Source: Allofournierella massiliensis | Lineage (GTDB): Bacteria > Bacillota > Clostridia > Oscillospirales > Ruminococcaceae | Direction of reading: 5' to 3' | Assembly (NCBI RefSeq): GCF_021531255.1 | Contig: NZ_JAFBIO010000002.1 | Coordinates: 62,001 to 126,000, forward strand | Length of the DNA: 64,000 bases | Shown here: piece by piece, positions 1 through 64,000 of the stretch | How the letters are laid out: each line of letters starts with the position of its first letter | Position numbering within the stretch: the stretch's first letter is position 1 | Made by a program: the position numbers and the translations under genes | Notes under the pieces: model-generated | What the model was told of the DNA's origin: nothing | What the model saw: only the letters and a program-made list of their open reading frames with translations | The model's database searches: none

Positions 1-1019
1 ACGTTGGCGGTCACCGTGACGGGGGAATCGGGTTCCTGACCCGCCCGGCTGCCGGTGAGGGTGTAGTCTTTTACGTCCTCGCCCATCAAAATCAGCAGGA
101 AGGGGGAATCATAGCGGGACTCGCTCTCCTCCGGGATGGAAAAACCGATGCCCAGATGTCCGGTTTCCTCGTTCCAATCCATGAAGTGGAAGCCGTAAGA
201 GAGAACCCGGGTTTTGGCCGGGTCAATGTCCAGCTCCACACAGAGGGAGGGATTTTCCTCACTGGTGGAGGCGGCGTCCTCAAAGCGATAGACCGTGACG
301 GTCTCCTGAGACAGGGGGAAGGCGCCGCTCAGGGCGTCGGCCTGATAGAGCCCGTCCTCCAGAAGGGTTTTGTAGTCCTGCCAGCTGGTGGCCGGCTGAA
401 GGTTCAGCTTTTCCCCGCTCTCCTCGTCACCCCATGCCCCGGTATAGCTGTGGGAGGATGCCCCCACCAAAAGTTCGCTCTCAAGGACCTGGCCCCCCGC
501 AGACAGCTCCGGCAGGGCCTGGGAAGGGCTGATATAGCTGGCCACAAAGGGGTAGAGGAGGATGAAGGTCTGGTCCTGATCGGTGGGGTTGGAGAGCTGG
601 TAGGCATCGGTGACCTGAAGCTCGTTGCTCCAGACCGTGTGCTCTTTTTGGGTTCCGTCAGCGGCGGTATAGGATTCGGATCGGGGCGCATAGGCGGAAA
701 AATCGTAGGTAAGGCTCCGCCGGGCTTCCAGGCTCCCCACATCCTCCTCCACCGTGAGGGGGAAGACCGGCCCGGCGTAGGAGAGAAAGACAGCATCGGC
801 CGCGGATTCGGGCTCACTGCCTCCCGTTCCGGAAGAGGCGTCCCCCATGTGGGGCAGCAGCCGCAGACTCAGAGCACCCAAGCCCGCGCAGAGGGCCAGG
901 CAGGCGGCCAGGGTACCCCATTTCCGGGCTGCGGGGCGGCGCCGGGGCGGCTGCAGGGCGCCGGCAAGGTGTTCGTCACTTACCAGTTACAGCATCTTGT
1001 CCACATCTTCTCTTCTCAT
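1..1019 (-). pseudogene. Anti-sigma-like membrane protein, early nonsense codon, cut by window edge
   Basis: The frame opens at an ATG (1017-1019) overlapping the sigma stop as ATGA, reads ten codons, meets an in-frame TAA (987-989), then stays open to the window edge. After the stop the protein reads LVSDEHLAGAL, a basic stretch, one membrane segment (about residues 35-55, WGTLAACLALCAGLGALSL) and a long soluble extracytoplasmic domain. Position just behind an ECF sigma gene and the single-helix layout fit a transmembrane anti-sigma factor. The stop looks like GAA to TAA in a Glu codon. Its sigma partner is also broken. No recognised domain name; the 3' end is not in the window. Confidence 0.6.
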
Positions 1020-1563
1020 ACCGAAACGCCTCCTTTGCGCAGGTGGTCCCGCAGCTGGGCCCGGGCCCGGAAGAGCAGGGAAGTGACCCGGCTCTCGGAA
1101 CAGCCGTACCGGGCCGCGATCTGCCGGATGGAATCAAAGCACCAGTACCGGCGCAGGAAGATATCCCGCTGCTCGGCAGGCAGGCCGTCCAGAAAGCTGT
1201 TGATCAGCTCCTCCAACACCATCTCTTCCACCGGGTTCTCGTTGAGGGAAAGGCTGTTGTAGAGTTCTTCCAGGGAAACCAGACATTCCGGGTTCCGCTT
1301 TTCCGCTCGGTTGTAGTCGTACCGGTTCAGGGAGATGTTCCGGGTGAGCCGGCAGAGAAAGGCCCGCAGCAGACTGGGGCGATGGGGCGGCATGGAATTC
1401 CAGGCCCCAGATAGGTGTCGTTCACGCATTCCTCCGCATCCCTTCGGCTTTTCAGGATGTTCAGGGAAAGGCTGTGGAGCAGCCTGCCGTATTTGATCTG
1501 TGTTTCCCGGATGGCGGTTTCAGAGCGGTCCCAGTACAGGGCTACGATCTTCTCGTCCTCCAT
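1016..1563 (-). pseudogene. ECF-type RNA polymerase sigma factor, frameshifted
   Basis: Two overlapping frames together give one sigma-70 family protein of about 180 residues. The first (from ATG at 1563, AAGGAGG site upstream) covers region 2, including DAEECVNDTYLG. The second resumes at AWNSMPP and carries region 4 with the helix-turn-helix QIAARYGCSESRVTSLLFRARAQL. The join is at a run of four C on the plus strand (1405-1408); one extra base would restore a continuous reading frame, as in the related sequence near 35.75 kb. Either a real decay mutation or a homopolymer error. Translationally coupled to the following anti-sigma-like gene. Confidence 0.7.
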
Positions 1564-1733
1564 GGCGATTCCTCCTTGTGGTTCCTCTTACCCATACAGT
1601 AAGTTTTGGGGGAAAGACATTGCGCTTTCGCGGGAATTTTGTGAAAAAGAGGCAGTTTTTCTTCTATCATAGCAAAGAAATGCCCAAAAAGACAGTGCCC
1701 GACAGGGCCGGGCAAGAAAAGCCGCTTTTTCGG

Positions 1734-1763
1734 TTGTACCGGTTTTGGCTGGTGTGGTATAAT
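1734..1763 (+). promoter_or_regulatory. Promoter of the pyrophosphatase gene
   Basis: TTGTAC (1734-1739), an 18-base spacer and TATAAT (1758-1763) preceded by TGG, an extended -10. Confidence 0.7.
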
Positions 1764-1774
1764 AGCCGCAAAGA

Positions 1775-1821
1775 AGGGGCGGCCTGACGCCCCGAATCCA
1801 AAGCCCCTTGCCGGGGCTTTT
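1775..1821 (+). terminator. Two leader hairpins, the second terminator-like, before the pyrophosphatase
   Basis: A GGGGCG/CGCCCC hairpin lies at about 1775-1792. A second stem AAAGCCCC/GGGGCTTT (about 1799-1820) ends in TTTT. Both sit between the promoter at 1758 and the start codon at 1844, so they belong to the leader of this gene rather than to an upstream one. Confidence 0.5.
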
Positions 1822-1843
1822 CTGTGTGAGGAACGATACATCC

Positions 1844-3499
1844 ATGGAACATACAAAACGCAAAGTTATGGTGATCGGCCACCGGAACCCGGATACGGAT
1901 TCCATCTGCTCGGCCATTGCCTATGCCAACCTGAAAAACAAGACTGAGGGCCCCTGGTTTGAGGCCTGCCGGGCCGGGGAACCCAACCAGGAGACGGCCT
2001 ATGTGCTCAAGCGCTTCCACGCCCGCCCGCCCCGCCGCTGCCTGAATGTGAGCGCCGAGGTGCAGGATATTGATATCCGCCGGGTGCCGGGGGTGCCGGG
2101 CAGCACCACCATGCGCCGGGCCTGGGAAAAGATGCGGGATACCCAGGCCAACAGCCAGCCCATTGTGGCGGAGGACGGGCGCCTGGAGGGAATAATCACC
2201 CTGAGCGACCTGGCCGTGGCCAATATGGACAGCCTGGATACCCACGCCCTCTCCAATGCCCACACCCCCATCCGCAATATTGTGGAGACCCTGGACGGCA
2301 CCGTGCTGGCCGGGAATGGGGAAGGAGTATTGGAAAAAGGCAAGATCGTGATCGGCGCGGGCAGCCCCGAAGCCATGGAGAGCATGGTGGAGGCGGGGGA
2401 TATCGTGCTGGTGGCCAACCGGTATGAGAGCCAGCTCTGCGCCATTGAGATGGAGGCCGCCTGCGTGGTGGTCTGCATGGGCTCGGCAGTGGCCAAGACC
2501 ATCGTCAAGATGGCCGCCGCCCACGGCTGCACCCTCATCAGCACCCCCTACGATACCTACGCGGCATCCTGCCTGATCAAGCAGAGCGTGCCCATCTGCG
2601 CCCATATGACCCCCTATGAGAAGCTCCTGAGCTTTTTGCCCACTACCCCGGTGGAGGAAGCCAAAAAAGTGATGGGCCGGGTTCGGCATGTCTATTTCCC
2701 GGTCCATACCGCCAAGGGCAAGTACCTGGGCCTGATCAGCCGCCGGAACCTGCTGAACCTGCAGCGCAAGCAGCTGATCCTGGTGGACCACAATGAAAAG
2801 ACCCAGTGCGTGGAGGGCTATGAGGAAGCCGAGATCCTGGAGGTGATCGACCACCACCGGATTGGCAGCCTGGAAACCAGCGGCCCGGTCTTTTTCCGCA
2901 ACCAGCCGGTGGGCTGCACCGCTACCATCGTCTATCAGATGTACCGGGAAGCGGGGGTAGAGATCGAGCCGGATATGGCGGGGCTCCTGCTCAGCGCCAT
3001 CCTCTCGGATACCCTGGCCTTCCGGTCTCCCACATGCACCCGGCAGGACGAGAACGCCGCCGGGGAGCTGGCCCGCCTGGCCGGCGTGGAGATTGAAGAC
3101 CTGGCCTCCGAGATGTTTGAAGCGGGGGAGAACCTGGACGGCCGCGCTGCCGAGGATGTGTTCTTCCAGGACTTCAAGATCTTCACCCACGGGGACCTGC
3201 GCTTTGGCGTGGGCCAGGGCAGCTATATGAGCGAGAAGAACCGGCGCAAGGCGGCGGAGCTGCTGCGGCCCTATCTGCCGGAGGCCCTCAAGAGGGAAGG
3301 CATGCAGATGATCTTCTTCATGCTCACCAGTGTGAAGGAAGAGAGCAGCCAGGTGCTCTGCGCCGGCGAGGGGGCGGAAGAACTGCTTTCCGCTGCCTTT
3401 GGATGCCGTAAGGAAGGGGAGAGCTTTGTGCTGCCCGGTGTGGTGAGCCGCAAAAAGCAGCTGATCCCCGCCATGCTGAACACCCTGCAGCAGATGTGA
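1844..3499 (+). CDS. ppaC: Manganese-dependent inorganic pyrophosphatase with CBS and DRTGG domains
   Basis: Family II (DHH) pyrophosphatase, 551 residues, hydrolyses PPi to two phosphates in the cytoplasm. The N-terminal metal motif GHRNPDTDS (about residues 9-17) and the DHH-type motif VIDHHRIGS are both present. Between them sits a long insert with a CBS pair split by a DRTGG-like domain, the layout of clostridial CBS-pyrophosphatases of about 550 residues, which are regulated by adenine nucleotides. I chose the ATG at 1844 (MEHTKRK), not the in-frame TTG at 1808, because GTGAGGAA lies upstream of it and 1808 falls inside a terminator-like hairpin. The dehydrogenase follows 28 bases later. 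Confidence 0.93.
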   Translation: MEHTKRKVMVIGHRNPDTDSICSAIAYANLKNKTEGPWFEACRAGEPNQETAYVLKRFHARPPRRCLNVSAEVQDIDIRRVPGVPGSTTMRRAWEKMRDTQANSQPIVAEDGRLEGIITLSDLAVANMDSLDTHALSNAHTPIRNIVETLDGTVLAGNGEGVLEKGKIVIGAGSPEAMESMVEAGDIVLVANRYESQLCAIEMEAACVVVCMGSAVAKTIVKMAAAHGCTLISTPYDTYAASCLIKQSVPICAHMTPYEKLLSFLPTTPVEEAKKVMGRVRHVYFPVHTAKGKYLGLISRRNLLNLQRKQLILVDHNEKTQCVEGYEEAEILEVIDHHRIGSLETSGPVFFRNQPVGCTATIVYQMYREAGVEIEPDMAGLLLSAILSDTLAFRSPTCTRQDENAAGELARLAGVEIEDLASEMFEAGENLDGRAAEDVFFQDFKIFTHGDLRFGVGQGSYMSEKNRRKAAELLRPYLPEALKREGMQMIFFMLTSVKEESSQVLCAGEGAEELLSAAFGCRKEGESFVLPGVVSRKKQLIPAMLNTLQQM

Positions 3500-3527
3500 A
3501 AAAAGAAAAAGGAAGGAGATAACACCC

Positions 3528-4445
3528 ATGAAGGTATTTCTCTGCGAGAGCATCCACCCCAAGGCCTATGAGGCTCTGGCCCAGAAGGCCGAGATCATCA
3601 GCGATTGGGAGCGGGCCGGTGAGGTTGACGCCCTGCTGGACCGGATCCTGTACATCGGCAAGGAGCAGCTGGACAAGATGCCCAACCTGAAGGTGATTGC
3701 GGTGCATGGCACCGGCACCGACGGGCTGGACCTGCCCGAGGTGCGCCGTCGGGGCATCCAGGTGGTCTATGCGCCCCATCTCAATGCCAATGCGGTGGCG
3801 GAACTGGCTGTGGGCCTTACCCTGGCCCTGGCCCGGCGGATCGTGTATGCCCGCCAGCTGATCGATGAGGGCTGTCAGGGGGAGGGCATGGCCCTGCTCA
3901 ACGGCTTTGATCTGCGGGGCAAGGTGTTCGGTATTCTGGGTGCCGGGGAAATCGCCCGCCGCACTGCGGCCATCCTGCGGGACGGCTTTGGCATGAAGCC
4001 CCTGGCCTGGAGCCGCAGCCTCACCCCCGAAAAGGCTCAGGAATGGGGGCTGGAATGGGCGCCGGATAAGGAAACGGTGCTGAAAAATGCCGACGTGGTG
4101 AGCCTGGGCATGCCCCTGACCGACCAGACCCGGGGAATCATCGGTGAGGCCCAGCTGGCCCTGATGAAACCCACCGCCTGCCTGATCAACACGGCCCGGG
4201 GCGCCCTGGTGGACGAAGAAGCTCTGTACCGGGCCCTGAAAGAGGGCAGGATTGCCGGCGCGGCCTGTGATGTTTTCTGCAAAGAGCCGCCCACCCGGGA
4301 GAATCCCCTGTTCAGTCTGCCCAACTTTGTGGGTACCCCCCACATCGGCGCCAACACGGACGATGCGCTGTACACGGTGGGCATGACCTGTGTGGAACAG
4401 ATCCTGGATGTGCTGGAAGGCAGAAAACCCCAATATCCCCTGTGA
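3528..4445 (+). CDS. D-isomer-specific 2-hydroxyacid dehydrogenase, phosphoglycerate dehydrogenase-like
   Basis: 305-residue NAD-dependent dehydrogenase. The Rossmann motif is GILGAGEIARRTA (about residues 133-145). The catalytic Arg is in NTARGALVDE, the Glu in CKEPP and the His in TPHIGA, so the Arg-Glu-His triad is complete. It is shorter than classical SerA and lacks an ACT or ASB regulatory domain, so the substrate could be 3-phosphoglycerate, glyoxylate/hydroxypyruvate or another 2-keto acid. GGAGA precedes the ATG. It lies 28 bases after the pyrophosphatase with no terminator between, so co-transcription is likely. Confidence 0.85.
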   Translation: MKVFLCESIHPKAYEALAQKAEIISDWERAGEVDALLDRILYIGKEQLDKMPNLKVIAVHGTGTDGLDLPEVRRRGIQVVYAPHLNANAVAELAVGLTLALARRIVYARQLIDEGCQGEGMALLNGFDLRGKVFGILGAGEIARRTAAILRDGFGMKPLAWSRSLTPEKAQEWGLEWAPDKETVLKNADVVSLGMPLTDQTRGIIGEAQLALMKPTACLINTARGALVDEEALYRALKEGRIAGAACDVFCKEPPTRENPLFSLPNFVGTPHIGANTDDALYTVGMTCVEQILDVLEGRKPQYPL

Positions 4446-4482
4446 GGTAGGCTGAAAAAGCGGCTTTTGCGAGGGCAGATTC

Positions 4483-4511
4483 TTGAAAAAACGGGAATCA
4501 TATGATAATAT
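4483..4511 (+). promoter_or_regulatory. Promoter of the radical SAM gene
   Basis: TTGAAA (4483-4488), 17 bases, TAATAT (4506-4511), inside the AT-rich gap before the radical SAM gene. Confidence 0.5.
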
Positions 4512-4595
4512 AGTAATGTTTTGAATCTATCTGCCGCACTGCGGTTTTCTGCGGCTTACCGCCGCAATGTTTGCCCTCGAAAGGAGCTGCTCCCC

Positions 4596-5492
4596 ATGAA
4601 ATACCCCTATAAGACAAGGGAAGGCGGCGCCACGGTCACGGTTTTCGTTCCCTACGACTGCGGCAACCGATGTCCTTTCTGCATCAATAAGGAAGAATAT
4701 GCCTGTCTGGATGGTTTTTCCGCTGAAAAGATCATGGAAAGCATCCGCCGGTTGGATGCCATCACCCCTTATTGCGACTTTGTTTTTACCGGCGGCGAAC
4801 CCTTTGCCAACCTGCCGGTCTTCCAGCAGATGCTGGACTGTGTACCCAAGACCCACAAGGTGTATATCAACACCACCCTGCCAGTTTCCAAGATCACCAG
4901 CGAGGATGACATTGTAGAATTCACCCGCCGCAACCGGGATAAGATCACCTGCATCAATGTTTCCCGCCATATGCAGCACTATGTGGTGGAATCCAACGAC
5001 GGGCTCCTTTCCCGGCTGGCAGTGCCTTTCCGGATCAACTGCGTGCTGTACAAGGATTACCCGGCCGAGCAGCTGGTGCCCTACCTGGAGCGGTTCTATA
5101 AAGTGCCCGGGGCGTCCATCCAGTTCCGTTTCGACTACACTGCCACCACCCCGGAAAACCTCTATGACCGGGAACATGACAAGATCCTGGCGGACCTGAA
5201 GAAGATCTCCCGCTATACCGGGCTGGACGGCTGCCGGATGCGCTGCGGCTTCCACTTCGATTACAAGGGCATGGAGCTGACCTACCACAAGACCCTGCCC
5301 TATTCCACCATCATTGAGAAGGACCCGGCGGACGGTGTCACCTATGCCATCCTGTACGATGTGCTCATCAAACAGACCGGGGAGATTCACTCCGACTGGG
5401 ACGGCACCGTGATGGATGTGCCCGCCTATGAAAAGGTGGTATTTGAGCCCTACGATCTGGCCGTGCTGGAACGGGTGGAGAAAGTAGGCTGA
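4596..5492 (+). CDS. Radical SAM protein of unknown substrate
   Basis: 298-residue radical SAM enzyme. The cluster motif CGNRCPFC (CxxxCxxC, about residues 22-29) would bind the 4Fe-4S cluster and SAM; FTGGEPF matches the GGE motif. No second Cys-rich SPASM-type cluster region is obvious, only CRMRCGFH near the C-terminus. The start is the ATG at 4596, behind AAAGGAG, not the longer in-frame TTG at 4521. It is a single gene between its own promoter and the FMN riboswitch, so neighbours do not reveal a pathway. Family certain, function unknown. Confidence 0.8.
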   Translation: MKYPYKTREGGATVTVFVPYDCGNRCPFCINKEEYACLDGFSAEKIMESIRRLDAITPYCDFVFTGGEPFANLPVFQQMLDCVPKTHKVYINTTLPVSKITSEDDIVEFTRRNRDKITCINVSRHMQHYVVESNDGLLSRLAVPFRINCVLYKDYPAEQLVPYLERFYKVPGASIQFRFDYTATTPENLYDREHDKILADLKKISRYTGLDGCRMRCGFHFDYKGMELTYHKTLPYSTIIEKDPADGVTYAILYDVLIKQTGEIHSDWDGTVMDVPAYEKVVFEPYDLAVLERVEKVG

Positions 5493-5548
5493 TGGGAACC
5501 TTTTGGGGAGCCCCATCGCATATATTTTCAATCAAGTATCAGAAACGT

Positions 5549-5666
5549 TGTTTCAGGGCGGGGTGAAAGTCCCCACCGGTGGTAAAGCCCACGAGCCCTC
5601 GCTGTTTGGCGGGGGTTGACCCGGTGAGATTCCGGGGCCGACGGTATAGTCCGGATGAAAGAAACA
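5549..5666 (+). promoter_or_regulatory. FMN riboswitch (RFN element)
   Basis: The conserved RFN blocks are present in order: TTTCAGGGCGGGGTGAAAGT, CCCACCGGTGG, GGTGAGATTCCGG, then GACGGTATAGTCCGGATG and GAAAGAAAC. P1 pairs TGTTTC (5549-5554) with GAAACA (5661-5666). It precedes a terminator and ribU, so FMN binding should shut off riboflavin uptake. Confidence 0.96.
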
Positions 5667-5690
5667 GCAGCGAAAGCCTGTGTTTGCTGT

Positions 5691-5723
5691 GCCCTTTTGC
5701 GTCAATCGCAAAAGGGCATTTTT
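5691..5723 (+). terminator. Intrinsic terminator, FMN riboswitch expression platform
   Basis: A perfect 11-base stem (GCCCTTTTGCG with CGCAAAAGGGC, loop TCAAT) is followed by ATTTTT. A small hairpin ACAGCA/TGCTGT between aptamer and terminator overlaps the P1 3' strand and may be part of the switch. Confidence 0.9.
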
Positions 5724-5819
5724 GCTGGCAGGAGCTTTTTCGCCGCCCGCCCGGAAACGGTGTTCCGCAAAAAGCGGCCCCTGACTTTTAAAACAACGGG
5801 GCCCGGGAGGAAAAGTATC

Positions 5820-6416
5820 ATGAGTCAGAATCAAACCAAAACCCGCAAACTCACTGTGGCGGCCATGCTCTCCGCCGTGGCGGCCCTGCTGATGTTTCTG
5901 GATTTCAGCCTGCCCATCATCCCCAGCTTTGTGAAGATGGATGTGTCCGAGCTGCCGGCCCTGCTGGCTTCCTTCAGCCTGGGCCCTTCTTATGGCATCC
6001 TGGTCTGCCTGATCAAGAATGTATTCAACCTGCTGTTCCACGGCAGCACCGGCGGCATCGGCGAGCTGTGCAACTTTCTGCTGGGGGCAGTTTTTGTGGG
6101 GGTTGCCGGCCTGATCTATAAAAAGAAAAAGACCCGCAAGGGGGCCATCCTGGCGGCGGCCCTGGGCGCCGTGGCCATGGCTGTGGTCAGCGTGCCGGTC
6201 AACTACTACATCAGCTACCCGGTGTATGCCAAGATGTTCGGCGGCCTGGATCAGATCATTGCCGCCTACCAGGTGCTGCGCCCGGGCACCGACGGCCTGA
6301 TGGAGGCCCTGCTCGTCTTCAATATGCCCTTCACCCTGCTCAAGGGCGCCATCGACGCGGCCCTTACCTTCCTGATCTACAAGCCCCTGTCCCCGGTGCT
6401 TCACGGCCGCCGCTGA
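5820..6416 (+). CDS. ribU: Riboflavin ECF transporter S component RibU
   Basis: 198-residue membrane protein, the substrate-binding S component of an energy-coupling-factor importer. It has about five to six hydrophobic helices, the N-terminal TRKLTVAAMLSAVAALLMF segment and the KMDVSELPALLASF motif typical of RibU. The start is the ATG at 5820, behind GGGAGG. The FMN riboswitch directly upstream is independent support for riboflavin as substrate. No EcfA/EcfT genes are nearby, so it must share an energising module encoded elsewhere. Confidence 0.93.
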   Translation: MSQNQTKTRKLTVAAMLSAVAALLMFLDFSLPIIPSFVKMDVSELPALLASFSLGPSYGILVCLIKNVFNLLFHGSTGGIGELCNFLLGAVFVGVAGLIYKKKKTRKGAILAAALGAVAMAVVSVPVNYYISYPVYAKMFGGLDQIIAAYQVLRPGTDGLMEALLVFNMPFTLLKGAIDAALTFLIYKPLSPVLHGRR

Positions 6417-6490
6417 GAGGGGGGCTTTGCCCGGCAAAATCCGGTGGTTTAAGGGGAAAAGGGAAGAGCTGACAAAATCCGAGCCTTTTC

Positions 6491-6519
6491 TTGACAGAAA
6501 AGTCTGAATGTGCTATGAT
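6491..6519 (+). promoter_or_regulatory. Promoter of the SAM riboswitch-metK unit
   Basis: Consensus TTGACA (6491-6496), 17 bases, TATGAT (6514-6519) with an extended TGC in front. Confidence 0.85.
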
Positions 6520-6548
6520 AGCACTCGCATACAAAAACAGAATAGCAA

Positions 6549-6641
6549 CTTATCAAGAGCGGCAGAGGGAACAGGCCCTGTGAAGCCCGGCAACCTGCAT
6601 TACTGTAAGGTGCCAAATCCTGCGGGAAACCGAAAGATAAG
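6549..6641 (+). promoter_or_regulatory. SAM-I riboswitch (S-box)
   Basis: The S-box signature is clear: CTTATCAAGAG, GGCAGAGGGA, GGCCCTGTGAAGCCCGGCAA and a closing GAAAGATAAG. P1 pairs CTTATC (6549-6554) with GATAAG (6636-6641). It controls metK by SAM-dependent termination. Confidence 0.96.
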
Positions 6642-6646
6642 CGTAT

Positions 6647-6678
6647 AACGCTCGCGGCTTTCGGCTGCGGGCGTTTTT
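6647..6678 (+). terminator. Terminator of the SAM riboswitch
   Basis: A 12-base stem with two G-U pairs (6647-6658 with 6664-6675, loop TTTCG) is followed by a T run. Confidence 0.9.
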
Positions 6679-6727
6679 GTTTCCGGCAAGTTGCCTGTTC
6701 TGGTACAAACAAAGGAGGCCAACTGCC

Positions 6728-7873
6728 ATGGCAAGACATCTTTTTACTTCTGAATCCGTTACCGAAGGGCATCCCGACAAGATCTGCGACCAGATCAGCG
6801 ACGCTGTGCTGGACGCGATCCTGGCCCAGGACCCCGGCGCCCGGGTGGCCTGCGAGACGGCCTGCTCCACCGGCCTTGTCCATGTGATGGGCGAGATTAC
6901 CACCACCTGCTATGTGGATATCCCCACCATCGCCCGGGATGTGATCCGCAGCATCGGCTATACCCGCGCTAAATACGGCTTTGACTGCGACACCTGCGGC
7001 GTGATCTCCAACCTGGACGGCCAGAGCCCGGATATTGCTCTGGGCACCAACGACGAGGTGGGCGGCGCCGGCGACCAGGGCATGATGTTCGGTTACGCCT
7101 GCGATGAGACCCCCGAGCTCATGCCCCTGCCCATCAGCCTGGCCCACGCCCTGGCCCGCCGCCTGACCCAGGTGCGCAAGAGCGGCGAGATGGATTACCT
7201 GCGGCCCGACGGCAAGAGCCAGGTGACCGTGGAATATGAGGACGGCCGCCCGGTGCGGGTGGACGCGGTGGTCATCTCCAGCCAGCACAGCCCGGATGTG
7301 AGCATGGAACGGCTCAAGACCGACGTGATGGCAAAGGTCATCAAGGCGGTAGTGCCCGCCCATCTGCTGGACGAGAACACCAAGTACTACATCAACCCCA
7401 CCGGCCGTTTTGTGGTGGGCGGCCCTCAGGGCGACACCGGCCTCACCGGCCGCAAGATCATTGTGGATACCTACGGCGGTTATGCCCGCCACGGCGGCGG
7501 CGCCTTCAGCGGCAAGGATCCCTCCAAGGTGGACCGCAGCGCTGCCTATGCCACCCGCTGGGTCGCCAAGAACATCGTGGCGGCGGGCCTGGCCAAGAAG
7601 TGCGAGGTGCAGGTGGCCTACGCCATCGGTGTGCCCCAGCCTGTGAGCATCATGGTGGATACCTTCGGCACCGGCACGGTGGCGGACGAAAAGATCGAGC
7701 AGGCTGTGGAGAAGGTCTTTGACCTGACCCCGGCCGCCATCATCCGCCGGCTGGATCTGCGCCGGCCCATTTACCGTGCGCTGGCCGCTTACGGCCATAT
7801 GGGCCGGGAGGATCTGGGCGTGGCCTGGGAGAAGACCGATATGGTGGACGCCCTCAAGGCAGCCCTGGAATAA
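6728..7873 (+). CDS. metK: S-adenosylmethionine synthetase
   Basis: 381-residue methionine adenosyltransferase, makes SAM from methionine and ATP. The N-terminus [20 protein letters not shown] carries the ATP-binding EGHPDK motif. [12 protein letters not shown] and the phosphate-binding stretch [19 protein letters not shown] are intact. The ATG at 6728 follows AAAGGAGG at normal spacing. It is a single-gene unit between the SAM riboswitch and a strong terminator, giving feedback control by its own product. Confidence 0.97.
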
Positions 7874-7884
7874 GATGACCCTGC

Positions 7885-7917
7885 AGCCCCGGGAAGGAAC
7901 CCTTCCCGGGGCTTTTT
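7885..7917 (+). terminator. Terminator after metK
   Basis: A 13-base perfect stem (AGCCCCGGGAAGG) with a three-base loop and TTTTT. Confidence 0.9.
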
Positions 7918-7932
7918 ATCTTCCGGCCTTCG

Positions 7933-7961
7933 TTTACAAACCAGAATGGGCAAGGTATAAT
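7933..7961 (+). promoter_or_regulatory. Promoter of recD2
   Basis: TTTACA (7933-7938), 17 bases, TATAAT (7956-7961). Confidence 0.75.
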
Positions 7962-8000
7962 AAATTTGTATGCGCCAAAGGGGAAAAGAGGTGGAGCAGG

Positions 8001-10229
8001 ATGGAAAATACCGAGGGGACAAGCCGGCTGGAAGGCCGGGTGATCCATGTGATCTTTGAGAATGAAGATACCGGCTATACCGTGTTTGAGGTGGAAAGCG
8101 GCGGCGAGTACTACGAGGTGGCCGGCGTGGTGGGCCAGGTGCATATTGGCGAGAGTGTGGTGGCCCACGGCAGTTTTGAGAGCCACCCTACTTATGGGGA
8201 ACAGTTCCGGGCGGTGGCCTGTGAGACCAGCGTGCCCCAGGCGGTGCAGGACATCCTTGCCTATCTCTCGGCGGGGGTTCTGCCCTATATCGGGCCGGCC
8301 ACAGCCAAAAAGCTGGTGGCCCGCTTTGGGGAAAAGACCCTGGACGTGATCGCCCAGGAACCCCGGCGGCTGACAGATATCAAGGGGATCAGCGGCGAAA
8401 AGGCCCTGCGCATCAGCGAGGAATTCAAGAAAATGTTCGGCGCCCGGGAGGTGGTGGCCTGGCTGGCCCGGTTTGGGGTGAGCGCGCCCCGGGCCATGGC
8501 GGTGTACAACGCCTTCGGCCCCCATACCCTGGAGGCGCTGACCCAGAACCCCTACCTGCTCTGCGGCGAACCCCTGCAGATGCGGTTTGCTCTGGCGGAT
8601 TCCATTGCGGCGGAACTGCAGATGAGCGGGGAGAACAAGCTGCGGGTCTGGGCGGCGCTGCTGTATGTGCTGCGCCACAACGCGGGCAACGGCCATACCT
8701 GCCTGCCCCGCCGCCGGCTGACCGCCACCACCGGCCAGTTCATCGGGGTGGAGGCCCAGGCGGTGGAGGAACATCTGGACGGGGCCCTGGAAGCAGGGGA
8801 GCTGAAAAGCCAGCAGATGGCCGGGGGCGAGTATATCTACCTGCCCGAGCTGCTCAGCGCTGAGGAGGATATCGCCGCCCGCCTGGCAGACCTGGCCTGC
8901 CGCCAGCCCACCGTTCCCCCGGATCTGGAGCGGAACATCCGGGTGCTGGAGCGAAGCCGGGGGATGGAATACGCCCCCCTGCAGCGTCAGGCCATCCGCA
9001 CCGCCCTTACCAGCAATGTGCTGGTGCTCACCGGCGGCCCGGGCACCGGCAAAACCACCACCGTCAACGCCATCCTGGCCCTGTTTGAAAACCAGGCCGA
9101 CCGGGTGGCTCTCTGTGCCCCCACCGGCCGGGCAGCCAAGCGGCTCAGCGAGCTTACCGGTCATAAGGCTTCCACCATCCACCGCCTGCTGGAGGTGGAT
9201 TATTCCGGCGGGGTACTCCATTTTATCCATAACGAAAAGAACCTGCTGCGCTGCGATGTGATCATCCTGGATGAGATGAGCATGGTGGATGTGAAGCTGT
9301 TCCAGAGCCTGCTGGCCGCCCTCAAGCGGGGCTGCCGGATCATCATGGTGGGGGACGCCGACCAGCTGCCCAGCGTGGGCCCCGGCAATATTCTGGGGGA
9401 GGTCATCTGCAGCGGGGTGGTTCCCACCGTCTGCCTGACCCAGATCTTCCGCCAGGCGGCCAGCAGCCTGATCGTGGCCAACGCCCATCGCATCGTGACC
9501 GGCCAGATCCCTGAGACCGGCGGCAGGGAGGATGATTTTTTCTTCCTCAAGGCGGGGGGAATGGCCTGCCAGCAGCTGATCTGTGATCTGGTGGCGGCCC
9601 GCCTGCCCCGGAGCTATGGCTTTGACCCGGTGCGGGATATTCAGGTGCTCTGCCCCACCAAGATGGGGCCCTCGGGCACCCGCCAGCTGAACCTGCGGCT
9701 GCAGGAGATGCTCAACCCGCCCTCCATCGGCAAGGACGAGCTGAAGGCAGGGGAGCAGATCTTCCGGGTGGGAGACAAGGTGATGCAGGTGCGCAACGAT
9801 TACGACATCCCCTTTGAGCGGGAGGGGGGCGAATCCGGCGTGGGCGCCTTCAATGGAGATATCGGCATCGTGCTGGAGGTAAATACAAGCCAGCGCAGCC
9901 TGAAGGTGCGGATGGATGACCGGATCCTGGTCTATACCGCCGAACACCTGAACGAGTTGGAAACTGCCTATGCGGTGACCATCCACAAAAGCCAGGGCAG
10001 CGAGTTCCCCGCCGTGGTACTGCCGGTGAGCGAGGTGCCCGAAAAGCTCTGTTACCGCAACCTGTTGTATACCGGCGTTACCCGGGCCAAGAAGCTCTGC
10101 ATCCTGGCAGGCAGCGGGGCTACCGTTCAGAAAATGGTGGAAAATGTCCGCCAGAACCTGCGCTACAGCGGCCTGGGAGAGCTGCTGATGCGGGCCATGC
10201 CGGGCGGGGAGCCGGGCCATGAAAGCTGA
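8001..10229 (+). CDS. recD2: ATP-dependent DNA helicase, RecD2 family
   Basis: 742-residue superfamily 1B helicase, 5' to 3' polarity in characterised members, in DNA repair. The N-terminal half is an OB-like domain and helix-hairpin-helix region without RecB/RecC contacts. The motor has Walker A GGPGTGKTTT (about residues 353-362), Walker B IILDEMSMVD, GDADQLPSVG (motif III) and C-terminal AVTIHKSQGSEF (motif V). The length fits RecD2 rather than RecD. The ATG at 8001 has GAGGTGGAG upstream. The last 11 bases overlap comF, so the two are probably co-translated. Confidence 0.93.
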   Translation: MENTEGTSRLEGRVIHVIFENEDTGYTVFEVESGGEYYEVAGVVGQVHIGESVVAHGSFESHPTYGEQFRAVACETSVPQAVQDILAYLSAGVLPYIGPATAKKLVARFGEKTLDVIAQEPRRLTDIKGISGEKALRISEEFKKMFGAREVVAWLARFGVSAPRAMAVYNAFGPHTLEALTQNPYLLCGEPLQMRFALADSIAAELQMSGENKLRVWAALLYVLRHNAGNGHTCLPRRRLTATTGQFIGVEAQAVEEHLDGALEAGELKSQQMAGGEYIYLPELLSAEEDIAARLADLACRQPTVPPDLERNIRVLERSRGMEYAPLQRQAIRTALTSNVLVLTGGPGTGKTTTVNAILALFENQADRVALCAPTGRAAKRLSELTGHKASTIHRLLEVDYSGGVLHFIHNEKNLLRCDVIILDEMSMVDVKLFQSLLAALKRGCRIIMVGDADQLPSVGPGNILGEVICSGVVPTVCLTQIFRQAASSLIVANAHRIVTGQIPETGGREDDFFFLKAGGMACQQLICDLVAARLPRSYGFDPVRDIQVLCPTKMGPSGTRQLNLRLQEMLNPPSIGKDELKAGEQIFRVGDKVMQVRNDYDIPFEREGGESGVGAFNGDIGIVLEVNTSQRSLKVRMDDRILVYTAEHLNELETAYAVTIHKSQGSEFPAVVLPVSEVPEKLCYRNLLYTGVTRAKKLCILAGSGATVQKMVENVRQNLRYSGLGELLMRAMPGGEPGHES

Positions 10230-10977
10230 CCGGTTTTGGAAAGGGGCCGCCCGGGCCGCCTTTGACCTGGCCTTCCCCCGGCGGTGTCCCTTCTGCGGGG
10301 CGGTGATCGGCTGGCTGCCCCAATGCACCGACTGCAAGGCTAAGACCGATGCGGTGCTGCACCGGCCTTTTTCCCTTTCCGCCACCGAGCATAAACTGGA
10401 AGATCTGGAAGGAGCCGCCAGCCTTTTCCTGTATAAAGACCCGGCCCGGCGGGCTATTCTGGAAATGAAGAACGGCGGCCGGCCCTGGTATGGCCGGGAG
10501 CTGGGCTATGCCCTGGCCATGAGCCTTTTCGGCTGTACTTTCGGGGTGCGGCATGGTATAATAACCCTGAATTACGAGGGGCCGCGCCTGCCCTATGATC
10601 GGGTGGTTTCGGTGCCTTCCAGCCATGCCAATCGGCCCTATGACAGTACGGCCCGGATGGCCGCTGCCCTGGCCGAAGCGCTGGGCCTGCCCTTTGAGAA
10701 GGGAGCGCTGGAACGCAGCCGGCCGGTAAAACCCCAGACCGGCCTTCCCGGAGAAGTACGGCTGGCCAATCCCTGCTTTTCCATGCGGGTGAGCTGCCCG
10801 CAGAAGTTGGAAGGGCGGCGAATTTTGCTGGTGGATGATGTGATCACCACCGGCGCCACCATCAGTGAGGCGGCCCGGGCGCTTTTGCAGGCCGGGGCTC
10901 TGGAAGTGTTTGCGGTGAGCGCCGCGGCCTCGGAGATCGAGCCGCCCCAAAAACAAGAGGACAAGGGAGCCGGATAA
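10219..10977 (+). CDS. comFC: ComF family phosphoribosyltransferase-like protein
   Basis: 252 residues. An N-terminal zinc-ribbon is visible (CPFCG and CTDCK, about residues 22-40). The C-terminal half has the PRPP-binding loop ILLVDDVITTGAT. ComFC proteins act in natural transformation, after uptake of single-stranded DNA; many non-competent Clostridia also keep the gene. It starts inside recD2 (11-base overlap), which links it to DNA processing. The next gene, mreB, begins 58 bases later. Confidence 0.85.
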   Translation: MKADRFWKGAARAAFDLAFPRRCPFCGAVIGWLPQCTDCKAKTDAVLHRPFSLSATEHKLEDLEGAASLFLYKDPARRAILEMKNGGRPWYGRELGYALAMSLFGCTFGVRHGIITLNYEGPRLPYDRVVSVPSSHANRPYDSTARMAAALAEALGLPFEKGALERSRPVKPQTGLPGEVRLANPCFSMRVSCPQKLEGRRILLVDDVITTGATISEAARALLQAGALEVFAVSAAASEIEPPQKQEDKGAG

Positions 10978-11035
10978 GGCTCCGTGCAGATAAAACCGGC
11001 AGGCCCTTGCCGGGCAAGAGAAAGAGGAGAGTATT

Positions 11036-12055
11036 TTGACCAATTACGATATCGGTATTGACCTGGGCACCACCTCCATCATCATTGCGGTGGCAGATGA
11101 GGGCGTGATCCTGAACGAATCCAGCGTGGTGGCCTATGACACCCGCAAAAACAAGGTTTTGGCCGTGGGCGATGCGGCACTGGCCATGGTGGGCCGTACC
11201 CCCAGCTACATCTCGGCCATCCGCCCCCTGAAGGACGGCGTCATTTCCAACCACACCCTTACCAAAGAGCTGATCAGCAGCTTTGTAAAAAAGGTCTACA
11301 ATGCCCGGATGATGAAGCCCCGGGTGGCGGTATGCGTGCCGGCGGCCATCACCGGCATTGAGAGCGACGCGGTGGTGGAAGCGGTAGTCTCGGCCGGGGC
11401 CCGGCAGGTGTTCCTGATCGATGAGCCCATCGCGGCGGCCCTGGGCAGCGGGCTGGATATCCTGCAGCCGGACGGGCGGATGATCGTGGATATTGGCGGC
11501 GGCACCACCGATATTGCGGTGATCAGTCTGGGCGGCAAGGTGCTTTCCGCCGGGCTGGCCGTGGCCGGCAACACCTTTGACGAGGAACTCATCAAGTTTG
11601 TGCGGCAGAAATTCAGCGTGGCGGTGGGCCAGCGCACCATCGAGACCCTGAAAAAGGAGGTCGCCTGCTGCCCCCAGAAGGATTTCAGCGCCAGCATGGA
11701 GACCAAGGGCCGCAGCCTGATCACCGGCCTGCCCCAGAAGATCACCATCACCACCCAGGATCTGTACGAGCCCATCCTGCCCCTGGTGGAGCAGATCTCC
11801 ACGGTCGCCCATCAGGTGCTGGAAAAGACCCCGCCAGAGCTGGCGGGCGATATCTACCGCAATGGCATCATGCTCACCGGCGGCGGCAGCAAGCTGCAGG
11901 GCCTGCCGGAATACCTGAGCGAGCAGCTGAAGGTGAAGGTGGAGCTCTCCCCGGATCCCATCAACTGCGTGGCTCTGGGCACGGCCAAGTGCCTGTCCAT
12001 GGGCGAACAGCTGGAAAGCGGTTTTGTAAACGCTACCCCCCGGCTGGGCCGCTGA
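11036..12055 (+). CDS. mreB: Rod-shape actin homologue MreB/Mbl
   Basis: 339-residue actin-fold ATPase that forms membrane-associated filaments guiding lateral wall synthesis. Phosphate 1 motif DIGIDLGTTS (about residues 4-13), IVDIGGGTTDIAV and the adenosine motif MLTGGGSKLQGL are all present. It starts with TTG at 11036, behind AGAGGAG at seven-base spacing; no in-frame ATG nearby would keep the DLGTTS motif. No mreC or mreD follows, so this could be a second MreB-like paralogue. A terminator closes the unit. Confidence 0.9.
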   Translation: MTNYDIGIDLGTTSIIIAVADEGVILNESSVVAYDTRKNKVLAVGDAALAMVGRTPSYISAIRPLKDGVISNHTLTKELISSFVKKVYNARMMKPRVAVCVPAAITGIESDAVVEAVVSAGARQVFLIDEPIAAALGSGLDILQPDGRMIVDIGGGTTDIAVISLGGKVLSAGLAVAGNTFDEELIKFVRQKFSVAVGQRTIETLKKEVACCPQKDFSASMETKGRSLITGLPQKITITTQDLYEPILPLVEQISTVAHQVLEKTPPELAGDIYRNGIMLTGGGSKLQGLPEYLSEQLKVKVELSPDPINCVALGTAKCLSMGEQLESGFVNATPRLGR

Positions 12056-12073
12056 GCCCGGCATCCCCACACG

Positions 12074-12100
12074 GCGCCGCCCCGGGCGGCGCTGCTTTTT
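12074..12100 (+). terminator. Terminator after mreB
   Basis: Stem GCGCCGCC/GGCGGCGC with a three-base loop, then TGCTTTTTT. Confidence 0.8.
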
Positions 12101-12145
12101 TCCCCGGGGAGGGGCATCTTCTTCAGAACAGAAAGGAATACCGGA

Positions 12146-12997
12146 ATGCCCGGAGATCTGCATACCCATTCTACGTTTTCCGACGGGTCGGTAAAGGCGG
12201 AAATGCTCCCCTTCTACGCAGCCCGGGCCGGGCTGACCAGCCTGGCCATCTCCGACCACGACAGCCTGCTCTCGGTGCGCTATGCCTACCAGAATCCCCG
12301 GCAGGAGGGGGTAGAGCTGATCCCTGCCACCGAGCTCACCGCTTACGACTATGAGCGGGAGCACCGGGTGCACCTGCTCTGCTATTGGCCGGACGACTGC
12401 GCTGCCCTGCAGGAGCATTGCGAAACCATGGCCCGGCGGCGGAACGAGTGCTGCCTGCAAAGCGCCCGGGAACTGGAGGCCATGTATCCCCAGTTCACCA
12501 CTCAGCAGGCCCTGGAATATGCCCAGGACAGCGGGGTGCTCTACAAATCCGGCATCATGAGGGCCCTTTATGAGATCGGCCTGGCCGATACCATTTACGG
12601 GGATCTGTATAAGGAGCTGTTCAACCTGCGCCCCTACCGGGGCAAGGTGATCCACACCCCCAAGTATGAGACGGTGGACCATGTGCTGGAACTGGTCCGG
12701 GCCTGCCGGGGCGTGGTGATCTTCGCCCATCCCAGCGTATACCACAGCATGCCGCTGGTGCGCCAGCTGGCAGAGCAGGGGCGGATCGATGGGGTGGAAA
12801 TTGAGCATCCCCGCAACACCCCCGAGGATAAGGAAGAACTGCGCCAGCTGGCCCGGGACTATGACCTGATCGTCACCGGCGGCACCGACTATCACGGTTC
12901 CAACTCCAAACGGCCCCATCCGGTGGGCACCTGCGTCACCGGGGACGATCAGCTGGAACGAATCCGCCAACTGGTAAAGCAGCGGAAAGAAAACTGA
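12146..12997 (+). CDS. PHP-domain phosphoesterase
   Basis: 283 residues, PHP fold. Metal-binding motifs: GDLHTHSTFSDGS at the very N-terminus (residues 3-15), AISDHDS, the central Glu in PATELTAYD, IFAHPSVY and GTDYHGSN near the end. This is the family of 3',5'-nucleoside bisphosphate and related phosphatases (YciV/RnaM-like), so RNA end processing or pAp removal is the likely role. AAAGGAA precedes the ATG. A TSCPD gene follows by 16 bases. Confidence 0.85.
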   Translation: MPGDLHTHSTFSDGSVKAEMLPFYAARAGLTSLAISDHDSLLSVRYAYQNPRQEGVELIPATELTAYDYEREHRVHLLCYWPDDCAALQEHCETMARRRNECCLQSARELEAMYPQFTTQQALEYAQDSGVLYKSGIMRALYEIGLADTIYGDLYKELFNLRPYRGKVIHTPKYETVDHVLELVRACRGVVIFAHPSVYHSMPLVRQLAEQGRIDGVEIEHPRNTPEDKEELRQLARDYDLIVTGGTDYHGSNSKRPHPVGTCVTGDDQLERIRQLVKQRKEN

Positions 12998-13013
12998 AAA
13001 GGAGTCAATCAAC

Positions 13014-13271
13014 ATGGTATATACCCGTAAAAATCAGGGCACCTGCTCCATGGCCACCAAGGTGGAGCTGACCCCGGAAGGAAAGATTCAGAATATCCAG
13101 GTGCTGGGCGGCTGCGACGGCAACCTGAAGGGCATCTGCTCGCTGGTGGAAGGGATGGACGCCCACCAGGCCATCGCCCGCATGAAGGGCATCCGCTGCG
13201 GCCGCAAGGCTACCTCCTGCCCGGATCAGATCGCCCTGGCCCTGGAAGAGGCGCTGGCCCAGCAGGGCTGA
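13014..13271 (+). CDS. TSCPD-domain protein, TIGR03905 type
   Basis: 85-residue protein matching the small stand-alone TSCPD family. It has four Cys: C11, C34 (GGCDG), C42 (KGICS) and the Cys pair region GIRCGRKATSCPDQ, which carries the TSCPD-like signature. TSCPD domains also occur at the C-terminus of some ribonucleotide reductases; the role of the free-standing form is not established. AAAGGAG lies at good spacing. A terminator follows at once. Confidence 0.8.
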   Translation: MVYTRKNQGTCSMATKVELTPEGKIQNIQVLGGCDGNLKGICSLVEGMDAHQAIARMKGIRCGRKATSCPDQIALALEEALAQQG

Positions 13272-13284
13272 ACTTGGCTTACAG

Positions 13285-13327
13285 AAAAATCCCCCTGGGA
13301 AGACAATTTTCCCAGGGGGATTTTTTT
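13285..13327 (+). terminator. Terminator after the TSCPD gene
   Basis: A 16-base stem built on TCCCCCTGGGA, then seven T. Confidence 0.92.
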
Positions 13328-13402
13328 GCGCCCGGCGGGCCCATACTGCAAGACGCGGGGCCTTTACAATCAACCTACGCCCCGGGAAAGCGCAGGAAGG
13401 AA

Positions 13403-15682
13403 ATGTTTCGATATAAGGGTTTTTCCAAAAGCGCCACCCAGACGGTGGTGCGGGCGCTGCAGCTGGCCGGCGAGCAGGGCCTGCCCAAAGCGGGCACAGG
13501 GCATCTGCTTTGGGCCATCATGCTGCAGCCCTCGGATACGGCCGCCTGTTTTTTGCGCACCAAAAACGTGACGGTGGAGCAGGTGGAGTGGAAGGTACGC
13601 CAGCTGGGGCAGGATAAGCCCCTGCGGCTGAAGGGGGGCGACCTTCTGCCCGAGGCCCAAAAGGCCATGGAATTTGCGGTGCTGGGGGCCCAGACGGCCC
13701 GGCGGCGGGAGGCAGAAAACTCCCACCTGCTCTGCGCCATGCTGGAAGACGCCACCTGCATGGCCAGCCTGTGGCTGACCCAGATGGGGGTGGAGCTTAC
13801 CTCCACAGCCCGGGAATGCCGGCAGCTTTCCGGCCAGTACAATATCACCGCCGCCCCCCGGACCACCTACGCCAAGGCGGGGCGGCTCTGTGACAAATAC
13901 GGCAAGGATCTGACCCGCCTGGCCCTGGAAGGGGTGCTGGACCCGGTGCTCTGCCGCCAGCAGGAATTGGAGCGGATGGTGGAGATCCTCTGCCGCCGCC
14001 AGAAAAATAACCCCTGCCTGGTGGGGGAGCCGGGGGTGGGCAAAACTGCCCTGGCCGAGGCCCTGGCCCAGCGGATCGCCGACGGTCGGGTGCCGGACAG
14101 CCTGATGAGCAAAAGGCTGGTGAGCCTGGATATGGCGGCCATGGTGGCAGGTACCAAGTACCGGGGCGATTTTGAGGAGCGGTTCAAAAGCCTGCTGGAA
14201 GAACTGGGCAGGGAAAAGAACACCATCCTGTTTATTGATGAGATCCATGTGATCGTGGGGGCGGGGGCCGCCGAAGGGGCCATCGACGCGGCCAGCATCC
14301 TGAAGCCCCTGCTGGCCCGGGGCGAGGTGCAGATCATTGGGGCCACTACCCGGGAGGAATACCGCAAGTGCATTGAAAAGGATGCCGCCCTGGATCGGCG
14401 CTTTGGCCAGGTGGTGGTGGAAGAACCTACCCCCGCCGCGGCCCGGGAGATCCTGCGGGGGCTGGCCCCCCGCTATGAGAGCTATCACGGGGTAAAGATC
14501 ACCGAAGAAGCCATTGACGCGGCGGTGGATCTCTCGGTGCGGTACCTGAACGGCCGATACCTGCCCGACAAGGCGGTGGACCTGCTGGATGAGGCCGCCG
14601 CCAGCCTGCGCATCGATCGGATGCCCGGGGAGACGATGCCCCAGCTGACGGCGGAGCGGATTGCCCGGGTGGTGAGCCGGGCCAGCGGGGTACCGGTAGA
14701 CCGGATCACCGAGCAGCAGCGCCAGAAGCTGGAAAAACTGGAAGAACGGCTGGCCGAAAGGGTGGTGGGCCAGCCCCGGGCAGTGCAGGCGGTGGCAGGG
14801 GCCATCCGGCGCAGCCGAACCGGCCTGCGGGACGGACGTCGGCCCATGGGGGCCATGCTCTTTCTGGGCCCCACCGGCGTGGGCAAGAGCTACTTGGCCA
14901 GGACCCTGGCCGAATGTTGGTTCGGCAGCGAAAAAGCCCTTTTGAAATTTGACATGAGCGAATACCACGAGAGCTTCACGGTCTCCCGGCTGATGGGGGC
15001 GCCTCCGGGCTATATGGGCCACGGGGAGGGGGGGCAGCTCACCGAGGCGGTGCGCCGCCGGCCCTACAGCGTGGTGCTTTTTGATGAGATCGAAAAGGCC
15101 CACGGGGATGTGCAGAACATCCTTTTGCAGATTCTGGAGGATGGCTGCCTTACCGATTCCATGGGCCGCGCGGCGGATTTCCGCAATACCATCGTGCTGC
15201 TTACCTCCAATCTGGGGGCACGGTTCCTTTCCGGCCAGACCGGGCCGGTGGGCTTCGGCACCCAGGAGGGGGCAGCCGAAAGCCGACGGCGGCAGGCCAT
15301 TGAGGAGGCCAAGGGGTATTTCCGCCCCGAATTGCTGGGCCGGATGGATGAGATCGTGGTGTTTGAGCCCCTGGGCCAGCCGGAACTGACCCGGATTGCG
15401 GAAAAACAGCTCTGCCAGTTGGAACAGCGGGCCCGGGCCAACGGCTATCAGCTGGACCACAGCAGCCTTCTGCCCGCCCTGCTGGCCCGCAAGGCCTCTT
15501 CCCCTTACGGAGCCCGGCAGCTGCGCCGGGTGGTGGGCCGGGCGGTGGAGCAGGCTCTGGCCGATAAGATCGCCGAGGGCACGGCCCTGCCGGGGGGCAG
15601 CTTTGTGGCCCAGGTAGAGGGCGACCAGGTGGTGCTGGAAGCCCAGAGCGGGCAGACCGCGGCAGCCGGGGCCCCCACCTGA
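13403..15682 (+). CDS. clpC: ClpC-like Clp ATPase lacking the middle domain
   Basis: 759-residue HSP100 unfoldase that should feed ClpP. Order: N-terminal Clp repeat domain (1-145), AAA-1 with Walker A GEPGVGKTA and Walker B ILFIDEIHV, AAA-2 with GPTGVGKS and VVLFDEIEKAH, then a ClpP-binding VGF loop (GPVGFG). In B. subtilis ClpC about 60-70 residues with a UVR coiled coil lie between AAA-1 and the start of AAA-2. Here LLDEAAASLRIDR runs almost directly into LTAERIARVVS, so that domain is missing. ATG at 13403 behind GGAAGGAA. No mcsA, mcsB or ctsR is adjacent. ClpA is the alternative name, but sequence is closer to Gram-positive ClpC. Confidence 0.88.
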   Translation: MFRYKGFSKSATQTVVRALQLAGEQGLPKAGTGHLLWAIMLQPSDTAACFLRTKNVTVEQVEWKVRQLGQDKPLRLKGGDLLPEAQKAMEFAVLGAQTARRREAENSHLLCAMLEDATCMASLWLTQMGVELTSTARECRQLSGQYNITAAPRTTYAKAGRLCDKYGKDLTRLALEGVLDPVLCRQQELERMVEILCRRQKNNPCLVGEPGVGKTALAEALAQRIADGRVPDSLMSKRLVSLDMAAMVAGTKYRGDFEERFKSLLEELGREKNTILFIDEIHVIVGAGAAEGAIDAASILKPLLARGEVQIIGATTREEYRKCIEKDAALDRRFGQVVVEEPTPAAAREILRGLAPRYESYHGVKITEEAIDAAVDLSVRYLNGRYLPDKAVDLLDEAAASLRIDRMPGETMPQLTAERIARVVSRASGVPVDRITEQQRQKLEKLEERLAERVVGQPRAVQAVAGAIRRSRTGLRDGRRPMGAMLFLGPTGVGKSYLARTLAECWFGSEKALLKFDMSEYHESFTVSRLMGAPPGYMGHGEGGQLTEAVRRRPYSVVLFDEIEKAHGDVQNILLQILEDGCLTDSMGRAADFRNTIVLLTSNLGARFLSGQTGPVGFGTQEGAAESRRRQAIEEAKGYFRPELLGRMDEIVVFEPLGQPELTRIAEKQLCQLEQRARANGYQLDHSSLLPALLARKASSPYGARQLRRVVGRAVEQALADKIAEGTALPGGSFVAQVEGDQVVLEAQSGQTAAAGAPT

Positions 15683-15694
15683 AAAGGCAGGAAA

Positions 15695-15725
15695 AAAGGC
15701 GCGCGCTTCAAAAAGCGCGCGCCTT
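15695..15725. terminator. Bidirectional terminator between clpC and pyrI
   Basis: A perfect stem AAAGGCGCGCGCTT/AAGCGCGCGCCTTT, A-rich on one side and T-rich on the other, serves the convergent genes. Confidence 0.85.
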
Positions 15726-15743
15726 TCTGGCGTATAGAGGGGG

Positions 15744-16172
15744 TCAGCGGGGCTTGACCTGCAGTTCCTGCTCACAGTAAATGCAGCGGTAACGGCCGTT
15801 CTCGCTCAGTTCAAAGATGTGGTCGCACTCCTCCTCGATGCTGGTGATGCAGCGGGGGTTATTGCAGCGGACCACATTTACCAGCCGCTTGGGCAGGGAG
15901 GGCTTTTCCTTACGGACGATCTTCCCGTCCCGGATCTCGGCGATGGTGATGTTGGGGTCCAGATAGCCCAGCACGTCCAGCTTCAGGCCGGTGATATCCC
16001 CCTCGATCTTGATAATGTCCTTTTTGCCCATCTTGTTGGAGCGCACGTTCCGGATGATGGCTACGCCGCAGTCCAGGGAATCCAGCCCCATCAGATCATA
16101 CAGATGCATGCTGGTGCCGGCCTGGATGTGGTCGATCACAATACCGTTCTGGATTTCATCGATGTTCAGCAT
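15744..16172 (-). CDS. pyrI: Aspartate carbamoyltransferase regulatory subunit
   Basis: 142 residues, the allosteric subunit of ATCase. The N-terminal nucleotide-binding domain starts MLNIDEIQNGIVIDHIQAG. The C-terminal zinc domain has CNNPRC and CIYC, the four-Cys set that holds contact with the catalytic chains. It follows pyrB by four bases on the same strand. With pyrB it should make the CTP-inhibited, ATP-stimulated dodecamer of the E. coli type. Confidence 0.95.
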   Translation of the reverse strand: MLNIDEIQNGIVIDHIQAGTSMHLYDLMGLDSLDCGVAIIRNVRSNKMGKKDIIKIEGDITGLKLDVLGYLDPNITIAEIRDGKIVRKEKPSLPKRLVNVVRCNNPRCITSIEEECDHIFELSENGRYRCIYCEQELQVKPR

Positions 16173-16176
16173 TCCG

Positions 16177-17115
16177 TTACACCTCCTGATTGGCTTTGGG
16201 GTCGGGCAGGCCCAGCAGGGTCATGATAAGGGCCATCCGCACATATACCCCGTTCTTGGCCTGCTCAAAATAGGCGGCCCGGGGGTCATCGTCCACGCTC
16301 AGCTCAATTTCGTTCACACGGGGCAGGGGATGCAGCACCGCCATATGGGCGGGGGCCAGCTCCATCTTGCGGGCAGTGAGGATATAGCTGTTTTTCAGCC
16401 GCACATAGTCCTCCTCGTTGAAGAACCGCTCCCGCTGAACCCGGGTCATATACAGAATATCCAGCTGGGGCAGGGCGTCTTCCAGGCTGCGGGTCTCCTC
16501 AAAGGGCACATTGTGGGCCTTCAGCACGTCGTTGACGATATAGTCGGGCAGGCGCAGCTCCTCGGGGCTGATGAGAATGAACCGGATGCCCGAATACCGG
16601 GTCAGGCTCTTGATCAGGCTGTGGACCGTGCGGCCAAATTTCAGGTCGCCGCAAAGGCCGATGGTCAGGTTTTCCAGCCGGCCGGTGCGGCGGCGGATGG
16701 TGAGCAGGTCGGTGAGGGTCTGGGTGGGGTGCTGGTGGCCGCCGTCGCCTGCGTTGATCACCGGGATACCCGAATAGCGGGAAGCCCGCAGGGGAGCGCC
16801 CTCCTTGGGGTGACGCATGGCGGCGATGTCGGCATAGTGGCTCACCACCCGGATGGTGTCGGCCACGCTCTCACCCTTGGAGGCGCTGGAAGAATTCGCG
16901 CTGGAAAAGCCCAGTACGCTGCCGCCCAGGTTCAGCATGGCGGCCTCAAAGGAAAGACGGGTGCGGGTGCTGGGCTCATAGAACAGGGTGGCCAGCTTCT
17001 TGTGGCGGGCTACCTCCTGGTAGGCCTCCGGGTCTGCCAGGATCCGGTCTGCCAGGTCCAGAAGATTGTCCACTTCTTCCCTGGTAAAATCCAGAGGATC
17101 GATCAGATGACGCAT
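16177..17115 (-). CDS. pyrB: Aspartate carbamoyltransferase catalytic subunit
   Basis: 312 residues; condenses carbamoyl phosphate and aspartate in pyrimidine synthesis. The carbamoyl-phosphate motif [13 protein letters not shown] is intact, as are the SKGES loop, HPTQT and HPLPRVNEI. The start is the ATG at 17115 behind AAAGGAG; the longer open frame to 17301 is an artefact running into the regulator gene. Second gene of a gntR-pyrB-pyrI operon, 31 bases after the regulator stop. Confidence 0.96.
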
Positions 17116-17146
17116 AACGCTCCTTTCTGCGGCCGGCGGCCGCACC

Positions 17147-17902
17147 TCAAAACAGCTTGCGGAGAAGGGAAAAATCGAAGAAGGAAGTATAGTAGCTGTA
17201 GGAATGCAGGACCGGCTGGCAGAGCCTGGTGCTGCACACCTCGTCAAGCAAAAGCAGGGCCTCGCCGCTGCCCAGCGACAGGGTGCGGCTGAGGGCGGCA
17301 TCGGGGCAGACGGCCTTCACATGGGCGATGGTGCTGGTCACCGTCTGGCCGCAGGCCTTTTCCAGAATCTCAAAAACCGGCAGGGTGAGATCCATCTGCT
17401 CCGGTTTTTCCTCCTTGAAAAGGGCCAAAGGCAGGTGATCTACCGAATAGATCACCGGCTGGGAATCCGCCTTGATCCGTTTTTGAATGGTGAAGATGGG
17501 GCTGCCCGGCTCAATCTGCAGCAGCGCGGCCATCTCGGGGGAGGCCGGCGTCTGGGATGTGCTGATCATATCCACATTGGGCTGGCGCCCCGCCGCCCGG
17601 ATCATGGCGCTGTACTCAAATTTTTGGTCCATCCGGTCCTTCAGTTCCAGGGCCCGGCGGTTGATGACGGTGCCGATGCCCCGCACCCGTTCCACAAAGC
17701 CCTCCCGTTCCATTTCGCTCAAGGCATCCCGCACTACGGTGCGGCTCACCTGCAGGTGGGCTGCCAGTTCAATTTCCGCAGGCAGGCGGGCCCCCTGGGC
17801 ATAGCAGCCGGTACGCATCTCCTCCAGCAGCTTTTCCACCACCTGAGAAGAGATGAGCGCGCCCCCCAAAACAGGGGTGTCGCCCGGTTGTTGCTGTATC
17901 AT
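17147..17902 (-). CDS. GntR/HutC-family transcriptional regulator with UTRA domain
   Basis: 251 residues. The N-terminal winged helix reads [20 protein letters not shown] (about residues 40-59), then [13 protein letters not shown]. The C-terminal half has the UTRA ligand-binding pattern, including [19 protein letters not shown]. It begins the operon with pyrB and pyrI, so a pyrimidine-pathway or aspartate-type effector is plausible, though that is inference. GGAG precedes the ATG. Its leader (about 190 bases) holds a terminator. Confidence 0.88.
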
Positions 17903-18188
17903 TTCACTTCTCCTTCCCTCAAAAAAAGCCTCCGGGAACGCCTGAAAAGGCCGCCGGACGGCTCAGGCGGGCCCTGAGACCCATTTTAGAGAAACGCAAA
18001 ACTCTTTGCCGGGCCGGCCTTCCCCGGGCCTCTAAGCCGAAAAAAAGGGCAGCAGCGCCCTTTTCTATCCGGCCCGCAAAACTTTTGATGAATCTTTTGC
18101 TATTATAGCACAACTTGTTTCACTTTTGTGTTATAATGTTCCTTGCAGATCGCAAAATGCGAAAAAATTTTTTGGAGGATTTGGAAGA
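17903..18188. promoter_or_regulatory. gntR/ridA divergent regulatory region
   Basis: Two TATAAT boxes face away from each other: plus at 18132-18137 (towards ridA, extended TGT) and minus at 18102-18107 (towards gntR, extended TGC). They are arms of one inverted repeat, ATTATAgCACAA and TTGTGtTATAAT, around a 12-base centre. On the minus strand the leader then holds a GCAAAA/TTTTGC hairpin and a strong terminator. The rest, 17903-18036, shows only a CTCAGG/CCTGAG hairpin. Confidence 0.6.
18037..18065 (-). terminator. Terminator inside the gntR-pyrBI leader
   Basis: Read on the minus strand: stem AAAAGGGC/GCCCTTTT, loop GCTGCT, followed by a run of T. It lies about 35 bases after the predicted start of the gntR transcript and about 135 bases before its ATG, an attenuator position. 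Confidence 0.65.
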
Positions 18189-18563
18189 ATGAAAAAGGTA
18201 ATCACTGCTCAGAATGCTCCCGCCGCCGTGGGCCCCTACTGCCATGCCCAGCTGTGCGACAACACCCTGTACGTTTCCGGCCAGCTGGGTCTGGACCCTG
18301 TGACCGGCGAGCTGCCCGAGGGCGTTGAGGCTCAGGCCAAGCAGTCCCTGGCCAACATGGCTGCCATCCTGGCCGAGGCCGGCATGACCATGCAGGATGT
18401 GGTCAAGACCACCGTTCTGCTGGCCGACATGAAGGATTTCGGCGCTGTCAACAGCATCTATGCCGAGGCCTTCGGTGATCATCGTCCCGCCCGCAGCTGC
18501 TTCCAGGTAGCCGCCCTGCCCAAGGCCGGCCTGGTGGAGATCGAGTGCATCGCCGTAAAATGA
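18189..18563 (+). CDS. ridA: RidA family enamine/imine deaminase
   Basis: 124 residues. It removes reactive enamine/imine intermediates such as 2-aminoacrylate made by PLP enzymes. The start AQNAPAAVGPY matches the family and the substrate-binding Arg lies in HRPARSCFQVAALP; the Glu in VEIECIAVK is kept. ATG at 18189 behind GGAGG. ridA is also a direct neighbour of pyrBI in E. coli, so the association is conserved. The stop overlaps the next start as ATGA. Confidence 0.94.
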   Translation: MKKVITAQNAPAAVGPYCHAQLCDNTLYVSGQLGLDPVTGELPEGVEAQAKQSLANMAAILAEAGMTMQDVVKTTVLLADMKDFGAVNSIYAEAFGDHRPARSCFQVAALPKAGLVEIECIAVK

Positions 18564-19318
18564 GCAAGGATTTTTCTGTTGAAAAATTCCGGGGCCAGCC
18601 CTGCCAGCAGGTGCTGGCCCTTCGTTTTGGCCGCCCGGAGGATATCCCGGCCCTGGATGATTTGCAGAGGCGGGTGCTGGCGGGGATGGAGCAGCCGGAA
18701 TGGTATGTGCCCTCCACCCGGCAGGAGATGGCAAGCCAGATGGAAAAGGGGCTTTTTCTCTGCCTCTGGGCCGGGGAAGAGGCCATGGCCTACCTGAGCC
18801 TGGTCTGCCTGGGCGGGGAAAGCGGGAACTATGGGTGGGACCTGGGGCTGCCCCCTGACCAGATCCCCCTCTGGGCCAATGTGGATTCGGTGGTGGTGGC
18901 CCCCGAGTACCGGGGCAACGGGATCCAGCGCCGCCTGCTGCGGCTGGCCGAGGAATACCGCCCGCCCCGGATCATTGGTTTTGGCTGTACCGTCAGCCCC
19001 CAGAACCGGTTCAGCCGGGGGGCGCTGGAGGCCGAGGGCTACCGTCCTGCCTGCCAGAAGGAAAAATACGGCGGGCATCTGCGGCTGGTGATGAAAAAGG
19101 AGCTGTTCCCCCTGCCAGGGCTGTACCGGCATTTCAAGGGCGGACAGTACCGGGTGATCGGGCCGGTGCGACACAGCGAGAGCGGTGAGACCCTGGTTTT
19201 ATACCAGGCGCTGTACGGAGAAAAAGGTTATTGGGTGCGGCCCCTGCCCATGTGGAACGAATGGGTGGAGCGGGACGGCTGGAAAGGCCCCCGCTTTTGC
19301 TGGCAGGGCCGGGAATAA
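18560..19318 (+). CDS. GNAT acetyltransferase fused to a DUF1653 domain
   Basis: 252 residues. The first 180 or so are a GNAT fold: ALRFGRPEDIPAL at the start and the acetyl-CoA loop VVAPEYRGNGIQRRLL (about residues 113-128). The remaining 65 residues match DUF1653: GLYRHFKGGQYRVIGPVRHS, LVLYQALYG, WVRPLPMW. DUF1653 normally occurs as a small stand-alone protein of unknown function. ATG at 18560 overlaps the ridA stop by four bases, so expression is coupled. Acetyl acceptor unknown. Confidence 0.8.
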   Translation: MSKDFSVEKFRGQPCQQVLALRFGRPEDIPALDDLQRRVLAGMEQPEWYVPSTRQEMASQMEKGLFLCLWAGEEAMAYLSLVCLGGESGNYGWDLGLPPDQIPLWANVDSVVVAPEYRGNGIQRRLLRLAEEYRPPRIIGFGCTVSPQNRFSRGALEAEGYRPACQKEKYGGHLRLVMKKELFPLPGLYRHFKGGQYRVIGPVRHSESGETLVLYQALYGEKGYWVRPLPMWNEWVERDGWKGPRFCWQGRE

Positions 19319-19328
19319 GGAGAACGGG

Positions 19329-19931
19329 ATGCTGATACAGGCGCTGAAAGAGGCCCGCCTGCAGGAACAGGGGCTGCGGGGCCTTACCTTTCAAAACGAA
19401 GTCCTGGAAGGGGCCGAGGCGGAAAAGCTGGATTTTGAGCAGGTGCGGTTTGTGGGCTGCCGGCTCTTGAACTGCGATTTTTCCAAGGCGGCTTTTTACG
19501 ATACGGTTTTTGAGGGGTGCGACCTGAGCGGCAGCCGGTTTGAGGACAGCTACTGGAAAAACAGCCGGCTGAGCGGCTGCAAGGCGGAGGGCGGCCGGTT
19601 TGCCGGGGCGGTGTTCCTGGGCAGCCGGTGGGAGGACTGCCGTCTGTCCTGGGCCAATTTTTCCGAGAGCAGGTGGGAGAAAAGCAGACTGAAAGACTGT
19701 GTCTTGCAGGAAAGCTTTTTATCCCGTCTTCAGATGAAAAAGATGGGCCTGGAAGGGTGTGATCTTTCCGGGGCCGAACTGTACGGAACCTCTCTGGCCG
19801 GGCTGGACCTGAGAAGCTGCGGGGTACAGGGGATCCGGGTGTCGGAAAACTGCGCCGAATTGCGGGGCGCAAAGATGGATATGTTCCAGGCAGCTGAAAT
19901 GGCCCGGCTGCTGGGCATAGAGATTCTGTAA
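19329..19931 (+). CDS. Pentapeptide repeat protein
   Basis: 200 residues. From about residue 20 to 175 every fifth residue is Leu or Phe in A(D/N)Lxx-like units, for example LDFEQ VRFVG CRLLN CDFSK AAFYD. That predicts a right-handed square beta-helix. Many Cys and Trp face outward. Members range from gyrase-protecting Qnr-like proteins to proteins of unknown role; nothing specific to Qnr is seen. AAGGAG precedes the ATG. It sits between the GNAT and flavoprotein genes, 10 and 12 bases away. Confidence 0.82.
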   Translation: MLIQALKEARLQEQGLRGLTFQNEVLEGAEAEKLDFEQVRFVGCRLLNCDFSKAAFYDTVFEGCDLSGSRFEDSYWKNSRLSGCKAEGGRFAGAVFLGSRWEDCRLSWANFSESRWEKSRLKDCVLQESFLSRLQMKKMGLEGCDLSGAELYGTSLAGLDLRSCGVQGIRVSENCAELRGAKMDMFQAAEMARLLGIEIL

Positions 19932-19943
19932 AAGGAGGCGGCT

Positions 19944-21293
19944 ATGGAAAACCGGATGCGGGCGGATGTGCTGATCCTGGGGGGCGGCGCTGCCGGGATG
20001 GCGGCGGCCATCCAGCTGGCCGAGATACGGAACCGGGTCGGGCTGCCCGGCAGGATCCTTCTGGCGGACCGGATGGAAAAGCCGGGCAAAAAGCTGTTGG
20101 CCACCGGCAACGGCCGGTGCAACCTGGGCAACCGGAACGTGTCCGCCGCAGGGTATGCCACCCGTTCGCCCCGGCGGCTGGAAGAGATCCTGGCCGGGGC
20201 CCCCTTTGAGCGGCAGCGGGCCTTTTTTGAAAACCATGGCCTGCTCTGCGACCTGCAGCCGGATGGCCGGATGTACCCCTATAGCTATTTTGCCGGCACG
20301 GTGGCGGAAGCCCTGCGCCGCAGCCTGAGAGCGGCGGGGGTGGAAGAACTGGCCGGCTTTGAGGCGGTCAGGCTGGAAAAGGCGGACGGCGGTTTTTGCG
20401 TCACTGCCCGGGATGGCCGGGCCCTGCAGGCCGGCCAGGTGCTGCTGGCGGCAGGCGGAAAGGCCGCCCCGGCCCTGGGTTCGGATGGCTCAGGCCTGGA
20501 ACTGGCCGCCAGCCTGGGCCACACCCTGCATCCGGTCTGGCCGGCGCTGACCGCTTTCACCAGTTCCTCCCCCCTCTGCCGGGATCTGAAGGGAGTCCGG
20601 GCAGCCGCCCGGGCAGGCCTGTACAGCGGGGGACGGCTGCTGGCCGAGGATACCGGCGAGGTGCAGTTCACCGAATACGGCCTTTCCGGGATTCCCTTTT
20701 TCCAACTCTCCCTCAGCTACGGCATGCTGCCGCCGGCCCGCCGTCAGGGGATTTCGGCCCGGGTAGATCTGTTCCCGGCCAGGAGTGCCGAAAATCTGGC
20801 CGCCTGGCTGGCACGCCAGGGCAGTCGGGGCTGCAGCGCCGGCGAGGCCCTGGAAGGGATGCTTCACTGGAAACTGGCCCGGGCCGTGGGGAAGACAGCA
20901 GGCATACCGGAAAAAGCGCATCTGGATGAGGCGGCGGCCCGTCGGCTGGCCGCTGCCCTGAAAGGGCTGGAATTCCCGATTTCCGGCACCCTGGGCTGGG
21001 AGCAGTGCCAGGTCACAGGCGGTGGGGTCAGCCTGGAGGAGGTCGACCCGGTCACCATGGAATCCCGCCTTTGCCCGGGGCTGTACCTGGCAGGGGAGAT
21101 CCTGGACGCGGCCGGCCTGTGCGGGGGCTACAATCTACACTGGGCTTTTGGCACCGGGCTGCTGGCCGGTCGGGGAATGGCCGGAGAATGCGCAATCGGC
21201 CAGGGCCGCCCGGCACCGGAAAAAAAGCGCCGGGAAGGGCCTGCCCCCAAAAGAAAAAAGCCCGCGGTCGGGGGCGGGCGAAAAAAACAATAA
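19944..21293 (+). CDS. HI0933-family FAD-dependent oxidoreductase
   Basis: 449-residue flavoprotein. The FAD dinucleotide motif is ILGGGAAGMAAAIQLAE (about residues 11-27), followed by the family marker KKLLATGNGRCNLGN. A second FAD-contacting stretch near the C-terminus is LYLAGEILDAAGLCGGYNLHWAF. This is the BaiN/HI0933-like group, mostly of unknown substrate. The last 25 residues are an extra Lys/Arg-rich tail (PEKKRREGPAPKRKKPAVGG) beyond the usual family end. AAAGGAGG precedes the ATG. Ends at a strong terminator. Confidence 0.85.
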   Translation: MENRMRADVLILGGGAAGMAAAIQLAEIRNRVGLPGRILLADRMEKPGKKLLATGNGRCNLGNRNVSAAGYATRSPRRLEEILAGAPFERQRAFFENHGLLCDLQPDGRMYPYSYFAGTVAEALRRSLRAAGVEELAGFEAVRLEKADGGFCVTARDGRALQAGQVLLAAGGKAAPALGSDGSGLELAASLGHTLHPVWPALTAFTSSSPLCRDLKGVRAAARAGLYSGGRLLAEDTGEVQFTEYGLSGIPFFQLSLSYGMLPPARRQGISARVDLFPARSAENLAAWLARQGSRGCSAGEALEGMLHWKLARAVGKTAGIPEKAHLDEAAARRLAAALKGLEFPISGTLGWEQCQVTGGGVSLEEVDPVTMESRLCPGLYLAGEILDAAGLCGGYNLHWAFGTGLLAGRGMAGECAIGQGRPAPEKKRREGPAPKRKKPAVGGGRKKQ

Positions 21294-21302
21294 GAGTTTG
21301 CG

Positions 21303-21348
21303 AAAAAGAGCCGGTTCTGCGGAATTCCCGCAGAACCGGCTCTTTTGT
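21303..21348. terminator. Bidirectional terminator between flavoprotein and lipoprotein genes
   Basis: A long stem AAGAGCCGGTTCTGCGG with its complement around AATTC, then TTTTG. Confidence 0.9.
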
Positions 21349-21355
21349 TTACAGG

Positions 21356-22459
21356 TCACAGGCTTCCCGTCTCCCAGGAAAGGCCGGAGGAATAGAGCTC
21401 ATCCACCGACAACAGCCGGAAAGAGCCATCTTCGTTTTGGGTTAGCGTATAGCGCAGGGTGCTGACAACCGACCAGCAGATGGTATCGGCATACAGATCC
21501 AGGGTGACGGTCTGGGTGTCTCCCTCCTGGCCGGTATCAGCCGTGACGGCATAGACCCACCGGCCTCCCTTGGGCACCGGAATGATCATCTGGTAGGCCA
21601 GATAGCTGCTGTATTGGCTCAGGTCCACCCCCCACAGGTCTACACCAAAGACCTTTTCCATATCCCGATAGAAGGCTTCCGGGCTTTTTGTTTCGGGGGT
21701 ATAGGGCACTTCCGGAAGATTGGCTCGGGTAAGGGCGCAGCAGGCCGGGTCTATCATGTAGTACATTTCCGTCTCATCGGCCGGCTTCAGGTATGGGGTG
21801 AAATCATCCCCCCGAAGCTGGGGCAGATAACTGGCCAGGGTAAAGCAGAACTGCTCGGCCGGCTCCATCTGGGCCAGATGGCAGGGCGTCAGGATCTGGT
21901 CCTCCGGCAGGATGTATTCGGCCCAGTTGCTCGCGCTCAGCACCAGTTTGGCCTCCCAAGGGGTGGTGCCGGGCTGGAACAGCTCGTCATCGCCTTCCTC
22001 GACGGTTAAATCAAAGGATACAAGGGCGGTGTCATAGGAATCCAGAATCTCCACTTTCCGGATCTGGAAATCGGAGATTTTCACCCCTTCAAAGCGGTCA
22101 AAGGCCCCGGGGATGCTGCTTGCCAGCTGGCGGGCCAGCTCCCACTCCCCGGCCATGGCATGGGCAAAAAGATCTTTCAGCTGAGCCATGGCATGCTCGG
22201 TATAGGGCGGCTCGGTCCGGTCAGGGAAAGGGTCCAGGATCTCCACGCTTTCCGGCAGATTATAATAGTCGTAAAGATCAAACAGGGGCGTTTGGGAGGA
22301 AGGGGAAGAGGAGGAAACGCCGGGCGCAGAAGAGGAAGGTACACTGGGCGAGGAGGAAGAAGCCGGCTCTGCCGGCAGGGAAGAGGCAGGGGTTTCGGGG
22401 GCACAGCCTGATAAGGCGCAGAAAAGCAAGACCAGGAAGGCGGGCAGGATCTTTTTCAT
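21356..22459 (-). CDS. Putative secreted lipoprotein, unknown function
   Basis: 367 residues with a lipoprotein signal: MKKILPAFLVLLFCALSGC, lipobox LSGC with the acylated Cys at residue 19. A low-complexity Ser/Pro/Ala linker follows (residues 25-60), then an acidic extracellular domain that I do not recognise. Of three possible starts (GTG 22468, ATG 22465, ATG 22459) the last fits AGGTG at six-base spacing and leaves a normal signal peptide. Monocistronic, convergent with the flavoprotein gene. Confidence 0.75.
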   Translation of the reverse strand: MKKILPAFLVLLFCALSGCAPETPASSLPAEPASSSSPSVPSSSAPGVSSSSPSSQTPLFDLYDYYNLPESVEILDPFPDRTEPPYTEHAMAQLKDLFAHAMAGEWELARQLASSIPGAFDRFEGVKISDFQIRKVEILDSYDTALVSFDLTVEEGDDELFQPGTTPWEAKLVLSASNWAEYILPEDQILTPCHLAQMEPAEQFCFTLASYLPQLRGDDFTPYLKPADETEMYYMIDPACCALTRANLPEVPYTPETKSPEAFYRDMEKVFGVDLWGVDLSQYSSYLAYQMIIPVPKGGRWVYAVTADTGQEGDTQTVTLDLYADTICWSVVSTLRYTLTQNEDGSFRLLSVDELYSSGLSWETGSL

Positions 22460-22480
22460 ATCCATCACCTGAAAATCTGT

Positions 22481-22546
22481 TCAAACTCTCCGGATATACT
22501 GCGTTGAAAAAACTAGCGTCCGCCAGCCTGCGAAGCTCATTTTCAT
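22481..22546 (-). CDS. Possible 21-residue leader ORF upstream of the lipoprotein gene
   Basis: ATG at 22546 behind AAAAAGGGGGC, reading 21 codons to TGA, 21 bases before the lipoprotein start. It lies in the transcript from the promoter at 22577-22605. The ribosome site is good, but the product has no recognised features. Confidence 0.3.
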   Translation of the reverse strand: MKMSFAGWRTLVFSTQYIRRV

Positions 22547-22576
22547 CGCCCCCTTTTTCTGTTTCTCTGTACCTTC

Positions 22577-22605
22577 ATTGTAGCATTTTTCTGTCTGGGG
22601 AACAA
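22577..22605 (-). promoter_or_regulatory. Promoter of the lipoprotein gene
   Basis: On the minus strand: TTGTTC (22600-22605), 17 bases, TACAAT (22577-22582). Confidence 0.7.
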
Positions 22606-22606
22606 G

Positions 22607-22647
22607 AAAGGGCGGGAGAAAGCATGAGACTTTCTCCCGCCCTTTTT
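22607..22647. terminator. Terminator after nfnB
   Basis: A 16-base stem AAAGGGCGGGAGAAAG with its complement, T-rich on both sides. Confidence 0.88.
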
Positions 22648-22661
22648 ACAGATCAAACGCT

Positions 22662-24068
22662 TCAGGCGTTCTTGCCTTTGATGTACTCGTCGATGGCCTT
22701 GGCGGCATGTTTGCCGGCGCCCATGGCCAGGATCACGGTGGCAGCACCGGTCACCGCGTCGCCGCCGGCATATACGCCCTCCCGGCTGGTAAGGCCGTCG
22801 TCGCCGTTGGTGACGATGCAGCCGTGCTTGTTGGTCTCAAGGCCGGGGGTGGTGCTGCGGATCAGGGGGTTGGGGCTGGTGCCCAGAGCCATGATCACGG
22901 TGTCCACTTCCAGGGTGAACTCGCTGCCGGGAACCTCCACCGGGCGGCGGCGGCCGGAAGCGTCGGGCTCGCCCAGCTCCATCCGGATGCAGGTGATATC
23001 CTTCACGTTGCCGTTCTCATCCCCGTCAATATGCACAGGGTTGCACAGCAGCTTGAAGACGATGCCCTCTTCCTGGGCGTGCTCCACTTCCTCCCGGCGG
23101 GCAGGCAGTTCTTCCATACCACGGCGGTAAACGATGTACACCGTCTCGGCGCCCAGGCGCAGGGCGCAGCGGGCCGCGTCCATGGCCACGTTGCCGCCGC
23201 CAACCACGGCCACAGCCTTGCTCTTCTTGATGGGGGTCTTGCTGTCGGGGCGGTAAGCCTTCATCAGGTTGGTGCGGGTCAGGTACTCGTTGGCGCTGTA
23301 CACGCCCTTCAGCCCCTCGCCGGGGATATTCATAAACCGGGGCAGGCCGGCGCCGGAAGCCACATAGACAGCCTCGTAGCCGTATTCGCCCATCAGCTCA
23401 TCAATGGTCAGCACCTTGCCCATGACCATGTTGGTCTCGATGTCCACACCCAGCTTTTTCAAGCCTTCGATCTCGGTCTGCACAATATCCTTGGGCAGAC
23501 GGAACTCGGGAATGCCGTACATCAGCACGCCGCCGGCCACATGCAGGGCCTCGTAAATGGTGACCTTATAGCCGGCCTTGGCCAGGTCGCCCGCGCAGGT
23601 AAGGCCGCTGGGACCCGCGCCGATCACCGCCACCTTGTGCCCGTTGAAAACCGGCGTCTGGGGGTCGGTATGTACATTCTCCCGGTGCCAGTCGGCCACA
23701 AAGCGCTCCAGCCGGCCGATGCCCACGCTCTCACCCTTGATGCCGCGGGTGCACACACCCTCGCACTGGGTCTCCTGGGGGCATACCCGGCCGCAGACGG
23801 CGGGCAGGCTGCTGGAAGCGGAAAGCACCTGATAGGCACCCTCAAAATCCTCGGCGGCTACCTTGCTGATAAAGCCGGGAATATCGATGCCCACGGGGCA
23901 GCCGTTTACGCAGGGCTTGTTCTTGCAGTTGAGGCAGCGCTTGGCCTCGCCCACAGCCATCTCCTTGGTGTAACCCAGGGCAACCTCGTCAAAATTGTGA
24001 TTGCGGACCTGGGGATCCTGGCTGGGCATGGGGCATTTTTTCGGATCCATATTGAACTGGACTGCCAT
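22662..24068 (-). CDS. nfnB: NADPH-dependent glutamate synthase small-subunit-like, NfnB-type FAD subunit
   Basis: 468 residues. An N-terminal ferredoxin-like region has CLNCKNKPCVNGCPVGIDIP and CGRVCPQETQCEGVC, the Cys set for two 4Fe-4S clusters. Then FAD motif VAVIGAGPSGLTCAG and NADPH motif VAVVGGGNVAMDAAR. With the gene before it this is the NfnAB layout: electron bifurcation between NADH, ferredoxin and NADP+. GltD of a true glutamate synthase is the alternative, but no gltB is near and the FNR-like partner argues for Nfn. Start ATG 24068 behind AAGGAGG, two bases after the partner's stop. Confidence 0.88.
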   Translation of the reverse strand: MAVQFNMDPKKCPMPSQDPQVRNHNFDEVALGYTKEMAVGEAKRCLNCKNKPCVNGCPVGIDIPGFISKVAAEDFEGAYQVLSASSSLPAVCGRVCPQETQCEGVCTRGIKGESVGIGRLERFVADWHRENVHTDPQTPVFNGHKVAVIGAGPSGLTCAGDLAKAGYKVTIYEALHVAGGVLMYGIPEFRLPKDIVQTEIEGLKKLGVDIETNMVMGKVLTIDELMGEYGYEAVYVASGAGLPRFMNIPGEGLKGVYSANEYLTRTNLMKAYRPDSKTPIKKSKAVAVVGGGNVAMDAARCALRLGAETVYIVYRRGMEELPARREEVEHAQEEGIVFKLLCNPVHIDGDENGNVKDITCIRMELGEPDASGRRRPVEVPGSEFTLEVDTVIMALGTSPNPLIRSTTPGLETNKHGCIVTNGDDGLTSREGVYAGGDAVTGAATVILAMGAGKHAAKAIDEYIKGKNA

Positions 24069-24070
24069 GA

Positions 24071-24913
24071 TCACTGAACCTCCTTATTGAGCAAATTGCA
24101 GGTGGCCTCGCGGGCATGGGCCTCAAAATCCTTATACATGCCGCAGCGGTTGATGATCTCGTCCCAGTCCACCTCATGGCCGTCAAAATCGGGGCCATCC
24201 ACACAGGCGAATTTGGTCTTGCCGCCCACAGAAACACGGCAGCCGCCGCACATGCCGGTGCCGTCCACCATGATGGCGCTCATGGAAACCACGGTCTTCA
24301 GGCCCAGCTTTTTGGTGGTCAGGCAGACGAACTTCATCATGACCAGGGGCCCGATGGTGATCACTTCATCGTACTGGTTGCCCTCGGCCACCAGAGTTTC
24401 GATGGCGTTGGTCACCAGGCCTTTATGGCCGTAGCTGCCGTCGTCGGTCATCACCATCATCTTCTGGCTGCAGGCGGAGAACTCGTCCTCCAGGATCACC
24501 AGATCCTGAGAGCGGAAGCCGATGACGCTGTGCACTTCGCAGCCCAGCCGGTGCAGCTCCTGGGCAATGGGCAGGGCGATGGCGCAGCCTACGCCGCCGC
24601 CTACCACCAGCACCTTTTTCAGGCCTTCCACCTCGGTGGCACGGCCCAGGGGGCCCACAAAGTCATGAACATAGCCGCCCTCGGGCAGGCTGTTCAGCTC
24701 CATGGTGGTGCCGCCCACCACCTGGAAGATGATGCTCACAGAGCCTTCTTCCGGGTCATAGGAGGAGATCGTCAGAGGGATGCGCTCGGAATCTTCAAAG
24801 GGACGCACAATGATGAACTGCCCCGGCTTCGCCTTTTTGGCGATCAGCGGCGCCTCGATCACCAGTTCGGTGACAGTGGGCTTCAGCGCCTTTCTTTTCA
24901 AGATCTTGAACAT
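24071..24913 (-). CDS. nfnA: Ferredoxin-NADP reductase-like subunit, NfnA/sulfide dehydrogenase type
   Basis: 280 residues. FNR-type fold: the FAD segment ERIPLTISSYD, the NAD motif VLVVGGGVGCAIALP and a C-terminal 2Fe-2S motif GTGMCGGCRVSV followed by FACVDGPDF, as in PyrK/NfnA. Start is the ATG at 24913 (MFKILKRK); the longer frame to 25000 lacks a ribosome site. It is the first gene of the nfnA-nfnB operon, with a consensus promoter 110 bases upstream. Confidence 0.9.
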   Translation of the reverse strand: MFKILKRKALKPTVTELVIEAPLIAKKAKPGQFIIVRPFEDSERIPLTISSYDPEEGSVSIIFQVVGGTTMELNSLPEGGYVHDFVGPLGRATEVEGLKKVLVVGGGVGCAIALPIAQELHRLGCEVHSVIGFRSQDLVILEDEFSACSQKMMVMTDDGSYGHKGLVTNAIETLVAEGNQYDEVITIGPLVMMKFVCLTTKKLGLKTVVSMSAIMVDGTGMCGGCRVSVGGKTKFACVDGPDFDGHEVDWDEIINRCGMYKDFEAHAREATCNLLNKEVQ

Positions 24914-25024
24914 AAAAATCTGTTCCTCTCCATCTGAAATTTCCCCGCCGCCAAAAGCTCGGCAAACGCCCCCATAATGCGCTGCCCGGGCCCTTTGCAA
25001 GGGGGAGAATCTGTTAACGTGTTA

Positions 25025-25053
25025 AGTATATCACAAACTTTCTTCGCTTTCAA
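25025..25053 (-). promoter_or_regulatory. Promoter of nfnAB
   Basis: On the minus strand: TTGAAA (25048-25053), 17 bases, TATACT (25025-25030). Confidence 0.8.
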
Positions 25054-25141
25054 TTGAATCCATAGGGCAGTTTGACGATAGTAAGGGAGAGAAAGGGGAG
25101 CGTTTTCATCATTTTTATGGCGGAAGTTTCGCCAAAGGAAA

Positions 25142-25183
25142 AAACGGGCGGAAAAGAGAGATTTCTCTCCCTTCCGCCCGTTT
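25142..25183. terminator. Terminator after the GlsB/YeaQ gene
   Basis: AAACGGGCGGAA pairs with TTCCGCCCGTTT around an inner GAGAG/CTCTC stem. Confidence 0.8.
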
Positions 25184-25197
25184 GATGTCGGTTTTGG

Positions 25198-25437
25198 TCA
25201 ACGGAAAAACCGCCGCCCCACAAACAGAAAAACGCAGGCGCCCAGCACGGCCACCAGCACATCCCCCAGCAGACTATAGCTGGCGATGCCCACCAGCCCC
25301 AGCAAAAGGCTGCCCACAACGCCGCCGATCACACCCAGAACCAGGTTGTGCAGAAAACTGCCCTCGCTGCCCATGATCCTGCCGGCAATATAGCCGGCGA
25401 GTGCGCCGATCAGAATACTGACAATCAGATGAACCAT
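25198..25437 (-). CDS. GlsB/YeaQ/YmgE family small membrane protein
   Basis: 79 residues with three hydrophobic segments and many Gly in helix-packing positions (LIGALAGYIAGRIMG, LVLGVIGGVVGSLLLGLVG, LVAVLGACVFLFVGRRFFR). This is the transglycosylase-associated (YeaQ/YmgE) family, linked to stress responses; no enzyme activity is proven. It follows nth by 62 bases on the same strand behind AAGGAG, so it may be transcribed with it. Confidence 0.87.
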   Translation of the reverse strand: MVHLIVSILIGALAGYIAGRIMGSEGSFLHNLVLGVIGGVVGSLLLGLVGIASYSLLGDVLVAVLGACVFLFVGRRFFR

Positions 25438-25499
25438 ATCCGCTAACTTCCTTTCTCCTTATGAGATACGCCCCTGCCCCTGTCTATGCAGGCGGGTCC

Positions 25500-26144
25500 T
25501 CAGGCGTTCCCACTGGCCTGCCCGTAGGCGCAGATATCCCGCAGGCTGCAGCCCTCGCATTTGGGGCTGCGGGCGTCGCATACCGCCCGGCCGTGCAGCA
25601 CAAAACGGTGACAGAGATCGCTTCCCTCCTCGGGGGGGATGATCTTCCACAGGGCCATTTCCACCTTTTTGGGTTCCTTGATGCCATCCACCAGCCCAAT
25701 GCGGTTGCACAGGCGGATGCAGTGGGTGTCGGTGACAATGGCCGGCTTGCCGAACACATCGCCCATTACCAGGTTGGCGCTCTTGCGGCCCACACCCGGC
25801 AGGCTCAGCAGGGCGTCGAAATCGTCCGGGACCCGCCCGCCAAACTCGTCCCGCAGCTTTTTCATGCACAGGCTGATATCCCGGGCCTTGCTGTGGCCCA
25901 GGCCGCAGGGCTTTACAATGGCTTCAATCTCTTCCACAGTGGCGTCGGCCAGGGCCTCCACACTGGGATATTTGGCGAAGAGGTCCTTCACCACGATATT
26001 CACCCGGGCGTCGGTGCACTGGGCAGCCAGACGCACCTCCACCAGCAGCTGCCAGGCGTGGTCATAGTCCAGCGTGCATTCCGCCAGGGGGTATTCTTCC
26101 TTAAGCCGCCGGATCACTTCCAGGGCCAGTTCCTTCTTTTCCAT
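25500..26144 (-). CDS. nth: Endonuclease III
   Basis: 214-residue bifunctional DNA glycosylase/AP lyase for oxidised pyrimidines. The helix-hairpin-helix is LPGVGRKSANLVM with the catalytic Lys, and the catalytic Asp is in VTDTHC. The C-terminal 4Fe-4S loop has Cys in C-x6-CEGC-x5-C spacing (CDARSPKCEGCSLRDIC). ATG at 26144 behind GGAA. Minus-strand promoter near 26210-26239 (TTGCTA, 18 bases, TACAAT). Confidence 0.94.
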   Translation of the reverse strand: MEKKELALEVIRRLKEEYPLAECTLDYDHAWQLLVEVRLAAQCTDARVNIVVKDLFAKYPSVEALADATVEEIEAIVKPCGLGHSKARDISLCMKKLRDEFGGRVPDDFDALLSLPGVGRKSANLVMGDVFGKPAIVTDTHCIRLCNRIGLVDGIKEPKKVEMALWKIIPPEEGSDLCHRFVLHGRAVCDARSPKCEGCSLRDICAYGQASGNA

Positions 26145-26209
26145 AAACGTCCTCGTCCCTCATTCCCGGCGGCACGGCAGGCCGCAGCGGGGGAATTTTT
26201 ATTATAAGT

Positions 26210-26239
26210 ATTGTAACATGAAGGCCGCGGGGATAGCAA
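26210..26239 (-). promoter_or_regulatory. Promoter of nth
   Basis: On the minus strand: TTGCTA (26234-26239), 18 bases, TACAAT (26210-26215). Confidence 0.5.
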
Positions 26240-26346
26240 GAGAAATTAGGAACTATTTTCATTAAGGCGGGATGACAAGGCCGGGCGGGCGCAATAATGT
26301 AGGAAAACCCCGGGGGCCGGGCGCAAAGAGGGATAGGCAGGCCCGA

Positions 26347-26375
26347 TTGCGGGGGGAGGGCCTTTGCGATATAAT
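26347..26375 (+). promoter_or_regulatory. Promoter of the esterase-rarA operon
   Basis: TTGCGG (26347-26352), 17 bases, TATAAT (26370-26375). Confidence 0.65.
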
Positions 26376-26414
26376 ACTTTTAAAGTATAAAACGGAAATG
26401 AGGGGGAAGAAGCG

Positions 26415-27254
26415 ATGGCTTTCCTGCACTGCAAATTCAAGAGCGCGGCATTGGGGGCGCAGACGACTGTCCGGCTGTATCTGCCCTGTGACCAGCCCGG
26501 CTGGGCCGGCAGGGAGGTGCGGGCCGTGTTTACCCTGCTGCATGGGTATACCAACGATGGGGACGACTGGGTGCATTCTTCCTCGGCTCTCCGGATGGCC
26601 GCCGATAACGGGCTGGCCCTGATCATCCCGGACGCTTCCAACAGTTTTTACTGCGATATGGCAGCCGGGCCGGCCTGGAATACCTGGCTCACCCAGGAAC
26701 TGCCGGGGCAGCTGGATCAGATCTTCAAGCTGCCCCGGCAGCGGGAAAAGAATTTTCTGTGCGGCCTGTCCATGGGGGGATATGGGGCACTGTATATCGG
26801 CATGAATCATCCGGAGCGCTATGCGGGCATCGCCAGCTTTTCCGGCTGCCTGGATCTGGCCCTGATGCTGCAAAACCGGGAAGATCCGGCTGTGCGCCGG
26901 GCCTTTGAGCCGATCCTGGGCCGGGAGCTGGAGCTGTCTGCGGACAGAAATCTCTTCCGGCTGGCCGAACGGGTGAGCCGCCTGCCCCAGGAAGAGCAGC
27001 CCAAAATCCTTTGCACAGCGGGCCGGCAGGACCATGAGCCCTATTATATCATTGAGCAGAACCGACGGTTTCACAGCCATGCCAAGAATCTGCCCCTGGC
27101 GGACTACACCTATCTGGAGTGGGACGGCACCCATCAATGGGAGTTCTGGGACAGAAGCCTGAGCCTGGCCATTGACCGGTTTGTAAACCCCGGCTACGGG
27201 CAGGCCTGCCGTCAGGCCTGGAGCTGCAAAACCAGCGAGGAGGAGGACAAATGA
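26415..27254 (+). CDS. Alpha/beta hydrolase, EstA/esterase D-like
   Basis: 279 residues. Oxyanion-hole motif LLHGYTNDGDDW and nucleophile elbow GLSMGGYGAL (Ser at about 116). A His near the C-terminus (GTHQWEFWDRSL) completes a Ser-Asp-His triad; this HxWxxW pattern is typical of tributyrin esterase EstA and S-formylglutathione-hydrolase-like proteins. Cytoplasmic, no signal peptide. The stop overlaps the rarA start by four bases. Confidence 0.85.
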   Translation: MAFLHCKFKSAALGAQTTVRLYLPCDQPGWAGREVRAVFTLLHGYTNDGDDWVHSSSALRMAADNGLALIIPDASNSFYCDMAAGPAWNTWLTQELPGQLDQIFKLPRQREKNFLCGLSMGGYGALYIGMNHPERYAGIASFSGCLDLALMLQNREDPAVRRAFEPILGRELELSADRNLFRLAERVSRLPQEEQPKILCTAGRQDHEPYYIIEQNRRFHSHAKNLPLADYTYLEWDGTHQWEFWDRSLSLAIDRFVNPGYGQACRQAWSCKTSEEEDK

Positions 27255-28516
27255 ACGAACCCTTGGCCCAGCGCCTGCGGCCCAGCAGCCTGGAGGAAGT
27301 CTGCGGGCAGAGGCATCTGCTGTCAGAAGGAATGGTGTTCCGAAGCACCCTGGAAAGCGGCCGGGTCCCCAATATGATCTTTTACGGGCCCAGCGGGGTG
27401 GGCAAGACCACGGTGGCCCGCATCATTGCGGACAACAGCGGAATGCGTCTGCATAAGCTGAACGGCACCTCTGCCTCCACCGGCGATATCAAGGCAGTAT
27501 TGGCCGAGATCGGCACCCTGGGGGCCGCCAACGGGATTCTGCTCTATCTGGATGAGATCCAGTATCTCAATAAAAAGCAGCAGCAGAGCCTGCTGGAATG
27601 CATCGAGGACGGAAGCGTGACCCTGATCGCGTCCACCACCGAAAACCCCTATTTTTATATTTATAACGCTCTGCTTTCCCGGTGCACGGTTTTTGAGTTC
27701 AAAGCGCTGGAAAAAGAGGATATCCGTCAGGGAATCCGCAACGCTGTCCAGAAGCTGAGCCGGGAGGAAGGCCCGGTTGTCCTGGAGGAACAGGCGGAGG
27801 ATTACCTGGCCGAGAGCGCCGGTGGAGATATGCGCAAGGCTCTGGGCAGCCTGGAGTTTGCGGTCAGTGCCGCCAAACCGGGGCCGGATGGCAAGCAGGT
27901 CACCCTGGATATGATCCGCCAGGTTTGCCGGCGCACCGCCATGCGATATGACCGGGAGGGCGATGAGCACTATGATATTGTGTCGGCCTACCAGAAATCC
28001 ATGCGGGGTTCTGATCCGGACGCTGCTCTGCATTATCTGGCCCGGCTTTTGGAGGCGGGGGACCTGGTAAGCGCCTGCCGCCGGCTGATGGTGTGCGCCT
28101 GCGAGGATGTAGGGCTGGCCTATCCCCAGATCATCCCCATTGTAAAAGCGGCTGTGGATGCCGCCAACATGGTGGGGCTGCCCGAAGCGCGGATCCCTCT
28201 GGCCGACGCAGTCATCCTGGTGGCCATCAGCCCCAAATCCAACTCCGGCGAGGCGGCCATCGACGAAGCTCTGGCCGATGTGCGGCGGGGCCGCAGCGGC
28301 CCGGTTCCCCGCCAGCTGCAGAACAAGCATTTTGATGGAGAGGATGCGGCGGCGAAAGGTCAGCACTATCTGTATGCTCATGATTTTGAGCATCATTGGG
28401 TGGAGCAGCAGTACTTGCCGGATGTATTGAAAGACCGGGTCTACTATCATTTTGGGGAGAATAAAACCGAGCAGGCCGCCAAACTTTACTGGGAAAAGAT
28501 CAAAGGGAAAAAATAA
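27251..28516 (+). CDS. rarA: Replication-associated recombination protein A
   Basis: 421-residue AAA+ ATPase (RarA/MgsA) that acts at stalled replication forks. Walker A GPSGVGKTT (about residues 46-54), Walker B LLYLDEIQYL, sensor STTENPYF and arginine-finger LLSRC. The C-terminal tetramerisation part has the conserved EDVGLAYP and LADAVILVAISPKSN. ATG at 27251 overlaps the esterase stop. No terminator with a clear T run follows, only AAAAAATAATTTTTTG. Confidence 0.94.
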   Translation: MNEPLAQRLRPSSLEEVCGQRHLLSEGMVFRSTLESGRVPNMIFYGPSGVGKTTVARIIADNSGMRLHKLNGTSASTGDIKAVLAEIGTLGAANGILLYLDEIQYLNKKQQQSLLECIEDGSVTLIASTTENPYFYIYNALLSRCTVFEFKALEKEDIRQGIRNAVQKLSREEGPVVLEEQAEDYLAESAGGDMRKALGSLEFAVSAAKPGPDGKQVTLDMIRQVCRRTAMRYDREGDEHYDIVSAYQKSMRGSDPDAALHYLARLLEAGDLVSACRRLMVCACEDVGLAYPQIIPIVKAAVDAANMVGLPEARIPLADAVILVAISPKSNSGEAAIDEALADVRRGRSGPVPRQLQNKHFDGEDAAAKGQHYLYAHDFEHHWVEQQYLPDVLKDRVYYHFGENKTEQAAKLYWEKIKGKK

Positions 28517-28543
28517 TTTTTTGTGGAAAAGAACTCCCGGCGC

Positions 28544-28609
28544 TTGACAAGGCGGGCGGCGTCCCCTATTCTATGTAGTAGAAGATACTATTTTCATTAG
28601 CACATAATG
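28544..28609 (+). promoter_or_regulatory. Promoter and possible operators of the Fur-family gene
   Basis: TTGACA (28544-28549), 17 bases, TATTCT (28567-28572). Downstream lie two 5-5-5 inverted repeats, TAGTA-gaaga-TACTA (28576-28590) and CATTA-gcaca-TAATG (28595-28609), where an autorepressor could bind. Confidence 0.6.
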
Positions 28610-28660
28610 ACCGGTATCTTTGAACCAGAAGCCAAAAATCCAAGAAAGGGGGCGTGATTC

Positions 28661-29047
28661 ATGCGCTATTCCCGGCAGAAGGAAATGGTACTGAACGAGG
28701 TATTGTCCCGCTGCGATCATCCCACAGCGGACGAGATTTATACCTCTGTGCGGGCCAAATGCCCCGGCATTAGTCTGGGGACGGTATATCGAAACCTGAA
28801 CAGCCTGGTGGAAATGGGCAGCGTGCGCCGTGTGGGGATTCCCGGCAAGGCAGACCGTTTTGACCGCACCCTGGAACAGCACAATCATATGTATTGTCTG
28901 GAGTGCGGCTGTGTCCAGGACGTTTTGGTGGATGAGGAAGCACTGCGGGCGGTGCTGGAAAAAACGCCCGAACTGCAGCTGGAAGGGTATTCTTTGACCC
29001 TGTACGGCCGCTGCCCTGGCTGCAGGCGAAAGGCAAGGCTGCAGTAA
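28661..29047 (+). CDS. Fur-family metalloregulator (PerR/Fur/Zur type)
   Basis: 128 residues. Winged helix with PTADEIYTSVRA and GTVYRNLNSL, then the metal site HNHMYCLECG. Structural zinc Cys pairs are CLEC and CPGC. The subtype (peroxide, iron or zinc) cannot be fixed from sequence alone. ATG at 28661 behind GAAAGGGGG. It has its own promoter and a hairpin after the stop. No regulated target is adjacent. Confidence 0.88.
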   Translation: MRYSRQKEMVLNEVLSRCDHPTADEIYTSVRAKCPGISLGTVYRNLNSLVEMGSVRRVGIPGKADRFDRTLEQHNHMYCLECGCVQDVLVDEEALRAVLEKTPELQLEGYSLTLYGRCPGCRRKARLQ

Positions 29048-29060
29048 ATGGGGCCGGCAG

Positions 29061-29106
29061 GGCCGCAAAGGGCAAGCCTTTTGCGGCCGGCTTTGCCAGG
29101 CTTTTT
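29061..29106 (+). terminator. Terminator after the Fur-family gene
   Basis: GGCCGCAAAGG pairs with CCTTTTGCGGCC; a T run follows at 29102. Confidence 0.55.
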
Positions 29107-29157
29107 GGCGGGGCGCGGATGCCTTTGAAAAAATTTGCAGCAAAATAAAAAAAGTTG

Positions 29158-29186
29158 TTGACAAACAGAAAAATAGCGGATATAAT
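29158..29186 (+). promoter_or_regulatory. Promoter of tRNA-Pro
   Basis: Full consensus: TTGACA (29158-29163), 17 bases, TATAAT (29181-29186). Confidence 0.92.
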
Positions 29187-29210
29187 AATACACGTCGCCG
29201 AAAGCGATAT

Positions 29211-29287
29211 CCGGGTGTAGCGCAGTTTGGTAGCGCGCTTGAATGGGGTTCAAGAGGCCGTGAGTTCGACTCTCGCCACTCGGACCA
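29211..29287 (+). tRNA. tRNA-Pro, anticodon GGG
   Basis: 77-base cloverleaf. Acceptor CCGGGTG pairs with CACTCGG (one G-U pair). The anticodon stem is CTTGA/TCAAG with loop ATGGGGT, giving anticodon GGG. The T loop GTTCGAC is standard, and CCA is encoded (29285-29287). Confidence 0.96.
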
Positions 29288-29319
29288 AAGCCATCAGCTT
29301 TTTAGCTGATGGCTTTTTT
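29288..29319 (+). terminator. Terminator after tRNA-Pro
   Basis: AGCCATCAGCT/AGCTGATGGCT stem followed by six T, starting right after the CCA end. Confidence 0.93.
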
Positions 29320-29333
29320 GTTGTTGTAATGCG

Positions 29334-29374
29334 GGTTTGCGGGCGGTTCCGAACCTCGGAACCGCCCGCAAACC
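29334..29374. repeat. 19-base perfect inverted repeat
   Basis: Arms 29334-29352 and 29356-29374 are exact reverse complements around the loop ACC, then TTTTCTTT. It has no gene immediately upstream, because the tRNA already has its own terminator. Confidence 0.75.
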
Positions 29375-29451
29375 TTTTCTTTAAATTTGCAAGCATGGTT
29401 TTGTGCATGGTACTGATGATTGGATAAACTCCTCAGGCATCGGACGAAAGC

Positions 29452-29829
29452 CTATCTCTTATGCTGCTGAATCCAGTCCAGAACGCCTTCATAATCCAGT
29501 GAGCCGTCGGCCATGCCAAGTCCCAGAGCAATCAGGTCAGCGTCGGAGTACTCCATGACCACGCCGTTTACATCCAGGAAGATGAGCAGCGCATAGGCAC
29601 CGATGCGCTTGTTTCCATCCAGAAAGGCGTGATTCTTGGTAAGGGTAACTCCCAGCTTTGCTGCTTTCTCTTCGATACTGGGATAAAGCTCCTGACCTCC
29701 AAATGTGGAAAAGGGGCTTTGTACGGCGGAATCAAACAGACCTTCGTCCCGAAGACCATCCAGCCCACCGGTCACCTGCATGAGGAACCGGTGAAGCTGC
29801 ATCACTTTTTGTGTGGACAATACAATCAT
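29452..29829 (-). CDS. doc: Doc-type toxin (Fic/Doc family)
   Basis: 125 residues. The core Fic motif is HAFLDGNKRIG (about residues 66-76), fitting the Doc pattern H-x-F-x-D-G-N-K-R. Known Doc kinases phosphorylate EF-Tu and stop translation until Phd binds. It starts within the antitoxin gene (four-base overlap). Base composition is lower in GC than its neighbours, which suggests transfer. Confidence 0.9.
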   Translation of the reverse strand: MIVLSTQKVMQLHRFLMQVTGGLDGLRDEGLFDSAVQSPFSTFGGQELYPSIEEKAAKLGVTLTKNHAFLDGNKRIGAYALLIFLDVNGVVMEYSDADLIALGLGMADGSLDYEGVLDWIQQHKR

Positions 29830-30068
29830 TTTGCCAACTCCTCAAACGCTGCCCGGTGATTTTTAAAAATCCGGGTGGCAGAAATACCAATCGATTCATC
29901 GTCCGATAAAAGAAGCCGCGGGTCGGCCTCGATATCCAGCAATACATACTTGGGCCGATTGCCTTTCAGAATCACAGCCTTGCCTCGCTGGTCGGCAATT
30001 CTCGTTGCGCGGGAAAAATTCTGATTGGCTTCGGTCACGGAAATCATTTCACGGGTATCAAGCATCAT
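29826..30068 (-). CDS. phd: Phd/YefM-family antitoxin
   Basis: 80 residues. The N-terminal half MISVTEANQNFSRATRIADQ is a Phd/YefM DNA-binding domain; the C-terminal SATRIFKNHRAAFEELAK would wrap the toxin. ATG at 30068 behind AGAGGTG; an in-frame GTG at 30077 is less likely. Upstream is a perfect 10-base inverted repeat, the usual place for Phd-Doc autoregulation. Confidence 0.87.
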   Translation of the reverse strand: MMLDTREMISVTEANQNFSRATRIADQRGKAVILKGNRPKYVLLDIEADPRLLLSDDESIGISATRIFKNHRAAFEELAK

Positions 30069-30098
30069 TCTAATCACCTCTGCTTTTCAGCATACCGC

Positions 30099-30126
30099 AT
30101 AAATAGGTGAAATATAACCTATTTAT
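30099..30126. promoter_or_regulatory. Probable Phd operator
   Basis: ATAAATAGGT (30099-30108) and ACCTATTTAT (30117-30126) are perfect inverted arms around an eight-base centre. They overlap the region where the phd promoter must lie. Confidence 0.7.
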
Positions 30127-30129
30127 TAC

Positions 30130-30610
30130 AAAAGCATGGGAAAGACAGAGGGGTCCTCCCGATTCTTCCGCCAGCTTGCGCTTTTTCGTGGTGGCAGGGG
30201 AGGGGCACGGCAGTCCGAAGGATGCGATCACAGGGGTAATTAGCGGCACTTATTCCGGCGCAGGCGCTGAAGAATGATCTCCTTGCCGGAAATGCGGGTC
30301 ACGGTGTCTGGTTAGTCTCCTCCGCCATGCGCTCGGTGAATTCACACGGCTTGAATTCCGGCTCAATAGGGCAGGCGGAAACTTTGGTGGTGTGGATGAA
30401 CCCGTCGGCGGCATACCGCAGAAGCTTCACCGGATGATGCAGCGATGGATTTACATACTACCGGAAAAAATTAACGCAAATATGACAGATTTAGACGGAC
30501 AATCGTTTTATGGGAATGCGCTTATAGCCCGGATCTATCCGATGATGGAGTTTCGAAGAATCAAGCCCACGGGGGCAGCGCACTGGGGCGCAGAGCCTGT
30601 GTTCAAATAA
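30130..30610. other. Eroded region without an intact gene
   Basis: No complete gene is found. On the minus strand, about 30437-30303, an open stretch reads LLRYAADGFIHTTKVSACPI and goes on to EFTERMAEETNQ. It then needs a frame change to continue as TVTRISGKEIILQRLRR and stop near 30240. This looks like the C-terminal relic of a protein I cannot name. On the plus strand 30392-30610 is open, but its composition is unconvincing. Confidence 0.4.
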
Positions 30611-30614
30611 AAAT

Positions 30615-30633
30615 GAAAATGATAATGATTTTT
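30615..30633. promoter_or_regulatory. Fur-box-like site upstream of the GGDEF/EAL gene
   Basis: The 19 bases GAAAATGATAATGATTTTT agree at most positions with the Fur consensus of three NATWAT-type units. The site ends 10 bases before the -35 hexamer at 30644. Confidence 0.4.
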
Positions 30634-30643
30634 GTGTTTTTGG

Positions 30644-30672
30644 CTGACAGGCCCTTAAAACTTTGATAATAT
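30644..30672 (+). promoter_or_regulatory. Promoter of the GGDEF/EAL gene
   Basis: CTGACA (30644-30649), 17 bases, TAATAT (30667-30672). Confidence 0.6.
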
Positions 30673-30696
30673 AGTAAGTATCAAAGGAAGAACGGT

Positions 30697-33600
30697 GTGA
30701 GGGATTTGCTGGATTTTTTTGAAGAACTGGATGAACTGGTCTATGTATCGGACATCCAGAACCATGAACTGGTCTATATGAATCGCCGCCTGCGGGCATC
30801 CCTGGGCTATGCGGACCATTCGGACTATGTGGGGCAAAAATGCTATAAGGTGCTGCAGGGGCGGGAAGGCCCCTGCCCTTTCTGCAATAATGGGGAACTG
30901 GAACAGGGGAAATTTTTTTCCTGGATTCATAAAAACCCGGTATTGGGCAAACGGTATCTCATCAAAGATACTGCCCTTACGGTAGGGCAGAGGCTTTGCC
31001 GGCTGGAACTGGCCATCGATGTGTATGGGGCCGGAGGCACCGTTCCCTGCTGCTATACCCGCAGCGAGGCCCTGCTCAATGAGTGCCTGCGCAGGCTGTT
31101 TACCGCCACTGACCCGGAAGAGGGCCTGGAGCTGGTTCTGGAATATCTGGGGGACACCTTCGCCTGTGACCGGGTATATGTGTTCGAGATGAACGGGGCC
31201 GACGGGGTAGACAATACCTATGAGTGGTGCCGGGAAGGCGTTACGCCGCAGCGGGAGATCCTGCAGAAGGTGCCCCTGTCCAGCATTGACTGGTGGCTGC
31301 AGATCTTCGGCAAAAACAAGGTGGTGCTGATCCGGGATCTGGAGGAGATCCGTACCCAGTATCCGGTGGCGTATGCCATCCTGAAACCGCAGAAGGTGAG
31401 GTCGCTGGCTGCGGGGCCGATTGCTTCCGAAGGGCAGATCATGGGATTTTTGGGGGTGGATAACCCGGACCCGGAAGGGATGGCCCTGCTGGAATATGTC
31501 CTGAATGTGATTGGCTGCTCGGTGGCGGCCCGGCTGCGCCAGAGAGATCTGCTGCACCGGCTGAACACCCTGAGTTTCCACGACCCGCTTACAGGGGTGC
31601 TCAATCGCAACGCCATGTTTGAGCACGGTGCCCGCTGTCAGGATCTTACCAGCGTGGGTGTGGTATACTGCGATGTGACCAGCCTCAAGCAGGTGAACGA
31701 TACCCAGGGGCACAGTGCTGGAGATCAGCTGATCTGCAGCTGCTGCAATCTGCTGAAGGATGTGCTGGATACGCCCCGGATCTATCGCTCGGGCGGGGAT
31801 GAATTTGTGGCCATCTTCCGCAATTGCAGCCGGGAAGAACTCAAAAAGAATGTGAAGACCCTGCACGACCGGATCCGGCAGGAACGGTTCCATATGGCGG
31901 TGGGGTATGCCTGGTCCGATCAGAGCCCCTTCAATCTGGAAACCCTCATTGCCCAGGCAGACAGGGTGATGTACCAGGATAAACGGGATTACTATGAGGC
32001 CAACCGGGGGATGGGCGTTGACCGGAGGCATGGGGACAGGCGAGGAAACCCGGAGCAGGCCAACAGCCTGTTTTACCATTTCCTTTCCAATACATACCAT
32101 GATATGGAATTCCTGTTCCGGTCCATTGCCCAGGAAAATACGGTGGGATATTTCTACTTTGGCGACCTGCAGAAGGATCTGTTCTATGTATCCGACAATA
32201 TGCGGGATGAGTTCGGCTTTGAGAGCAATGTGGTGCCGGGGCTTTTGCAGGAGTGGGCTCAGCGAATTCCCAACCCCAAATACCGGCAGATCTATCAGCA
32301 GTCCCTGAAAAAGCTGATGGAAGAAAAGCGGGCGGTGCACGACCTGCGCTATCAGGTGCGGAACGCTGCCGGCCGAAATGTCTGGATCCGCTGCTATGGC
32401 CTGCTGAAATGGAGTGAAGACGGAGAGAAACCGCTGTTTTTCAGCGGGCGGATCACCCATCAGGATGATGATTTTATGGTAGACCCCATTACCAACTTCC
32501 CACGGGGACCGGTCATGTTCCGGTACATGGCCGAGCGCGGCGAAGAAGACAGTAAATTCCTCACCATCGGTTTCTGTCTGAACAGTATTTCCGAGCTGAA
32601 CAATACCCGCGGTCGGGTATACAGCGACCATCTGGTGCAGAGCATTGCCGAAGAACTGATGCGCACATTGTCCGGCAAGATGTCCTTTTACCAGCTGGAA
32701 GGGATGCGCTGCGCCGCGGTGGTGGACCCCGGCTGCCAGGAAAGCGCGTCGGAACTGGTGGGACAGATCCGGCGGGTGGTGGAAAAGGGATACCGTATGC
32801 TGGGGCTGTCGGTGCCGAACCCCTGCTCGTTTGCCCTGATGAAGTACCCGCAGGATCACCATTCGCCCTCCGACTATCTGGAAGACTTGGTCTGCCTGAT
32901 CAAGGTGGCCAAGCACGACCCGGGCCAGCCCTACCTGGATGATTCCGCTTCCAATTTGGAAAAGATCCGCAAGATGTCCAACATGGCCCTGGCGCTGAGC
33001 CAGGATGTGCTGCAGAACATGGAAAACTTCCGGCTGGTGATCCAGCCGGTGGTGTCGGCAGATACCGGCAGAATGGTGGGCGGCGAAGCCCTGCTGCGGT
33101 GGAATTTCGGCGGAGAGAGCGTCCCGCCGGACCTCTTTATCCCCATTCTGGAGCGGGATAACCTGATCCAGAAGGCAGGGCGCTGGGTGTTTGAGCAGGC
33201 TGTCTGCAGATGTATGCGGCTGGTGGCCTGTATCCCGGATTTCTACCTGACCTTCAATGTGAGCCTGCAGCAGTTATCCGACACGGGGCTGACCGATTTC
33301 ATGCGGGCCACCCTGAAAAAATACCACCTGGACGGTACGCACCTGATGGCGGAGATGACCGAGAGCTGTATGGATGAACAGCCCGAAAAGTTGCTGCATT
33401 TTGTGGACGCCTGCCGGGAAATGGGCATCCAGATTGCGCTGGACGATTTCGGCAGCGGCGATTCTTCCCTGCGCATGCTGCTGCAGTACCCTTCCAACAT
33501 GATCAAGCTGGATCGGTCCCTGCTGGCGGAAATGGAAGAATCCGCCGACAAGATGAGCTTTATTTCCAGTATCGTGTATGCCTGCCACCAGTTTGGCAAG

Positions 33601-33750
33601 AAGGTGTGCATGGAAGGGGTGGAAAACAAAGCCCAGGATGCCATGATCAAAAAAGCCGGCTGTGACATGATCCAGGGGTATTACTACTATAAGCCCATGG
33701 AAGTGGCGGAGATGTATCGACAGATCACCCAGGAGCAGCCCGATCTCTGA
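30697..33750 (+). CDS. Multidomain GGDEF/EAL cyclic-di-GMP protein with PAS and GAF sensors
   Basis: 1017 residues, no transmembrane segment. Order: PAS-like domain with a Cys cluster CPFCNNG (1-115), GAF (about 120-285), intact GGDEF (SGGDEF near 366-371) without a clear RxxD inhibitory site, second PAS-like domain (455-590), degenerate GGDEF (597-750, EGMRCAAVV where the motif should be), EAL (760-1010). The EAL domain keeps EALLRW, FNVS, AEMTES, DDFGSGDSSL, IKLD and EGVE, so phosphodiesterase activity is expected; both activities are possible. It starts with GTG at 30697 behind AAGGAAG. Monocistronic. Confidence 0.9.
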   Translation: MRDLLDFFEELDELVYVSDIQNHELVYMNRRLRASLGYADHSDYVGQKCYKVLQGREGPCPFCNNGELEQGKFFSWIHKNPVLGKRYLIKDTALTVGQRLCRLELAIDVYGAGGTVPCCYTRSEALLNECLRRLFTATDPEEGLELVLEYLGDTFACDRVYVFEMNGADGVDNTYEWCREGVTPQREILQKVPLSSIDWWLQIFGKNKVVLIRDLEEIRTQYPVAYAILKPQKVRSLAAGPIASEGQIMGFLGVDNPDPEGMALLEYVLNVIGCSVAARLRQRDLLHRLNTLSFHDPLTGVLNRNAMFEHGARCQDLTSVGVVYCDVTSLKQVNDTQGHSAGDQLICSCCNLLKDVLDTPRIYRSGGDEFVAIFRNCSREELKKNVKTLHDRIRQERFHMAVGYAWSDQSPFNLETLIAQADRVMYQDKRDYYEANRGMGVDRRHGDRRGNPEQANSLFYHFLSNTYHDMEFLFRSIAQENTVGYFYFGDLQKDLFYVSDNMRDEFGFESNVVPGLLQEWAQRIPNPKYRQIYQQSLKKLMEEKRAVHDLRYQVRNAAGRNVWIRCYGLLKWSEDGEKPLFFSGRITHQDDDFMVDPITNFPRGPVMFRYMAERGEEDSKFLTIGFCLNSISELNNTRGRVYSDHLVQSIAEELMRTLSGKMSFYQLEGMRCAAVVDPGCQESASELVGQIRRVVEKGYRMLGLSVPNPCSFALMKYPQDHHSPSDYLEDLVCLIKVAKHDPGQPYLDDSASNLEKIRKMSNMALALSQDVLQNMENFRLVIQPVVSADTGRMVGGEALLRWNFGGESVPPDLFIPILERDNLIQKAGRWVFEQAVCRCMRLVACIPDFYLTFNVSLQQLSDTGLTDFMRATLKKYHLDGTHLMAEMTESCMDEQPEKLLHFVDACREMGIQIALDDFGSGDSSLRMLLQYPSNMIKLDRSLLAEMEESADKMSFISSIVYACHQFGKKVCMEGVENKAQDAMIKKAGCDMIQGYYYYKPMEVAEMYRQITQEQPDL

Positions 33751-33767
33751 AAAAGCCAATCAAGTAC

Positions 33768-33812
33768 AAAAGCGCGCGGAACCCTGCAAAGGGCTGTTCC
33801 ACGCGCTTTTTT
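33768..33812 (+). terminator. Terminator after the GGDEF/EAL gene
   Basis: A long hairpin AAAAGCGCG...CGCGCTTTTTT with an inner CCCTGCAAAGGG. Confidence 0.85.
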
Positions 33813-33819
33813 GTGCTTT

Positions 33820-34166
33820 GAACACCCGCAAAAGGTGAAAAAAGGCGAAAATACCATCACGGCGGAAGGCAAGGACGAGGACCGGACCTATCATTACGGA
33901 GAGGAAGAGCTGGAGAGCGAGGATTTCCCGAATGCCCTCTCGGCTCTGAGCGCCGACAGCTTCACCGACGAAGAGCCGGGCGACAAGCTGGAGATCGGCC
34001 TGACCCTGCATCTGGATACAGAGGAAGAAACCAGCATCCAGGTGGACCTGTACCGGTATGACGGAACCAACTGCCTGGCAATTGTGGATGGCGAGCCGGT
34101 GTGCCTTGTGGCCGCAGCAGCGTCATGGATTTGGTGGAAGCAGTGAACGCCATTGTGCTGAACTGA
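33820..34166 (+). pseudogene. C-terminal remnant of a DUF4340-type protein
   Basis: The reading frame gives the end of a DUF4340-like protein: EGKDEDRTYHYGEEELESED, FPNALSALSADSFTDEEPG, LYRYDGTNCLAIVDGEPVCLV. The N-terminal two thirds are absent; the preceding DNA is the terminator of the GGDEF/EAL gene. Near 34112 a one-base deletion shifts the frame. The correct C-terminus SSVMDLVEAVNAIVLN then continues in another frame to the TGA at 34164-34166. No start codon or ribosome site. A dead fragment. Confidence 0.65.
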
Positions 34167-34182
34167 TTTCTCTTACAAAAGA

Positions 34183-34226
34183 AAAAGGCCGCCCGGCCCC
34201 GCAGATTGCGGGCCGGGCGGCCTTTT
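34183..34226. terminator. Bidirectional terminator after the RraA-like gene
   Basis: AAAAGGCCGCCCGGCCC pairs with its complement; T runs on both strands. Confidence 0.9.
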
Positions 34227-34237
34227 ATTGCAAAGAA

Positions 34238-34957
34238 TTACTTGTATACGTCCGAGATGATCTTTGCCAGTTCCTCCGGGTCGCTGGTGGAGGCCAGCAT
34301 CTTCATCTTGCGCTCCTCATAGGCGCTGAGCTTATGGCACAGATCGTTCACCTGTTCCAGATACTGGGCGGGGAACTTGACCGCGCCGTTTTCATCCATA
34401 TGGATGATGTCGCCGGCGCTCACCTGCATGCCGCAGATCTCCACCGGCTCGTTCACCGCCTGGATGGAGAAAGGCCCGTGGCCGGCGCACACACCGGGCA
34501 GCATGTACTGCATCCCCATGGGGCGAACCTCGTCCAGGTCCCGGCTGGGCCCGTCCGAAATGACCGCCACGCAGCCCAGGGACTTGAAGGCCGTCATCAT
34601 GTTGCCGCCGCACAGGCCGTTTTTGCTCTTGTAGGGTTCGGGGAGATTCTGCTTAAGGCAGACCACCACCGGCTTGGGGGAGGCCTCAATGGCCTTGTAC
34701 ACATCCAGCAGGCTCAGCCGGTCAAAGGCCGGGTCGGGCATGCCGTAGGTAACGGTGACCGCATAGCCCACGGTGCGGCCCAGTTCCGGGTACATGCATT
34801 TCAGGGTAGCGTCGGTGTACCATTTGCCGTCCCAGGGGTGATACAGCCCCAGGCAGAGCTCTTTATCCTGGGGGTAGGTGGCCACCACATTGGTGACGCT
34901 GGGGGTGTCGTACTGCTTGAGAGCTTCCAGAAGCTCCCGTGTCTTTTCTGCGTCCAT
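34238..34957 (-). CDS. RraA-like / dimethylmenaquinone-methyltransferase-fold protein
   Basis: 239 residues. The family core reads NGLCGGNMMTAFKSLGCVAV followed by ISDGPSRDLDEV (about residues 127-158), the Gly-rich loop and Asp/Arg pair of RraA-like folds. Members include 4-hydroxy-4-methyl-2-oxoglutarate aldolases, oxaloacetate decarboxylases and the RNase E regulator RraA. This one is longer than RraA and more likely an aldolase-like enzyme, substrate unknown. ATG at 34957 behind GAAGGAA. Promoter on the minus strand at 35017-35045 (TTGTTT, 17 bases, TATAAT). Confidence 0.8.
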   Translation of the reverse strand: MDAEKTRELLEALKQYDTPSVTNVVATYPQDKELCLGLYHPWDGKWYTDATLKCMYPELGRTVGYAVTVTYGMPDPAFDRLSLLDVYKAIEASPKPVVVCLKQNLPEPYKSKNGLCGGNMMTAFKSLGCVAVISDGPSRDLDEVRPMGMQYMLPGVCAGHGPFSIQAVNEPVEICGMQVSAGDIIHMDENGAVKFPAQYLEQVNDLCHKLSAYEERKMKMLASTSDPEELAKIISDVYK

Positions 34958-35016
34958 GGTATTCCTTCCCTTCATCTTTTTTGGGGGCCGGGGCCCCGTG
35001 CGATTTTCTGGTTTTC

Positions 35017-35045
35017 ATTATAACATCTCCGACCCCTCAAAACAA
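35017..35045 (-). promoter_or_regulatory. Promoter of the RraA-like gene
   Basis: On the minus strand: TTGTTT (35040-35045), 17 bases, TATAAT (35017-35022). Confidence 0.65.
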
Positions 35046-35142
35046 CAAAGAGGGCGGCGTATGAAAGGGGAGAGGGCCGGAAACACTATCCTTGCAGGGC
35101 CAGCAGTTCCGCCGGCCCCATACCGGATAAGGAGGGATTTTT

Positions 35143-35418
35143 ATGAACGGAATGCAGAATGATTTTGAATACGGCACCGGCATTGAGCCGCTGCACCACC
35201 CGGAAAAATACAATGGCGGCAAAGGGGAGAGCCGGAACTCCGCCGGCAGCTTCCACAAGGACGGCACCGGCACCTTCCAGGCCGGCTGGCATCGTTCCAG
35301 CCCCAATCCCCTGGACGCGCTGGATGAATCGGCCTATTTCCCCAACTTGTATCGCCAGGACGGCAAGAATATGGCCGGGGATGAATTCGACGAGGATGAC
35401 GAGGACGAAGAGCGGTGA
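35143..35418 (+). CDS. Small acidic protein of unknown function
   Basis: 91 residues, not recognised. It is hydrophilic and rich in Gly, Asn, His and Asp, with an acidic tail DEFDEDDEDEER. GTGIEPLHHPEKYNGGKGES and GTFQAGWHRSSPNPLDALDE look like ordered short motifs rather than random coil. GGAGG lies eight bases before the ATG and a strong terminator follows, so it is a real transcription unit. No signal peptide or membrane segment. Confidence 0.65.
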   Translation: MNGMQNDFEYGTGIEPLHHPEKYNGGKGESRNSAGSFHKDGTGTFQAGWHRSSPNPLDALDESAYFPNLYRQDGKNMAGDEFDEDDEDEER

Positions 35419-35438
35419 GCTTTGCCCTGTAAAAACCC

Positions 35439-35475
35439 AAAAAGGCGCCCGGCAGTTTTGCCGGGCGCCTTTTTG
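35439..35475 (+). terminator. Terminator after the small acidic protein gene
   Basis: AAAAAGGCGCCCGGC/GCCGGGCGCCTTTTT, loop AGTTTT. Confidence 0.92.
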
Positions 35476-35596
35476 GGGCGCTGACAGAGTGGGGGGAATC
35501 TGGTATAGTAAAGCTGAATTTTTATAAAAAACTGTAACCTTGCCGGGAAAATGCCGCTTATAAAGGTGAAAGGGGTCTGTGAAAGGAGGGTTCGCT

Positions 35597-36368
35597 TTGG
35601 AGGATCACAAGATCGTGGAGCTGTATCTTGCCCGGGATGAGGCCGCGATCCGGCATACCGGCGAAAAATTCGGCGGCCGGCTGCGGTCCTTATCTTACGG
35701 CATCACCGAGGACCGGCAGACTGCCGAGGAGTGCGAGAACGATACATATCTCAGGGCCTGGAATTCCATCCCGCCCCCTGCCTCCGGAATACTCTTTTAC
35801 CCATTACAGCAACTATGAAGAGATAGAGGCCGCGGCGGAATATCTCATGGCTCAGTACGGGGAACTGCTGGGCATGGAGGAGCCCCGGCTCAATCTGTAC
35901 GGGGGAGACTATGACATTTACGGCCAGCAGCTGTACCGCTTGGAATTCTTTGAGGGGGACGGCAGTGATCTGGGTCAGATCCTCCATTATAACTTTACCC
36001 CCGTCGCTTTTTATTGCGACGATGCGGGTGGGCTTTTCCTGGTGCGGATCTGGCAGCCCGACCTGCCCCAGAAAATGGGGGATTACCCTATCATCATAGC
36101 CAGCTAGGCCCGGGAGCTGCTGCTGGAAGGGCACTATATCACCACCGTGCCCTATGAGATACCCGGTCGGGAGCATATCCGCAAGGTAGAACTGGTCTAC
36201 CGCATCGGCACCCAGGATGAATACTACATGCCCTATTACCGCTTTTATGCCGAACTGCCCCAGGAAAAGCGGGAAAACGGCCTGAACACCTACGGCGCCT
36301 ACTATGTGCCCGCCGTATCCGGGGAGTATCTCACCGGGATGCCCACCTGGGACGGCAGTTTTAATTAA
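35597..36368 (+). pseudogene. Chimeric relic: ECF sigma N-terminus joined to an anti-sigma-like C-terminus
   Basis: TTG start at 35597 behind AAAGGAGG. About 55 codons match sigma region 2, ending at CENDTYLRAWNSIPP, parallel to the gene at 1.5 kb. The DNA then passes directly into the C-terminal domain of another protein type (EYLMAQYGELLGMEEPRLNL, YRLEFFEGDGSDLGQ), in a different frame. After a TAG at 36105-36107 the same frame runs on (ARELLLEGHYITTVPYEIPG) to the TAA at 36368. An internal deletion between sigma and downstream gene, plus a nonsense mutation, best explains this. Confidence 0.6.
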
Positions 36369-36391
36369 ACATTTTAAATCATCCATTCTTT

Positions 36392-36419
36392 GCCCCGCCC
36401 TTTTTCGGGCGGGGCTTTT
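36392..36419 (+). terminator. Terminator before the NTPase-ModE gene
   Basis: GCCCCGCCC/GGGCGGGGC, T-rich loop, then TTTT. Confidence 0.8.
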
Positions 36420-36446
36420 GGCCGGGTCTGGCCCGGCGGGGGCGGG

Positions 36447-36457
36447 GATGCTATAAT
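36447..36457 (+). promoter_or_regulatory. Extended -10 promoter of the NTPase-ModE gene
   Basis: TGCTATAAT lies in a very G-rich stretch with no good -35; it matches the element before the NCS2 permease gene (40449-40457). Coordinates are approximate by a few bases. Confidence 0.45.
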
Positions 36458-36490
36458 AAAGCCAAACAAAACGAGGGGGGCAGCAGGGAA

Positions 36491-37360
36491 ATGCATACCA
36501 AGATCCTCATCACAGGCCGGCCGGGCACCGGCAAATCCACCCTGGCCCTCTGGCTGGTAAAACGGCTGGGGCGGCCCTGGGCAGGCTACCGCACCCTGTG
36601 CGCCGGCAGGTGCGAAGCCGGGCCGCTTTTTTCGCTTTATGCCTGTCCCGGCGGGGAATCGGCCCCCATCTCCCGCTGGGAGGAAGGGGCCATCCGGCCA
36701 GTGCCCGAGAGTTTTGAAGGGCTGGGCGCAGCCTGCCTGAAAAAGGCCCTGGAAGGGCCGGCGCCGGTGGTGCTGCTGGATGAGATCGGCCGGTTTGAAA
36801 AGGACTGCCCCGCCTTTCTGGGCCGGGTAGAGGAACTGTTGGGCAGCGAAAAGATCGTGGTGGCCGTCCTGAAACAGGAACCGCTGCCCTATCTGGACCG
36901 GTGGCGGGCACTGCCGGGGGCCCTGGTGCTGGATCTGGACAGGATCAGCCCCCTGCAGGCCCGGGAGGTGCTGGAACAGGAGCTGCCGCCCCTGCACTGG
37001 GGGCTGACCCTGCGCCTGTACGGGCAGGAGAAAAGCTTTGGCCCCGGCCCCCTGCGGCTGCTGGAAGGGGTGGAGCGCACCGGCTCCCTACACCGGGCCG
37101 CTGCCGAGATGGGCATGGCCTATTCCAAGGCCTGGAAGCTGCTGCAGAAGGTGGAGGCCGAGTGGGGCTTCCCGGTGCTGGAAAGCAGGCCCGGCGGCGC
37201 GGGGGGCGGCGGCTCTGCCCTCACCGCCCAGGGCCGGGAGCTGGCCGGGCGGTATCGCCGGATGCTGGAAGCGGTGGAGGCCGCCGCCTGCCAGGCCTTT
37301 GAGGAGGCCTTTGGGGATTTTGGGCCCGGGGAAGGCCCTGGCATAGACCGGAATCTTTGA
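36491..37360 (+). CDS. NTPase fused to a ModE-type winged-helix DNA-binding domain
   Basis: 289 residues. Residues 1-155 form a THEP1/NTPase_1-like P-loop domain: Walker A GRPGTGKST (9-17) and Walker B VVLLDEIGRFE (93-103). Residues about 184-265 match the ModE N-terminal domain: LRLLEGVERTGSLHRAAAEM, YSKAWKLLQKVE, the Gly loop RPGGAGGGGSALT. The molybdate-binding Mop/TOBE part of ModE is absent, so the NTPase may act as sensor. ATG at 36491 after AGGGGGGCAGCAGGG. It lies 129 bases before a FecCD-type importer whose promoter holds a ModE-like operator. Regulator of molybdate/tungstate uptake is inference. Confidence 0.8.
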   Translation: MHTKILITGRPGTGKSTLALWLVKRLGRPWAGYRTLCAGRCEAGPLFSLYACPGGESAPISRWEEGAIRPVPESFEGLGAACLKKALEGPAPVVLLDEIGRFEKDCPAFLGRVEELLGSEKIVVAVLKQEPLPYLDRWRALPGALVLDLDRISPLQAREVLEQELPPLHWGLTLRLYGQEKSFGPGPLRLLEGVERTGSLHRAAAEMGMAYSKAWKLLQKVEAEWGFPVLESRPGGAGGGGSALTAQGRELAGRYRRMLEAVEAAACQAFEEAFGDFGPGEGPGIDRNL

Positions 37361-37367
37361 AAAACGC

Positions 37368-37401
37368 TTTACAAAGCGATATTCTCGTGCTAGAATAACG
37401 C
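37368..37401 (+). promoter_or_regulatory. Importer promoter overlapped by a ModE-like operator
   Basis: TTTACA (37368-37373), 17 bases, TAGAAT (37391-37396). Over the spacer and -10 lies an inverted repeat, GCGaTATTCT (37376-37385), six bases, AGAATAaCGC (37392-37401). Its 9-6-9 core and CG...TA...TA...CG pattern parallel the E. coli modA operator. Binding there would block RNA polymerase. Confidence 0.7.
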
Positions 37402-37489
37402 GGGCCGGGCGGGAAGCCGAATTGGAAAACTCGCCCCGGCCAAGGGATAGTTTCAAAAAGCGTTTGAAAAGAAAGCGGGAGATTTTACC

Positions 37490-38584
37490 ATGAAAAACGC
37501 CAAATTTCTGCAGCGGGCAGGGGCTTTTGCCCTGGCCCTGACCATGGCCCTGTCCCTGGCAGGCTGCGGTCAGGCTGCCTCCGGCTCCTCTCAGGCGGCT
37601 TCCAGCGCGCCGGTTTCCAGCGCCGCCGCCTCCAGTGAGGCCGCCTCGTCTCAGGCCCAGGGGCCCATCCAGCTCACTGATCAGGCGGGCCGCCAGGTGG
37701 AACTGGAAGAGCCGGCCCAAAGCCTGGTCAGCTGCTACTATATCACCACCTATGCCACCCTGGCCCTGGGGGTCTCCGACCGGGTGGTGGGCCTGGAAAA
37801 GAAGGCCGAGACCCGGCCTGTTTACCAGATGGCCGATCCTGCCCTGCTGAAAAAGCCCCAGCTGGGCACCCTGAAGGAATTTGACGTGGAGGCCGCCGCG
37901 GCCCTGGAGCCGGACCTGGTGCTGATGCCCGTCAAGCTGATGGATTATGTGGATGCCCTCACCGAGCTGGGCATTCCGGTATTGGTGGTGGACCCGGAGG
38001 ATCAGGACCGGCTGGAAGAGATGCTGACCCTGATCGGCCAGGCCTGCGGCGTGGAGGACCGGGCCCAGAGCCTGATCGACTATTACCATGAGCAGGAAGA
38101 CCGGATGGCTCAGCTCATCGAAGGGCAGGAAAGCCCGCTGGTATACATGGGCGGCAACTCCTCCTATCTGGAAACAGCTACCAACGCCATGTACCAGGGC
38201 AGCCTGATCCAGTTGGCCGGCGGCCAGAACGCGGCCGGGGAGCTGGAAGGGGACTATTGGACCGAGATTTCCTATGAGTCCCTGCTGGCCATGGCCCCCG
38301 AAGTGATCATTCTGCCCTCTGCTGCCTCCTATACGGTGGAGGACGTGCTGAACTACGCCCAGCTGGCAGGGGTGCCCGCTGTGGAAGAGGGCCGGGTCTA
38401 CCAGATGCCCGGCCAGGTAGAGGAGTGGGATTCCCCGGTGCCTTCCGGCATTCTGGGGGCGCTCTGGCTCACCAGCACCCTGCATCCCGAGAGCTACAGC
38501 CAGGAGGAATTCGTGGTGGATGCCCAGGATTTTTATCGGGAGTTCTATGGCTTTGAGCTGGACGCTCAGCTGCTGACCGCCTGA
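37490..38584 (+). CDS. FecCD-system metal/oxyanion-binding lipoprotein, MolA-like
   Basis: 364 residues. Lipoprotein signal with lipobox SLAGC (Cys at about 25) and a Ser/Ala-rich linker to residue 58. The mature part is a TroA/FepB-type bilobal binding protein: ITTYATLALGVSDRVVGLEK, YWTEISYESLLAMAPEVIIL and near the end DSPVPSGILGALWLTSTLHP. Substrates of this fold include haem, cobalamin, siderophores and, in Haemophilus MolBCA, molybdate/tungstate. The ModE-like operator and the downstream XDH genes favour molybdate or tungstate here (inference). First gene of a three-gene operon. Confidence 0.82.
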   Translation: MKNAKFLQRAGAFALALTMALSLAGCGQAASGSSQAASSAPVSSAAASSEAASSQAQGPIQLTDQAGRQVELEEPAQSLVSCYYITTYATLALGVSDRVVGLEKKAETRPVYQMADPALLKKPQLGTLKEFDVEAAAALEPDLVLMPVKLMDYVDALTELGIPVLVVDPEDQDRLEEMLTLIGQACGVEDRAQSLIDYYHEQEDRMAQLIEGQESPLVYMGGNSSYLETATNAMYQGSLIQLAGGQNAAGELEGDYWTEISYESLLAMAPEVIILPSAASYTVEDVLNYAQLAGVPAVEEGRVYQMPGQVEEWDSPVPSGILGALWLTSTLHPESYSQEEFVVDAQDFYREFYGFELDAQLLTA

Positions 38585-38621
38585 TCGGGCGGGGCAAACC
38601 CACACAAGAGGGGAGAGGCCC

Positions 38622-39632
38622 ATGAAGAGGGAAAAAAGCGCGATGCTGATGGGGGCGGCCTGCGGGCTGCTGCTGGCTCTGTGCGCGGTATCCCTCTGTG
38701 TGGGCAGCTTCCCTCTTTCTCTTTCCCAAATCGGGGAGATCCTGCAGGGGGGCCTGGCCGGGGAGATGCCGGCCCGGGTATTCTGGACCCTGCGGGTGCC
38801 CCGCACGGCAGTGGGGCTGCTGGCCGGGCTGGGGCTGGGCCTGGCGGGGGGCGTGTACCAGACGGTGTTCCGCAATCCACTGGCCTCCCCGGATCTCACC
38901 GGCGTGGCCAGCGGCGCCTCCCTGGGGGCAGCCTGTGCCATTGTGCTGGGTTCCGGCGGCACCCTGGCCATGATGGCTGGGGCCTTCGGGGCCGGGCTGG
39001 CCAGCCTGGTGCTGGTGCTGGCCCTGGTGCGGGCGGCCCGCATGGAACACACCGTCACCTATGTGCTGGCGGGGGTGATTGTATCCTCGGCGGCGGATGC
39101 GGCCCTCATGGCCATGAAGGTATTGGCCGACCCGGAGCGGGAGCTGGCAGCCATTGAGTTCTGGACCATGGGCAGCCTGGCGGCGGTGACTGCCTCCAAG
39201 CTGGCCATGCTGGCCCCGGCGGTGGCCCTGCCCTTTTCTCTTCTGCTGCTCTTTCGCCGGCAGACGGCCATCCTCTCTCTGGGGGATGAGACCGCCCGCA
39301 GTCTGGGGCTGGAACCCCGCCGCTGGCGGGCGGTGCTGCTGGGCCTTACCACCCTGATGGTGGCGGCCCTGGTATCGGTGACCGGGGTGATCGCCTTTGT
39401 GGGGCTGATCGCCCCCCATATCGCCTTCCGGCTGCTGGGGCGAAGAGCCGGGCCCTATCTCTTCCTCTGCGCCCTTACGGGGGCGGATATTCTGCTGGCG
39501 GCCGACCTGCTGGCCCGCAGCCTTTCGCCGGGGGCGGAGCTGCCCCTGAGCATCTTCACCGTCCTGTTTGCGGTGCCGGTGCTCATCGCCCTGCTTTGCG
39601 GCAGGCGGGAAGGAGGGGACGAGGATGCTTGA
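38622..39632 (+). CDS. FecCD-family ABC transporter permease
   Basis: 336-residue polytopic permease with about 10 helices. Family marks: RVPRTAVGLLAGLGLGLAGG and VFRNPLASPDLTGVASGAS near the N-terminus, VTGVIAFVGLIAPHIAFRLL near the end. GAGGGGAG precedes the ATG, 37 bases after the binding protein. The end overlaps the ATPase gene by eight bases. Confidence 0.9.
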   Translation: MKREKSAMLMGAACGLLLALCAVSLCVGSFPLSLSQIGEILQGGLAGEMPARVFWTLRVPRTAVGLLAGLGLGLAGGVYQTVFRNPLASPDLTGVASGASLGAACAIVLGSGGTLAMMAGAFGAGLASLVLVLALVRAARMEHTVTYVLAGVIVSSAADAALMAMKVLADPERELAAIEFWTMGSLAAVTASKLAMLAPAVALPFSLLLLFRRQTAILSLGDETARSLGLEPRRWRAVLLGLTTLMVAALVSVTGVIAFVGLIAPHIAFRLLGRRAGPYLFLCALTGADILLAADLLARSLSPGAELPLSIFTVLFAVPVLIALLCGRREGGDEDA

Positions 39633-40395
39633 AGTGGAAAATCTGAGTGTTGGGTATACCAGGCCGGTGGTGCGCCGGGCCAGCTTTCGGCTGGAGGCCG
39701 GAAGCCTGGGCGGCATCCTGGGCCGGAACGGCAGCGGCAAAACCACCCTGCTGCGGGGCATCTGCGGCTCAGCCCGGGTGTATGAGGGCGCCGTCCGGGT
39801 GGAAGGGCAGGATTGCCTGGGGCTGTCGGCCCGGAAAAGAGCGGAAAAAATAGCCCTCCTGCCCCAACGCAGCCCTCTGCCCCAGGGATTGAGAGTGGGC
39901 GAGGTGATCCGGATGGGCCGGTATATTCACGGCAGCCCTTTCAGGGGGCCGGGCCCGGGGGAGGAAGCCATGGCACGCCGGGCGGCCGAGAGCCTGGGGA
40001 TCGGGGAGCTGTGGGGAAGGGACTGCGCCCTTCTCAGCGAGGGGCAGCGGCAGCTGGTGCAGCTGGCCCGGGCCCTGGCCCAGGACGCCCCCCTGCTGCT
40101 GCTGGATGAGCCCACCAGCGCCCTGGACCCGGAGAACGCCCAGCTTTTGTTCCGTCAGCTGCGCCGGCTTACCCAAAGCCAGAACAAGGCGGCCCTGGCA
40201 GTGGTGCACGACCCGGCCCTGGCCCTGCGCTGGTGTGACCGGCTGTACTGCATGAGGGAGGGAGTTCTGACCGGAGGAATCTGCCCGGCGGAATCCTCTC
40301 CACGGCAGATCCAGGATTTTTTGCGGCAAATCTGGCCCCAAATCTTGGTGAAAAAAGACAAAGAAACCGGGCTGTTTTACTCCCTTCTTGCCTAA
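39625..40395 (+). CDS. ABC transporter ATPase of the FecCD-type importer
   Basis: 256 residues, FepC/BtuD/MolC class. Walker A GRNGSGKTT (about residues 35-43), Q-loop LLPQRSPLP, signature LSEGQRQ (Glu instead of the usual second Gly), Walker B LLLLDEPTSALD, switch His in VVHDP. Starts inside the permease gene. The operon ends without a clear T-tailed terminator; a CGGCCGGTT/AACCGGCCG hairpin lies at about 40413-40441. Confidence 0.9.
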   Translation: MLEVENLSVGYTRPVVRRASFRLEAGSLGGILGRNGSGKTTLLRGICGSARVYEGAVRVEGQDCLGLSARKRAEKIALLPQRSPLPQGLRVGEVIRMGRYIHGSPFRGPGPGEEAMARRAAESLGIGELWGRDCALLSEGQRQLVQLARALAQDAPLLLLDEPTSALDPENAQLLFRQLRRLTQSQNKAALAVVHDPALALRWCDRLYCMREGVLTGGICPAESSPRQIQDFLRQIWPQILVKKDKETGLFYSLLA

Positions 40396-40448
40396 AAAAG
40401 AGAAATACAGGCCCTCGGCCGGTTTTTTATCGAACCGGCCGGGGGGGG

Positions 40449-40457
40449 TGCTATAAT
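40449..40457 (+). promoter_or_regulatory. Extended -10 promoter of the NCS2 permease
   Basis: TGCTATAAT directly after a GC-rich hairpin; no convincing -35. Confidence 0.5.
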
Positions 40458-40523
40458 AAGGGGCGGTAATTCGGGAGTTTAGAGAGAAAACAGCGAAAAT
40501 CAAGCCAAGGACGGAAGAGAAGT

Positions 40524-41924
40524 ATGGAAGAAAAAAAGAATGTTACACCCTATGATTTTAAAGGACGGCTGCCCTTAAAGCAGGCCATCCCCCTGGGCCT
40601 GCAGCATGTGCTGGCCATGTTTGTAGGCAACCTGACCCCCATCCTCATCATCACCGGTGCCTGCGCGGCGGGCAGCGGCGCGGAGGAGCTGGCGGCGGTG
40701 CAGGTGGCCCTTTTGCAGAACGCCATGCTGGTGGCCGGCCTGGTCACCCTGGTGCAGCTCTTCTCCATCGGCCCGGTGGGCGGCCAGGTACCCATCATCA
40801 TGGGCACCAGCTCCGGCTTTATCGGGGTGTTCCAGGGCGTGGCCCAAAGCATGGGCGGCGGCATCCTGGCCTACGGCGCCATGATGGGCGCTTCCATCAT
40901 CGGTGGCCTGTTCGAGACGGTGCTGGGCGCCTTCCTCAAGCCCCTGCGCCGGTTTTTCCCGGCGGTGGTCACCGGCACGGTGGTCATGTCCATCGGCCTT
41001 TCCCTCATCAGCGTGGGCGTGGCCTCTTTTGGCGGCGGCAGCGGCGCGGCGGACTACGGTTCGGCCGAAAACCTGCTGATCGGCCTGCTGGTGATGGCGG
41101 TGATCCTAGCCCTCAAGCACGGCGCCAAGGGTCTGGCCAGCTCCTCCTGCATCCTGCTGGGCATCCTGTTCGGCTATCTGCTCTGCATGGTGCTGCCCTT
41201 TGTCTGGTCCACCACCGGCGTGACCGCCGAAGGGGTGGAATACACCAAGGCGTGGGTGCTCAACTGGGATAAGGTGGCCCAGGCTTCCTGGTTCTCCATG
41301 CCCCAGCTCATGCCGGTCAAGCCGGTGTTTGATCTGCGGGCTATCCTGCCCGTGGGCATCATGTTTATTGTCACCGCTGTGGAGACGGTGGGCGATATTT
41401 CGGGCGTTACCGAGGGCGGTATGGGCCGGGAGGCCACCGATACTGAGCTTTCCGGCGGCATCATGTGCGACGGCCTGGGTTCCAGCTTTGCCGCTCTCTT
41501 CGGTGTGCTGCCCAACACCTCTTTCAGCCAGAACGTGGGCCTTGTGACCATGACCAAGATCGTCAACCGGTTTGCCCTGGCCTGCGGCGCGGTGTTCCTG
41601 GTACTGTGCGGGCTGTTCCCCAAGCTGGCAGCCCTCATTTCCATCATGCCCCAGAGCGTGTTGGGCGGCGCGGCGGTCATCATGTTCTCCTCCATTGTGA
41701 TGAGCGGCATCCAGCTCATCACCAGCGAGCCCCTAAACACCCGCAACATGACCATCGTGTCGGTGGCGCTGGGCCTGGGCTATGGTCTGGGTGCCAACAG
41801 CGCGGTGCTCTCCGGCCTGCCTCAGGCGGTGCAGCTGATCTTCGGCGGTTCCGGCATTGTGCCCGCCGCCTTTGTGGCCATCCTGCTCAACCTGCTGCTG
41901 CCCAAAGAGAAAAAAGCCGAATAA
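40524..41924 (+). CDS. NCS2-family xanthine/uracil permease
   Basis: 466 residues, 14 predicted helices. Family marks: PLGLQHVLAMFVGNLTPILI near the N-terminus, the helix 8 region VETVGDISGV and the motif FSQNVGLVTMTKIVNR. NCS2 proteins are proton-coupled purine or pyrimidine symporters; the neighbouring xanthine-dehydrogenase genes make xanthine, hypoxanthine or urate likely. ATG at 40524 behind GAAGAGAAG. Own promoter and terminator. Confidence 0.9.
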   Translation: MEEKKNVTPYDFKGRLPLKQAIPLGLQHVLAMFVGNLTPILIITGACAAGSGAEELAAVQVALLQNAMLVAGLVTLVQLFSIGPVGGQVPIIMGTSSGFIGVFQGVAQSMGGGILAYGAMMGASIIGGLFETVLGAFLKPLRRFFPAVVTGTVVMSIGLSLISVGVASFGGGSGAADYGSAENLLIGLLVMAVILALKHGAKGLASSSCILLGILFGYLLCMVLPFVWSTTGVTAEGVEYTKAWVLNWDKVAQASWFSMPQLMPVKPVFDLRAILPVGIMFIVTAVETVGDISGVTEGGMGREATDTELSGGIMCDGLGSSFAALFGVLPNTSFSQNVGLVTMTKIVNRFALACGAVFLVLCGLFPKLAALISIMPQSVLGGAAVIMFSSIVMSGIQLITSEPLNTRNMTIVSVALGLGYGLGANSAVLSGLPQAVQLIFGGSGIVPAAFVAILLNLLLPKEKKAE

Positions 41925-41938
41925 TCGCATAAAATTCT

Positions 41939-41980
41939 GGCGGCGGAGATTTCCAAACGGGAAATATTCGCCGCCTTTTT
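41939..41980 (+). terminator. Terminator after the NCS2 permease
   Basis: GGCGGCG...CGCCGCC stem with an inner ATTTCC/GGAAAT, then TTTTT. Confidence 0.85.
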
Positions 41981-41998
41981 ACAAACTGTATTCATACC

Positions 41999-42041
41999 TT
42001 TGCTTTCCGGCGGGAACATGGTATACTAAAATCGAATAGTA
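41999..42041 (+). promoter_or_regulatory. Promoter of the XDH operon
   Basis: TTTGCT (41999-42004), 17 bases, TATACT (42022-42027). TACTA (42024-42028) and TAGTA (42037-42041) form an inverted repeat across the start-site region, a possible operator. Confidence 0.55.
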
Positions 42042-42115
42042 ATTCTTTTGCGCCGGCGTCTGCCGGGGCAAGGTTATAAGATCGCCGGGAAAGCCCGGGA
42101 AAGTGAGGAACCATC

Positions 42116-42907
42116 GTGCTGAGCATCGGACAATATGTCAGGGCCCAGAGCCTGGAGGAAGCCTACACCCTCTGCCAGAAAAAGAGCAGTGTGGTGCTGG
42201 GCGGCATACTCTGGCTGAAAATGCAGAACCGGACCGTGGGTACGGCCATCGACCTGTGTGATCTGGGGCTGGAGGGCATTGAGGAGACGGAGGAAGAATT
42301 CCGCATCGGCGCCATGACCAGCCTGCGGGCGCTGGAAACTCACCCCGGCCTGAACGCTTATACCGGCGGGGCCATGGCCCGGTGCCTGGGCTCCATCGTG
42401 GGGGTCCAGTTCCGCAATCTGGCCACCATCGGGGGCAGCCTGTACGGGCGGTTTGGTTTTTCCGACCCCCTCACTCTGCTGATGGCCCTGGGGGCAAAGG
42501 TGGAACTGTACCATCGGGGCGTACTGGAATTGGAAGAATTTGCGGCGCTGCCCTTCGAGCGGGATATTCTGGTGCGGGTGATCCTGCCCAAAACTACAAA
42601 GGGGGCGGTTTATCGTTCCCAGCGCAACACCGCCACCGATTTCCCCGTGCTCACCTTTGCGGCGGCACGCCGGCCCGAGGGTCTGGTCTGCGCCCTGGGG
42701 GCCCGGCCCGGGAAGGCCAGATTGTTCCGGGATGAAGAGGGGATCCTTGCCGGCGGCATCACCCCCGAAAGCGCCGAAACATTCGGCCGTTGGCTGGCGG
42801 ATCAGGCGGCCCTGGGCCATGATCTGCGGGCCGGGGAAGAGTATCGCCGGCGGATTTGCCGGGTGTTGGCCCGGCGCGGCCTGCTGGAACTGGCAAAGGA
42901 GGAGTAA
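42116..42907 (+). CDS. xdhB: Xanthine-dehydrogenase-type FAD-binding subunit
   Basis: 263 residues, CO-dehydrogenase flavoprotein/XdhB fold. The FAD pyrophosphate loops appear as VVLGGILWLKM and NLATIGGSLYGRFGFSDPL. It passes electrons from the Fe-S subunit to NAD or another acceptor. It begins with GTG at 42116 behind GTGAGGAA. First of three XDH subunit genes, two bases before the next. Confidence 0.88.
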   Translation: MLSIGQYVRAQSLEEAYTLCQKKSSVVLGGILWLKMQNRTVGTAIDLCDLGLEGIEETEEEFRIGAMTSLRALETHPGLNAYTGGAMARCLGSIVGVQFRNLATIGGSLYGRFGFSDPLTLLMALGAKVELYHRGVLELEEFAALPFERDILVRVILPKTTKGAVYRSQRNTATDFPVLTFAAARRPEGLVCALGARPGKARLFRDEEGILAGGITPESAETFGRWLADQAALGHDLRAGEEYRRRICRVLARRGLLELAKEE

Positions 42908-42909
42908 GG

Positions 42910-43386
42910 ATGGAAATCTCCCTCACGCTGAATGGTAAAACTGTCAAGGCGCAGATCGCGCCCGATACCCTGCTGCTGGATTTCCTGCGCCAGCAGGGCT
43001 GCCTCAGCGTCAAGCGGGGCTGCGAAACAGCCAACTGTGGGCTCTGCACCGTGTTTCTGGATGAACACCCTGTGCTTTCCTGCGGGGTGCTGGCCGCCCG
43101 GGCGGCGGGCCATCAGGTGCGCACCCTGGAAGGGCTGCAGAGCGAGGCGGAAGAGTTTGTGGGCTTCATTGCCGACCAGGGGGCCGAGCAGTGCGGCTTC
43201 TGCAACCCGGGTTTTGTGATGAACACCATTGCCCTTTTGCGGGAAAACCCAGACCCCACCGATGACGAGATCCGGGCCTTCCTGTCGGGCAATCTCTGCC
43301 GCTGCTCCGGCTACGAGGGGCAGCTGCGGGGCATCCGGGCCTATCTGGATTGGAAAAAGAAGGGAGGGGCCGACCGTGGAGAATAA
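42910..43386 (+). CDS. xdhC: Xanthine-dehydrogenase-type 2Fe-2S subunit
   Basis: 158 residues. N-terminal plant-type ferredoxin site GCETANCGLCTVFLDEHPVLSC, here Cys 41, 46, 49 and about 61, gives one 2Fe-2S cluster. The C-terminal helical domain has QCGFCNPG and NLCRCSGY for the second. ATG at 42910 behind AAGGAGGAG. The end overlaps xdhA by 11 bases. Confidence 0.94.
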   Translation: MEISLTLNGKTVKAQIAPDTLLLDFLRQQGCLSVKRGCETANCGLCTVFLDEHPVLSCGVLAARAAGHQVRTLEGLQSEAEEFVGFIADQGAEQCGFCNPGFVMNTIALLRENPDPTDDEIRAFLSGNLCRCSGYEGQLRGIRAYLDWKKKGGADRGE

Positions 43387-45673
43387 GACCTTCAAGACCG
43401 TGGGCAAGCCCCTGCGGAAAAAGGACGCCATGGGCCTTTTGCTGGGCAAGCCCGCCTATGTGGACGATGTGACCCCCCGGGACTGCCTGGTGGTCAAGGT
43501 GCTGCGCAGCCCCCATGCCCATGCCCTGATCGAAGAAATTGACACTTCCGTGGCTATGAAGGTGCCGGGGATGGTGGCGGTGTACACCTACCGGGATGTG
43601 CCCCAGAAGCGGTTTACCATGGCGGGGCAGACGGCCCCGGAGCCTTCCCCCTATGACCGGCTGATCCTGGATCAGCGGGTCCGCTTTGTGGGGGACGCGG
43701 TGGCCGTTCTGGCCGGCGAAAACGAGGCGGCGGTGAACAAAGCCCTCAAGCTGGTGAAGGTGCGTTATCAGGTGCTGGAACCGGTGCTGGATATCCACAC
43801 CGCCAAGGATAACCCCATCCTGGTCCACCCCGAAGAAAATTGGCGCAGCCTCTGCCCGGTAGGGGCGGACAACCATCGCAACCTCTGCGCCAGCGAGGTG
43901 AGCGGAGACGGGGATGTGGAGGCTGTGCTGGCCAGCTGTGATGAGGTGGTGGAGCGCACCTACCACACCAAGGCCTGCCAGCAGGCCATGATGGAGACCT
44001 TCCGCACCTATACCGAGATGGACCCCTACGGGAGGCTCCATGTGGTCAGCTCCACCCAGATCGTCTTCCATGTGCGGCGGATCCTGGCCAACGCCCTGGA
44101 CATCCCCCGTTCCCGCATCCATGTGGAAAAGCCCCGCATCGGCGGCGGCTTTGGGGCCAAACAGACGGTGGTGGCTGAGGTCTACCCGGCCCTGGTCACC
44201 TGGAAGACCGGCCGCCCCGCCAAGATGATCTATACCCGGCAGGAATGCCAGATCGCCGGTTCCCCCCGCCATGAGATGGAGGTGCGGGTGCGCCTGGGAG
44301 CCATGCGGGACGGCTCCATCCGGGCGCTGGATGTGTACACCCTCTCCAACACCGGCGCATACGGCGAGCACGGCCCCACCACGGTGGGTCTTTCCGGCCA
44401 TAAATCCATCCCTCTGTACACCGGCGGGCTGGAGGCCTATCGTTTTGGCTACGACGTGGTGTATACCAATGTGCAGGCCGCCGGCGCCTACCGGGGCTAC
44501 GGGGCTACCCAGGGCATCTTTGCGGTGGAGTCGGCAGTGAACGAGCTGGCTGCCCGCCTGGGGATGGACCCGGTGGAACTGCGCAAGAAGAACATGGTGC
44601 GGGAAGGCCAGGCCATGCCTGCCTATTACGGCGAGGTGGCCGGGGCCTGCGCTCTAGACCGGTGCATGGACCGGTGCGCCGAGATCTTCGGCTGGAAGGA
44701 AAAATTCCCGGTGCGGGAGCTGGGCGGCGGCAAGGTGCGCACGGCCGGCGTGGCCATGGCCATGCAGGGCTCCGGTATTTCCGGGGTGGACGTGGGTTCC
44801 GCCACCGTCAAACTCAGCGACGACGGTTTTTACAACCTGACCATCGGCGCTGCCGATATGGGCACCGGCTGTGATACCATTCTGGCCCAGATGGTGGCCG
44901 AATGTATGGACTGCGGCCTGGAAGATGTGGCGGTTTTCGGCGCGGATACCGACGCCTCCCCCTACGATTCCGGCTCCTATGCCTCCTCCACTACCTATGT
45001 CACCGGCAAGGCGGTGGAAAAGGCCTGCGGCGAGCTGAAGGAAAAGATCTGCGCCCTGGCCGCCGATATGCTGGGCTGCGGCCCCGAGCAGGTGGAATTC
45101 GCCGGCCGGACGGTGCGCCGGCTGGACGGCAAGGGGCAGGTGAGCCTGGCCCAGATCGCGGATCGCTCCATGTGCGGCAACGAGACGGCCCTGCAGGCTA
45201 CCTGTTCCCATTCCTCTCCCATCTCGCCGCCCCCCTTCATGGTGGGCATGGCCGAGATCGAGCTGGACCGGGAGACCGGTTCGGTAAAGCTGCTGGACTA
45301 TGCGGCTGTGGTGGACTGCGGCACCCCCATCAACCCCAACCTGGCCCGGGTGCAGACCGAGGGCGGCCTGGTGCAGGGCATCGGCATGGCCCTTTCGGAA
45401 AATGTCACCTACACCCCCGAGGGGCGGATCCTGGAAGATTCCTTCATGCAGTACAAGATCCCCACCCGGCTGGATATGGGCAAGCTGCGGGTGGAGTTTG
45501 AGTCCAGCTATGAGCAGACCGGCCCCTTTGGCGCCAAATCCATCGGGGAGATCGTCATCAATACCCCGGCCCCGGCCCTGGCCCATGCCATTTATCGGGC
45601 CACCGGCGTCTGGCATCGGGAACTGCCCATCACCCCGGAAAAGATCCTGCTGGGGATGGATGGGCAGGAATGA
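43376..45673 (+). CDS. xdhA: Molybdenum hydroxylase large subunit (xanthine dehydrogenase type)
   Basis: 765 residues, binds the molybdopterin cofactor. Domain a/b hammerhead at 15-130, then Moco-binding domains: IGGGFGAKQ, QAAGAYRGYGATQG, AADMGTGCDT. The catalytic Glu lies in FGAKSIGEIVINTP near the C-terminus, the Clostridia-type form of the GEPP motif. Hydroxylates a purine-like heterocycle using water. The exact substrate cannot be told; xanthine fits the upstream permease. GTG start at 43376 behind GGGAGGGG. ATGA overlap with the MocA-like gene. Confidence 0.92.
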   Translation: MENKTFKTVGKPLRKKDAMGLLLGKPAYVDDVTPRDCLVVKVLRSPHAHALIEEIDTSVAMKVPGMVAVYTYRDVPQKRFTMAGQTAPEPSPYDRLILDQRVRFVGDAVAVLAGENEAAVNKALKLVKVRYQVLEPVLDIHTAKDNPILVHPEENWRSLCPVGADNHRNLCASEVSGDGDVEAVLASCDEVVERTYHTKACQQAMMETFRTYTEMDPYGRLHVVSSTQIVFHVRRILANALDIPRSRIHVEKPRIGGGFGAKQTVVAEVYPALVTWKTGRPAKMIYTRQECQIAGSPRHEMEVRVRLGAMRDGSIRALDVYTLSNTGAYGEHGPTTVGLSGHKSIPLYTGGLEAYRFGYDVVYTNVQAAGAYRGYGATQGIFAVESAVNELAARLGMDPVELRKKNMVREGQAMPAYYGEVAGACALDRCMDRCAEIFGWKEKFPVRELGGGKVRTAGVAMAMQGSGISGVDVGSATVKLSDDGFYNLTIGAADMGTGCDTILAQMVAECMDCGLEDVAVFGADTDASPYDSGSYASSTTYVTGKAVEKACGELKEKICALAADMLGCGPEQVEFAGRTVRRLDGKGQVSLAQIADRSMCGNETALQATCSHSSPISPPPFMVGMAEIELDRETGSVKLLDYAAVVDCGTPINPNLARVQTEGGLVQGIGMALSENVTYTPEGRILEDSFMQYKIPTRLDMGKLRVEFESSYEQTGPFGAKSIGEIVINTPAPALAHAIYRATGVWHRELPITPEKILLGMDGQE

Positions 45674-46263
45674 AACATCTGATCTATCTGGCGGCGGGCT
45701 CTGCCCGCCGCTTTGGTTCCAATAAGCTGCTGGCCCCTTACCGGGGCCGGCCTCTCTTTGCCTGGGGGCTTTCCGCGCTGGAAGAGGCGGCGGCGGGCCG
45801 GGCGGATTGCCGGATTTGGGTGGTTTCCCGCTGGCCGGAGATTTTAAGGCAAGCCCGGGCCCTGGGCTGCGGGGCAGTGAACAGCCCCGAAAGCGAAAAG
45901 GGGCTGGCCTGCACCATCCGGGCAGCGCTGGAAAACCTGCCCCCGGCACAGGGGGATTACTACCTCTTTGCGGTGGCGGATCAGCCCGGTATGCGGGGAG
46001 AAACCGTTGCCCGGCTGCTGGAAGCCGCCGACCGGGGCGTACTGGCTGCCAGCCTTTGGCTGGAAGATCATCCCGGCAGCCCCACCCTCTTTTCGGCGGC
46101 CCTGCGGGATCAGCTGCTGGCGCTGGAAGGGGAGGAAGGGGGCCGCAAGGTGCTGGAACGCTGCGGAAGCCAATGTCTGCGCATCCCCGCCGATAGGGCA
46201 GGGGAACTGTGGGATGTGGACAGGCCCGAAGATCTTGAGAAAATGGAGGAATTTTCCCCATGA
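45670..46263 (+). CDS. mocA: MocA-like molybdenum cofactor cytidylyltransferase
   Basis: 197-residue nucleotidyltransferase. N-terminal motif LAAGSARRFGSNKLLAPYRG is the MobA/MocA NTP site, DQPGMRG the metal-binding loop, and HPGSPTLFS the cofactor loop. MocA converts MPT-Mo to the cytidine dinucleotide form used by xanthine-dehydrogenase-family enzymes. Four-base overlap with xdhA means it is made with its client. The stop overlaps the next start as ATGA. Confidence 0.87.
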   Translation: MKHLIYLAAGSARRFGSNKLLAPYRGRPLFAWGLSALEEAAAGRADCRIWVVSRWPEILRQARALGCGAVNSPESEKGLACTIRAALENLPPAQGDYYLFAVADQPGMRGETVARLLEAADRGVLAASLWLEDHPGSPTLFSAALRDQLLALEGEEGGRKVLERCGSQCLRIPADRAGELWDVDRPEDLEKMEEFSP

Positions 46264-46380
46264 GAATGGAAAATCTGCTCTTTGTGGCCCTGGGGGGCGT
46301 ACATCCTGCTCAGCGTGGCCGGCTGCCTGGCAGGGGTGGCCCTGGGCCAGGCGTTGGCTCGGCGGGCAGGCAGGGCCTGA
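46260..46380 (+). pseudogene. Tiny membrane protein, frameshifted in a G6 run
   Basis: ATG at 46260 overlaps the mocA stop. The frame reads MRMENLLFVALG and then meets six G. Removing one gives AYILLSVAGCLAGVALGQALARRAGRA and a TGA at 46378-46380: a 39-residue single-helix protein with a basic end. Without the shift the product is a Gly/Pro/Arg-rich artefact of 63 residues. Real frameshift, slippage-controlled gene or sequencing error are all open. Confidence 0.45.
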
Positions 46381-46400
46381 GGCGGATGAAAGAGAAGAGG

Positions 46401-46429
46401 TTGTCATCTGACGCAGGAACTTTTATAAT
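46401..46429 (+). promoter_or_regulatory. Promoter of the structured RNA / moxR-VWA unit
   Basis: TTGTCA (46401-46406), 17 bases, TATAAT (46424-46429). Confidence 0.8.
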
Positions 46430-46435
46430 GGATTT

Positions 46436-46539
46436 GTCAGCAAAAAGGTGAAGCCTCACAGGGAAGAAGGCAGAATCGGCCTGGCAAGAGTTGCCTGCGA
46501 GGTTTGTGGGGCCGTGCCGGATCTTGGCACGGCCTTTTT
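46436..46539 (+). ncRNA. Candidate structured leader RNA or riboswitch with terminator
   Basis: About 100 bases between the promoter and a terminator. A closing helix pairs GCCTCACA (46453-46460) with TGTGGGGC (46505-46512). Inside are GCAG/CTGC (46470-46473, 46495-46498) and GCAA/TTGC (46484-46487, 46491-46494). The terminator GGCCGTGCC/GGCACGGCC (46510-46518, 46526-46534) plus TTTTT shares three bases with the closing helix. A bulged CGGCC (46477-46481) could pair with GGCCG in the terminator. It matches no riboswitch family I know. moxR starts 72 bases later. Confidence 0.55.
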
Positions 46540-46610
46540 GGGCCGAAAAATGGATTTTACTGAAAATAAAAAGTATAAACAATATCAAAAAACACAGGAA
46601 GGAAACAAAA

Positions 46611-47438
46611 ATGAAGGGAAAAACCTTTGGGGGCAGCCAGGACTACGTGGCCTCGGAAGAACTGCTCAGCGCCGTGAACATTGCCATGACCCTTCAGAAG
46701 CCCCTGCTTCTGAAGGGCGAGCCGGGTACCGGTAAAACCATGCTGGCCCGGTCCATCGCTTCGTCCCTGCATGCCCCCCTGTATATCTGGAACATCAAAT
46801 CCACCACCAAGGCTCAGGACGGGCTGTATGTGTACGACGTGGTACAGCGGCTGTATGACAGCCAGTTCGGTGGCGAAGGGGTGGATGACATTGAAAAATA
46901 TGTCCACCTGGGGCAGGTGGGCGAGGCCTTCGAGAGTGAGGAGAGGGCGGTGCTGCTCATTGACGAGATCGACAAGGCCGACCTGGAATTCCCCAACGAC
47001 CTTCTGTGGGAGCTGGATCAGATGGAGTTCACCATCCCCCAGACCGGCCGCACCGTGAAGGCCAAGCACCGGCCGGTGATCCTCATCACCTCCAATGCGG
47101 AAAAGGAGCTGCCGGACGCCTTCCTGCGCCGGTGCATCTTCCACTATATCGAGTTCCCCGACGAGGCCCTCATGCGCCGGATCATCGGGGTGCATTACCC
47201 TGACCTGGAACAGAACCTGCTGGATCAGGCCATCGCCGCCTTTTACTGGGTGCGCGGCCTGCCCGGCCTGCAGAAAAAGCCCAGCACCAGCGAGCTGATC
47301 GACTGGATCCGGGCCCTCACCTTCAGCGGCATTCCCCAGGAGGAGATCCTGCGGCAGATCCCCTTTGCCGGGGTGCTGCTGAAAAAGAACGAGGATCTGG
47401 AAAGCCTGGAAAAATCCAAGGCACGGCGCCGGTTCTGA
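46611..47438 (+). CDS. MoxR-family AAA+ ATPase, CoxD-like
   Basis: 275 residues. Walker A GEPGTGKTM (about residues 35-43), Walker B VLLIDEIDKAD, sensor ILITSNAEKELPDAFLRRC. In Mo-hydroxylase operons this ATPase type (CoxD) works with a VWA protein (CoxE) to mature the active site, for example adding sulfur to the cofactor. ATG at 46611 behind AGGAAGGAA in a conspicuously A-rich leader. The VWA gene follows by 31 bases. Confidence 0.87.
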   Translation: MKGKTFGGSQDYVASEELLSAVNIAMTLQKPLLLKGEPGTGKTMLARSIASSLHAPLYIWNIKSTTKAQDGLYVYDVVQRLYDSQFGGEGVDDIEKYVHLGQVGEAFESEERAVLLIDEIDKADLEFPNDLLWELDQMEFTIPQTGRTVKAKHRPVILITSNAEKELPDAFLRRCIFHYIEFPDEALMRRIIGVHYPDLEQNLLDQAIAAFYWVRGLPGLQKKPSTSELIDWIRALTFSGIPQEEILRQIPFAGVLLKKNEDLESLEKSKARRRF

Positions 47439-47469
47439 GGGCCGGGCCACAGGGCAAAGGGAAAAACGG

Positions 47470-48648
47470 ATGTTTACAGACTTCTTTTATTATCTGCGCA
47501 GCCAGGGGCTGGCCGTCTCCCTGCAGGAGTGGCTCACCCTCTGCGAGGCATTGGATAAGGGGCTGGCTGGGGCCAGCTTTACCCGATTTTACGGGCTGTG
47601 CCGGGCGGTGCTCATCAAGAGCGAGGCGGATTACGACAAATTTGATTCGGCCTTTATTCGGTATTTCCGGGCCATTGCCGAGGCCTCGGAGGAGATCCCT
47701 CCGGAGCTGATGGAATGGCTCAACAAGCCGGCGGTCACCCCCGGCAACTACGACGAAGAGATCGCCCGGCTCAATAGCCTGCTCACCCCCGAACAGATTG
47801 AGGAAATGCTGGCCCAGCGGCTGAAGGAACAGAAGGAAGAACACAACGGAGGCAGCTACTGGGTGGGCACCGGGGGTATGTCCACCTTCGGCAATGCGGG
47901 CAACAGTCCCACCGGCATCCGGGTCGGGGGGCAGAGCATCCACCACCGGGCCTTCCGGGTGGCAGGGGAGCGCCGGTTCCGGGATTTCACCGGGGATACG
48001 GTGCTGGATACCCGCCAGTTCCAGGTGGCTCTGCGGCGGCTGCGCCAGTATTCCGCCAAAACCGACGTGCCCAAAACTGAGCTGAACCCGGACGCCACGG
48101 TGGATGCCACCTGCGAGAACGGCGGTACCCTCAAGCTGGTGTACGAGCGGCCCCGGATCAATACCGTCAAAGTGCTGATGCTGATGGATTCCGGCGGCAG
48201 TATGGATTATTATTCGGGGCTCTGCACCGCCCTGTTCCAGGCGGTGCGCAAATCCAACCATTTCAAGGATCTGAAGATCTACTATTTCCACAACTGCGTC
48301 TACAGCCACCTGTACACCGAGCCCACCTGCAACCCGGCCAAATGGGTCACCACCGAAAGCGTGCTGAACACTCTGGGGCGGGATTACAAGGTGATCTTTG
48401 TGGGGGATGCGGAGATGGCCCCCTATGAGCTGTGGGGCGGCCAGTACGCAAAGCGCAAGAGCGGGCTGGACTGGCTGCTCACCATCCGGGATCATTTCTC
48501 CCATGTGGTCTGGCTCAACCCGGGCACCGGAGATTCCTACTGGGGCGTCTGCCAGACCTATGACGCCATCCGCCATGAGTTTGATATGTATACCCTCACG
48601 GTGAAAAATCTGGAAAAGGCCCTGAAAAAACTGGTGTCTGCCCGCTGA
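47470..48648 (+). CDS. VWA-domain protein, CoxE-like
   Basis: 392 residues. The N-terminal helical half has [20 protein letters not shown]; the C-terminal von Willebrand A domain has metal site [11 protein letters not shown] (about residues 240-250), a form of DxSxS. CoxE-type proteins partner MoxR ATPases as metal-chelating adaptors. Position directly behind the MoxR gene and after an XDH/MocA cluster supports a maturation role for the molybdenum hydroxylase. No membrane segment. Confidence 0.85.
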
Positions 48649-48682
48649 AAAGGCCTGTGCCGAAAAACAGGGGAAAAGGTCA

Positions 48683-48711
48683 TTGACAAGAGCAGACCGG
48701 GGCTATATAGT
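48683..48711 (+). promoter_or_regulatory. Promoter of the potABCD operon
   Basis: TTGACA (48683-48688), 17 bases, TATAGT (48706-48711). Confidence 0.82.
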
Positions 48712-48731
48712 GGATAATGAAAAAGTGTCTG

Positions 48732-48775
48732 AAAAGGGCCGTTTGACGCCGGGCAGGGCGGACAAACGGCCTTTT
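48732..48775 (+). promoter_or_regulatory. Terminator-like hairpin in the potA leader
   Basis: GGCCGTTTG (48737-48745) pairs with CAAACGGCC (48763-48771), flanked by AAAA and TTTT, with an inner CGCC/GGCG. It begins about 14 bases after the predicted transcript start. Confidence 0.5.
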
Positions 48776-48802
48776 GAGAGCGAGGAAAAAAGGAGGATCG
48801 GG

Positions 48803-49849
48803 ATGGAGCAGAATGTGATCGTATCCCTGAAGGACATTGTGGTGGAATACGACGGGGAAAAGGTGCTGGACAAGCTCTCGCTGGATATCCCGGATAAGGG
48901 CTTTGTAACCTTCCTGGGCCCTTCCGGCTGCGGCAAAACCACGACTTTGCGGGTGGTGGGCGGCTTTGTGGAGCCCAAAAGCGGGGTCGTGCTGTTTGAC
49001 GGCAAGGACATCACCGATCTGCCCCCCTATCGCCGTCAGGTGAATACGGTGTTCCAGAAATACGCTCTGTTCCCCCATCTGAATGTGTTTGAAAACGTGG
49101 CCTTTGGGCTGCGGCTGAAAAAGCTGGACGAAAAGGAGATCCGCCGCCGGGTATTGGAGATGCTGGAGGTGGTGGGCCTCAAGGGTTTTGAGCGCCGTGC
49201 CGTGACCCAGATGTCCGGCGGGCAGCAGCAGCGGGTGGCCATCGCCCGGGGGCTGGTGAATCAGCCCCGGGTGCTGCTGCTGGACGAACCCCTGGGCGCA
49301 TTGGATCTGAAGCTGCGCAAGGAGATGCAGCTGGAGCTCAAGCGGCTGCAGCGGGAGATGAATATCACCTTTATTTATGTGACTCACGACCAGGAGGAGG
49401 CCCTCACCATGTCCGACACGGTGGTGGTCATGAACCAGGGTCATGTGCAGCAGATCGGCAGCCCGGAGGATATCTACAACGAGCCGGAAAACGCCTTTGT
49501 AGCCGATTTTATCGGCGCTTCCAACATCCTGGACGGGGTGATGCTGGCCGATTACCGGGCCGAATTTTCCGGCCGGGAATTTGTCTGTGTGGATAAGGGC
49601 TTTGCCCGCAACCAGCCGGTGCAGGTGGTCATCCGCCCCGAGGATATCAAGGTGGTGCCGGCCGGCCAGGGCATGCTCACCGGTGTGGTGGAGGATGTGA
49701 TCTTCAAGGGCGTCCACTTTGAGATGCATGTGGACTGCGACGGCCGGGAATGGCTGATTCATTCCACCCAGGCCTGCCGCCAGGGGGAAGCCATCGGGAT
49801 GGATATCGGCCCCGATGAGATCCACATCATGGCCAGAATGGAGGAGTGA
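48803..49849 (+). CDS. potA: Spermidine/putrescine ABC transporter ATPase
   Basis: 348 residues. Walker [10 protein letters not shown] (about residues 37-45), Q-loop [11 protein letters not shown], signature [10 protein letters not shown], Walker [12 protein letters not shown], then a C-terminal TOBE regulatory domain (about 270-348). AAGGAGG lies before the ATG. Head of potABCD; the gene order and PotD-like partner identify polyamine uptake. Confidence 0.93.
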
Positions 49850-49852
49850 GGA

Positions 49853-50665
49853 ATGATCAAAAGCAAGGCGGCTGCCTCGCCCTATCTGGTCTGGATGGTG
49901 ATTTTTATTGTAGCGCCGCTGCTCATTGTGGCCTACTATGCCTTCACGGACGCCTCGGGCAATTTCACCCTGGAAAACATCATGGCCATCGGCCGGTATT
50001 CCAGCGTCTTTGCCCGCAGTTTGTTGCTGGCAGCCGAGGCTACGGTGATCTGCCTGGTGCTGGCCTTTCCGGTGGGGTATTTCCTCTCCCGGCTGCGGGC
50101 CTCCAAGCAGCATATCATGCTGATGCTGGTGATGCTGCCCATGTGGATGAACTTTTTGCTGCGCACCTACGCCTGGATGAGCCTGTTGGAAAATAACGGC
50201 ATCATCAACACGGTGCTGGGCTTTTTCGGCCTGGGCCCCTTCCGGATGATCAACACTGCGGGGGCGGTGGTGCTGGGCATGGTGTACAACTACCTGCCCT
50301 ATATGATCCTGCCCCTGTATACCGCCATGACCAAGATCGACAACAGTATCATCGAGGCCGCACAGGATCTGGGCGCCTCCACCCTGGGCACCTTCACCAA
50401 GGTGCTGCTGCCCCTTTCCGGCCCGGGCATTGCTACCGGCATCACCATGGTGTTTGTGCCCAGTGTGTCCACCTTTATCATCAGCCGGATGCTGGGCGGC
50501 GGTTCCAACCTGCTCATCGGTGACCTGATCGAGCTGCAATTCCTGGGCAACAGCTATAACTTCAACATGGGCAGCGCCATGAGCCTGGTGCTGATGGTGA
50601 TCGTTCTGCTCTGCATGAGCTTCACCTCCAGCTTTGACGAGCAGGAAATGGAAGGGGTGATGTGA
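49853..50665 (+). CDS. potB: Spermidine/putrescine ABC transporter permease PotB
   Basis: 270 residues, six helices. The coupling motif EAAQDLGASTLGTFTKVLLPLSGPGI is split in the usual EAA loop (about residues 167-192). Starts four bases after potA behind GGAGTGAGG and its last base overlaps the potC ATG. Confidence 0.92.
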   Translation: MIKSKAAASPYLVWMVIFIVAPLLIVAYYAFTDASGNFTLENIMAIGRYSSVFARSLLLAAEATVICLVLAFPVGYFLSRLRASKQHIMLMLVMLPMWMNFLLRTYAWMSLLENNGIINTVLGFFGLGPFRMINTAGAVVLGMVYNYLPYMILPLYTAMTKIDNSIIEAAQDLGASTLGTFTKVLLPLSGPGIATGITMVFVPSVSTFIISRMLGGGSNLLIGDLIELQFLGNSYNFNMGSAMSLVLMVIVLLCMSFTSSFDEQEMEGVM

Positions 50666-51513
50666 TGAAAAACCGTCATCTTCGTCTTTTGCAGCGCACT
50701 TATGTGGTGCTGATCTTCTGTTTCATGTATCTACCCATCCTGGTTCTGGCGGTTTTCAGCTTCAACGAGAGCAAGAGCCGCACCGTCTTTACCGGCTTTA
50801 CCCTGGATTGGTACAAGAGCCTTTTCACCAACCGGATGATCCTCTCGGCCCTGGCTCTCAGCCTGGCGGTGGCCTTGGTTTCGGCGGTGGTGGCCACGGT
50901 GGTGGGCACCATGGCCACGGTGGGCATCAGCGCCATGGGGCGCAAAAGCCAGCTGTTCATCAACAACATCAGCTATATGCCGGTGGTCAACCCGGAGATC
51001 ATCACCGGTGTCAGCCTGATGCTGCTGTTTGTCTTTCTGCAGAACTGGGCTTCCAAGTTTGACGCCCTGCCGGACGCCTTCTTTGGGCTGCCCACTCTGC
51101 TCATTGCCCACATCACCTTCAATCTTCCCTATGTGATCTTCAATGTGAGTCCCAAGCTGCGCCAGATGGACAGCCGCATCTATGAGGCAGCCCTGGATCT
51201 GGGCTGCACCCCCCGCCAGGCTTTTTTCAAGGCGGTACTGCCGGAACTGACCCCCGCCATCCTGTCGGCCTTCCTGATCTGCCTGACCTATTCCATTGAT
51301 GATTTTATCATCTCCTATTTCAACTGCGGCACTCTGCAGACCCTGCCCATCGCCATCTACAGCATGACCCGCAAGAAGGTCAGCCCCGAGATCAACGCTC
51401 TTTCCACCATCATGTTCCTGGTGATCCTGTCCATTATCCTGATCTCCAACGCCCTGGACAGTCGCCGCTACAAGCGGGAACAGGGCCTGGGAAAGGCAGG
51501 TGAGGGACGGTGA
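50665..51513 (+). CDS. potC: Spermidine/putrescine ABC transporter permease PotC
   Basis: 282 residues, six helices. EAA loop EAALDLGCTPRQAFFKAVLP, followed by SIDDFIISYFNCG, a PotC hallmark. I use the ATG at 50665 in a TGATG overlap; a GTG at 50662 is in frame too. Overlaps the potD start by four bases. Confidence 0.92.
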   Translation: MKNRHLRLLQRTYVVLIFCFMYLPILVLAVFSFNESKSRTVFTGFTLDWYKSLFTNRMILSALALSLAVALVSAVVATVVGTMATVGISAMGRKSQLFINNISYMPVVNPEIITGVSLMLLFVFLQNWASKFDALPDAFFGLPTLLIAHITFNLPYVIFNVSPKLRQMDSRIYEAALDLGCTPRQAFFKAVLPELTPAILSAFLICLTYSIDDFIISYFNCGTLQTLPIAIYSMTRKKVSPEINALSTIMFLVILSIILISNALDSRRYKREQGLGKAGEGR

Positions 51514-52754
51514 AAAAACAGCTTCGCGCCCTTTTCTGCGCCGCCCTGGTTCTGCTGCTGAGCCTGGGGGCCGCCCCGGCCGCCCTGGCTGAGGATCAGA
51601 TCCAGGTGACCGAGGATATCTCGGTGAGCGGTGATTATGACTGGAAGCGCTTTGAGGGCCAGGGGGTCACCCTGAACGTGTACAACTGGGGCCTGTATAT
51701 CTCCGACGGCTCGGAGGAAAGCGTGGATGTGATCAGCGCCTTTGAGAATCTCACCGGCATCAAGGTGAATTACACCACCTTTGATTCCAACGAGAGCCTG
51801 TATGCCAAGATCAAGTCCGGCGGGGTGAGCTATGACGTGATCGTGCCCTCCGACTATATGGTGGGCAAGATGATTGAGGAGGGGATGCTGGCCCCGCTGG
51901 ATTACAGCAATATCCCCAACGCCGCAGGCATCGGGGCGGAATACCTGGGCTGGCCCTTTGATGAGGAGAATACCTATAGTGTGCCCTATATGTGGGGCAC
52001 CACCGGCCTGATCTACAACACCACCATGGTGCAGGAGGCCCCGGATTCCTGGGCGGATATGTGGGATGTGCAGTATACCGGCAATGTGCTGATGTTCAAC
52101 AACAGCCGGGACGCCTACGCCGTGGCCGCCAAAAAGCTGGGCATGAGCCTGAACCCTGCCTCGGTGGAAGAGGTGGATCGGGTCATCGAGGAGCTGAAGG
52201 CCCAGAAAAGCGTGGTACAGGCCTATGTGATGGATGAGATCTTTGATAAGATGGAGGGCGGGGAGGCCGCCCTGGCCCCCTATTACGCGGGGGACGCCAT
52301 CACCATGATCCAGGATAACCCGGACCTTGCCTTTGTCTTCCCCAAAGAAGGTGTCAACTTTTTTGTGGACAGCCTCTGCATCCCGGCCAACTGCAAAAAC
52401 AAGGAAGCCGCCGAGATGTTCCTGAATTATATGTGCGAGCCGGATGTGGGCCTGGCCAATTGCGAGTTCATCGGTTATTCCACCCCCATCGGGAAGGTGT
52501 GGGAACGGCTGGACGATGAGCTGAAATACAGCGAGATCGCCTACCCCAGCCAGGAGGTGCTGGATAAGGCCGAGGCCTTTACCACCCTCAGCGCCCAGGT
52601 AAACAGCGCCCTGGATACGGCCTGGAGCGATATGAAGAGCTATGACGAGGGCGGCAGCGGCTGGATGGTGCTGGTCTTTTTGATCCTAGCCCTGGCCATT
52701 TCGGTCTTCAACATCTGGCGCCGGGTGCGCAAAAAACTGAGAAACGAATATTGA
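51510..52754 (+). CDS. potD: Polyamine-binding protein PotD with a C-terminal membrane anchor
   Basis: 414 residues. N-terminal signal (ALFCAALVLLLSLG) with a cleavable AxA site (ALAED) and no lipobox Cys at the cleavage point. The binding-protein body is PotD/PotF-like: LNVYNWGLYISDGSEE, YDVIVPSDYMVGKM, SVPYMWGTTGLIYNT, FPKEGVNFFVDSLCIP. After residue 385 comes WMVLVFLILALAISVFNIW and a basic tail RRVRKKLRNEY, a stop-transfer anchor. So the protein seems tethered by its C-terminus rather than by a lipid. GTG start at 51510, GTGA overlap. Confidence 0.88.
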   Translation: MKKQLRALFCAALVLLLSLGAAPAALAEDQIQVTEDISVSGDYDWKRFEGQGVTLNVYNWGLYISDGSEESVDVISAFENLTGIKVNYTTFDSNESLYAKIKSGGVSYDVIVPSDYMVGKMIEEGMLAPLDYSNIPNAAGIGAEYLGWPFDEENTYSVPYMWGTTGLIYNTTMVQEAPDSWADMWDVQYTGNVLMFNNSRDAYAVAAKKLGMSLNPASVEEVDRVIEELKAQKSVVQAYVMDEIFDKMEGGEAALAPYYAGDAITMIQDNPDLAFVFPKEGVNFFVDSLCIPANCKNKEAAEMFLNYMCEPDVGLANCEFIGYSTPIGKVWERLDDELKYSEIAYPSQEVLDKAEAFTTLSAQVNSALDTAWSDMKSYDEGGSGWMVLVFLILALAISVFNIWRRVRKKLRNEY

Positions 52755-52765
52755 GAGGCAGAACA

Positions 52766-53503
52766 GTGGAAATGACAGCGCAATACAGCGAAACTTTCCG
52801 GGCCTGCAGCTATGACGGAGATGTATACAACAACCTGCAGCCCGGCGCAATCCTGCGCTTTGCGCAGCAGATCGCCATTGATCAGTGTACCGAATTGGGC
52901 ATGGATACGGAATTTTATCAGAGGACCCATACCGCCTTCCTGATGGCCCGGCAGACCCTGGTCTTCCAGACGCCGGCACCTGCCCGGGGTGAGTATACCC
53001 TGGTCACCCATCCCAGCGGGATGAAGCGGGCGGCCTACCGCCGATATACCCGGGTGCTGAACTCGGAAGGGGAGCAGGTGGCCTGCCTGGACAGCGTCTG
53101 GATGCTGGTGGATACCGACACCAAGCGGATCCTGCGGCGTGAGCCGGAGGGCTACGGCGCCGTGCAGTGGCCCCAACAGGTGGAATACCCGGAGCTGGAC
53201 CTGAAGCTCACCAGAGCGGCGGAACTGGAAGATTGCGGGAAGCGCAGGGCCGGTTATACCCTTTGTGATGAAAACGGCCACCTGAACAATACCCGCTATG
53301 CGGATCTTTTCCTGGATGCCCTGCCCGCAGGGGCGTTAACCCCTTCCGGCGTGCGGCAGATCACCCTGTATTACCACCGGGAAACACCCCTGGGGCAGAG
53401 CTTTTCTTTGCGGCGGGGACAGGCAGAGCCCGGGGCCTGGTATCTGTGCGGAGAACGGGACGGGCTGTGCTGTGTGGAAGGGAACATCTGGCTCAACCCC
53501 TGA
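52766..53503 (+). CDS. Acyl-ACP thioesterase
   Basis: 245 residues, two hot-dog halves as in bacterial FatA/FatB-like enzymes. N-terminal half: DGDVYNNLQPGAILRFAQQI; the second half has CDENGHLNNTRYADLFLDAL, the catalytic Asn/His stretch (NGHLNNTRY). It releases fatty acids from ACP. GTG at 52766 sits seven bases after GAGAGG; an ATG at 52772 and a TTG at 52751 are alternatives. Follows potD closely, though no functional link to polyamines is known. Confidence 0.85.
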   Translation: MEMTAQYSETFRACSYDGDVYNNLQPGAILRFAQQIAIDQCTELGMDTEFYQRTHTAFLMARQTLVFQTPAPARGEYTLVTHPSGMKRAAYRRYTRVLNSEGEQVACLDSVWMLVDTDTKRILRREPEGYGAVQWPQQVEYPELDLKLTRAAELEDCGKRRAGYTLCDENGHLNNTRYADLFLDALPAGALTPSGVRQITLYYHRETPLGQSFSLRRGQAEPGAWYLCGERDGLCCVEGNIWLNP

Positions 53504-53534
53504 AATGGGCAAAACATAGAAATCAATGCGGCAG

Positions 53535-53563
53535 GGCCGCCCGGATTTTCGGGCGGCCTTTTT
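53535..53563 (+). terminator. Terminator after the thioesterase (end of pot operon)
   Basis: GGCCGCCCG/CGGGCGGCC, loop GATTTT, then TTTTT. Confidence 0.93.
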
Positions 53564-53612
53564 CGCAATTTGTTTCCAAATAAGAAAAATTTGCGAAAAG
53601 AGAAAAAACCTA

Positions 53613-53641
53613 TTGACAAGTGGTTTCAAATTGGTTACAAT
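53613..53641 (+). promoter_or_regulatory. Strong promoter in the thioesterase-guaB gap
   Basis: TTGACA (53613-53618), 17 bases, TACAAT (53636-53641). Confidence 0.8.
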
Positions 53642-53647
53642 TTAGTT

Positions 53648-53802
53648 GCAAGAAAGTTACAGATTCTTTTTCATGTGTTTCCCAACCGCCCAGGCGTTTT
53701 CCTCCTTACCGCGTTTTCCCGCGCGGGTTCGCCTTGGGTAAGATGCAAATTTCCCTTCAAACAAAAAGTCCTGTCGTCCCTCCGGCAGGGCTTTTTGTTT
53801 TG
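53648..53802 (+). ncRNA. Candidate small RNA of about 150 bases
   Basis: Bounded by the promoter at 53613 and by a terminator (AAAAAGTCCTG with CAGGGCTTTTT, 53763-53796). Inside, CCCAGGCG (53689-53696) pairs with CGCC(T)TGGG (53730-53738), enclosing CCGCG/CGCGG (53709-53713, 53722-53726). No convincing reading frame fills it and its ends do not pair as in 6S RNA. It could also be a guaB leader, but guaB has its own promoter at 53975. Confidence 0.5.
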
Positions 53803-53813
53803 CGCAGAGACAT

Positions 53814-54009
53814 GAGCTGGAGCCTGCCGCAGGGCAAGGAGGAGGGGGCACCAGTGGCCAAAAAGAGCGATAAACAAAGGAATATCCAGGCAAAGTCATA
53901 CTTATCCGCCATCGCTTTGTCAGTTTGCATCCTTTTTTCGACTTCCTGCGGCAAAAGTTTGTGTGGGGCGCATTTTGTATTCCCACCGAAAATATGGTAC
54001 TATAGATAA
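53814..54009 (+). CDS. Doubtful small ORF before guaB
   Basis: ATG at 53814, or better GTG at 53853 behind GGAGGAGG. From the GTG it gives about 50 residues: a basic start (AKKSDKQRNIQAKSYL), a hydrophobic stretch with a Cys (ALSVCILFSTSCGKS), then an unconvincing end. It overlaps the guaB promoter. Listed because the ribosome site is good. Confidence 0.2.
53975..54003 (+). promoter_or_regulatory. Promoter of guaB
   Basis: TTGTAT (53975-53980), 17 bases, TACTAT (53998-54003); an A-rich leader of about 80 bases follows. Confidence 0.75.
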
Positions 54010-54090
54010 AATAAAAAGAAAGCATAAAACAAGTAAGAAAAAAGGATTTTTTTGGCTCTCGGCTATCGAGAAGAACAGGAGAAAAGAGAT

Positions 54091-55593
54091 ATGGCGTACT
54101 ATTTTGAAGAACCCTCCCGTACTTTCGGCGAATATCTTTTGGTTCCGGGCTATTCCTCGTCCCAGTGCGTGCCGGACGCGGTCAGCCTCAAGACCCCTCT
54201 TGTGAAATATAAAAAAGGCCAGGAGGAATGCCCCCTGACCATGAACATCCCCATGATCAGCGCCATCATGCAGGCGGTCAGCGGCGAAAAGCTGGCCATT
54301 GCCCTGGCCAAGCAGGGCGGCATTTCCTTCATTTACGGCAGCCAGAGCATCGAGGACGAGGTTGCCATGGTAAGCCGGGTCAAGAGCTATAAGAAGGGTT
54401 TTGTCACCAGCGATTCCAACCTCTCGCCGGATGCTACCCTGGCCGATGTGCTGGCCCTGAAGGCCAAGACCGGCCATTCCACCGTGGCCATCACCCACGA
54501 CGGCACCGCCAACGGCCGGCTGCTGGGCATTGTGGCCAGCCGGGATTACCGGGTCAGCCGGATGAGCACCGATGTGAAGGTGAGCGAGTTCATGACCCCG
54601 CTGGAAAAGCTGGTCACCGCCCCCGCCACCACCACCCTCAAGGAAGCCAACGATATCATCTGGGATAACAAGATCAACTCTCTGCCCCTGCTGGACGAAG
54701 AGGGCAACCTGGTGTATATGGTTTTCCGCAAGGATTACGACAGCCACCACGAGAATGTGAACGAGCTGCTGGATGCGGGCAAGAGCTATGTGGTGGGCGC
54801 CGGCATCAATACCCGTGACTATGAAGAGCGGGTGCCTGCCCTGGTGGAAGCCGGGGTGGACGTGCTCTGCATCGACTCCTCCGAGGGCTTCAGCGAGTGG
54901 CAGAAGCGCACCCTCACCTGGATCCGTCAGAAATACGGCGATACCGTAAAGGTGGGCGCCGGCAACGTGGTGGACCGGGAGGGCTTCCGTTTCCTGGCCG
55001 AGGCCGGCGCTGACTTTGTGAAGGTGGGCATCGGCGGCGGTTCCATCTGCATCACCCGTGAGACCAAGGGCATCGGCCGCGGCCAGGCTACGGCCGTGAT
55101 CGAGGTGGCCAAGGCCCGGGATGAGTACTACAAGGAGACCGGCATCTATGTGCCCATCTGCTCCGACGGCGGTATCGTTCATGACTATCACATCACCCTG
55201 GCCCTGGCCATGGGCGCGGATTTCGTGATGCTGGGCCGTTATTTTGCCCGCTTTGACGAGAGCCCCACCAACAAGCTGCGCATCAACGGCAGCTATGTGA
55301 AGGAGTATTGGGGCGAGGGTTCCAACCGAGCCCGCAACTGGCAGCGGTACGACCTGGGCGGCGCCGCCAAGCTGAGCTTTGAGGAAGGCGTGGACAGCTA
55401 TGTGCCCTATGCCGGCAGCCTGGCTGACGGCGTGAACACCACCCTGTACAAGGTGCGCAGCACCATGTGCAACTGCGGCGCGCTCTCCATCCCCGAGCTG
55501 CAGGAGAAGGCCCGCCTGACCGTGGTTTCCTCCACCAGCATTGTGGAGGGCGGCAGCCACGACGTTATCCTGAAAAACAACCCCAACACCTAA
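54091..55593 (+). CDS. guaB: Inosine-5'-monophosphate dehydrogenase
   Basis: 500 residues; oxidises IMP to XMP with NAD, the committed step to GMP. The catalytic loop is [20 protein letters not shown] with the active Cys. Two CBS domains are inserted (about residues 105-225). [20 protein letters not shown] carries the phosphate-binding Asp-Gly-Gly. ATG at 54091 behind ACAGGAG. Single-gene unit. Its product pathway matches the pur genes further on and the purine permease/XDH locus. Confidence 0.94.
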
Positions 55594-55607
55594 AGAAAAC
55601 TCTCTAG

Positions 55608-55647
55608 AAAAAATGCCCCCGAAGCCTTACCCTTCAGGGGCATTTTT
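55608..55647 (+). terminator. Terminator after guaB
   Basis: AAAAATGCCCC/GGGGCATTTTT with a 17-base loop region. Confidence 0.9.
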
Positions 55648-55705
55648 GTGTAAGATGGAAAAGGTGGCGTAGCCTTTGAAAATCATCAGGAAAAGAGAAG
55701 CATAC

Positions 55706-57901
55706 ATGTTGACAAATACGCGAAAAAGGCCCACTGTCCTGCAGTTTCTGGCAGGATTCTGTCTGTTGTTGACCGCAGTCCTGTGGTTCTGGAATGTTCG
55801 CACAAAGGATGTGTACCGGTGTGAGCAGGTAAATGTGGGCTACGTGGACGATTACCTTTCCTCAGAGGACAAGAGCGAATTTGAGGGCAAAAAAATCGCA
55901 GAAGGGTTTGAGCTGACTGCGCTGCATCCTGGCCGTTATGACCTGGAGATCCCGTATGCCAGCACCAGCGATGAAAATTTCTATCAGATTGTGGATCAGC
56001 TGAATGATCGGGTCCTGGCAGAAGGAAAGTATCTGGCCGGCGGCACCGAAATTCACCAGCAGATCCAGCTCCAGCAGAGAACCCTCAGCGTGGTGGTGCG
56101 CAGTTATCTGGAGGAAGGAGAGCTGTATCTGGAGACCTGCCAGGTGGAAAGCGAGGGCGCGGTATACAGCGATTCCTTCTGGAGCCTTCTGATCCTGGTA
56201 GGGCTGTTGGGTTTGTGCGGATACGTGCTGCGCCGGTATCGGCAAAGGCGGCAGATAGAGGGTCTGATCCTGTTGGCGCTGGCTATAGGGGTAAGTCTGC
56301 CCCTGATGGGAGATTCTCTCCTGGCGGGCCATGACCTGAACTTTCATCTCAACCGCATCGACGGGCTGGCCACGGCTCTGTGCACCGGTCAGTTCCCGGC
56401 CCGGATCAATCCGAATTTCCTCTATGGGGCCGGATATCTAACCCCCATCATGTATCCGGAGCTGTTCCTGTATCCCTCCGGCCTGATGTGCGTATTGGGC
56501 GCTTCCACCATGCTTGCATATAAGGCGCTTTGCCTGGGAATTAACCTGGCTACCGCCTGGGTGGGCTACCACAGCATGAGGAATTTTTTAAGCGAGAGGG
56601 CTGCCCTGATCTTTGCGGCGCTGTATCTGCTCAATCCCTATCGGCTGTCCAATCTCTATATCCGCTGTGCCATCGGGGAAGTTCTGGCCATGATTTTTCT
56701 GCCCCTGGCCATGGTCGGACTCTGGAACCTGCTGCAGGGAAACCCAAAAACTGGTTTTTGGCAGGCCATTGCCGGTATCACCGGCGTATACCAATCCCAT
56801 GTGATTTCCACCTTGCTGCTCATTTTTTTTGGCGGCCTGTATGTGCTGGGCTGCCTGGTGGCGGAAAGGCAAATTTGGAAGCAGAAAGAACGTTGGATTG
56901 CGCTGATTGGTGCCGCGGTAGCGGTGATTGCCCTGAATTTGTGGACCATTCTGCCTTTTATGCGGTATCTAGGGTGGGACTTGGGCACAAGCCATGACAA
57001 GCCGGCGTTGAGCAAAACGGCTCTTGCTCCCTACAAAATCTTTGCCGATAGTTTCCAGGAGCTTTCTGTGACCTACAGCATCGGTCTGGTAACCTTGCTG
57101 GGGATGGCGATCTACCTGTTTTATCGGCTGGCCCAAAAGAAAAAAGCCGGCAGGGAGGATGTCTGCCTGGGATTCGGGCTTTTTGCTATCTTCCTGAGCA
57201 GCCAGCTGTTCCCCTGGGACTCGCTGCAGGCCGTGGAGTGGATCAATTTCCTGGCGGGGACCCTGCAATTTGCCTGGAGAAATCTGGGCATAGCCGCGCT
57301 GATGGGGACGGTGGTGACGGCGACCGCCATGGAATGGCTGATAGCGGACGGGAAACGGGGAATTGCCGGAGGAATGGCGCTTCTTTGCCTGATGTCTGGC
57401 TTTGGATTCTTGTCTGAGTATGTCGGAAAAACGCCGGTGGCAATGGCCAGCAAGTCGTCAAGATGGGATTTGTCCTATCTGGATCTGGGGCACTATGTCC
57501 TGTGGGAAGATGATTCCCAGGCAGTGAGCGACCGGTCAAAACAGGGCGTGGTATACGCCAGTGGAGATGCGCAGGTGACCTGGCACCAAAAATCCGGGGT
57601 CAATGTCACCTTTGCTTTTGAAAATCCAGATCCCTCGGAAGAGATCCTTTTTGAAGTTCCACTCTATTTCTATGATCTGCACCGTGCATTTCTGGAAGAT
57701 GGCACTGAGCTGGAGCTGACCACCGGCTACAATCACATGCTGTGCGTAAAGGTGCCGGCGGGAATCTCGCAGGGAGAGGTGGCGGTGCGCTTGGATGAGC
57801 CGCTGAGCTTCCGGGCTGCAGAGGGAATCAGTCTGCTGACGCTGGCGGGTTTGATCGGGCTGAGAAAGCGCCGGATCCGGCGGGCAGGGTTTGCACCTTG
57901 A
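55706..57901 (+). CDS. Large polytopic membrane protein, GT-C/YfhO-like
   Basis: 731 residues. One N-terminal helix (LQFLAGFCLLLTAVLWFW), an extracytoplasmic domain to about 160, then ten or more helices (170-590), a C-terminal extracellular beta-rich part and a last helix. MGDSLLAGHDLNFHLNRIDG in the first large loop, with acidic residues after a helix, resembles the GT-C glycosyltransferase active-site loop. YfhO-like lipid-linked sugar transfer is a guess. ATG at 55706; TTG at 55676 is an alternative start. Lower GC than neighbours. Confidence 0.7.
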   Translation: MLTNTRKRPTVLQFLAGFCLLLTAVLWFWNVRTKDVYRCEQVNVGYVDDYLSSEDKSEFEGKKIAEGFELTALHPGRYDLEIPYASTSDENFYQIVDQLNDRVLAEGKYLAGGTEIHQQIQLQQRTLSVVVRSYLEEGELYLETCQVESEGAVYSDSFWSLLILVGLLGLCGYVLRRYRQRRQIEGLILLALAIGVSLPLMGDSLLAGHDLNFHLNRIDGLATALCTGQFPARINPNFLYGAGYLTPIMYPELFLYPSGLMCVLGASTMLAYKALCLGINLATAWVGYHSMRNFLSERAALIFAALYLLNPYRLSNLYIRCAIGEVLAMIFLPLAMVGLWNLLQGNPKTGFWQAIAGITGVYQSHVISTLLLIFFGGLYVLGCLVAERQIWKQKERWIALIGAAVAVIALNLWTILPFMRYLGWDLGTSHDKPALSKTALAPYKIFADSFQELSVTYSIGLVTLLGMAIYLFYRLAQKKKAGREDVCLGFGLFAIFLSSQLFPWDSLQAVEWINFLAGTLQFAWRNLGIAALMGTVVTATAMEWLIADGKRGIAGGMALLCLMSGFGFLSEYVGKTPVAMASKSSRWDLSYLDLGHYVLWEDDSQAVSDRSKQGVVYASGDAQVTWHQKSGVNVTFAFENPDPSEEILFEVPLYFYDLHRAFLEDGTELELTTGYNHMLCVKVPAGISQGEVAVRLDEPLSFRAAEGISLLTLAGLIGLRKRRIRRAGFAP

Positions 57902-58042
57902 ACCATATGAGCGCCGGCCTGCGCGGGGCGATCGGGCCTTAAGAGAAGCCTTTTGTGCGGGCCGTTTTTCCCTTCCTGCTTGCCCCCAGGCCGAAGCGAT
58001 GGGGCCCGGTCCACCGCAGAACAGGAAAATTTTTGAAGAATC

Positions 58043-58082
58043 AAAACACCCCCTGATGCGAGGCCCGCATCAGGGGGTGTTT
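58043..58082. terminator. Bidirectional terminator between the membrane protein and purL
   Basis: A perfect stem AACACCCCCTGATGCG with its complement, five-base loop. The rest of 57902-58164 shows no gene. Confidence 0.92.
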
Positions 58083-58164
58083 GTTTGCTGCCGTTTCAGG
58101 AAAACCTCAAGATTTCAAGCAGCGTTTCTTTTTATGAGAGGGAAAAAGGCGGGAAGGCTGGTAA

Positions 58165-61100
58165 TCAAAGGGCAAAGTACCGCACGCCGCCCTCAAACAG
58201 GGGCTGATAGGTATCGCCGGGCACGTTCTTGTACAGGCCGTAGCCGCTGCGCTCGGTGTGGCCCATCTTGCCCAGGATCCGCCCGTCCGGGCTGGTGATG
58301 GCCTCGATAGCCAGCACACTGCCGTTGGGGTTGTAGGAAAGGTCCATGGTGGGGGTGCCGGTCAGATCTACATACTGGCTGGCGATCTGGCCCTTGGCCT
58401 TCAGCTCCTCCAGCAGCTGGGGAGAGGCCACAAAGCGGCCCTCGCCGTGGCTGATGGCGATGGTGTACTCGTCGCCCACCTCGCAGCGGCTGAACCAGGG
58501 GCTCAGGTTGGAGCAGACCTTGGTGCGCACCAGCTTGCTCTGGTGGCGGCCGATGGTGTTGAAGGTGAGGGTGGGGCAGGTTTCGTCCATGTCCCGGATA
58601 TCCCCGTAGGGCACCAGACCCAGCTTGACCAGGGCCTGGAAGCCGTTGCAGATGCCCAGCATCAGGCCGTCCCGATGCTGCAGCAGATCCCGCACCGCCT
58701 CGGTGACGGCGGGGGCACGGAAGAAAGCCGTGATGAACTTGGCGCTGCCGTCCGGCTCGTCGCCGCCGGAGAAACCACCGGGCAGCATGACGATCTGGCT
58801 GTTCTTGATCTCATCGCAGAGGGCCTGGCAGCTTTCGGCTACCGCAGCGGGGCTCAAGTTGTTGATGACCAGCACCTTCACATCCGCGCCGGCACGCTCA
58901 AAGGCATGGGCCGAATCGTATTCGCAGTTGGTGCCGGGGAAAACCGGGATGATGACCCGGGGCTTGGCCAGCCGCACGGCGGCGCCGGTGCGCTTGCCCT
59001 GGGTGTAGCGGATGGATTCCACCTCTTCGCCTTTGGCGCGATAAGGCATCACAGGCTCCAGCTTGGCTTCCCAGGCCTCCTGCAGCTGAGCCAGAGAAAG
59101 CTCCTCTTTGCCGGCCTTGAAGGTGTAGTCCACCGTGGTTTCGCCCAGCAGCTCGCCCGCCGAAGCGCCCTCGCCCAGTTCCAGCACAAAGCTGCCGTAG
59201 GCAGGGCGGAACAGCTCCTGCTCCACACCGGGGATCAGGCTCAGACCGATCCGGTTGCCCACGCACATCTTGAAGAGGGATTCGGCCAGGCAGCCATAGC
59301 CGGGGGTGGCCAGGCTCAGCACACGGCCCTCGGTGATCAGCCGCTCTACCTGCTTGTAAACCGCTTTCAGGCTGTCAGGCTCGGGCATCAGGCCGCCTTC
59401 CAGGTAGTTGGGCCGCAGCAGCACTACCTGGCTGCCGGGCTTTTTGAATTCAGGGCTGTGGACCTTGTCCACCGGGCCCACGGCGGTGGCAAAGCTCACC
59501 AGCGTGGGGGGCACGTCCAGGTCCTCAAAGCTGCCGGACATGCTGTCCTTGCCGCCGATGGCCGCAATGCCCAGATCGACCTGGGCTTTCAGGGCGCCCA
59601 GCAGGGCAGCCACAGGCTTGCCCCAGCGCTCGGGCGCGGAGCCCAGCCGTTCGAAGTATTCCTGGAAGGTGAGGTAGGCGTCCTCATAGCGGAAGCCGGC
59701 AGCCACCAGACGGCTGACGCTTTCCACCACTGCCAGGTAAGCACCCTCGTACTGATTCTTTTCCATCAGGTAGGGGTTGTAGCCCCAGGCCATGCCGCTG
59801 CAGGTGGTGGTCTCACCGTCCACCGGCAGCTTGGCAGCCATGGCCATGCTGGGGGTGAGCTGGTATTTGCCGCCGAAGGGCATCAGGACGGTGGCGGCCC
59901 CAATGGTGGAGTCGAACCGCTCGGAAAGGCCCTTTTTGGAGCAGACATTCAGGTCGCTCACCAGGGCAGTCATCTTTTCGGCCAGGGTGCTGCCGGGCCA
60001 GGCGGGCTGGTAGCTGCCGCCCTTTTCCACCCGGACGCTCACATGCTTGGGCGCGCCGTTGGAGGAGAGGAATTCCCGGCTGATATCCACGATGGTGGAG
60101 CCGTTCCAGACCATTTTCAGCCGCTTTTCCTCGGTGACGGTGGCCACAGGGGTGGCCTCCAGGTTTTCCTCATGGGCCAGGGCAATGAACTTGTCCACAT
60201 CCTCGGGGGCCAGGGCCACAGCCATCCGCTCCTGGCTCTCGCTGATGGCCAGTTCGGTGCCGTCCAGGCCGTCGTACTTCTTGGGCACCTGGTTCAGGTC
60301 GATATACAGGCCGTCCGCCAGCTCGCCGATGGCCACGCTCACGCCGCCTGCGCCAAAGTCGTTGCAGCGCTTGATCATCCGGCAGGCATCCTCCCGGCGG
60401 AAAAGCCGCTGCAGCTTGCGCTCGATGGGGGCGTTGCCCTTCTGCACCTCGGCGCCGCAGGTTTCCAGGCTTTCCAGCTTATGAGCCTTGCTGGAACCGG
60501 TGGCGCCGCCGATGCCGTCACGGCCGGTGCGCCCGCCCAGCAGGACAATCTTGTCGCCGGGGGCAGGTTCCTCCCGGCGCACATGGCTGGCCGGGGTGGC
60601 GCCCACCACGGCGCCGATCTCCATCCGCTTGGCTACATAGCCGGGATGGTAGAGCTCATCCACCTGGCCGGTGGCCAGGCCGATCTGGTTGCCGTAGCTG
60701 GAATAGCCGGCGGCAGCGGTGGTGACCAGTTTGCGCTGAGGCAGCTTGCCCTTCAGGGTCTGGCTTACCGGCACCAGGGGATCGCCCGCACCGGTGACCC
60801 GCATGGCCTGGTATACATAGCTCCGGCCAGAGAGGGGGTCCCGGATGGCACCGCCGATGCAGGTGGCCGCGCCGCCGAAGGGCTCGATCTCGGTGGGGTG
60901 GTTGTGGGTCTCGTTCTTGAACAGGAAAAGCCAGTCCTCCTCCTTGCCGTTTACATCACACTTGATTTTGACGGTGCAGGCGTTGATTTCCTCGCTCTCG
61001 TCCAGATTCTTCAGGATGCCCTTGGCCTTCAGGTACTTGCCGCCGATGGTGCCCATGTCCATCAGGCAGAGGGGCTTGGCCTCACGGCCCAGCTCCTTGC

Positions 61101-61851
61101 GCATGGCCAGGTATTCCTCAAAGGCTTTCTTGACCACTTCGTCATCGATCTGCACATCCTGCAGGATGGTGCCGAAGGTGGTGTGGCGGCAGTGATCGCT
61201 CCAATAGGTGTCGATCATCCGGATCTCGGTGATGGTGGGCTCCCGCTTTTCGCCCCGGAAATACTCCTGGCAGAATTTGATGTCGGCCAGGTCCATGGCC
61301 AGGCCCTTTTCGGCCACAAAATCCGCCAGACCCTTCTCATCCAGCTGGCCGAAGCCTTCCAGCACCTCCACGGCGCCGGGCACCGGGTGGGTCATCTGCA
61401 GGGTGGTCTTGGGTTCCAGGCTGGCCTCCCGGGCTTCCACCGGGTTGATGACGTATTTCTTGATCTCGGCCACTTCTTCGGGGGTGATCTGGCCGCTGAG
61501 CACATAAACCTTGGCGCTGCGCACCTCCGGCCGCTCGCCCTGGCTGATCAGCTGGATGCACTCGCTGGCCGAATCCGCCCGCTGGTCGAACTGGCCGGGC
61601 AGGTACTCCACCGCAAAGATGATCTCACCCTGGGGAGCTTCTTCGCCTGCAATGTCCACCTGAGGCTCGCTGAAAACGGTGGGGACACACTGCTCGAACA
61701 GTTCCCGGCTGATGCCCTCCACATCATAGCGGTTCACCAGGCGCAGGCCGCTCAGGCCCTTGATGCCCAGGATGGTGCTCAGTTCGTTCTTCAGCTGCTG
61801 GGCTTCCACATCAAAGCCCGGCTTTTTTTCCACATAAATGCGATAAACCAT
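58165..61851 (-). CDS. purL: Phosphoribosylformylglycinamidine synthase, one-chain form
   Basis: 1228 residues; converts FGAR, glutamine and ATP to FGAM in purine synthesis. N-terminal PurS-like part, a central FGAM synthetase region with DTYWSDHCRHTTF-type motif (IDTYWSDHCRHTTFG) and ETHNHPTEIEPFGGAATC. The C-terminal glutaminase has nucleophile Cys in LGICNGFQAL, with ISHGEGRF. This long single-chain type replaces separate PurS/Q/L. ATG at 61851 behind AAGGAGG, 14 bases after purD. Confidence 0.96.
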   Translation of the reverse strand: MVYRIYVEKKPGFDVEAQQLKNELSTILGIKGLSGLRLVNRYDVEGISRELFEQCVPTVFSEPQVDIAGEEAPQGEIIFAVEYLPGQFDQRADSASECIQLISQGERPEVRSAKVYVLSGQITPEEVAEIKKYVINPVEAREASLEPKTTLQMTHPVPGAVEVLEGFGQLDEKGLADFVAEKGLAMDLADIKFCQEYFRGEKREPTITEIRMIDTYWSDHCRHTTFGTILQDVQIDDEVVKKAFEEYLAMRKELGREAKPLCLMDMGTIGGKYLKAKGILKNLDESEEINACTVKIKCDVNGKEEDWLFLFKNETHNHPTEIEPFGGAATCIGGAIRDPLSGRSYVYQAMRVTGAGDPLVPVSQTLKGKLPQRKLVTTAAAGYSSYGNQIGLATGQVDELYHPGYVAKRMEIGAVVGATPASHVRREEPAPGDKIVLLGGRTGRDGIGGATGSSKAHKLESLETCGAEVQKGNAPIERKLQRLFRREDACRMIKRCNDFGAGGVSVAIGELADGLYIDLNQVPKKYDGLDGTELAISESQERMAVALAPEDVDKFIALAHEENLEATPVATVTEEKRLKMVWNGSTIVDISREFLSSNGAPKHVSVRVEKGGSYQPAWPGSTLAEKMTALVSDLNVCSKKGLSERFDSTIGAATVLMPFGGKYQLTPSMAMAAKLPVDGETTTCSGMAWGYNPYLMEKNQYEGAYLAVVESVSRLVAAGFRYEDAYLTFQEYFERLGSAPERWGKPVAALLGALKAQVDLGIAAIGGKDSMSGSFEDLDVPPTLVSFATAVGPVDKVHSPEFKKPGSQVVLLRPNYLEGGLMPEPDSLKAVYKQVERLITEGRVLSLATPGYGCLAESLFKMCVGNRIGLSLIPGVEQELFRPAYGSFVLELGEGASAGELLGETTVDYTFKAGKEELSLAQLQEAWEAKLEPVMPYRAKGEEVESIRYTQGKRTGAAVRLAKPRVIIPVFPGTNCEYDSAHAFERAGADVKVLVINNLSPAAVAESCQALCDEIKNSQIVMLPGGFSGGDEPDGSAKFITAFFRAPAVTEAVRDLLQHRDGLMLGICNGFQALVKLGLVPYGDIRDMDETCPTLTFNTIGRHQSKLVRTKVCSNLSPWFSRCEVGDEYTIAISHGEGRFVASPQLLEELKAKGQIASQYVDLTGTPTMDLSYNPNGSVLAIEAITSPDGRILGKMGHTERSGYGLYKNVPGDTYQPLFEGGVRYFAL

Positions 61852-61865
61852 AGCAGGAATCCTCC

Positions 61866-63152
61866 TTATTGGCCCAAAGCGGCCAGGGCGCGGGCGCCGA
61901 TATCGACCCGCTTGTGCATGTTTTCAAAAAAGATCTCATCGCTGGCCGCATAGGCTTTTTTCAGCGCCCGGGGCAGAGTGGAAGCCGTGGCGGTAACGCC
62001 CAGTACCCGGCCGCCGCTGGTGACGAGGCGGCCCTCCTGCAAGGCGTCGCCCGCATGGTAGATGACCGCATCGCTGTCGGGCAGCTGGCCCTCTTCCAGC
62101 CCGGTGATCTCCTTGCCCTTTTCGTAGGCTACCGGGTAGCCGCCGCTGGCCAGGATGATGCAGGCAGCCGCGCCCTTGTCAAAGCGCACCTCTACGTCCT
62201 TCAAATCGCCGTTGGTGGTGGCCAGCATGATCTTGAGCAGATCGCTTTCCAGAAGGGGCAGCACCACCTGGGTCTCCGGGTCGCCAAAGCGGCAGTTGTA
62301 CTCGATGACCTTGGGCCCCTGGGGGGTGAGCATCAGGCCAAAGTAGAGGCAGCCCTTGAAGGGGCAGCCCTCGGCCTGCATGGCCCGGATGGTGGGCAGG
62401 AAGATGGTCTCCATGCACTGGGCAGCAATTTCCGGAGTGTAATAAGGGTTGGGGGCAACGGTGCCCATGCCGCCGGTGTTCAGGCCCTGGTCTCCGTCCA
62501 GCGCCCGCTTGTGGTCCATGCTGGAAACCATGGGCTTGATGACGGTGCCGTCGGTAAAGCTGAGCACGCTTACCTCGGGGCCGGTGAGGAATTCCTCCAC
62601 CACCACCTGATTGCCGGAGGCACCGAACTTTTTGTCCTCCATGATCTCTTTCAGGGCGTCCTTTGCCTCGGCTTCGCTCTGGCAGATCAGTACACCCTTG
62701 CCCAGGGCCAAGCCGTCGGCCTTGACCACCACCGGGTACTGGCCCCGGCCCCGGATGTACTCCATGGCCTTGGCAGGGTCGTCAAACACTTCATACTCGG
62801 CGGTGGGGATGTTGTACTTCTTCATCAGGTCCTTGCTGAACACCTTGCTGGCCTCGATGCGGGCCGCGGCGGCATTGGGGCCAAAGGCGGGGATGCCCAC
62901 GGCAGCCAGCCTGTCCACCATGCCCAGGGCCAGGGGATCATCCTGAGCCACCACCACATAGTCAAAGGCTTCCTGCTTGGCAAAATCCACCATGGCGTCC
63001 AGGTCGGTGGCTTTGATGGGTTTGCACTTGGCGTCGTAGCTGATACCGCCGTTGCCGGGGGCACACCAGATCTCCCCGCACAGGGGGCTCTTTTTCAGGG
63101 CGCGGATGATGGCGTGTTCACGCCCGCCGCCGCCCACAACCAGGATCTTCAT
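61866..63152 (-). CDS. purD: Phosphoribosylamine-glycine ligase
   Basis: 428-residue ATP-grasp enzyme making GAR. Begins MKILVVGGGGREHAI; ATP-grasp loop DGLALGKGV, GPEVSVLSFTDG, and the metal/product region LNTGGMGTVAPNPYYT and EYNCRFGDPETQ. ATG at 63152 behind GGGGGAGG, 18 bases after the purH stop. Middle gene of the purH-purD-purL run. Confidence 0.96.
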   Translation of the reverse strand: MKILVVGGGGREHAIIRALKKSPLCGEIWCAPGNGGISYDAKCKPIKATDLDAMVDFAKQEAFDYVVVAQDDPLALGMVDRLAAVGIPAFGPNAAAARIEASKVFSKDLMKKYNIPTAEYEVFDDPAKAMEYIRGRGQYPVVVKADGLALGKGVLICQSEAEAKDALKEIMEDKKFGASGNQVVVEEFLTGPEVSVLSFTDGTVIKPMVSSMDHKRALDGDQGLNTGGMGTVAPNPYYTPEIAAQCMETIFLPTIRAMQAEGCPFKGCLYFGLMLTPQGPKVIEYNCRFGDPETQVVLPLLESDLLKIMLATTNGDLKDVEVRFDKGAAACIILASGGYPVAYEKGKEITGLEEGQLPDSDAVIYHAGDALQEGRLVTSGGRVLGVTATASTLPRALKKAYAASDEIFFENMHKRVDIGARALAALGQ

Positions 63153-63170
63153 TGTGTCCTCCCCCTTATA

Positions 63171-64000
63171 TCAGTGGTGGAACAGCCGCAGGCCGCAGAA
63201 GGCCATGACGATGCCGTAGCGGTTGCAGGTATCAATCACGTTCTGGTCCCGGATGGAGCCGCCGGGCTCCACAATAGCGGTGACGCCGCTGCGGCGGGCC
63301 CGCTGGATATTATCGCCAAAGGGGAAGAAGGCATCGCTGCCCAGGGCCACGCCGGTCACCTTGTCCAGCCATTCCCGCTTTTCCTGGGCGGTGAGGGGCT
63401 CGGGCTGGCGGGTGAAGGTCTCGGCCCACACATCATCCCCGATCACATCCTCGGGGGTCTCGCCCAGGTACACGTCGATGGCGTTGTCCAGGTTGGGCTT
63501 GGACACATCCTCCCGGAAGGGCAGGCCCAGCACCTTGGGATGGTGGCGCAGCTGCCAGAAATCCGCCTTGTTGCCGGCCAGGCGGGTGCAGTGGATCCGG
63601 CTCTGCTGGCCGGCGCCCACGCCGATGGTCTGGCCGTCCTGCACATAGCAGACGCTGTTGGACTGGGTGTATTTCAGGGTGATGAGGCTGATAATCAGGT
63701 CCCGCTTCTGGGCCTCGGTGAGGGCCTTGTTCTCGGTGACAATGTTGGAGAGCATGGTCTCGGCGTTGATCTCCAGCTCGTTGCGGCCCTGCTCAAAGGT
63801 GATGCCGAACACCTGCTTGCGCTCGATGGCCTCGGGCCGGTAGGCGGGGTCGATGTCCACGATGTTGTAGTTGCCCTTCTTCTTGGTCTTGAGGATCTCC
63901 AGGGCCTCGGGCTCGTAGCCGGGGGCGATGATGCCGTCGCTCACCTCATGCTGGATGATCTTGGCGGTGGGCACGTCGCACACATCCGACAGAGCAATCC
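63171..64000 (-). CDS. purH: AICAR transformylase (PurH-type), 5' end beyond the window
   Basis: 276 C-terminal residues visible; the frame is open to base 64000. Motifs of AICAR formyltransferase are seen: VGAGQQSRIHCTRLAGNKAD, PFREDVSKPNLDNAIDVYLG, GSDAFFPFGDNI, GVTAIVEPGGSIRDQNVID. The conserved His of the folate site is in the RIHC segment. Sequence resembles the stand-alone clostridial AICAR transformylase rather than the two-domain PurH, but the missing N-terminus leaves this open. The GTG at 63983 is not the true start; IALSD continues upstream. Confidence 0.9.
   Translation of the reverse strand, partial: IALSDVCDVPTAKIIQHEVSDGIIAPGYEPEALEILKTKKKGNYNIVDIDPAYRPEAIERKQVFGITFEQGRNELEINAETMLSNIVTENKALTEAQKRDLIISLITLKYTQSNSVCYVQDGQTIGVGAGQQSRIHCTRLAGNKADFWQLRHHPKVLGLPFREDVSKPNLDNAIDVYLGETPEDVIGDDVWAETFTRQPEPLTAQEKREWLDKVTGVALGSDAFFPFGDNIQRARRSGVTAIVEPGGSIRDQNVIDTCNRYGIVMAFCGLRLFHH

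Follow-up and report, generated by a model that had tools for sequence, protein, structure and literature searches.

Genes and features of the locus

At the locus analysed here, a gene for a putative regulator lies directly upstream of an ABC importer operon, and the intergenic region between them contains a promoter and an inverted repeat; genes of a xanthine dehydrogenase-type (XDH-type) enzyme follow downstream. The main features, with positions in the 64-kb window (the whole stretch of DNA that was analysed), are as follows.

36491..37360, plus strand: putative regulator of 289 amino acids, an NTPase_1/THEP1-like P-loop domain plus a ModE N-terminal helix-turn-helix (HTH) domain (PF03266, PF00126, TIGR00637 and PDB matches)
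37368..37396, plus strand: sigma-70-type promoter TTTACA-17-TAGAAT (10/12 matches, TG before the -10 element)
37376..37401, no strand assigned: inverted repeat, putative ModE-type operator (uniqueness, conservation in relatives, independent matrix score)
37490..38584, plus strand: substrate-binding lipoprotein, Peripla_BP_2, class III substrate-binding protein (SBP) (domain match, PDB relatives)
38622..39632, plus strand: FecCD-type ABC permease (PF01032, 4e-78)
39604..40395, plus strand: ABC importer ATPase (PF00005, 1.9e-28)
40524..41924, plus strand: NCS2 xanthine-type permease, adjoining the importer in the window and in several relatives
42116..42907, plus strand: XDH-type FAD subunit (PF00941)
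42910..43386, plus strand: XDH-type 2Fe-2S subunit (PF01799, PF00111)
43328..45673, plus strand: XDH-type Mo-binding subunit (PF02738, PF20256; best NCBIfam match XdhA, below cut-off)
45670..46263, plus strand: stand-alone MobA-like (MocA-type) nucleotidyltransferase (PF12804, 2.5e-31)
46491..48648, plus strand: MoxR-type AAA ATPase and CoxE-like VWA protein (VWA_CoxE just under the gathering score)

The gene 3' of the repeat opens a Peripla_BP_2, FecCD and ABC operon, in line with the FecCD importer named in the first-pass annotation. Among the PDB relatives of the SBP, the closest is 4hn9 (1e-81), and MolA (HI_1472, 3psa) matches at 7e-16; those of the permease include MolB (HI1471, 2nq2; 4e-41). 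The importer has the MolABC-type make-up of a Peripla_BP_2 SBP, a FecCD permease and an ABC ATPase, a likeness at the superfamily level, given that systems for B12, haem and siderophores reach similar scores. Searches against Rfam at the gathering threshold detected no element, including the Moco riboswitch, at the importer locus. Elsewhere in the window, Rfam matches comprise ordinary FMN (5545-5670) and SAM (6547-6643) riboswitches, both on the plus strand, and one tRNA.

The true start of the Mo-binding subunit probably falls at about 43328-43376, within the ORF listed as 43229-45673, and the MoxR/CoxE-like proteins are a probable Mo-hydroxylase maturation pair. After the XDH maturation genes, a second ABC importer (48683-52754) consists of a TOBE_2 (PF08402) ATPase (48683-49849), two permeases and an SBP_bac_8 protein, which is not a ModA by TIGR01256. 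On the other side of the regulator gene, the region 35599-36368 contains a decayed gene, whose sigma-factor-like start gives way to a different reading frame that is interrupted by a stop near 36107.

The inverted repeat and its conservation

The repeat, GCGATATTCT-CGTGCT-AGAATAACGC, has arms of 10 nt with one mismatched pair and a spacer of 6 nt; its 24-nt core, CGATATTCT-CGTGCT-AGAATAACG, occupies positions 37377-37400. The promoter consists of a -35 element, TTTACA (37368-37373), a 17-nt spacer and a -10 element, TAGAAT (37391-37396), and ranks best among the 3 promoter-like matches in 36350-37550 (0.2 expected). The repeat overlies both the spacer and the -10 element; at the sequence level, this bears out the earlier suggestion of a ModE-like operator placed on the promoter of the FecCD importer. 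Even with up to 3 mismatches allowed, the repeat matches only itself within the window, shuffled sequences giving 0 expected matches, and the pattern CGWTAT-N12-ATAWCG occurs a single time in the complete 2.53-Mb genome (99.9% complete). A relaxed pattern, used to look for further ModE sites in the same genome, yielded nothing closer than 3 mismatches.

Footprinting of the intergenic region in relatives, the check that the first-pass annotation had proposed, was positive. A 9-6-9 site, CGTTrT..T-N6-A..AyAACG, lies just 5' of the SBP gene in all 20 related SBP-FecCD-ABC operons examined, a set that includes the operon in the window and, at L091, a degenerate site; two loci (L060 and L061) with remote SBPs (23-24% identity), another gene order and no box were omitted. 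The nearest relative, L031, with a fusion protein 81% identical to the putative regulator, retains the stretch from the -35 element through the repeat (GCTTTACAAAGCGATATTCTCrTGyTAGAATAACGCGGGCCGG), the surrounding intergenic DNA having diverged, and here, too, the operator lies on the spacer and the -10 element. Across 89 sequences, the CGnTA-N14-TAnCG spacing is enriched (20 occurrences vs 2-10 at other spacings). The usual gene order in the relatives is SBP, FecCD, ABC, ModE HTH and a combined NTPase and MobA-like transferase; the importer operon is commonly divergent from the XDH operon, and an NCS2 permease is nearby. In the window itself, about 45 nt 5' of the SBP start, the segment 37446-37471 (ATAGTTTCAAAAAGCGTTTGAAAAG) resembles half of the box of the relatives and occupies the same position as theirs; it is possibly a decayed ancestral site, for which the matrix described below gives no support.

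A chance inverted repeat or a terminator stem was considered as well, inverted repeats being common in intergenic DNA and a weak terminator-like match being present on the minus strand at 37365-37378. The conservation of the repeat in the 20 operons rules this candidate out, and the E. coli-type sequence, the fixed spacing and the zero expectation from shuffles also speak against it; we give it practically no chance.

Sites of the same type are found in other relatives upstream of modA (L108, L114, L041), yqeC (L111), a gene for an XdhA-type subunit (L124), a FecCD permease gene (L128), yedE (L047, L054) and yedF (L062), as well as upstream of ModE HTH genes themselves. A matrix built from 11 such sites outside importer operons (modA, modE, yqeC, xdhA, yedE and yedF), all from relatives, and hence independent of the importer sites, scored the site in the window at 23.5, the runner-up in the 64 kb reaching 3.2. 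Applied to the mod locus of E. coli, the same matrix gave its top score (15.5 vs 2.9) to the modA operator, CGTTATATTGTCGCCTACATAACG. The 9-6-9 spacing and the CGnTA-type half sites that had been likened to the E. coli modA operator are indeed present, and one matrix recognises both sites.

The site also co-occurs with the protein. In a sample of 298 genomes of the family, 52 of which carry a match to the fusion protein, such a match (nearly always over the ModE domain) was detected in 19/25 genomes with the exact site and in 33/273 genomes without it (Fisher p 1.4e-11; p 0.68 for a reversed-pattern control). On this evidence, the repeat belongs to the ModE-family operators, to which a ModE-family protein would be expected to bind.

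The boxes 5' of the selenium-metabolism genes yedE, yedF and yqeC (L047 5162, L054 3099, L062 10301 and L111 1501) hint that selenium-dependent Mo hydroxylases are served by a regulon common to Mo and Se. The matrix thereby widens the ModE regulon to these selenium genes, as expected for such enzymes.

The box is preceded at 5-8 nt by a -10-like hexamer in 13 relatives, usually with a -35 element at 16-18 nt; this hexamer ends just 5' of the box, which therefore extends over the region where transcription starts. Both placements, over the spacer and -10 element or over the start region, suit a repressor. An activation operator or a dual site, rather than one of simple repression, would have a precedent in E. 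coli ModE, which can also activate, at moaA (PMC2408646), but the two placements argue against this reading, which we consider very unlikely.

The putative regulator

The ORF 36491-37360 does contain the ModE-type HTH that had been claimed for the gene directly upstream of the repeat. The NTPase_1/THEP1-like domain spans residues ~1-165 (PF03266, 4.1e-15) and includes a Walker A motif, GRPGTGKS; the ModE HTH (~166-280) matches PF00126 as well as TIGR00637 at 8.5e-18, under the cut-off of 98.5 bits for the latter. PDB matches of the protein are 2ijl, 1b9m and 1o7l (ModE) and 1ye8 (THEP1). The AlphaFold model (mean pLDDT 72.7, with the HTH blocks mostly at 80-96) contains a winged HTH and a long C-terminal helix for which the best PDB matches are ModE, and an NTPase part for which the best match is THEP1. 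The HTH shares with E. coli ModE the MGMAYSKAW segment and the GG.GGGG..LT wing.

By domain profiles, the protein contains no TOBE/Mop molybdate-binding domain, and a PF03459 TOBE domain is missing from the whole genome. Canonical molybdate sensing through this protein is therefore not possible, and sensing of molybdate in the manner of ModE cannot be taken as given. We accordingly classify the putative regulator, from its domain composition, as a fusion of the ModE-HTH family and do not file it as a full-length ModE (PRK10676-type).

The NTPase-HTH fusions of the window, L031, L101 and L102 form one clade (support 100/98), placed with weak support near the HTH proteins of SBP-FecCD-ABC operons. 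The order of the domains is reversed compared with the gene order in relatives, so that the fusion is not a simple read-through. The P-loop is intact across all NTPase relatives, and in relatives the NTPase domain is fused to a MobA-like transferase (NTPase-NTP_transf_3). The same HTH family is fused elsewhere to MobA-like transferases, in either order (L057, L059, L062, L075 and L076), to MobB (L068) and to XdhC/CoxI (L039), and these TOBE-less fusions were found in different Clostridia and Coriobacteriia, at the following loci.

L039, 5977-7353
L057, 5518-6456
L059, 5857-6885
L062, 5905-6861
L068, 3754-4587
L075, 1155-2273
L076, 5267-6208

In L034, L035 and L046, the HTH proteins seemed to have long N-termini; these were rejected as candidate fusions, being products of a spurious upstream reading frame without domains. 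In the literature searched, we found no report of ModE-MobA, ModE-MobB or ModE-YedE links, which is not proof of absence.

Is this protein the one that acts at the repeat? The site might instead be bound in vivo by another protein, the fusion being mainly an enzyme with a leftover HTH. Such a reading would fit the lack of a known effector domain in the fusion and the existence, within the fusion clade, of paralogues without a visible box (L101 and L102). However, the fusion is the only protein in the genome with detectable similarity to its own ModE HTH and is encoded beside the only site in the genome; moreover, the HTH contact regions are strongly conserved, and the site and the fusion are kept together in L031. 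Binding by another protein thus appears quite improbable, and the fusion remains the preferred regulator.

The paralogues are second NTPase-HTH fusions (L101 8719-9687, L102 2393-3334) encoded directly 5' of NCS2 permease/XDH genes, with no recognisable ModE box between the paralogue and the NCS2 permease gene. Autoregulation of the fusion gene in the window was considered and rejected: no box is present upstream, and the segment 36390-36418 holds just a terminator-like GC-rich stem.

Proposed mechanism and comparison with known systems

Our preferred reading, which we consider probable, is that a ModE-family repressor uses the repeat as its operator and thereby controls a MolABC/FecBCD-type importer serving the adjacent XDH-type (Mo-hydroxylase) operon. 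Most likely, a dimer of the upstream 289-aa protein would bind the operator through its ModE-type winged HTH and, because the operator covers the spacer and the -10 element, would block RNA polymerase and so repress the importer. The imported species would carry molybdenum; the operator, the linkage to XDH genes and the lack of any ModA over the cut-off in the genome suggest molybdate or tungstate. The input signal would, with less certainty, be the state of cofactor maturation, conveyed by a nucleotide or a cofactor that the NTPase binds. The signal may be Mo-cofactor status rather than free molybdate, because the regulator lacks a domain for binding molybdate and carries, next to its HTH, an NTPase of a kind that relatives build into a MobA-like maturation enzyme; that a single DNA-binding domain has been combined several times with different maturation enzymes likewise suggests maturation state as the input. 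Points that speak against the preferred reading are the TIGR00637 score of the HTH below the cut-off, the lack of TOBE (PF03459) and of MoeA and MogA/MoaB in the genome, the L101 and L102 paralogues without a box beside their targets, and the likeness of the importer to MolABC at the superfamily level.

The content of molybdenum cofactor (Moco) genes bears on what is imported. No MoeA_N domain (PF03453) and no MogA/MoaB were detected in the 99.9% complete genome, where CinA is the sole PF00994 (MoCF) protein; thus the MoeA/MogA-type Mo insertase used as the criterion for de novo Moco synthesis was not found. Homologues of MoaA, MoaB, MoaC, MoaE and MoeA were likewise not found in the ~38% of the genome sampled, which included the whole contig. 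Taken together, these results imply either an unknown route of Mo insertion or import of a Mo-pterin. Moco-biosynthesis genes are nearby in 0/21 FecCD-linked ModE loci vs 12/57 other ModE loci. With XDH-type genes but neither MoeA_N nor a MoCF-domain protein other than CinA, the whole genome (G000; L146 1489-2790) is possibly an orphan-molybdoprotein genome.

These gene absences, together with the lack of Moco-biosynthesis genes near FecCD-linked loci, are what could be expected if the same operator and repressor governed an importer whose substrate was not molybdate but a Mo-pterin (Moco or molybdopterin) or some other chelate of Mo, with the NTPase and the MocA-like protein finishing the cofactor; salvage would then be needed because the organism cannot insert Mo itself. 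FecBCD-type importers usually carry large cofactors, which also agrees with such a substrate. On the other hand, Moco is labile outside proteins, we know of no bacterial Moco importer, and the scan for moaA, moaC and moaE covered ~38% of the genome. Furthermore, the substrate of H. influenzae MolABC, an importer of the same type, is molybdate (PMC4031551). We consider Mo-pterin import unlikely, the context suggesting molybdate. An equally doubtful generalisation would be that ModE-HTH repressors of gut Clostridia and Coriobacteriia read Mo-cofactor maturation, not molybdate, via fused or co-encoded NTPase, MobA-like, MobB or XdhC proteins, and that the one in the lineage of the window controls FecCD-type salvage of ready-made Mo-pterin, the genome being without a known Mo insertase.

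Several components of the proposed circuit have counterparts. The repeat resembles the E. coli modA operator, a 9-6-9 palindrome CGnTA...TAnCG at the promoter of a Mo importer (consensus in PMC545781), and differs from it in the inner half-site (TTCT vs TATATA in E. coli); the target in E. coli is the ModABC importer, whereas in the window it is a FecCD-type importer. The HTH and the GG.GGGG wing of E. coli ModE are conserved in the putative regulator, but where the full E. coli protein has two molybdate-binding TOBE domains, this protein has a P-loop NTPase, at its N-terminus.

In Desulfovibrio, single-domain, HTH-only ModE proteins are linked to Mo transport, and how they sense Mo has been stated to be unclear (PMC545781). 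Like the protein in the window, these have the DNA-binding domain of ModE and lack one that binds molybdate; unlike it, they consist of the HTH only, not of an HTH fused to an NTPase, and their sites (CGGTCACG-N14-CGTGACCG) depart from the E. coli-type sequence kept in the window (PMC545781). The NTPase domain matches PF03266 and THEP1 (1ye8). The fusion of this NTPase to a MobA-like NTP transferase in relatives recalls MobB-MobA, although in the window its partner is a DNA-binding domain and by sequence it is not MobB.

The importer resembles H. influenzae MolBC-A (HI1470-1472), a proven molybdate importer with a class III SBP, a FecCD-type permease and an ATPase, in which molB is repressed by molybdate via an 'unknown factor' (PMC4031551). 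No operator or regulator is known for the mol genes, whereas in the window both lie beside the operon, in an XDH context. The 1-kb locus makes three questions testable, namely, how ModE proteins without a molybdate domain sense their signal (PMC545781), how molybdate is coupled to the transcription of a mol-type importer (PMC4031551) and what serves for uptake in the 278 Mo-using bacteria reported without a known transporter (PMC6147048). Importers of the class found here are candidates for some of these bacteria.

Taken singly, the elements have precedents: ModE boxes and ModE proteins made of the HTH only have been described, as have MolABC importers (PMC545781, PMC4031551). What appears to be new, as far as the literature was searched, is that a FecCD-type importer adjoining an XDH operon comes together with a box of the E. 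coli type and an NTPase-HTH fusion that lacks TOBE, here in a genome without a ModA over the cut-off.
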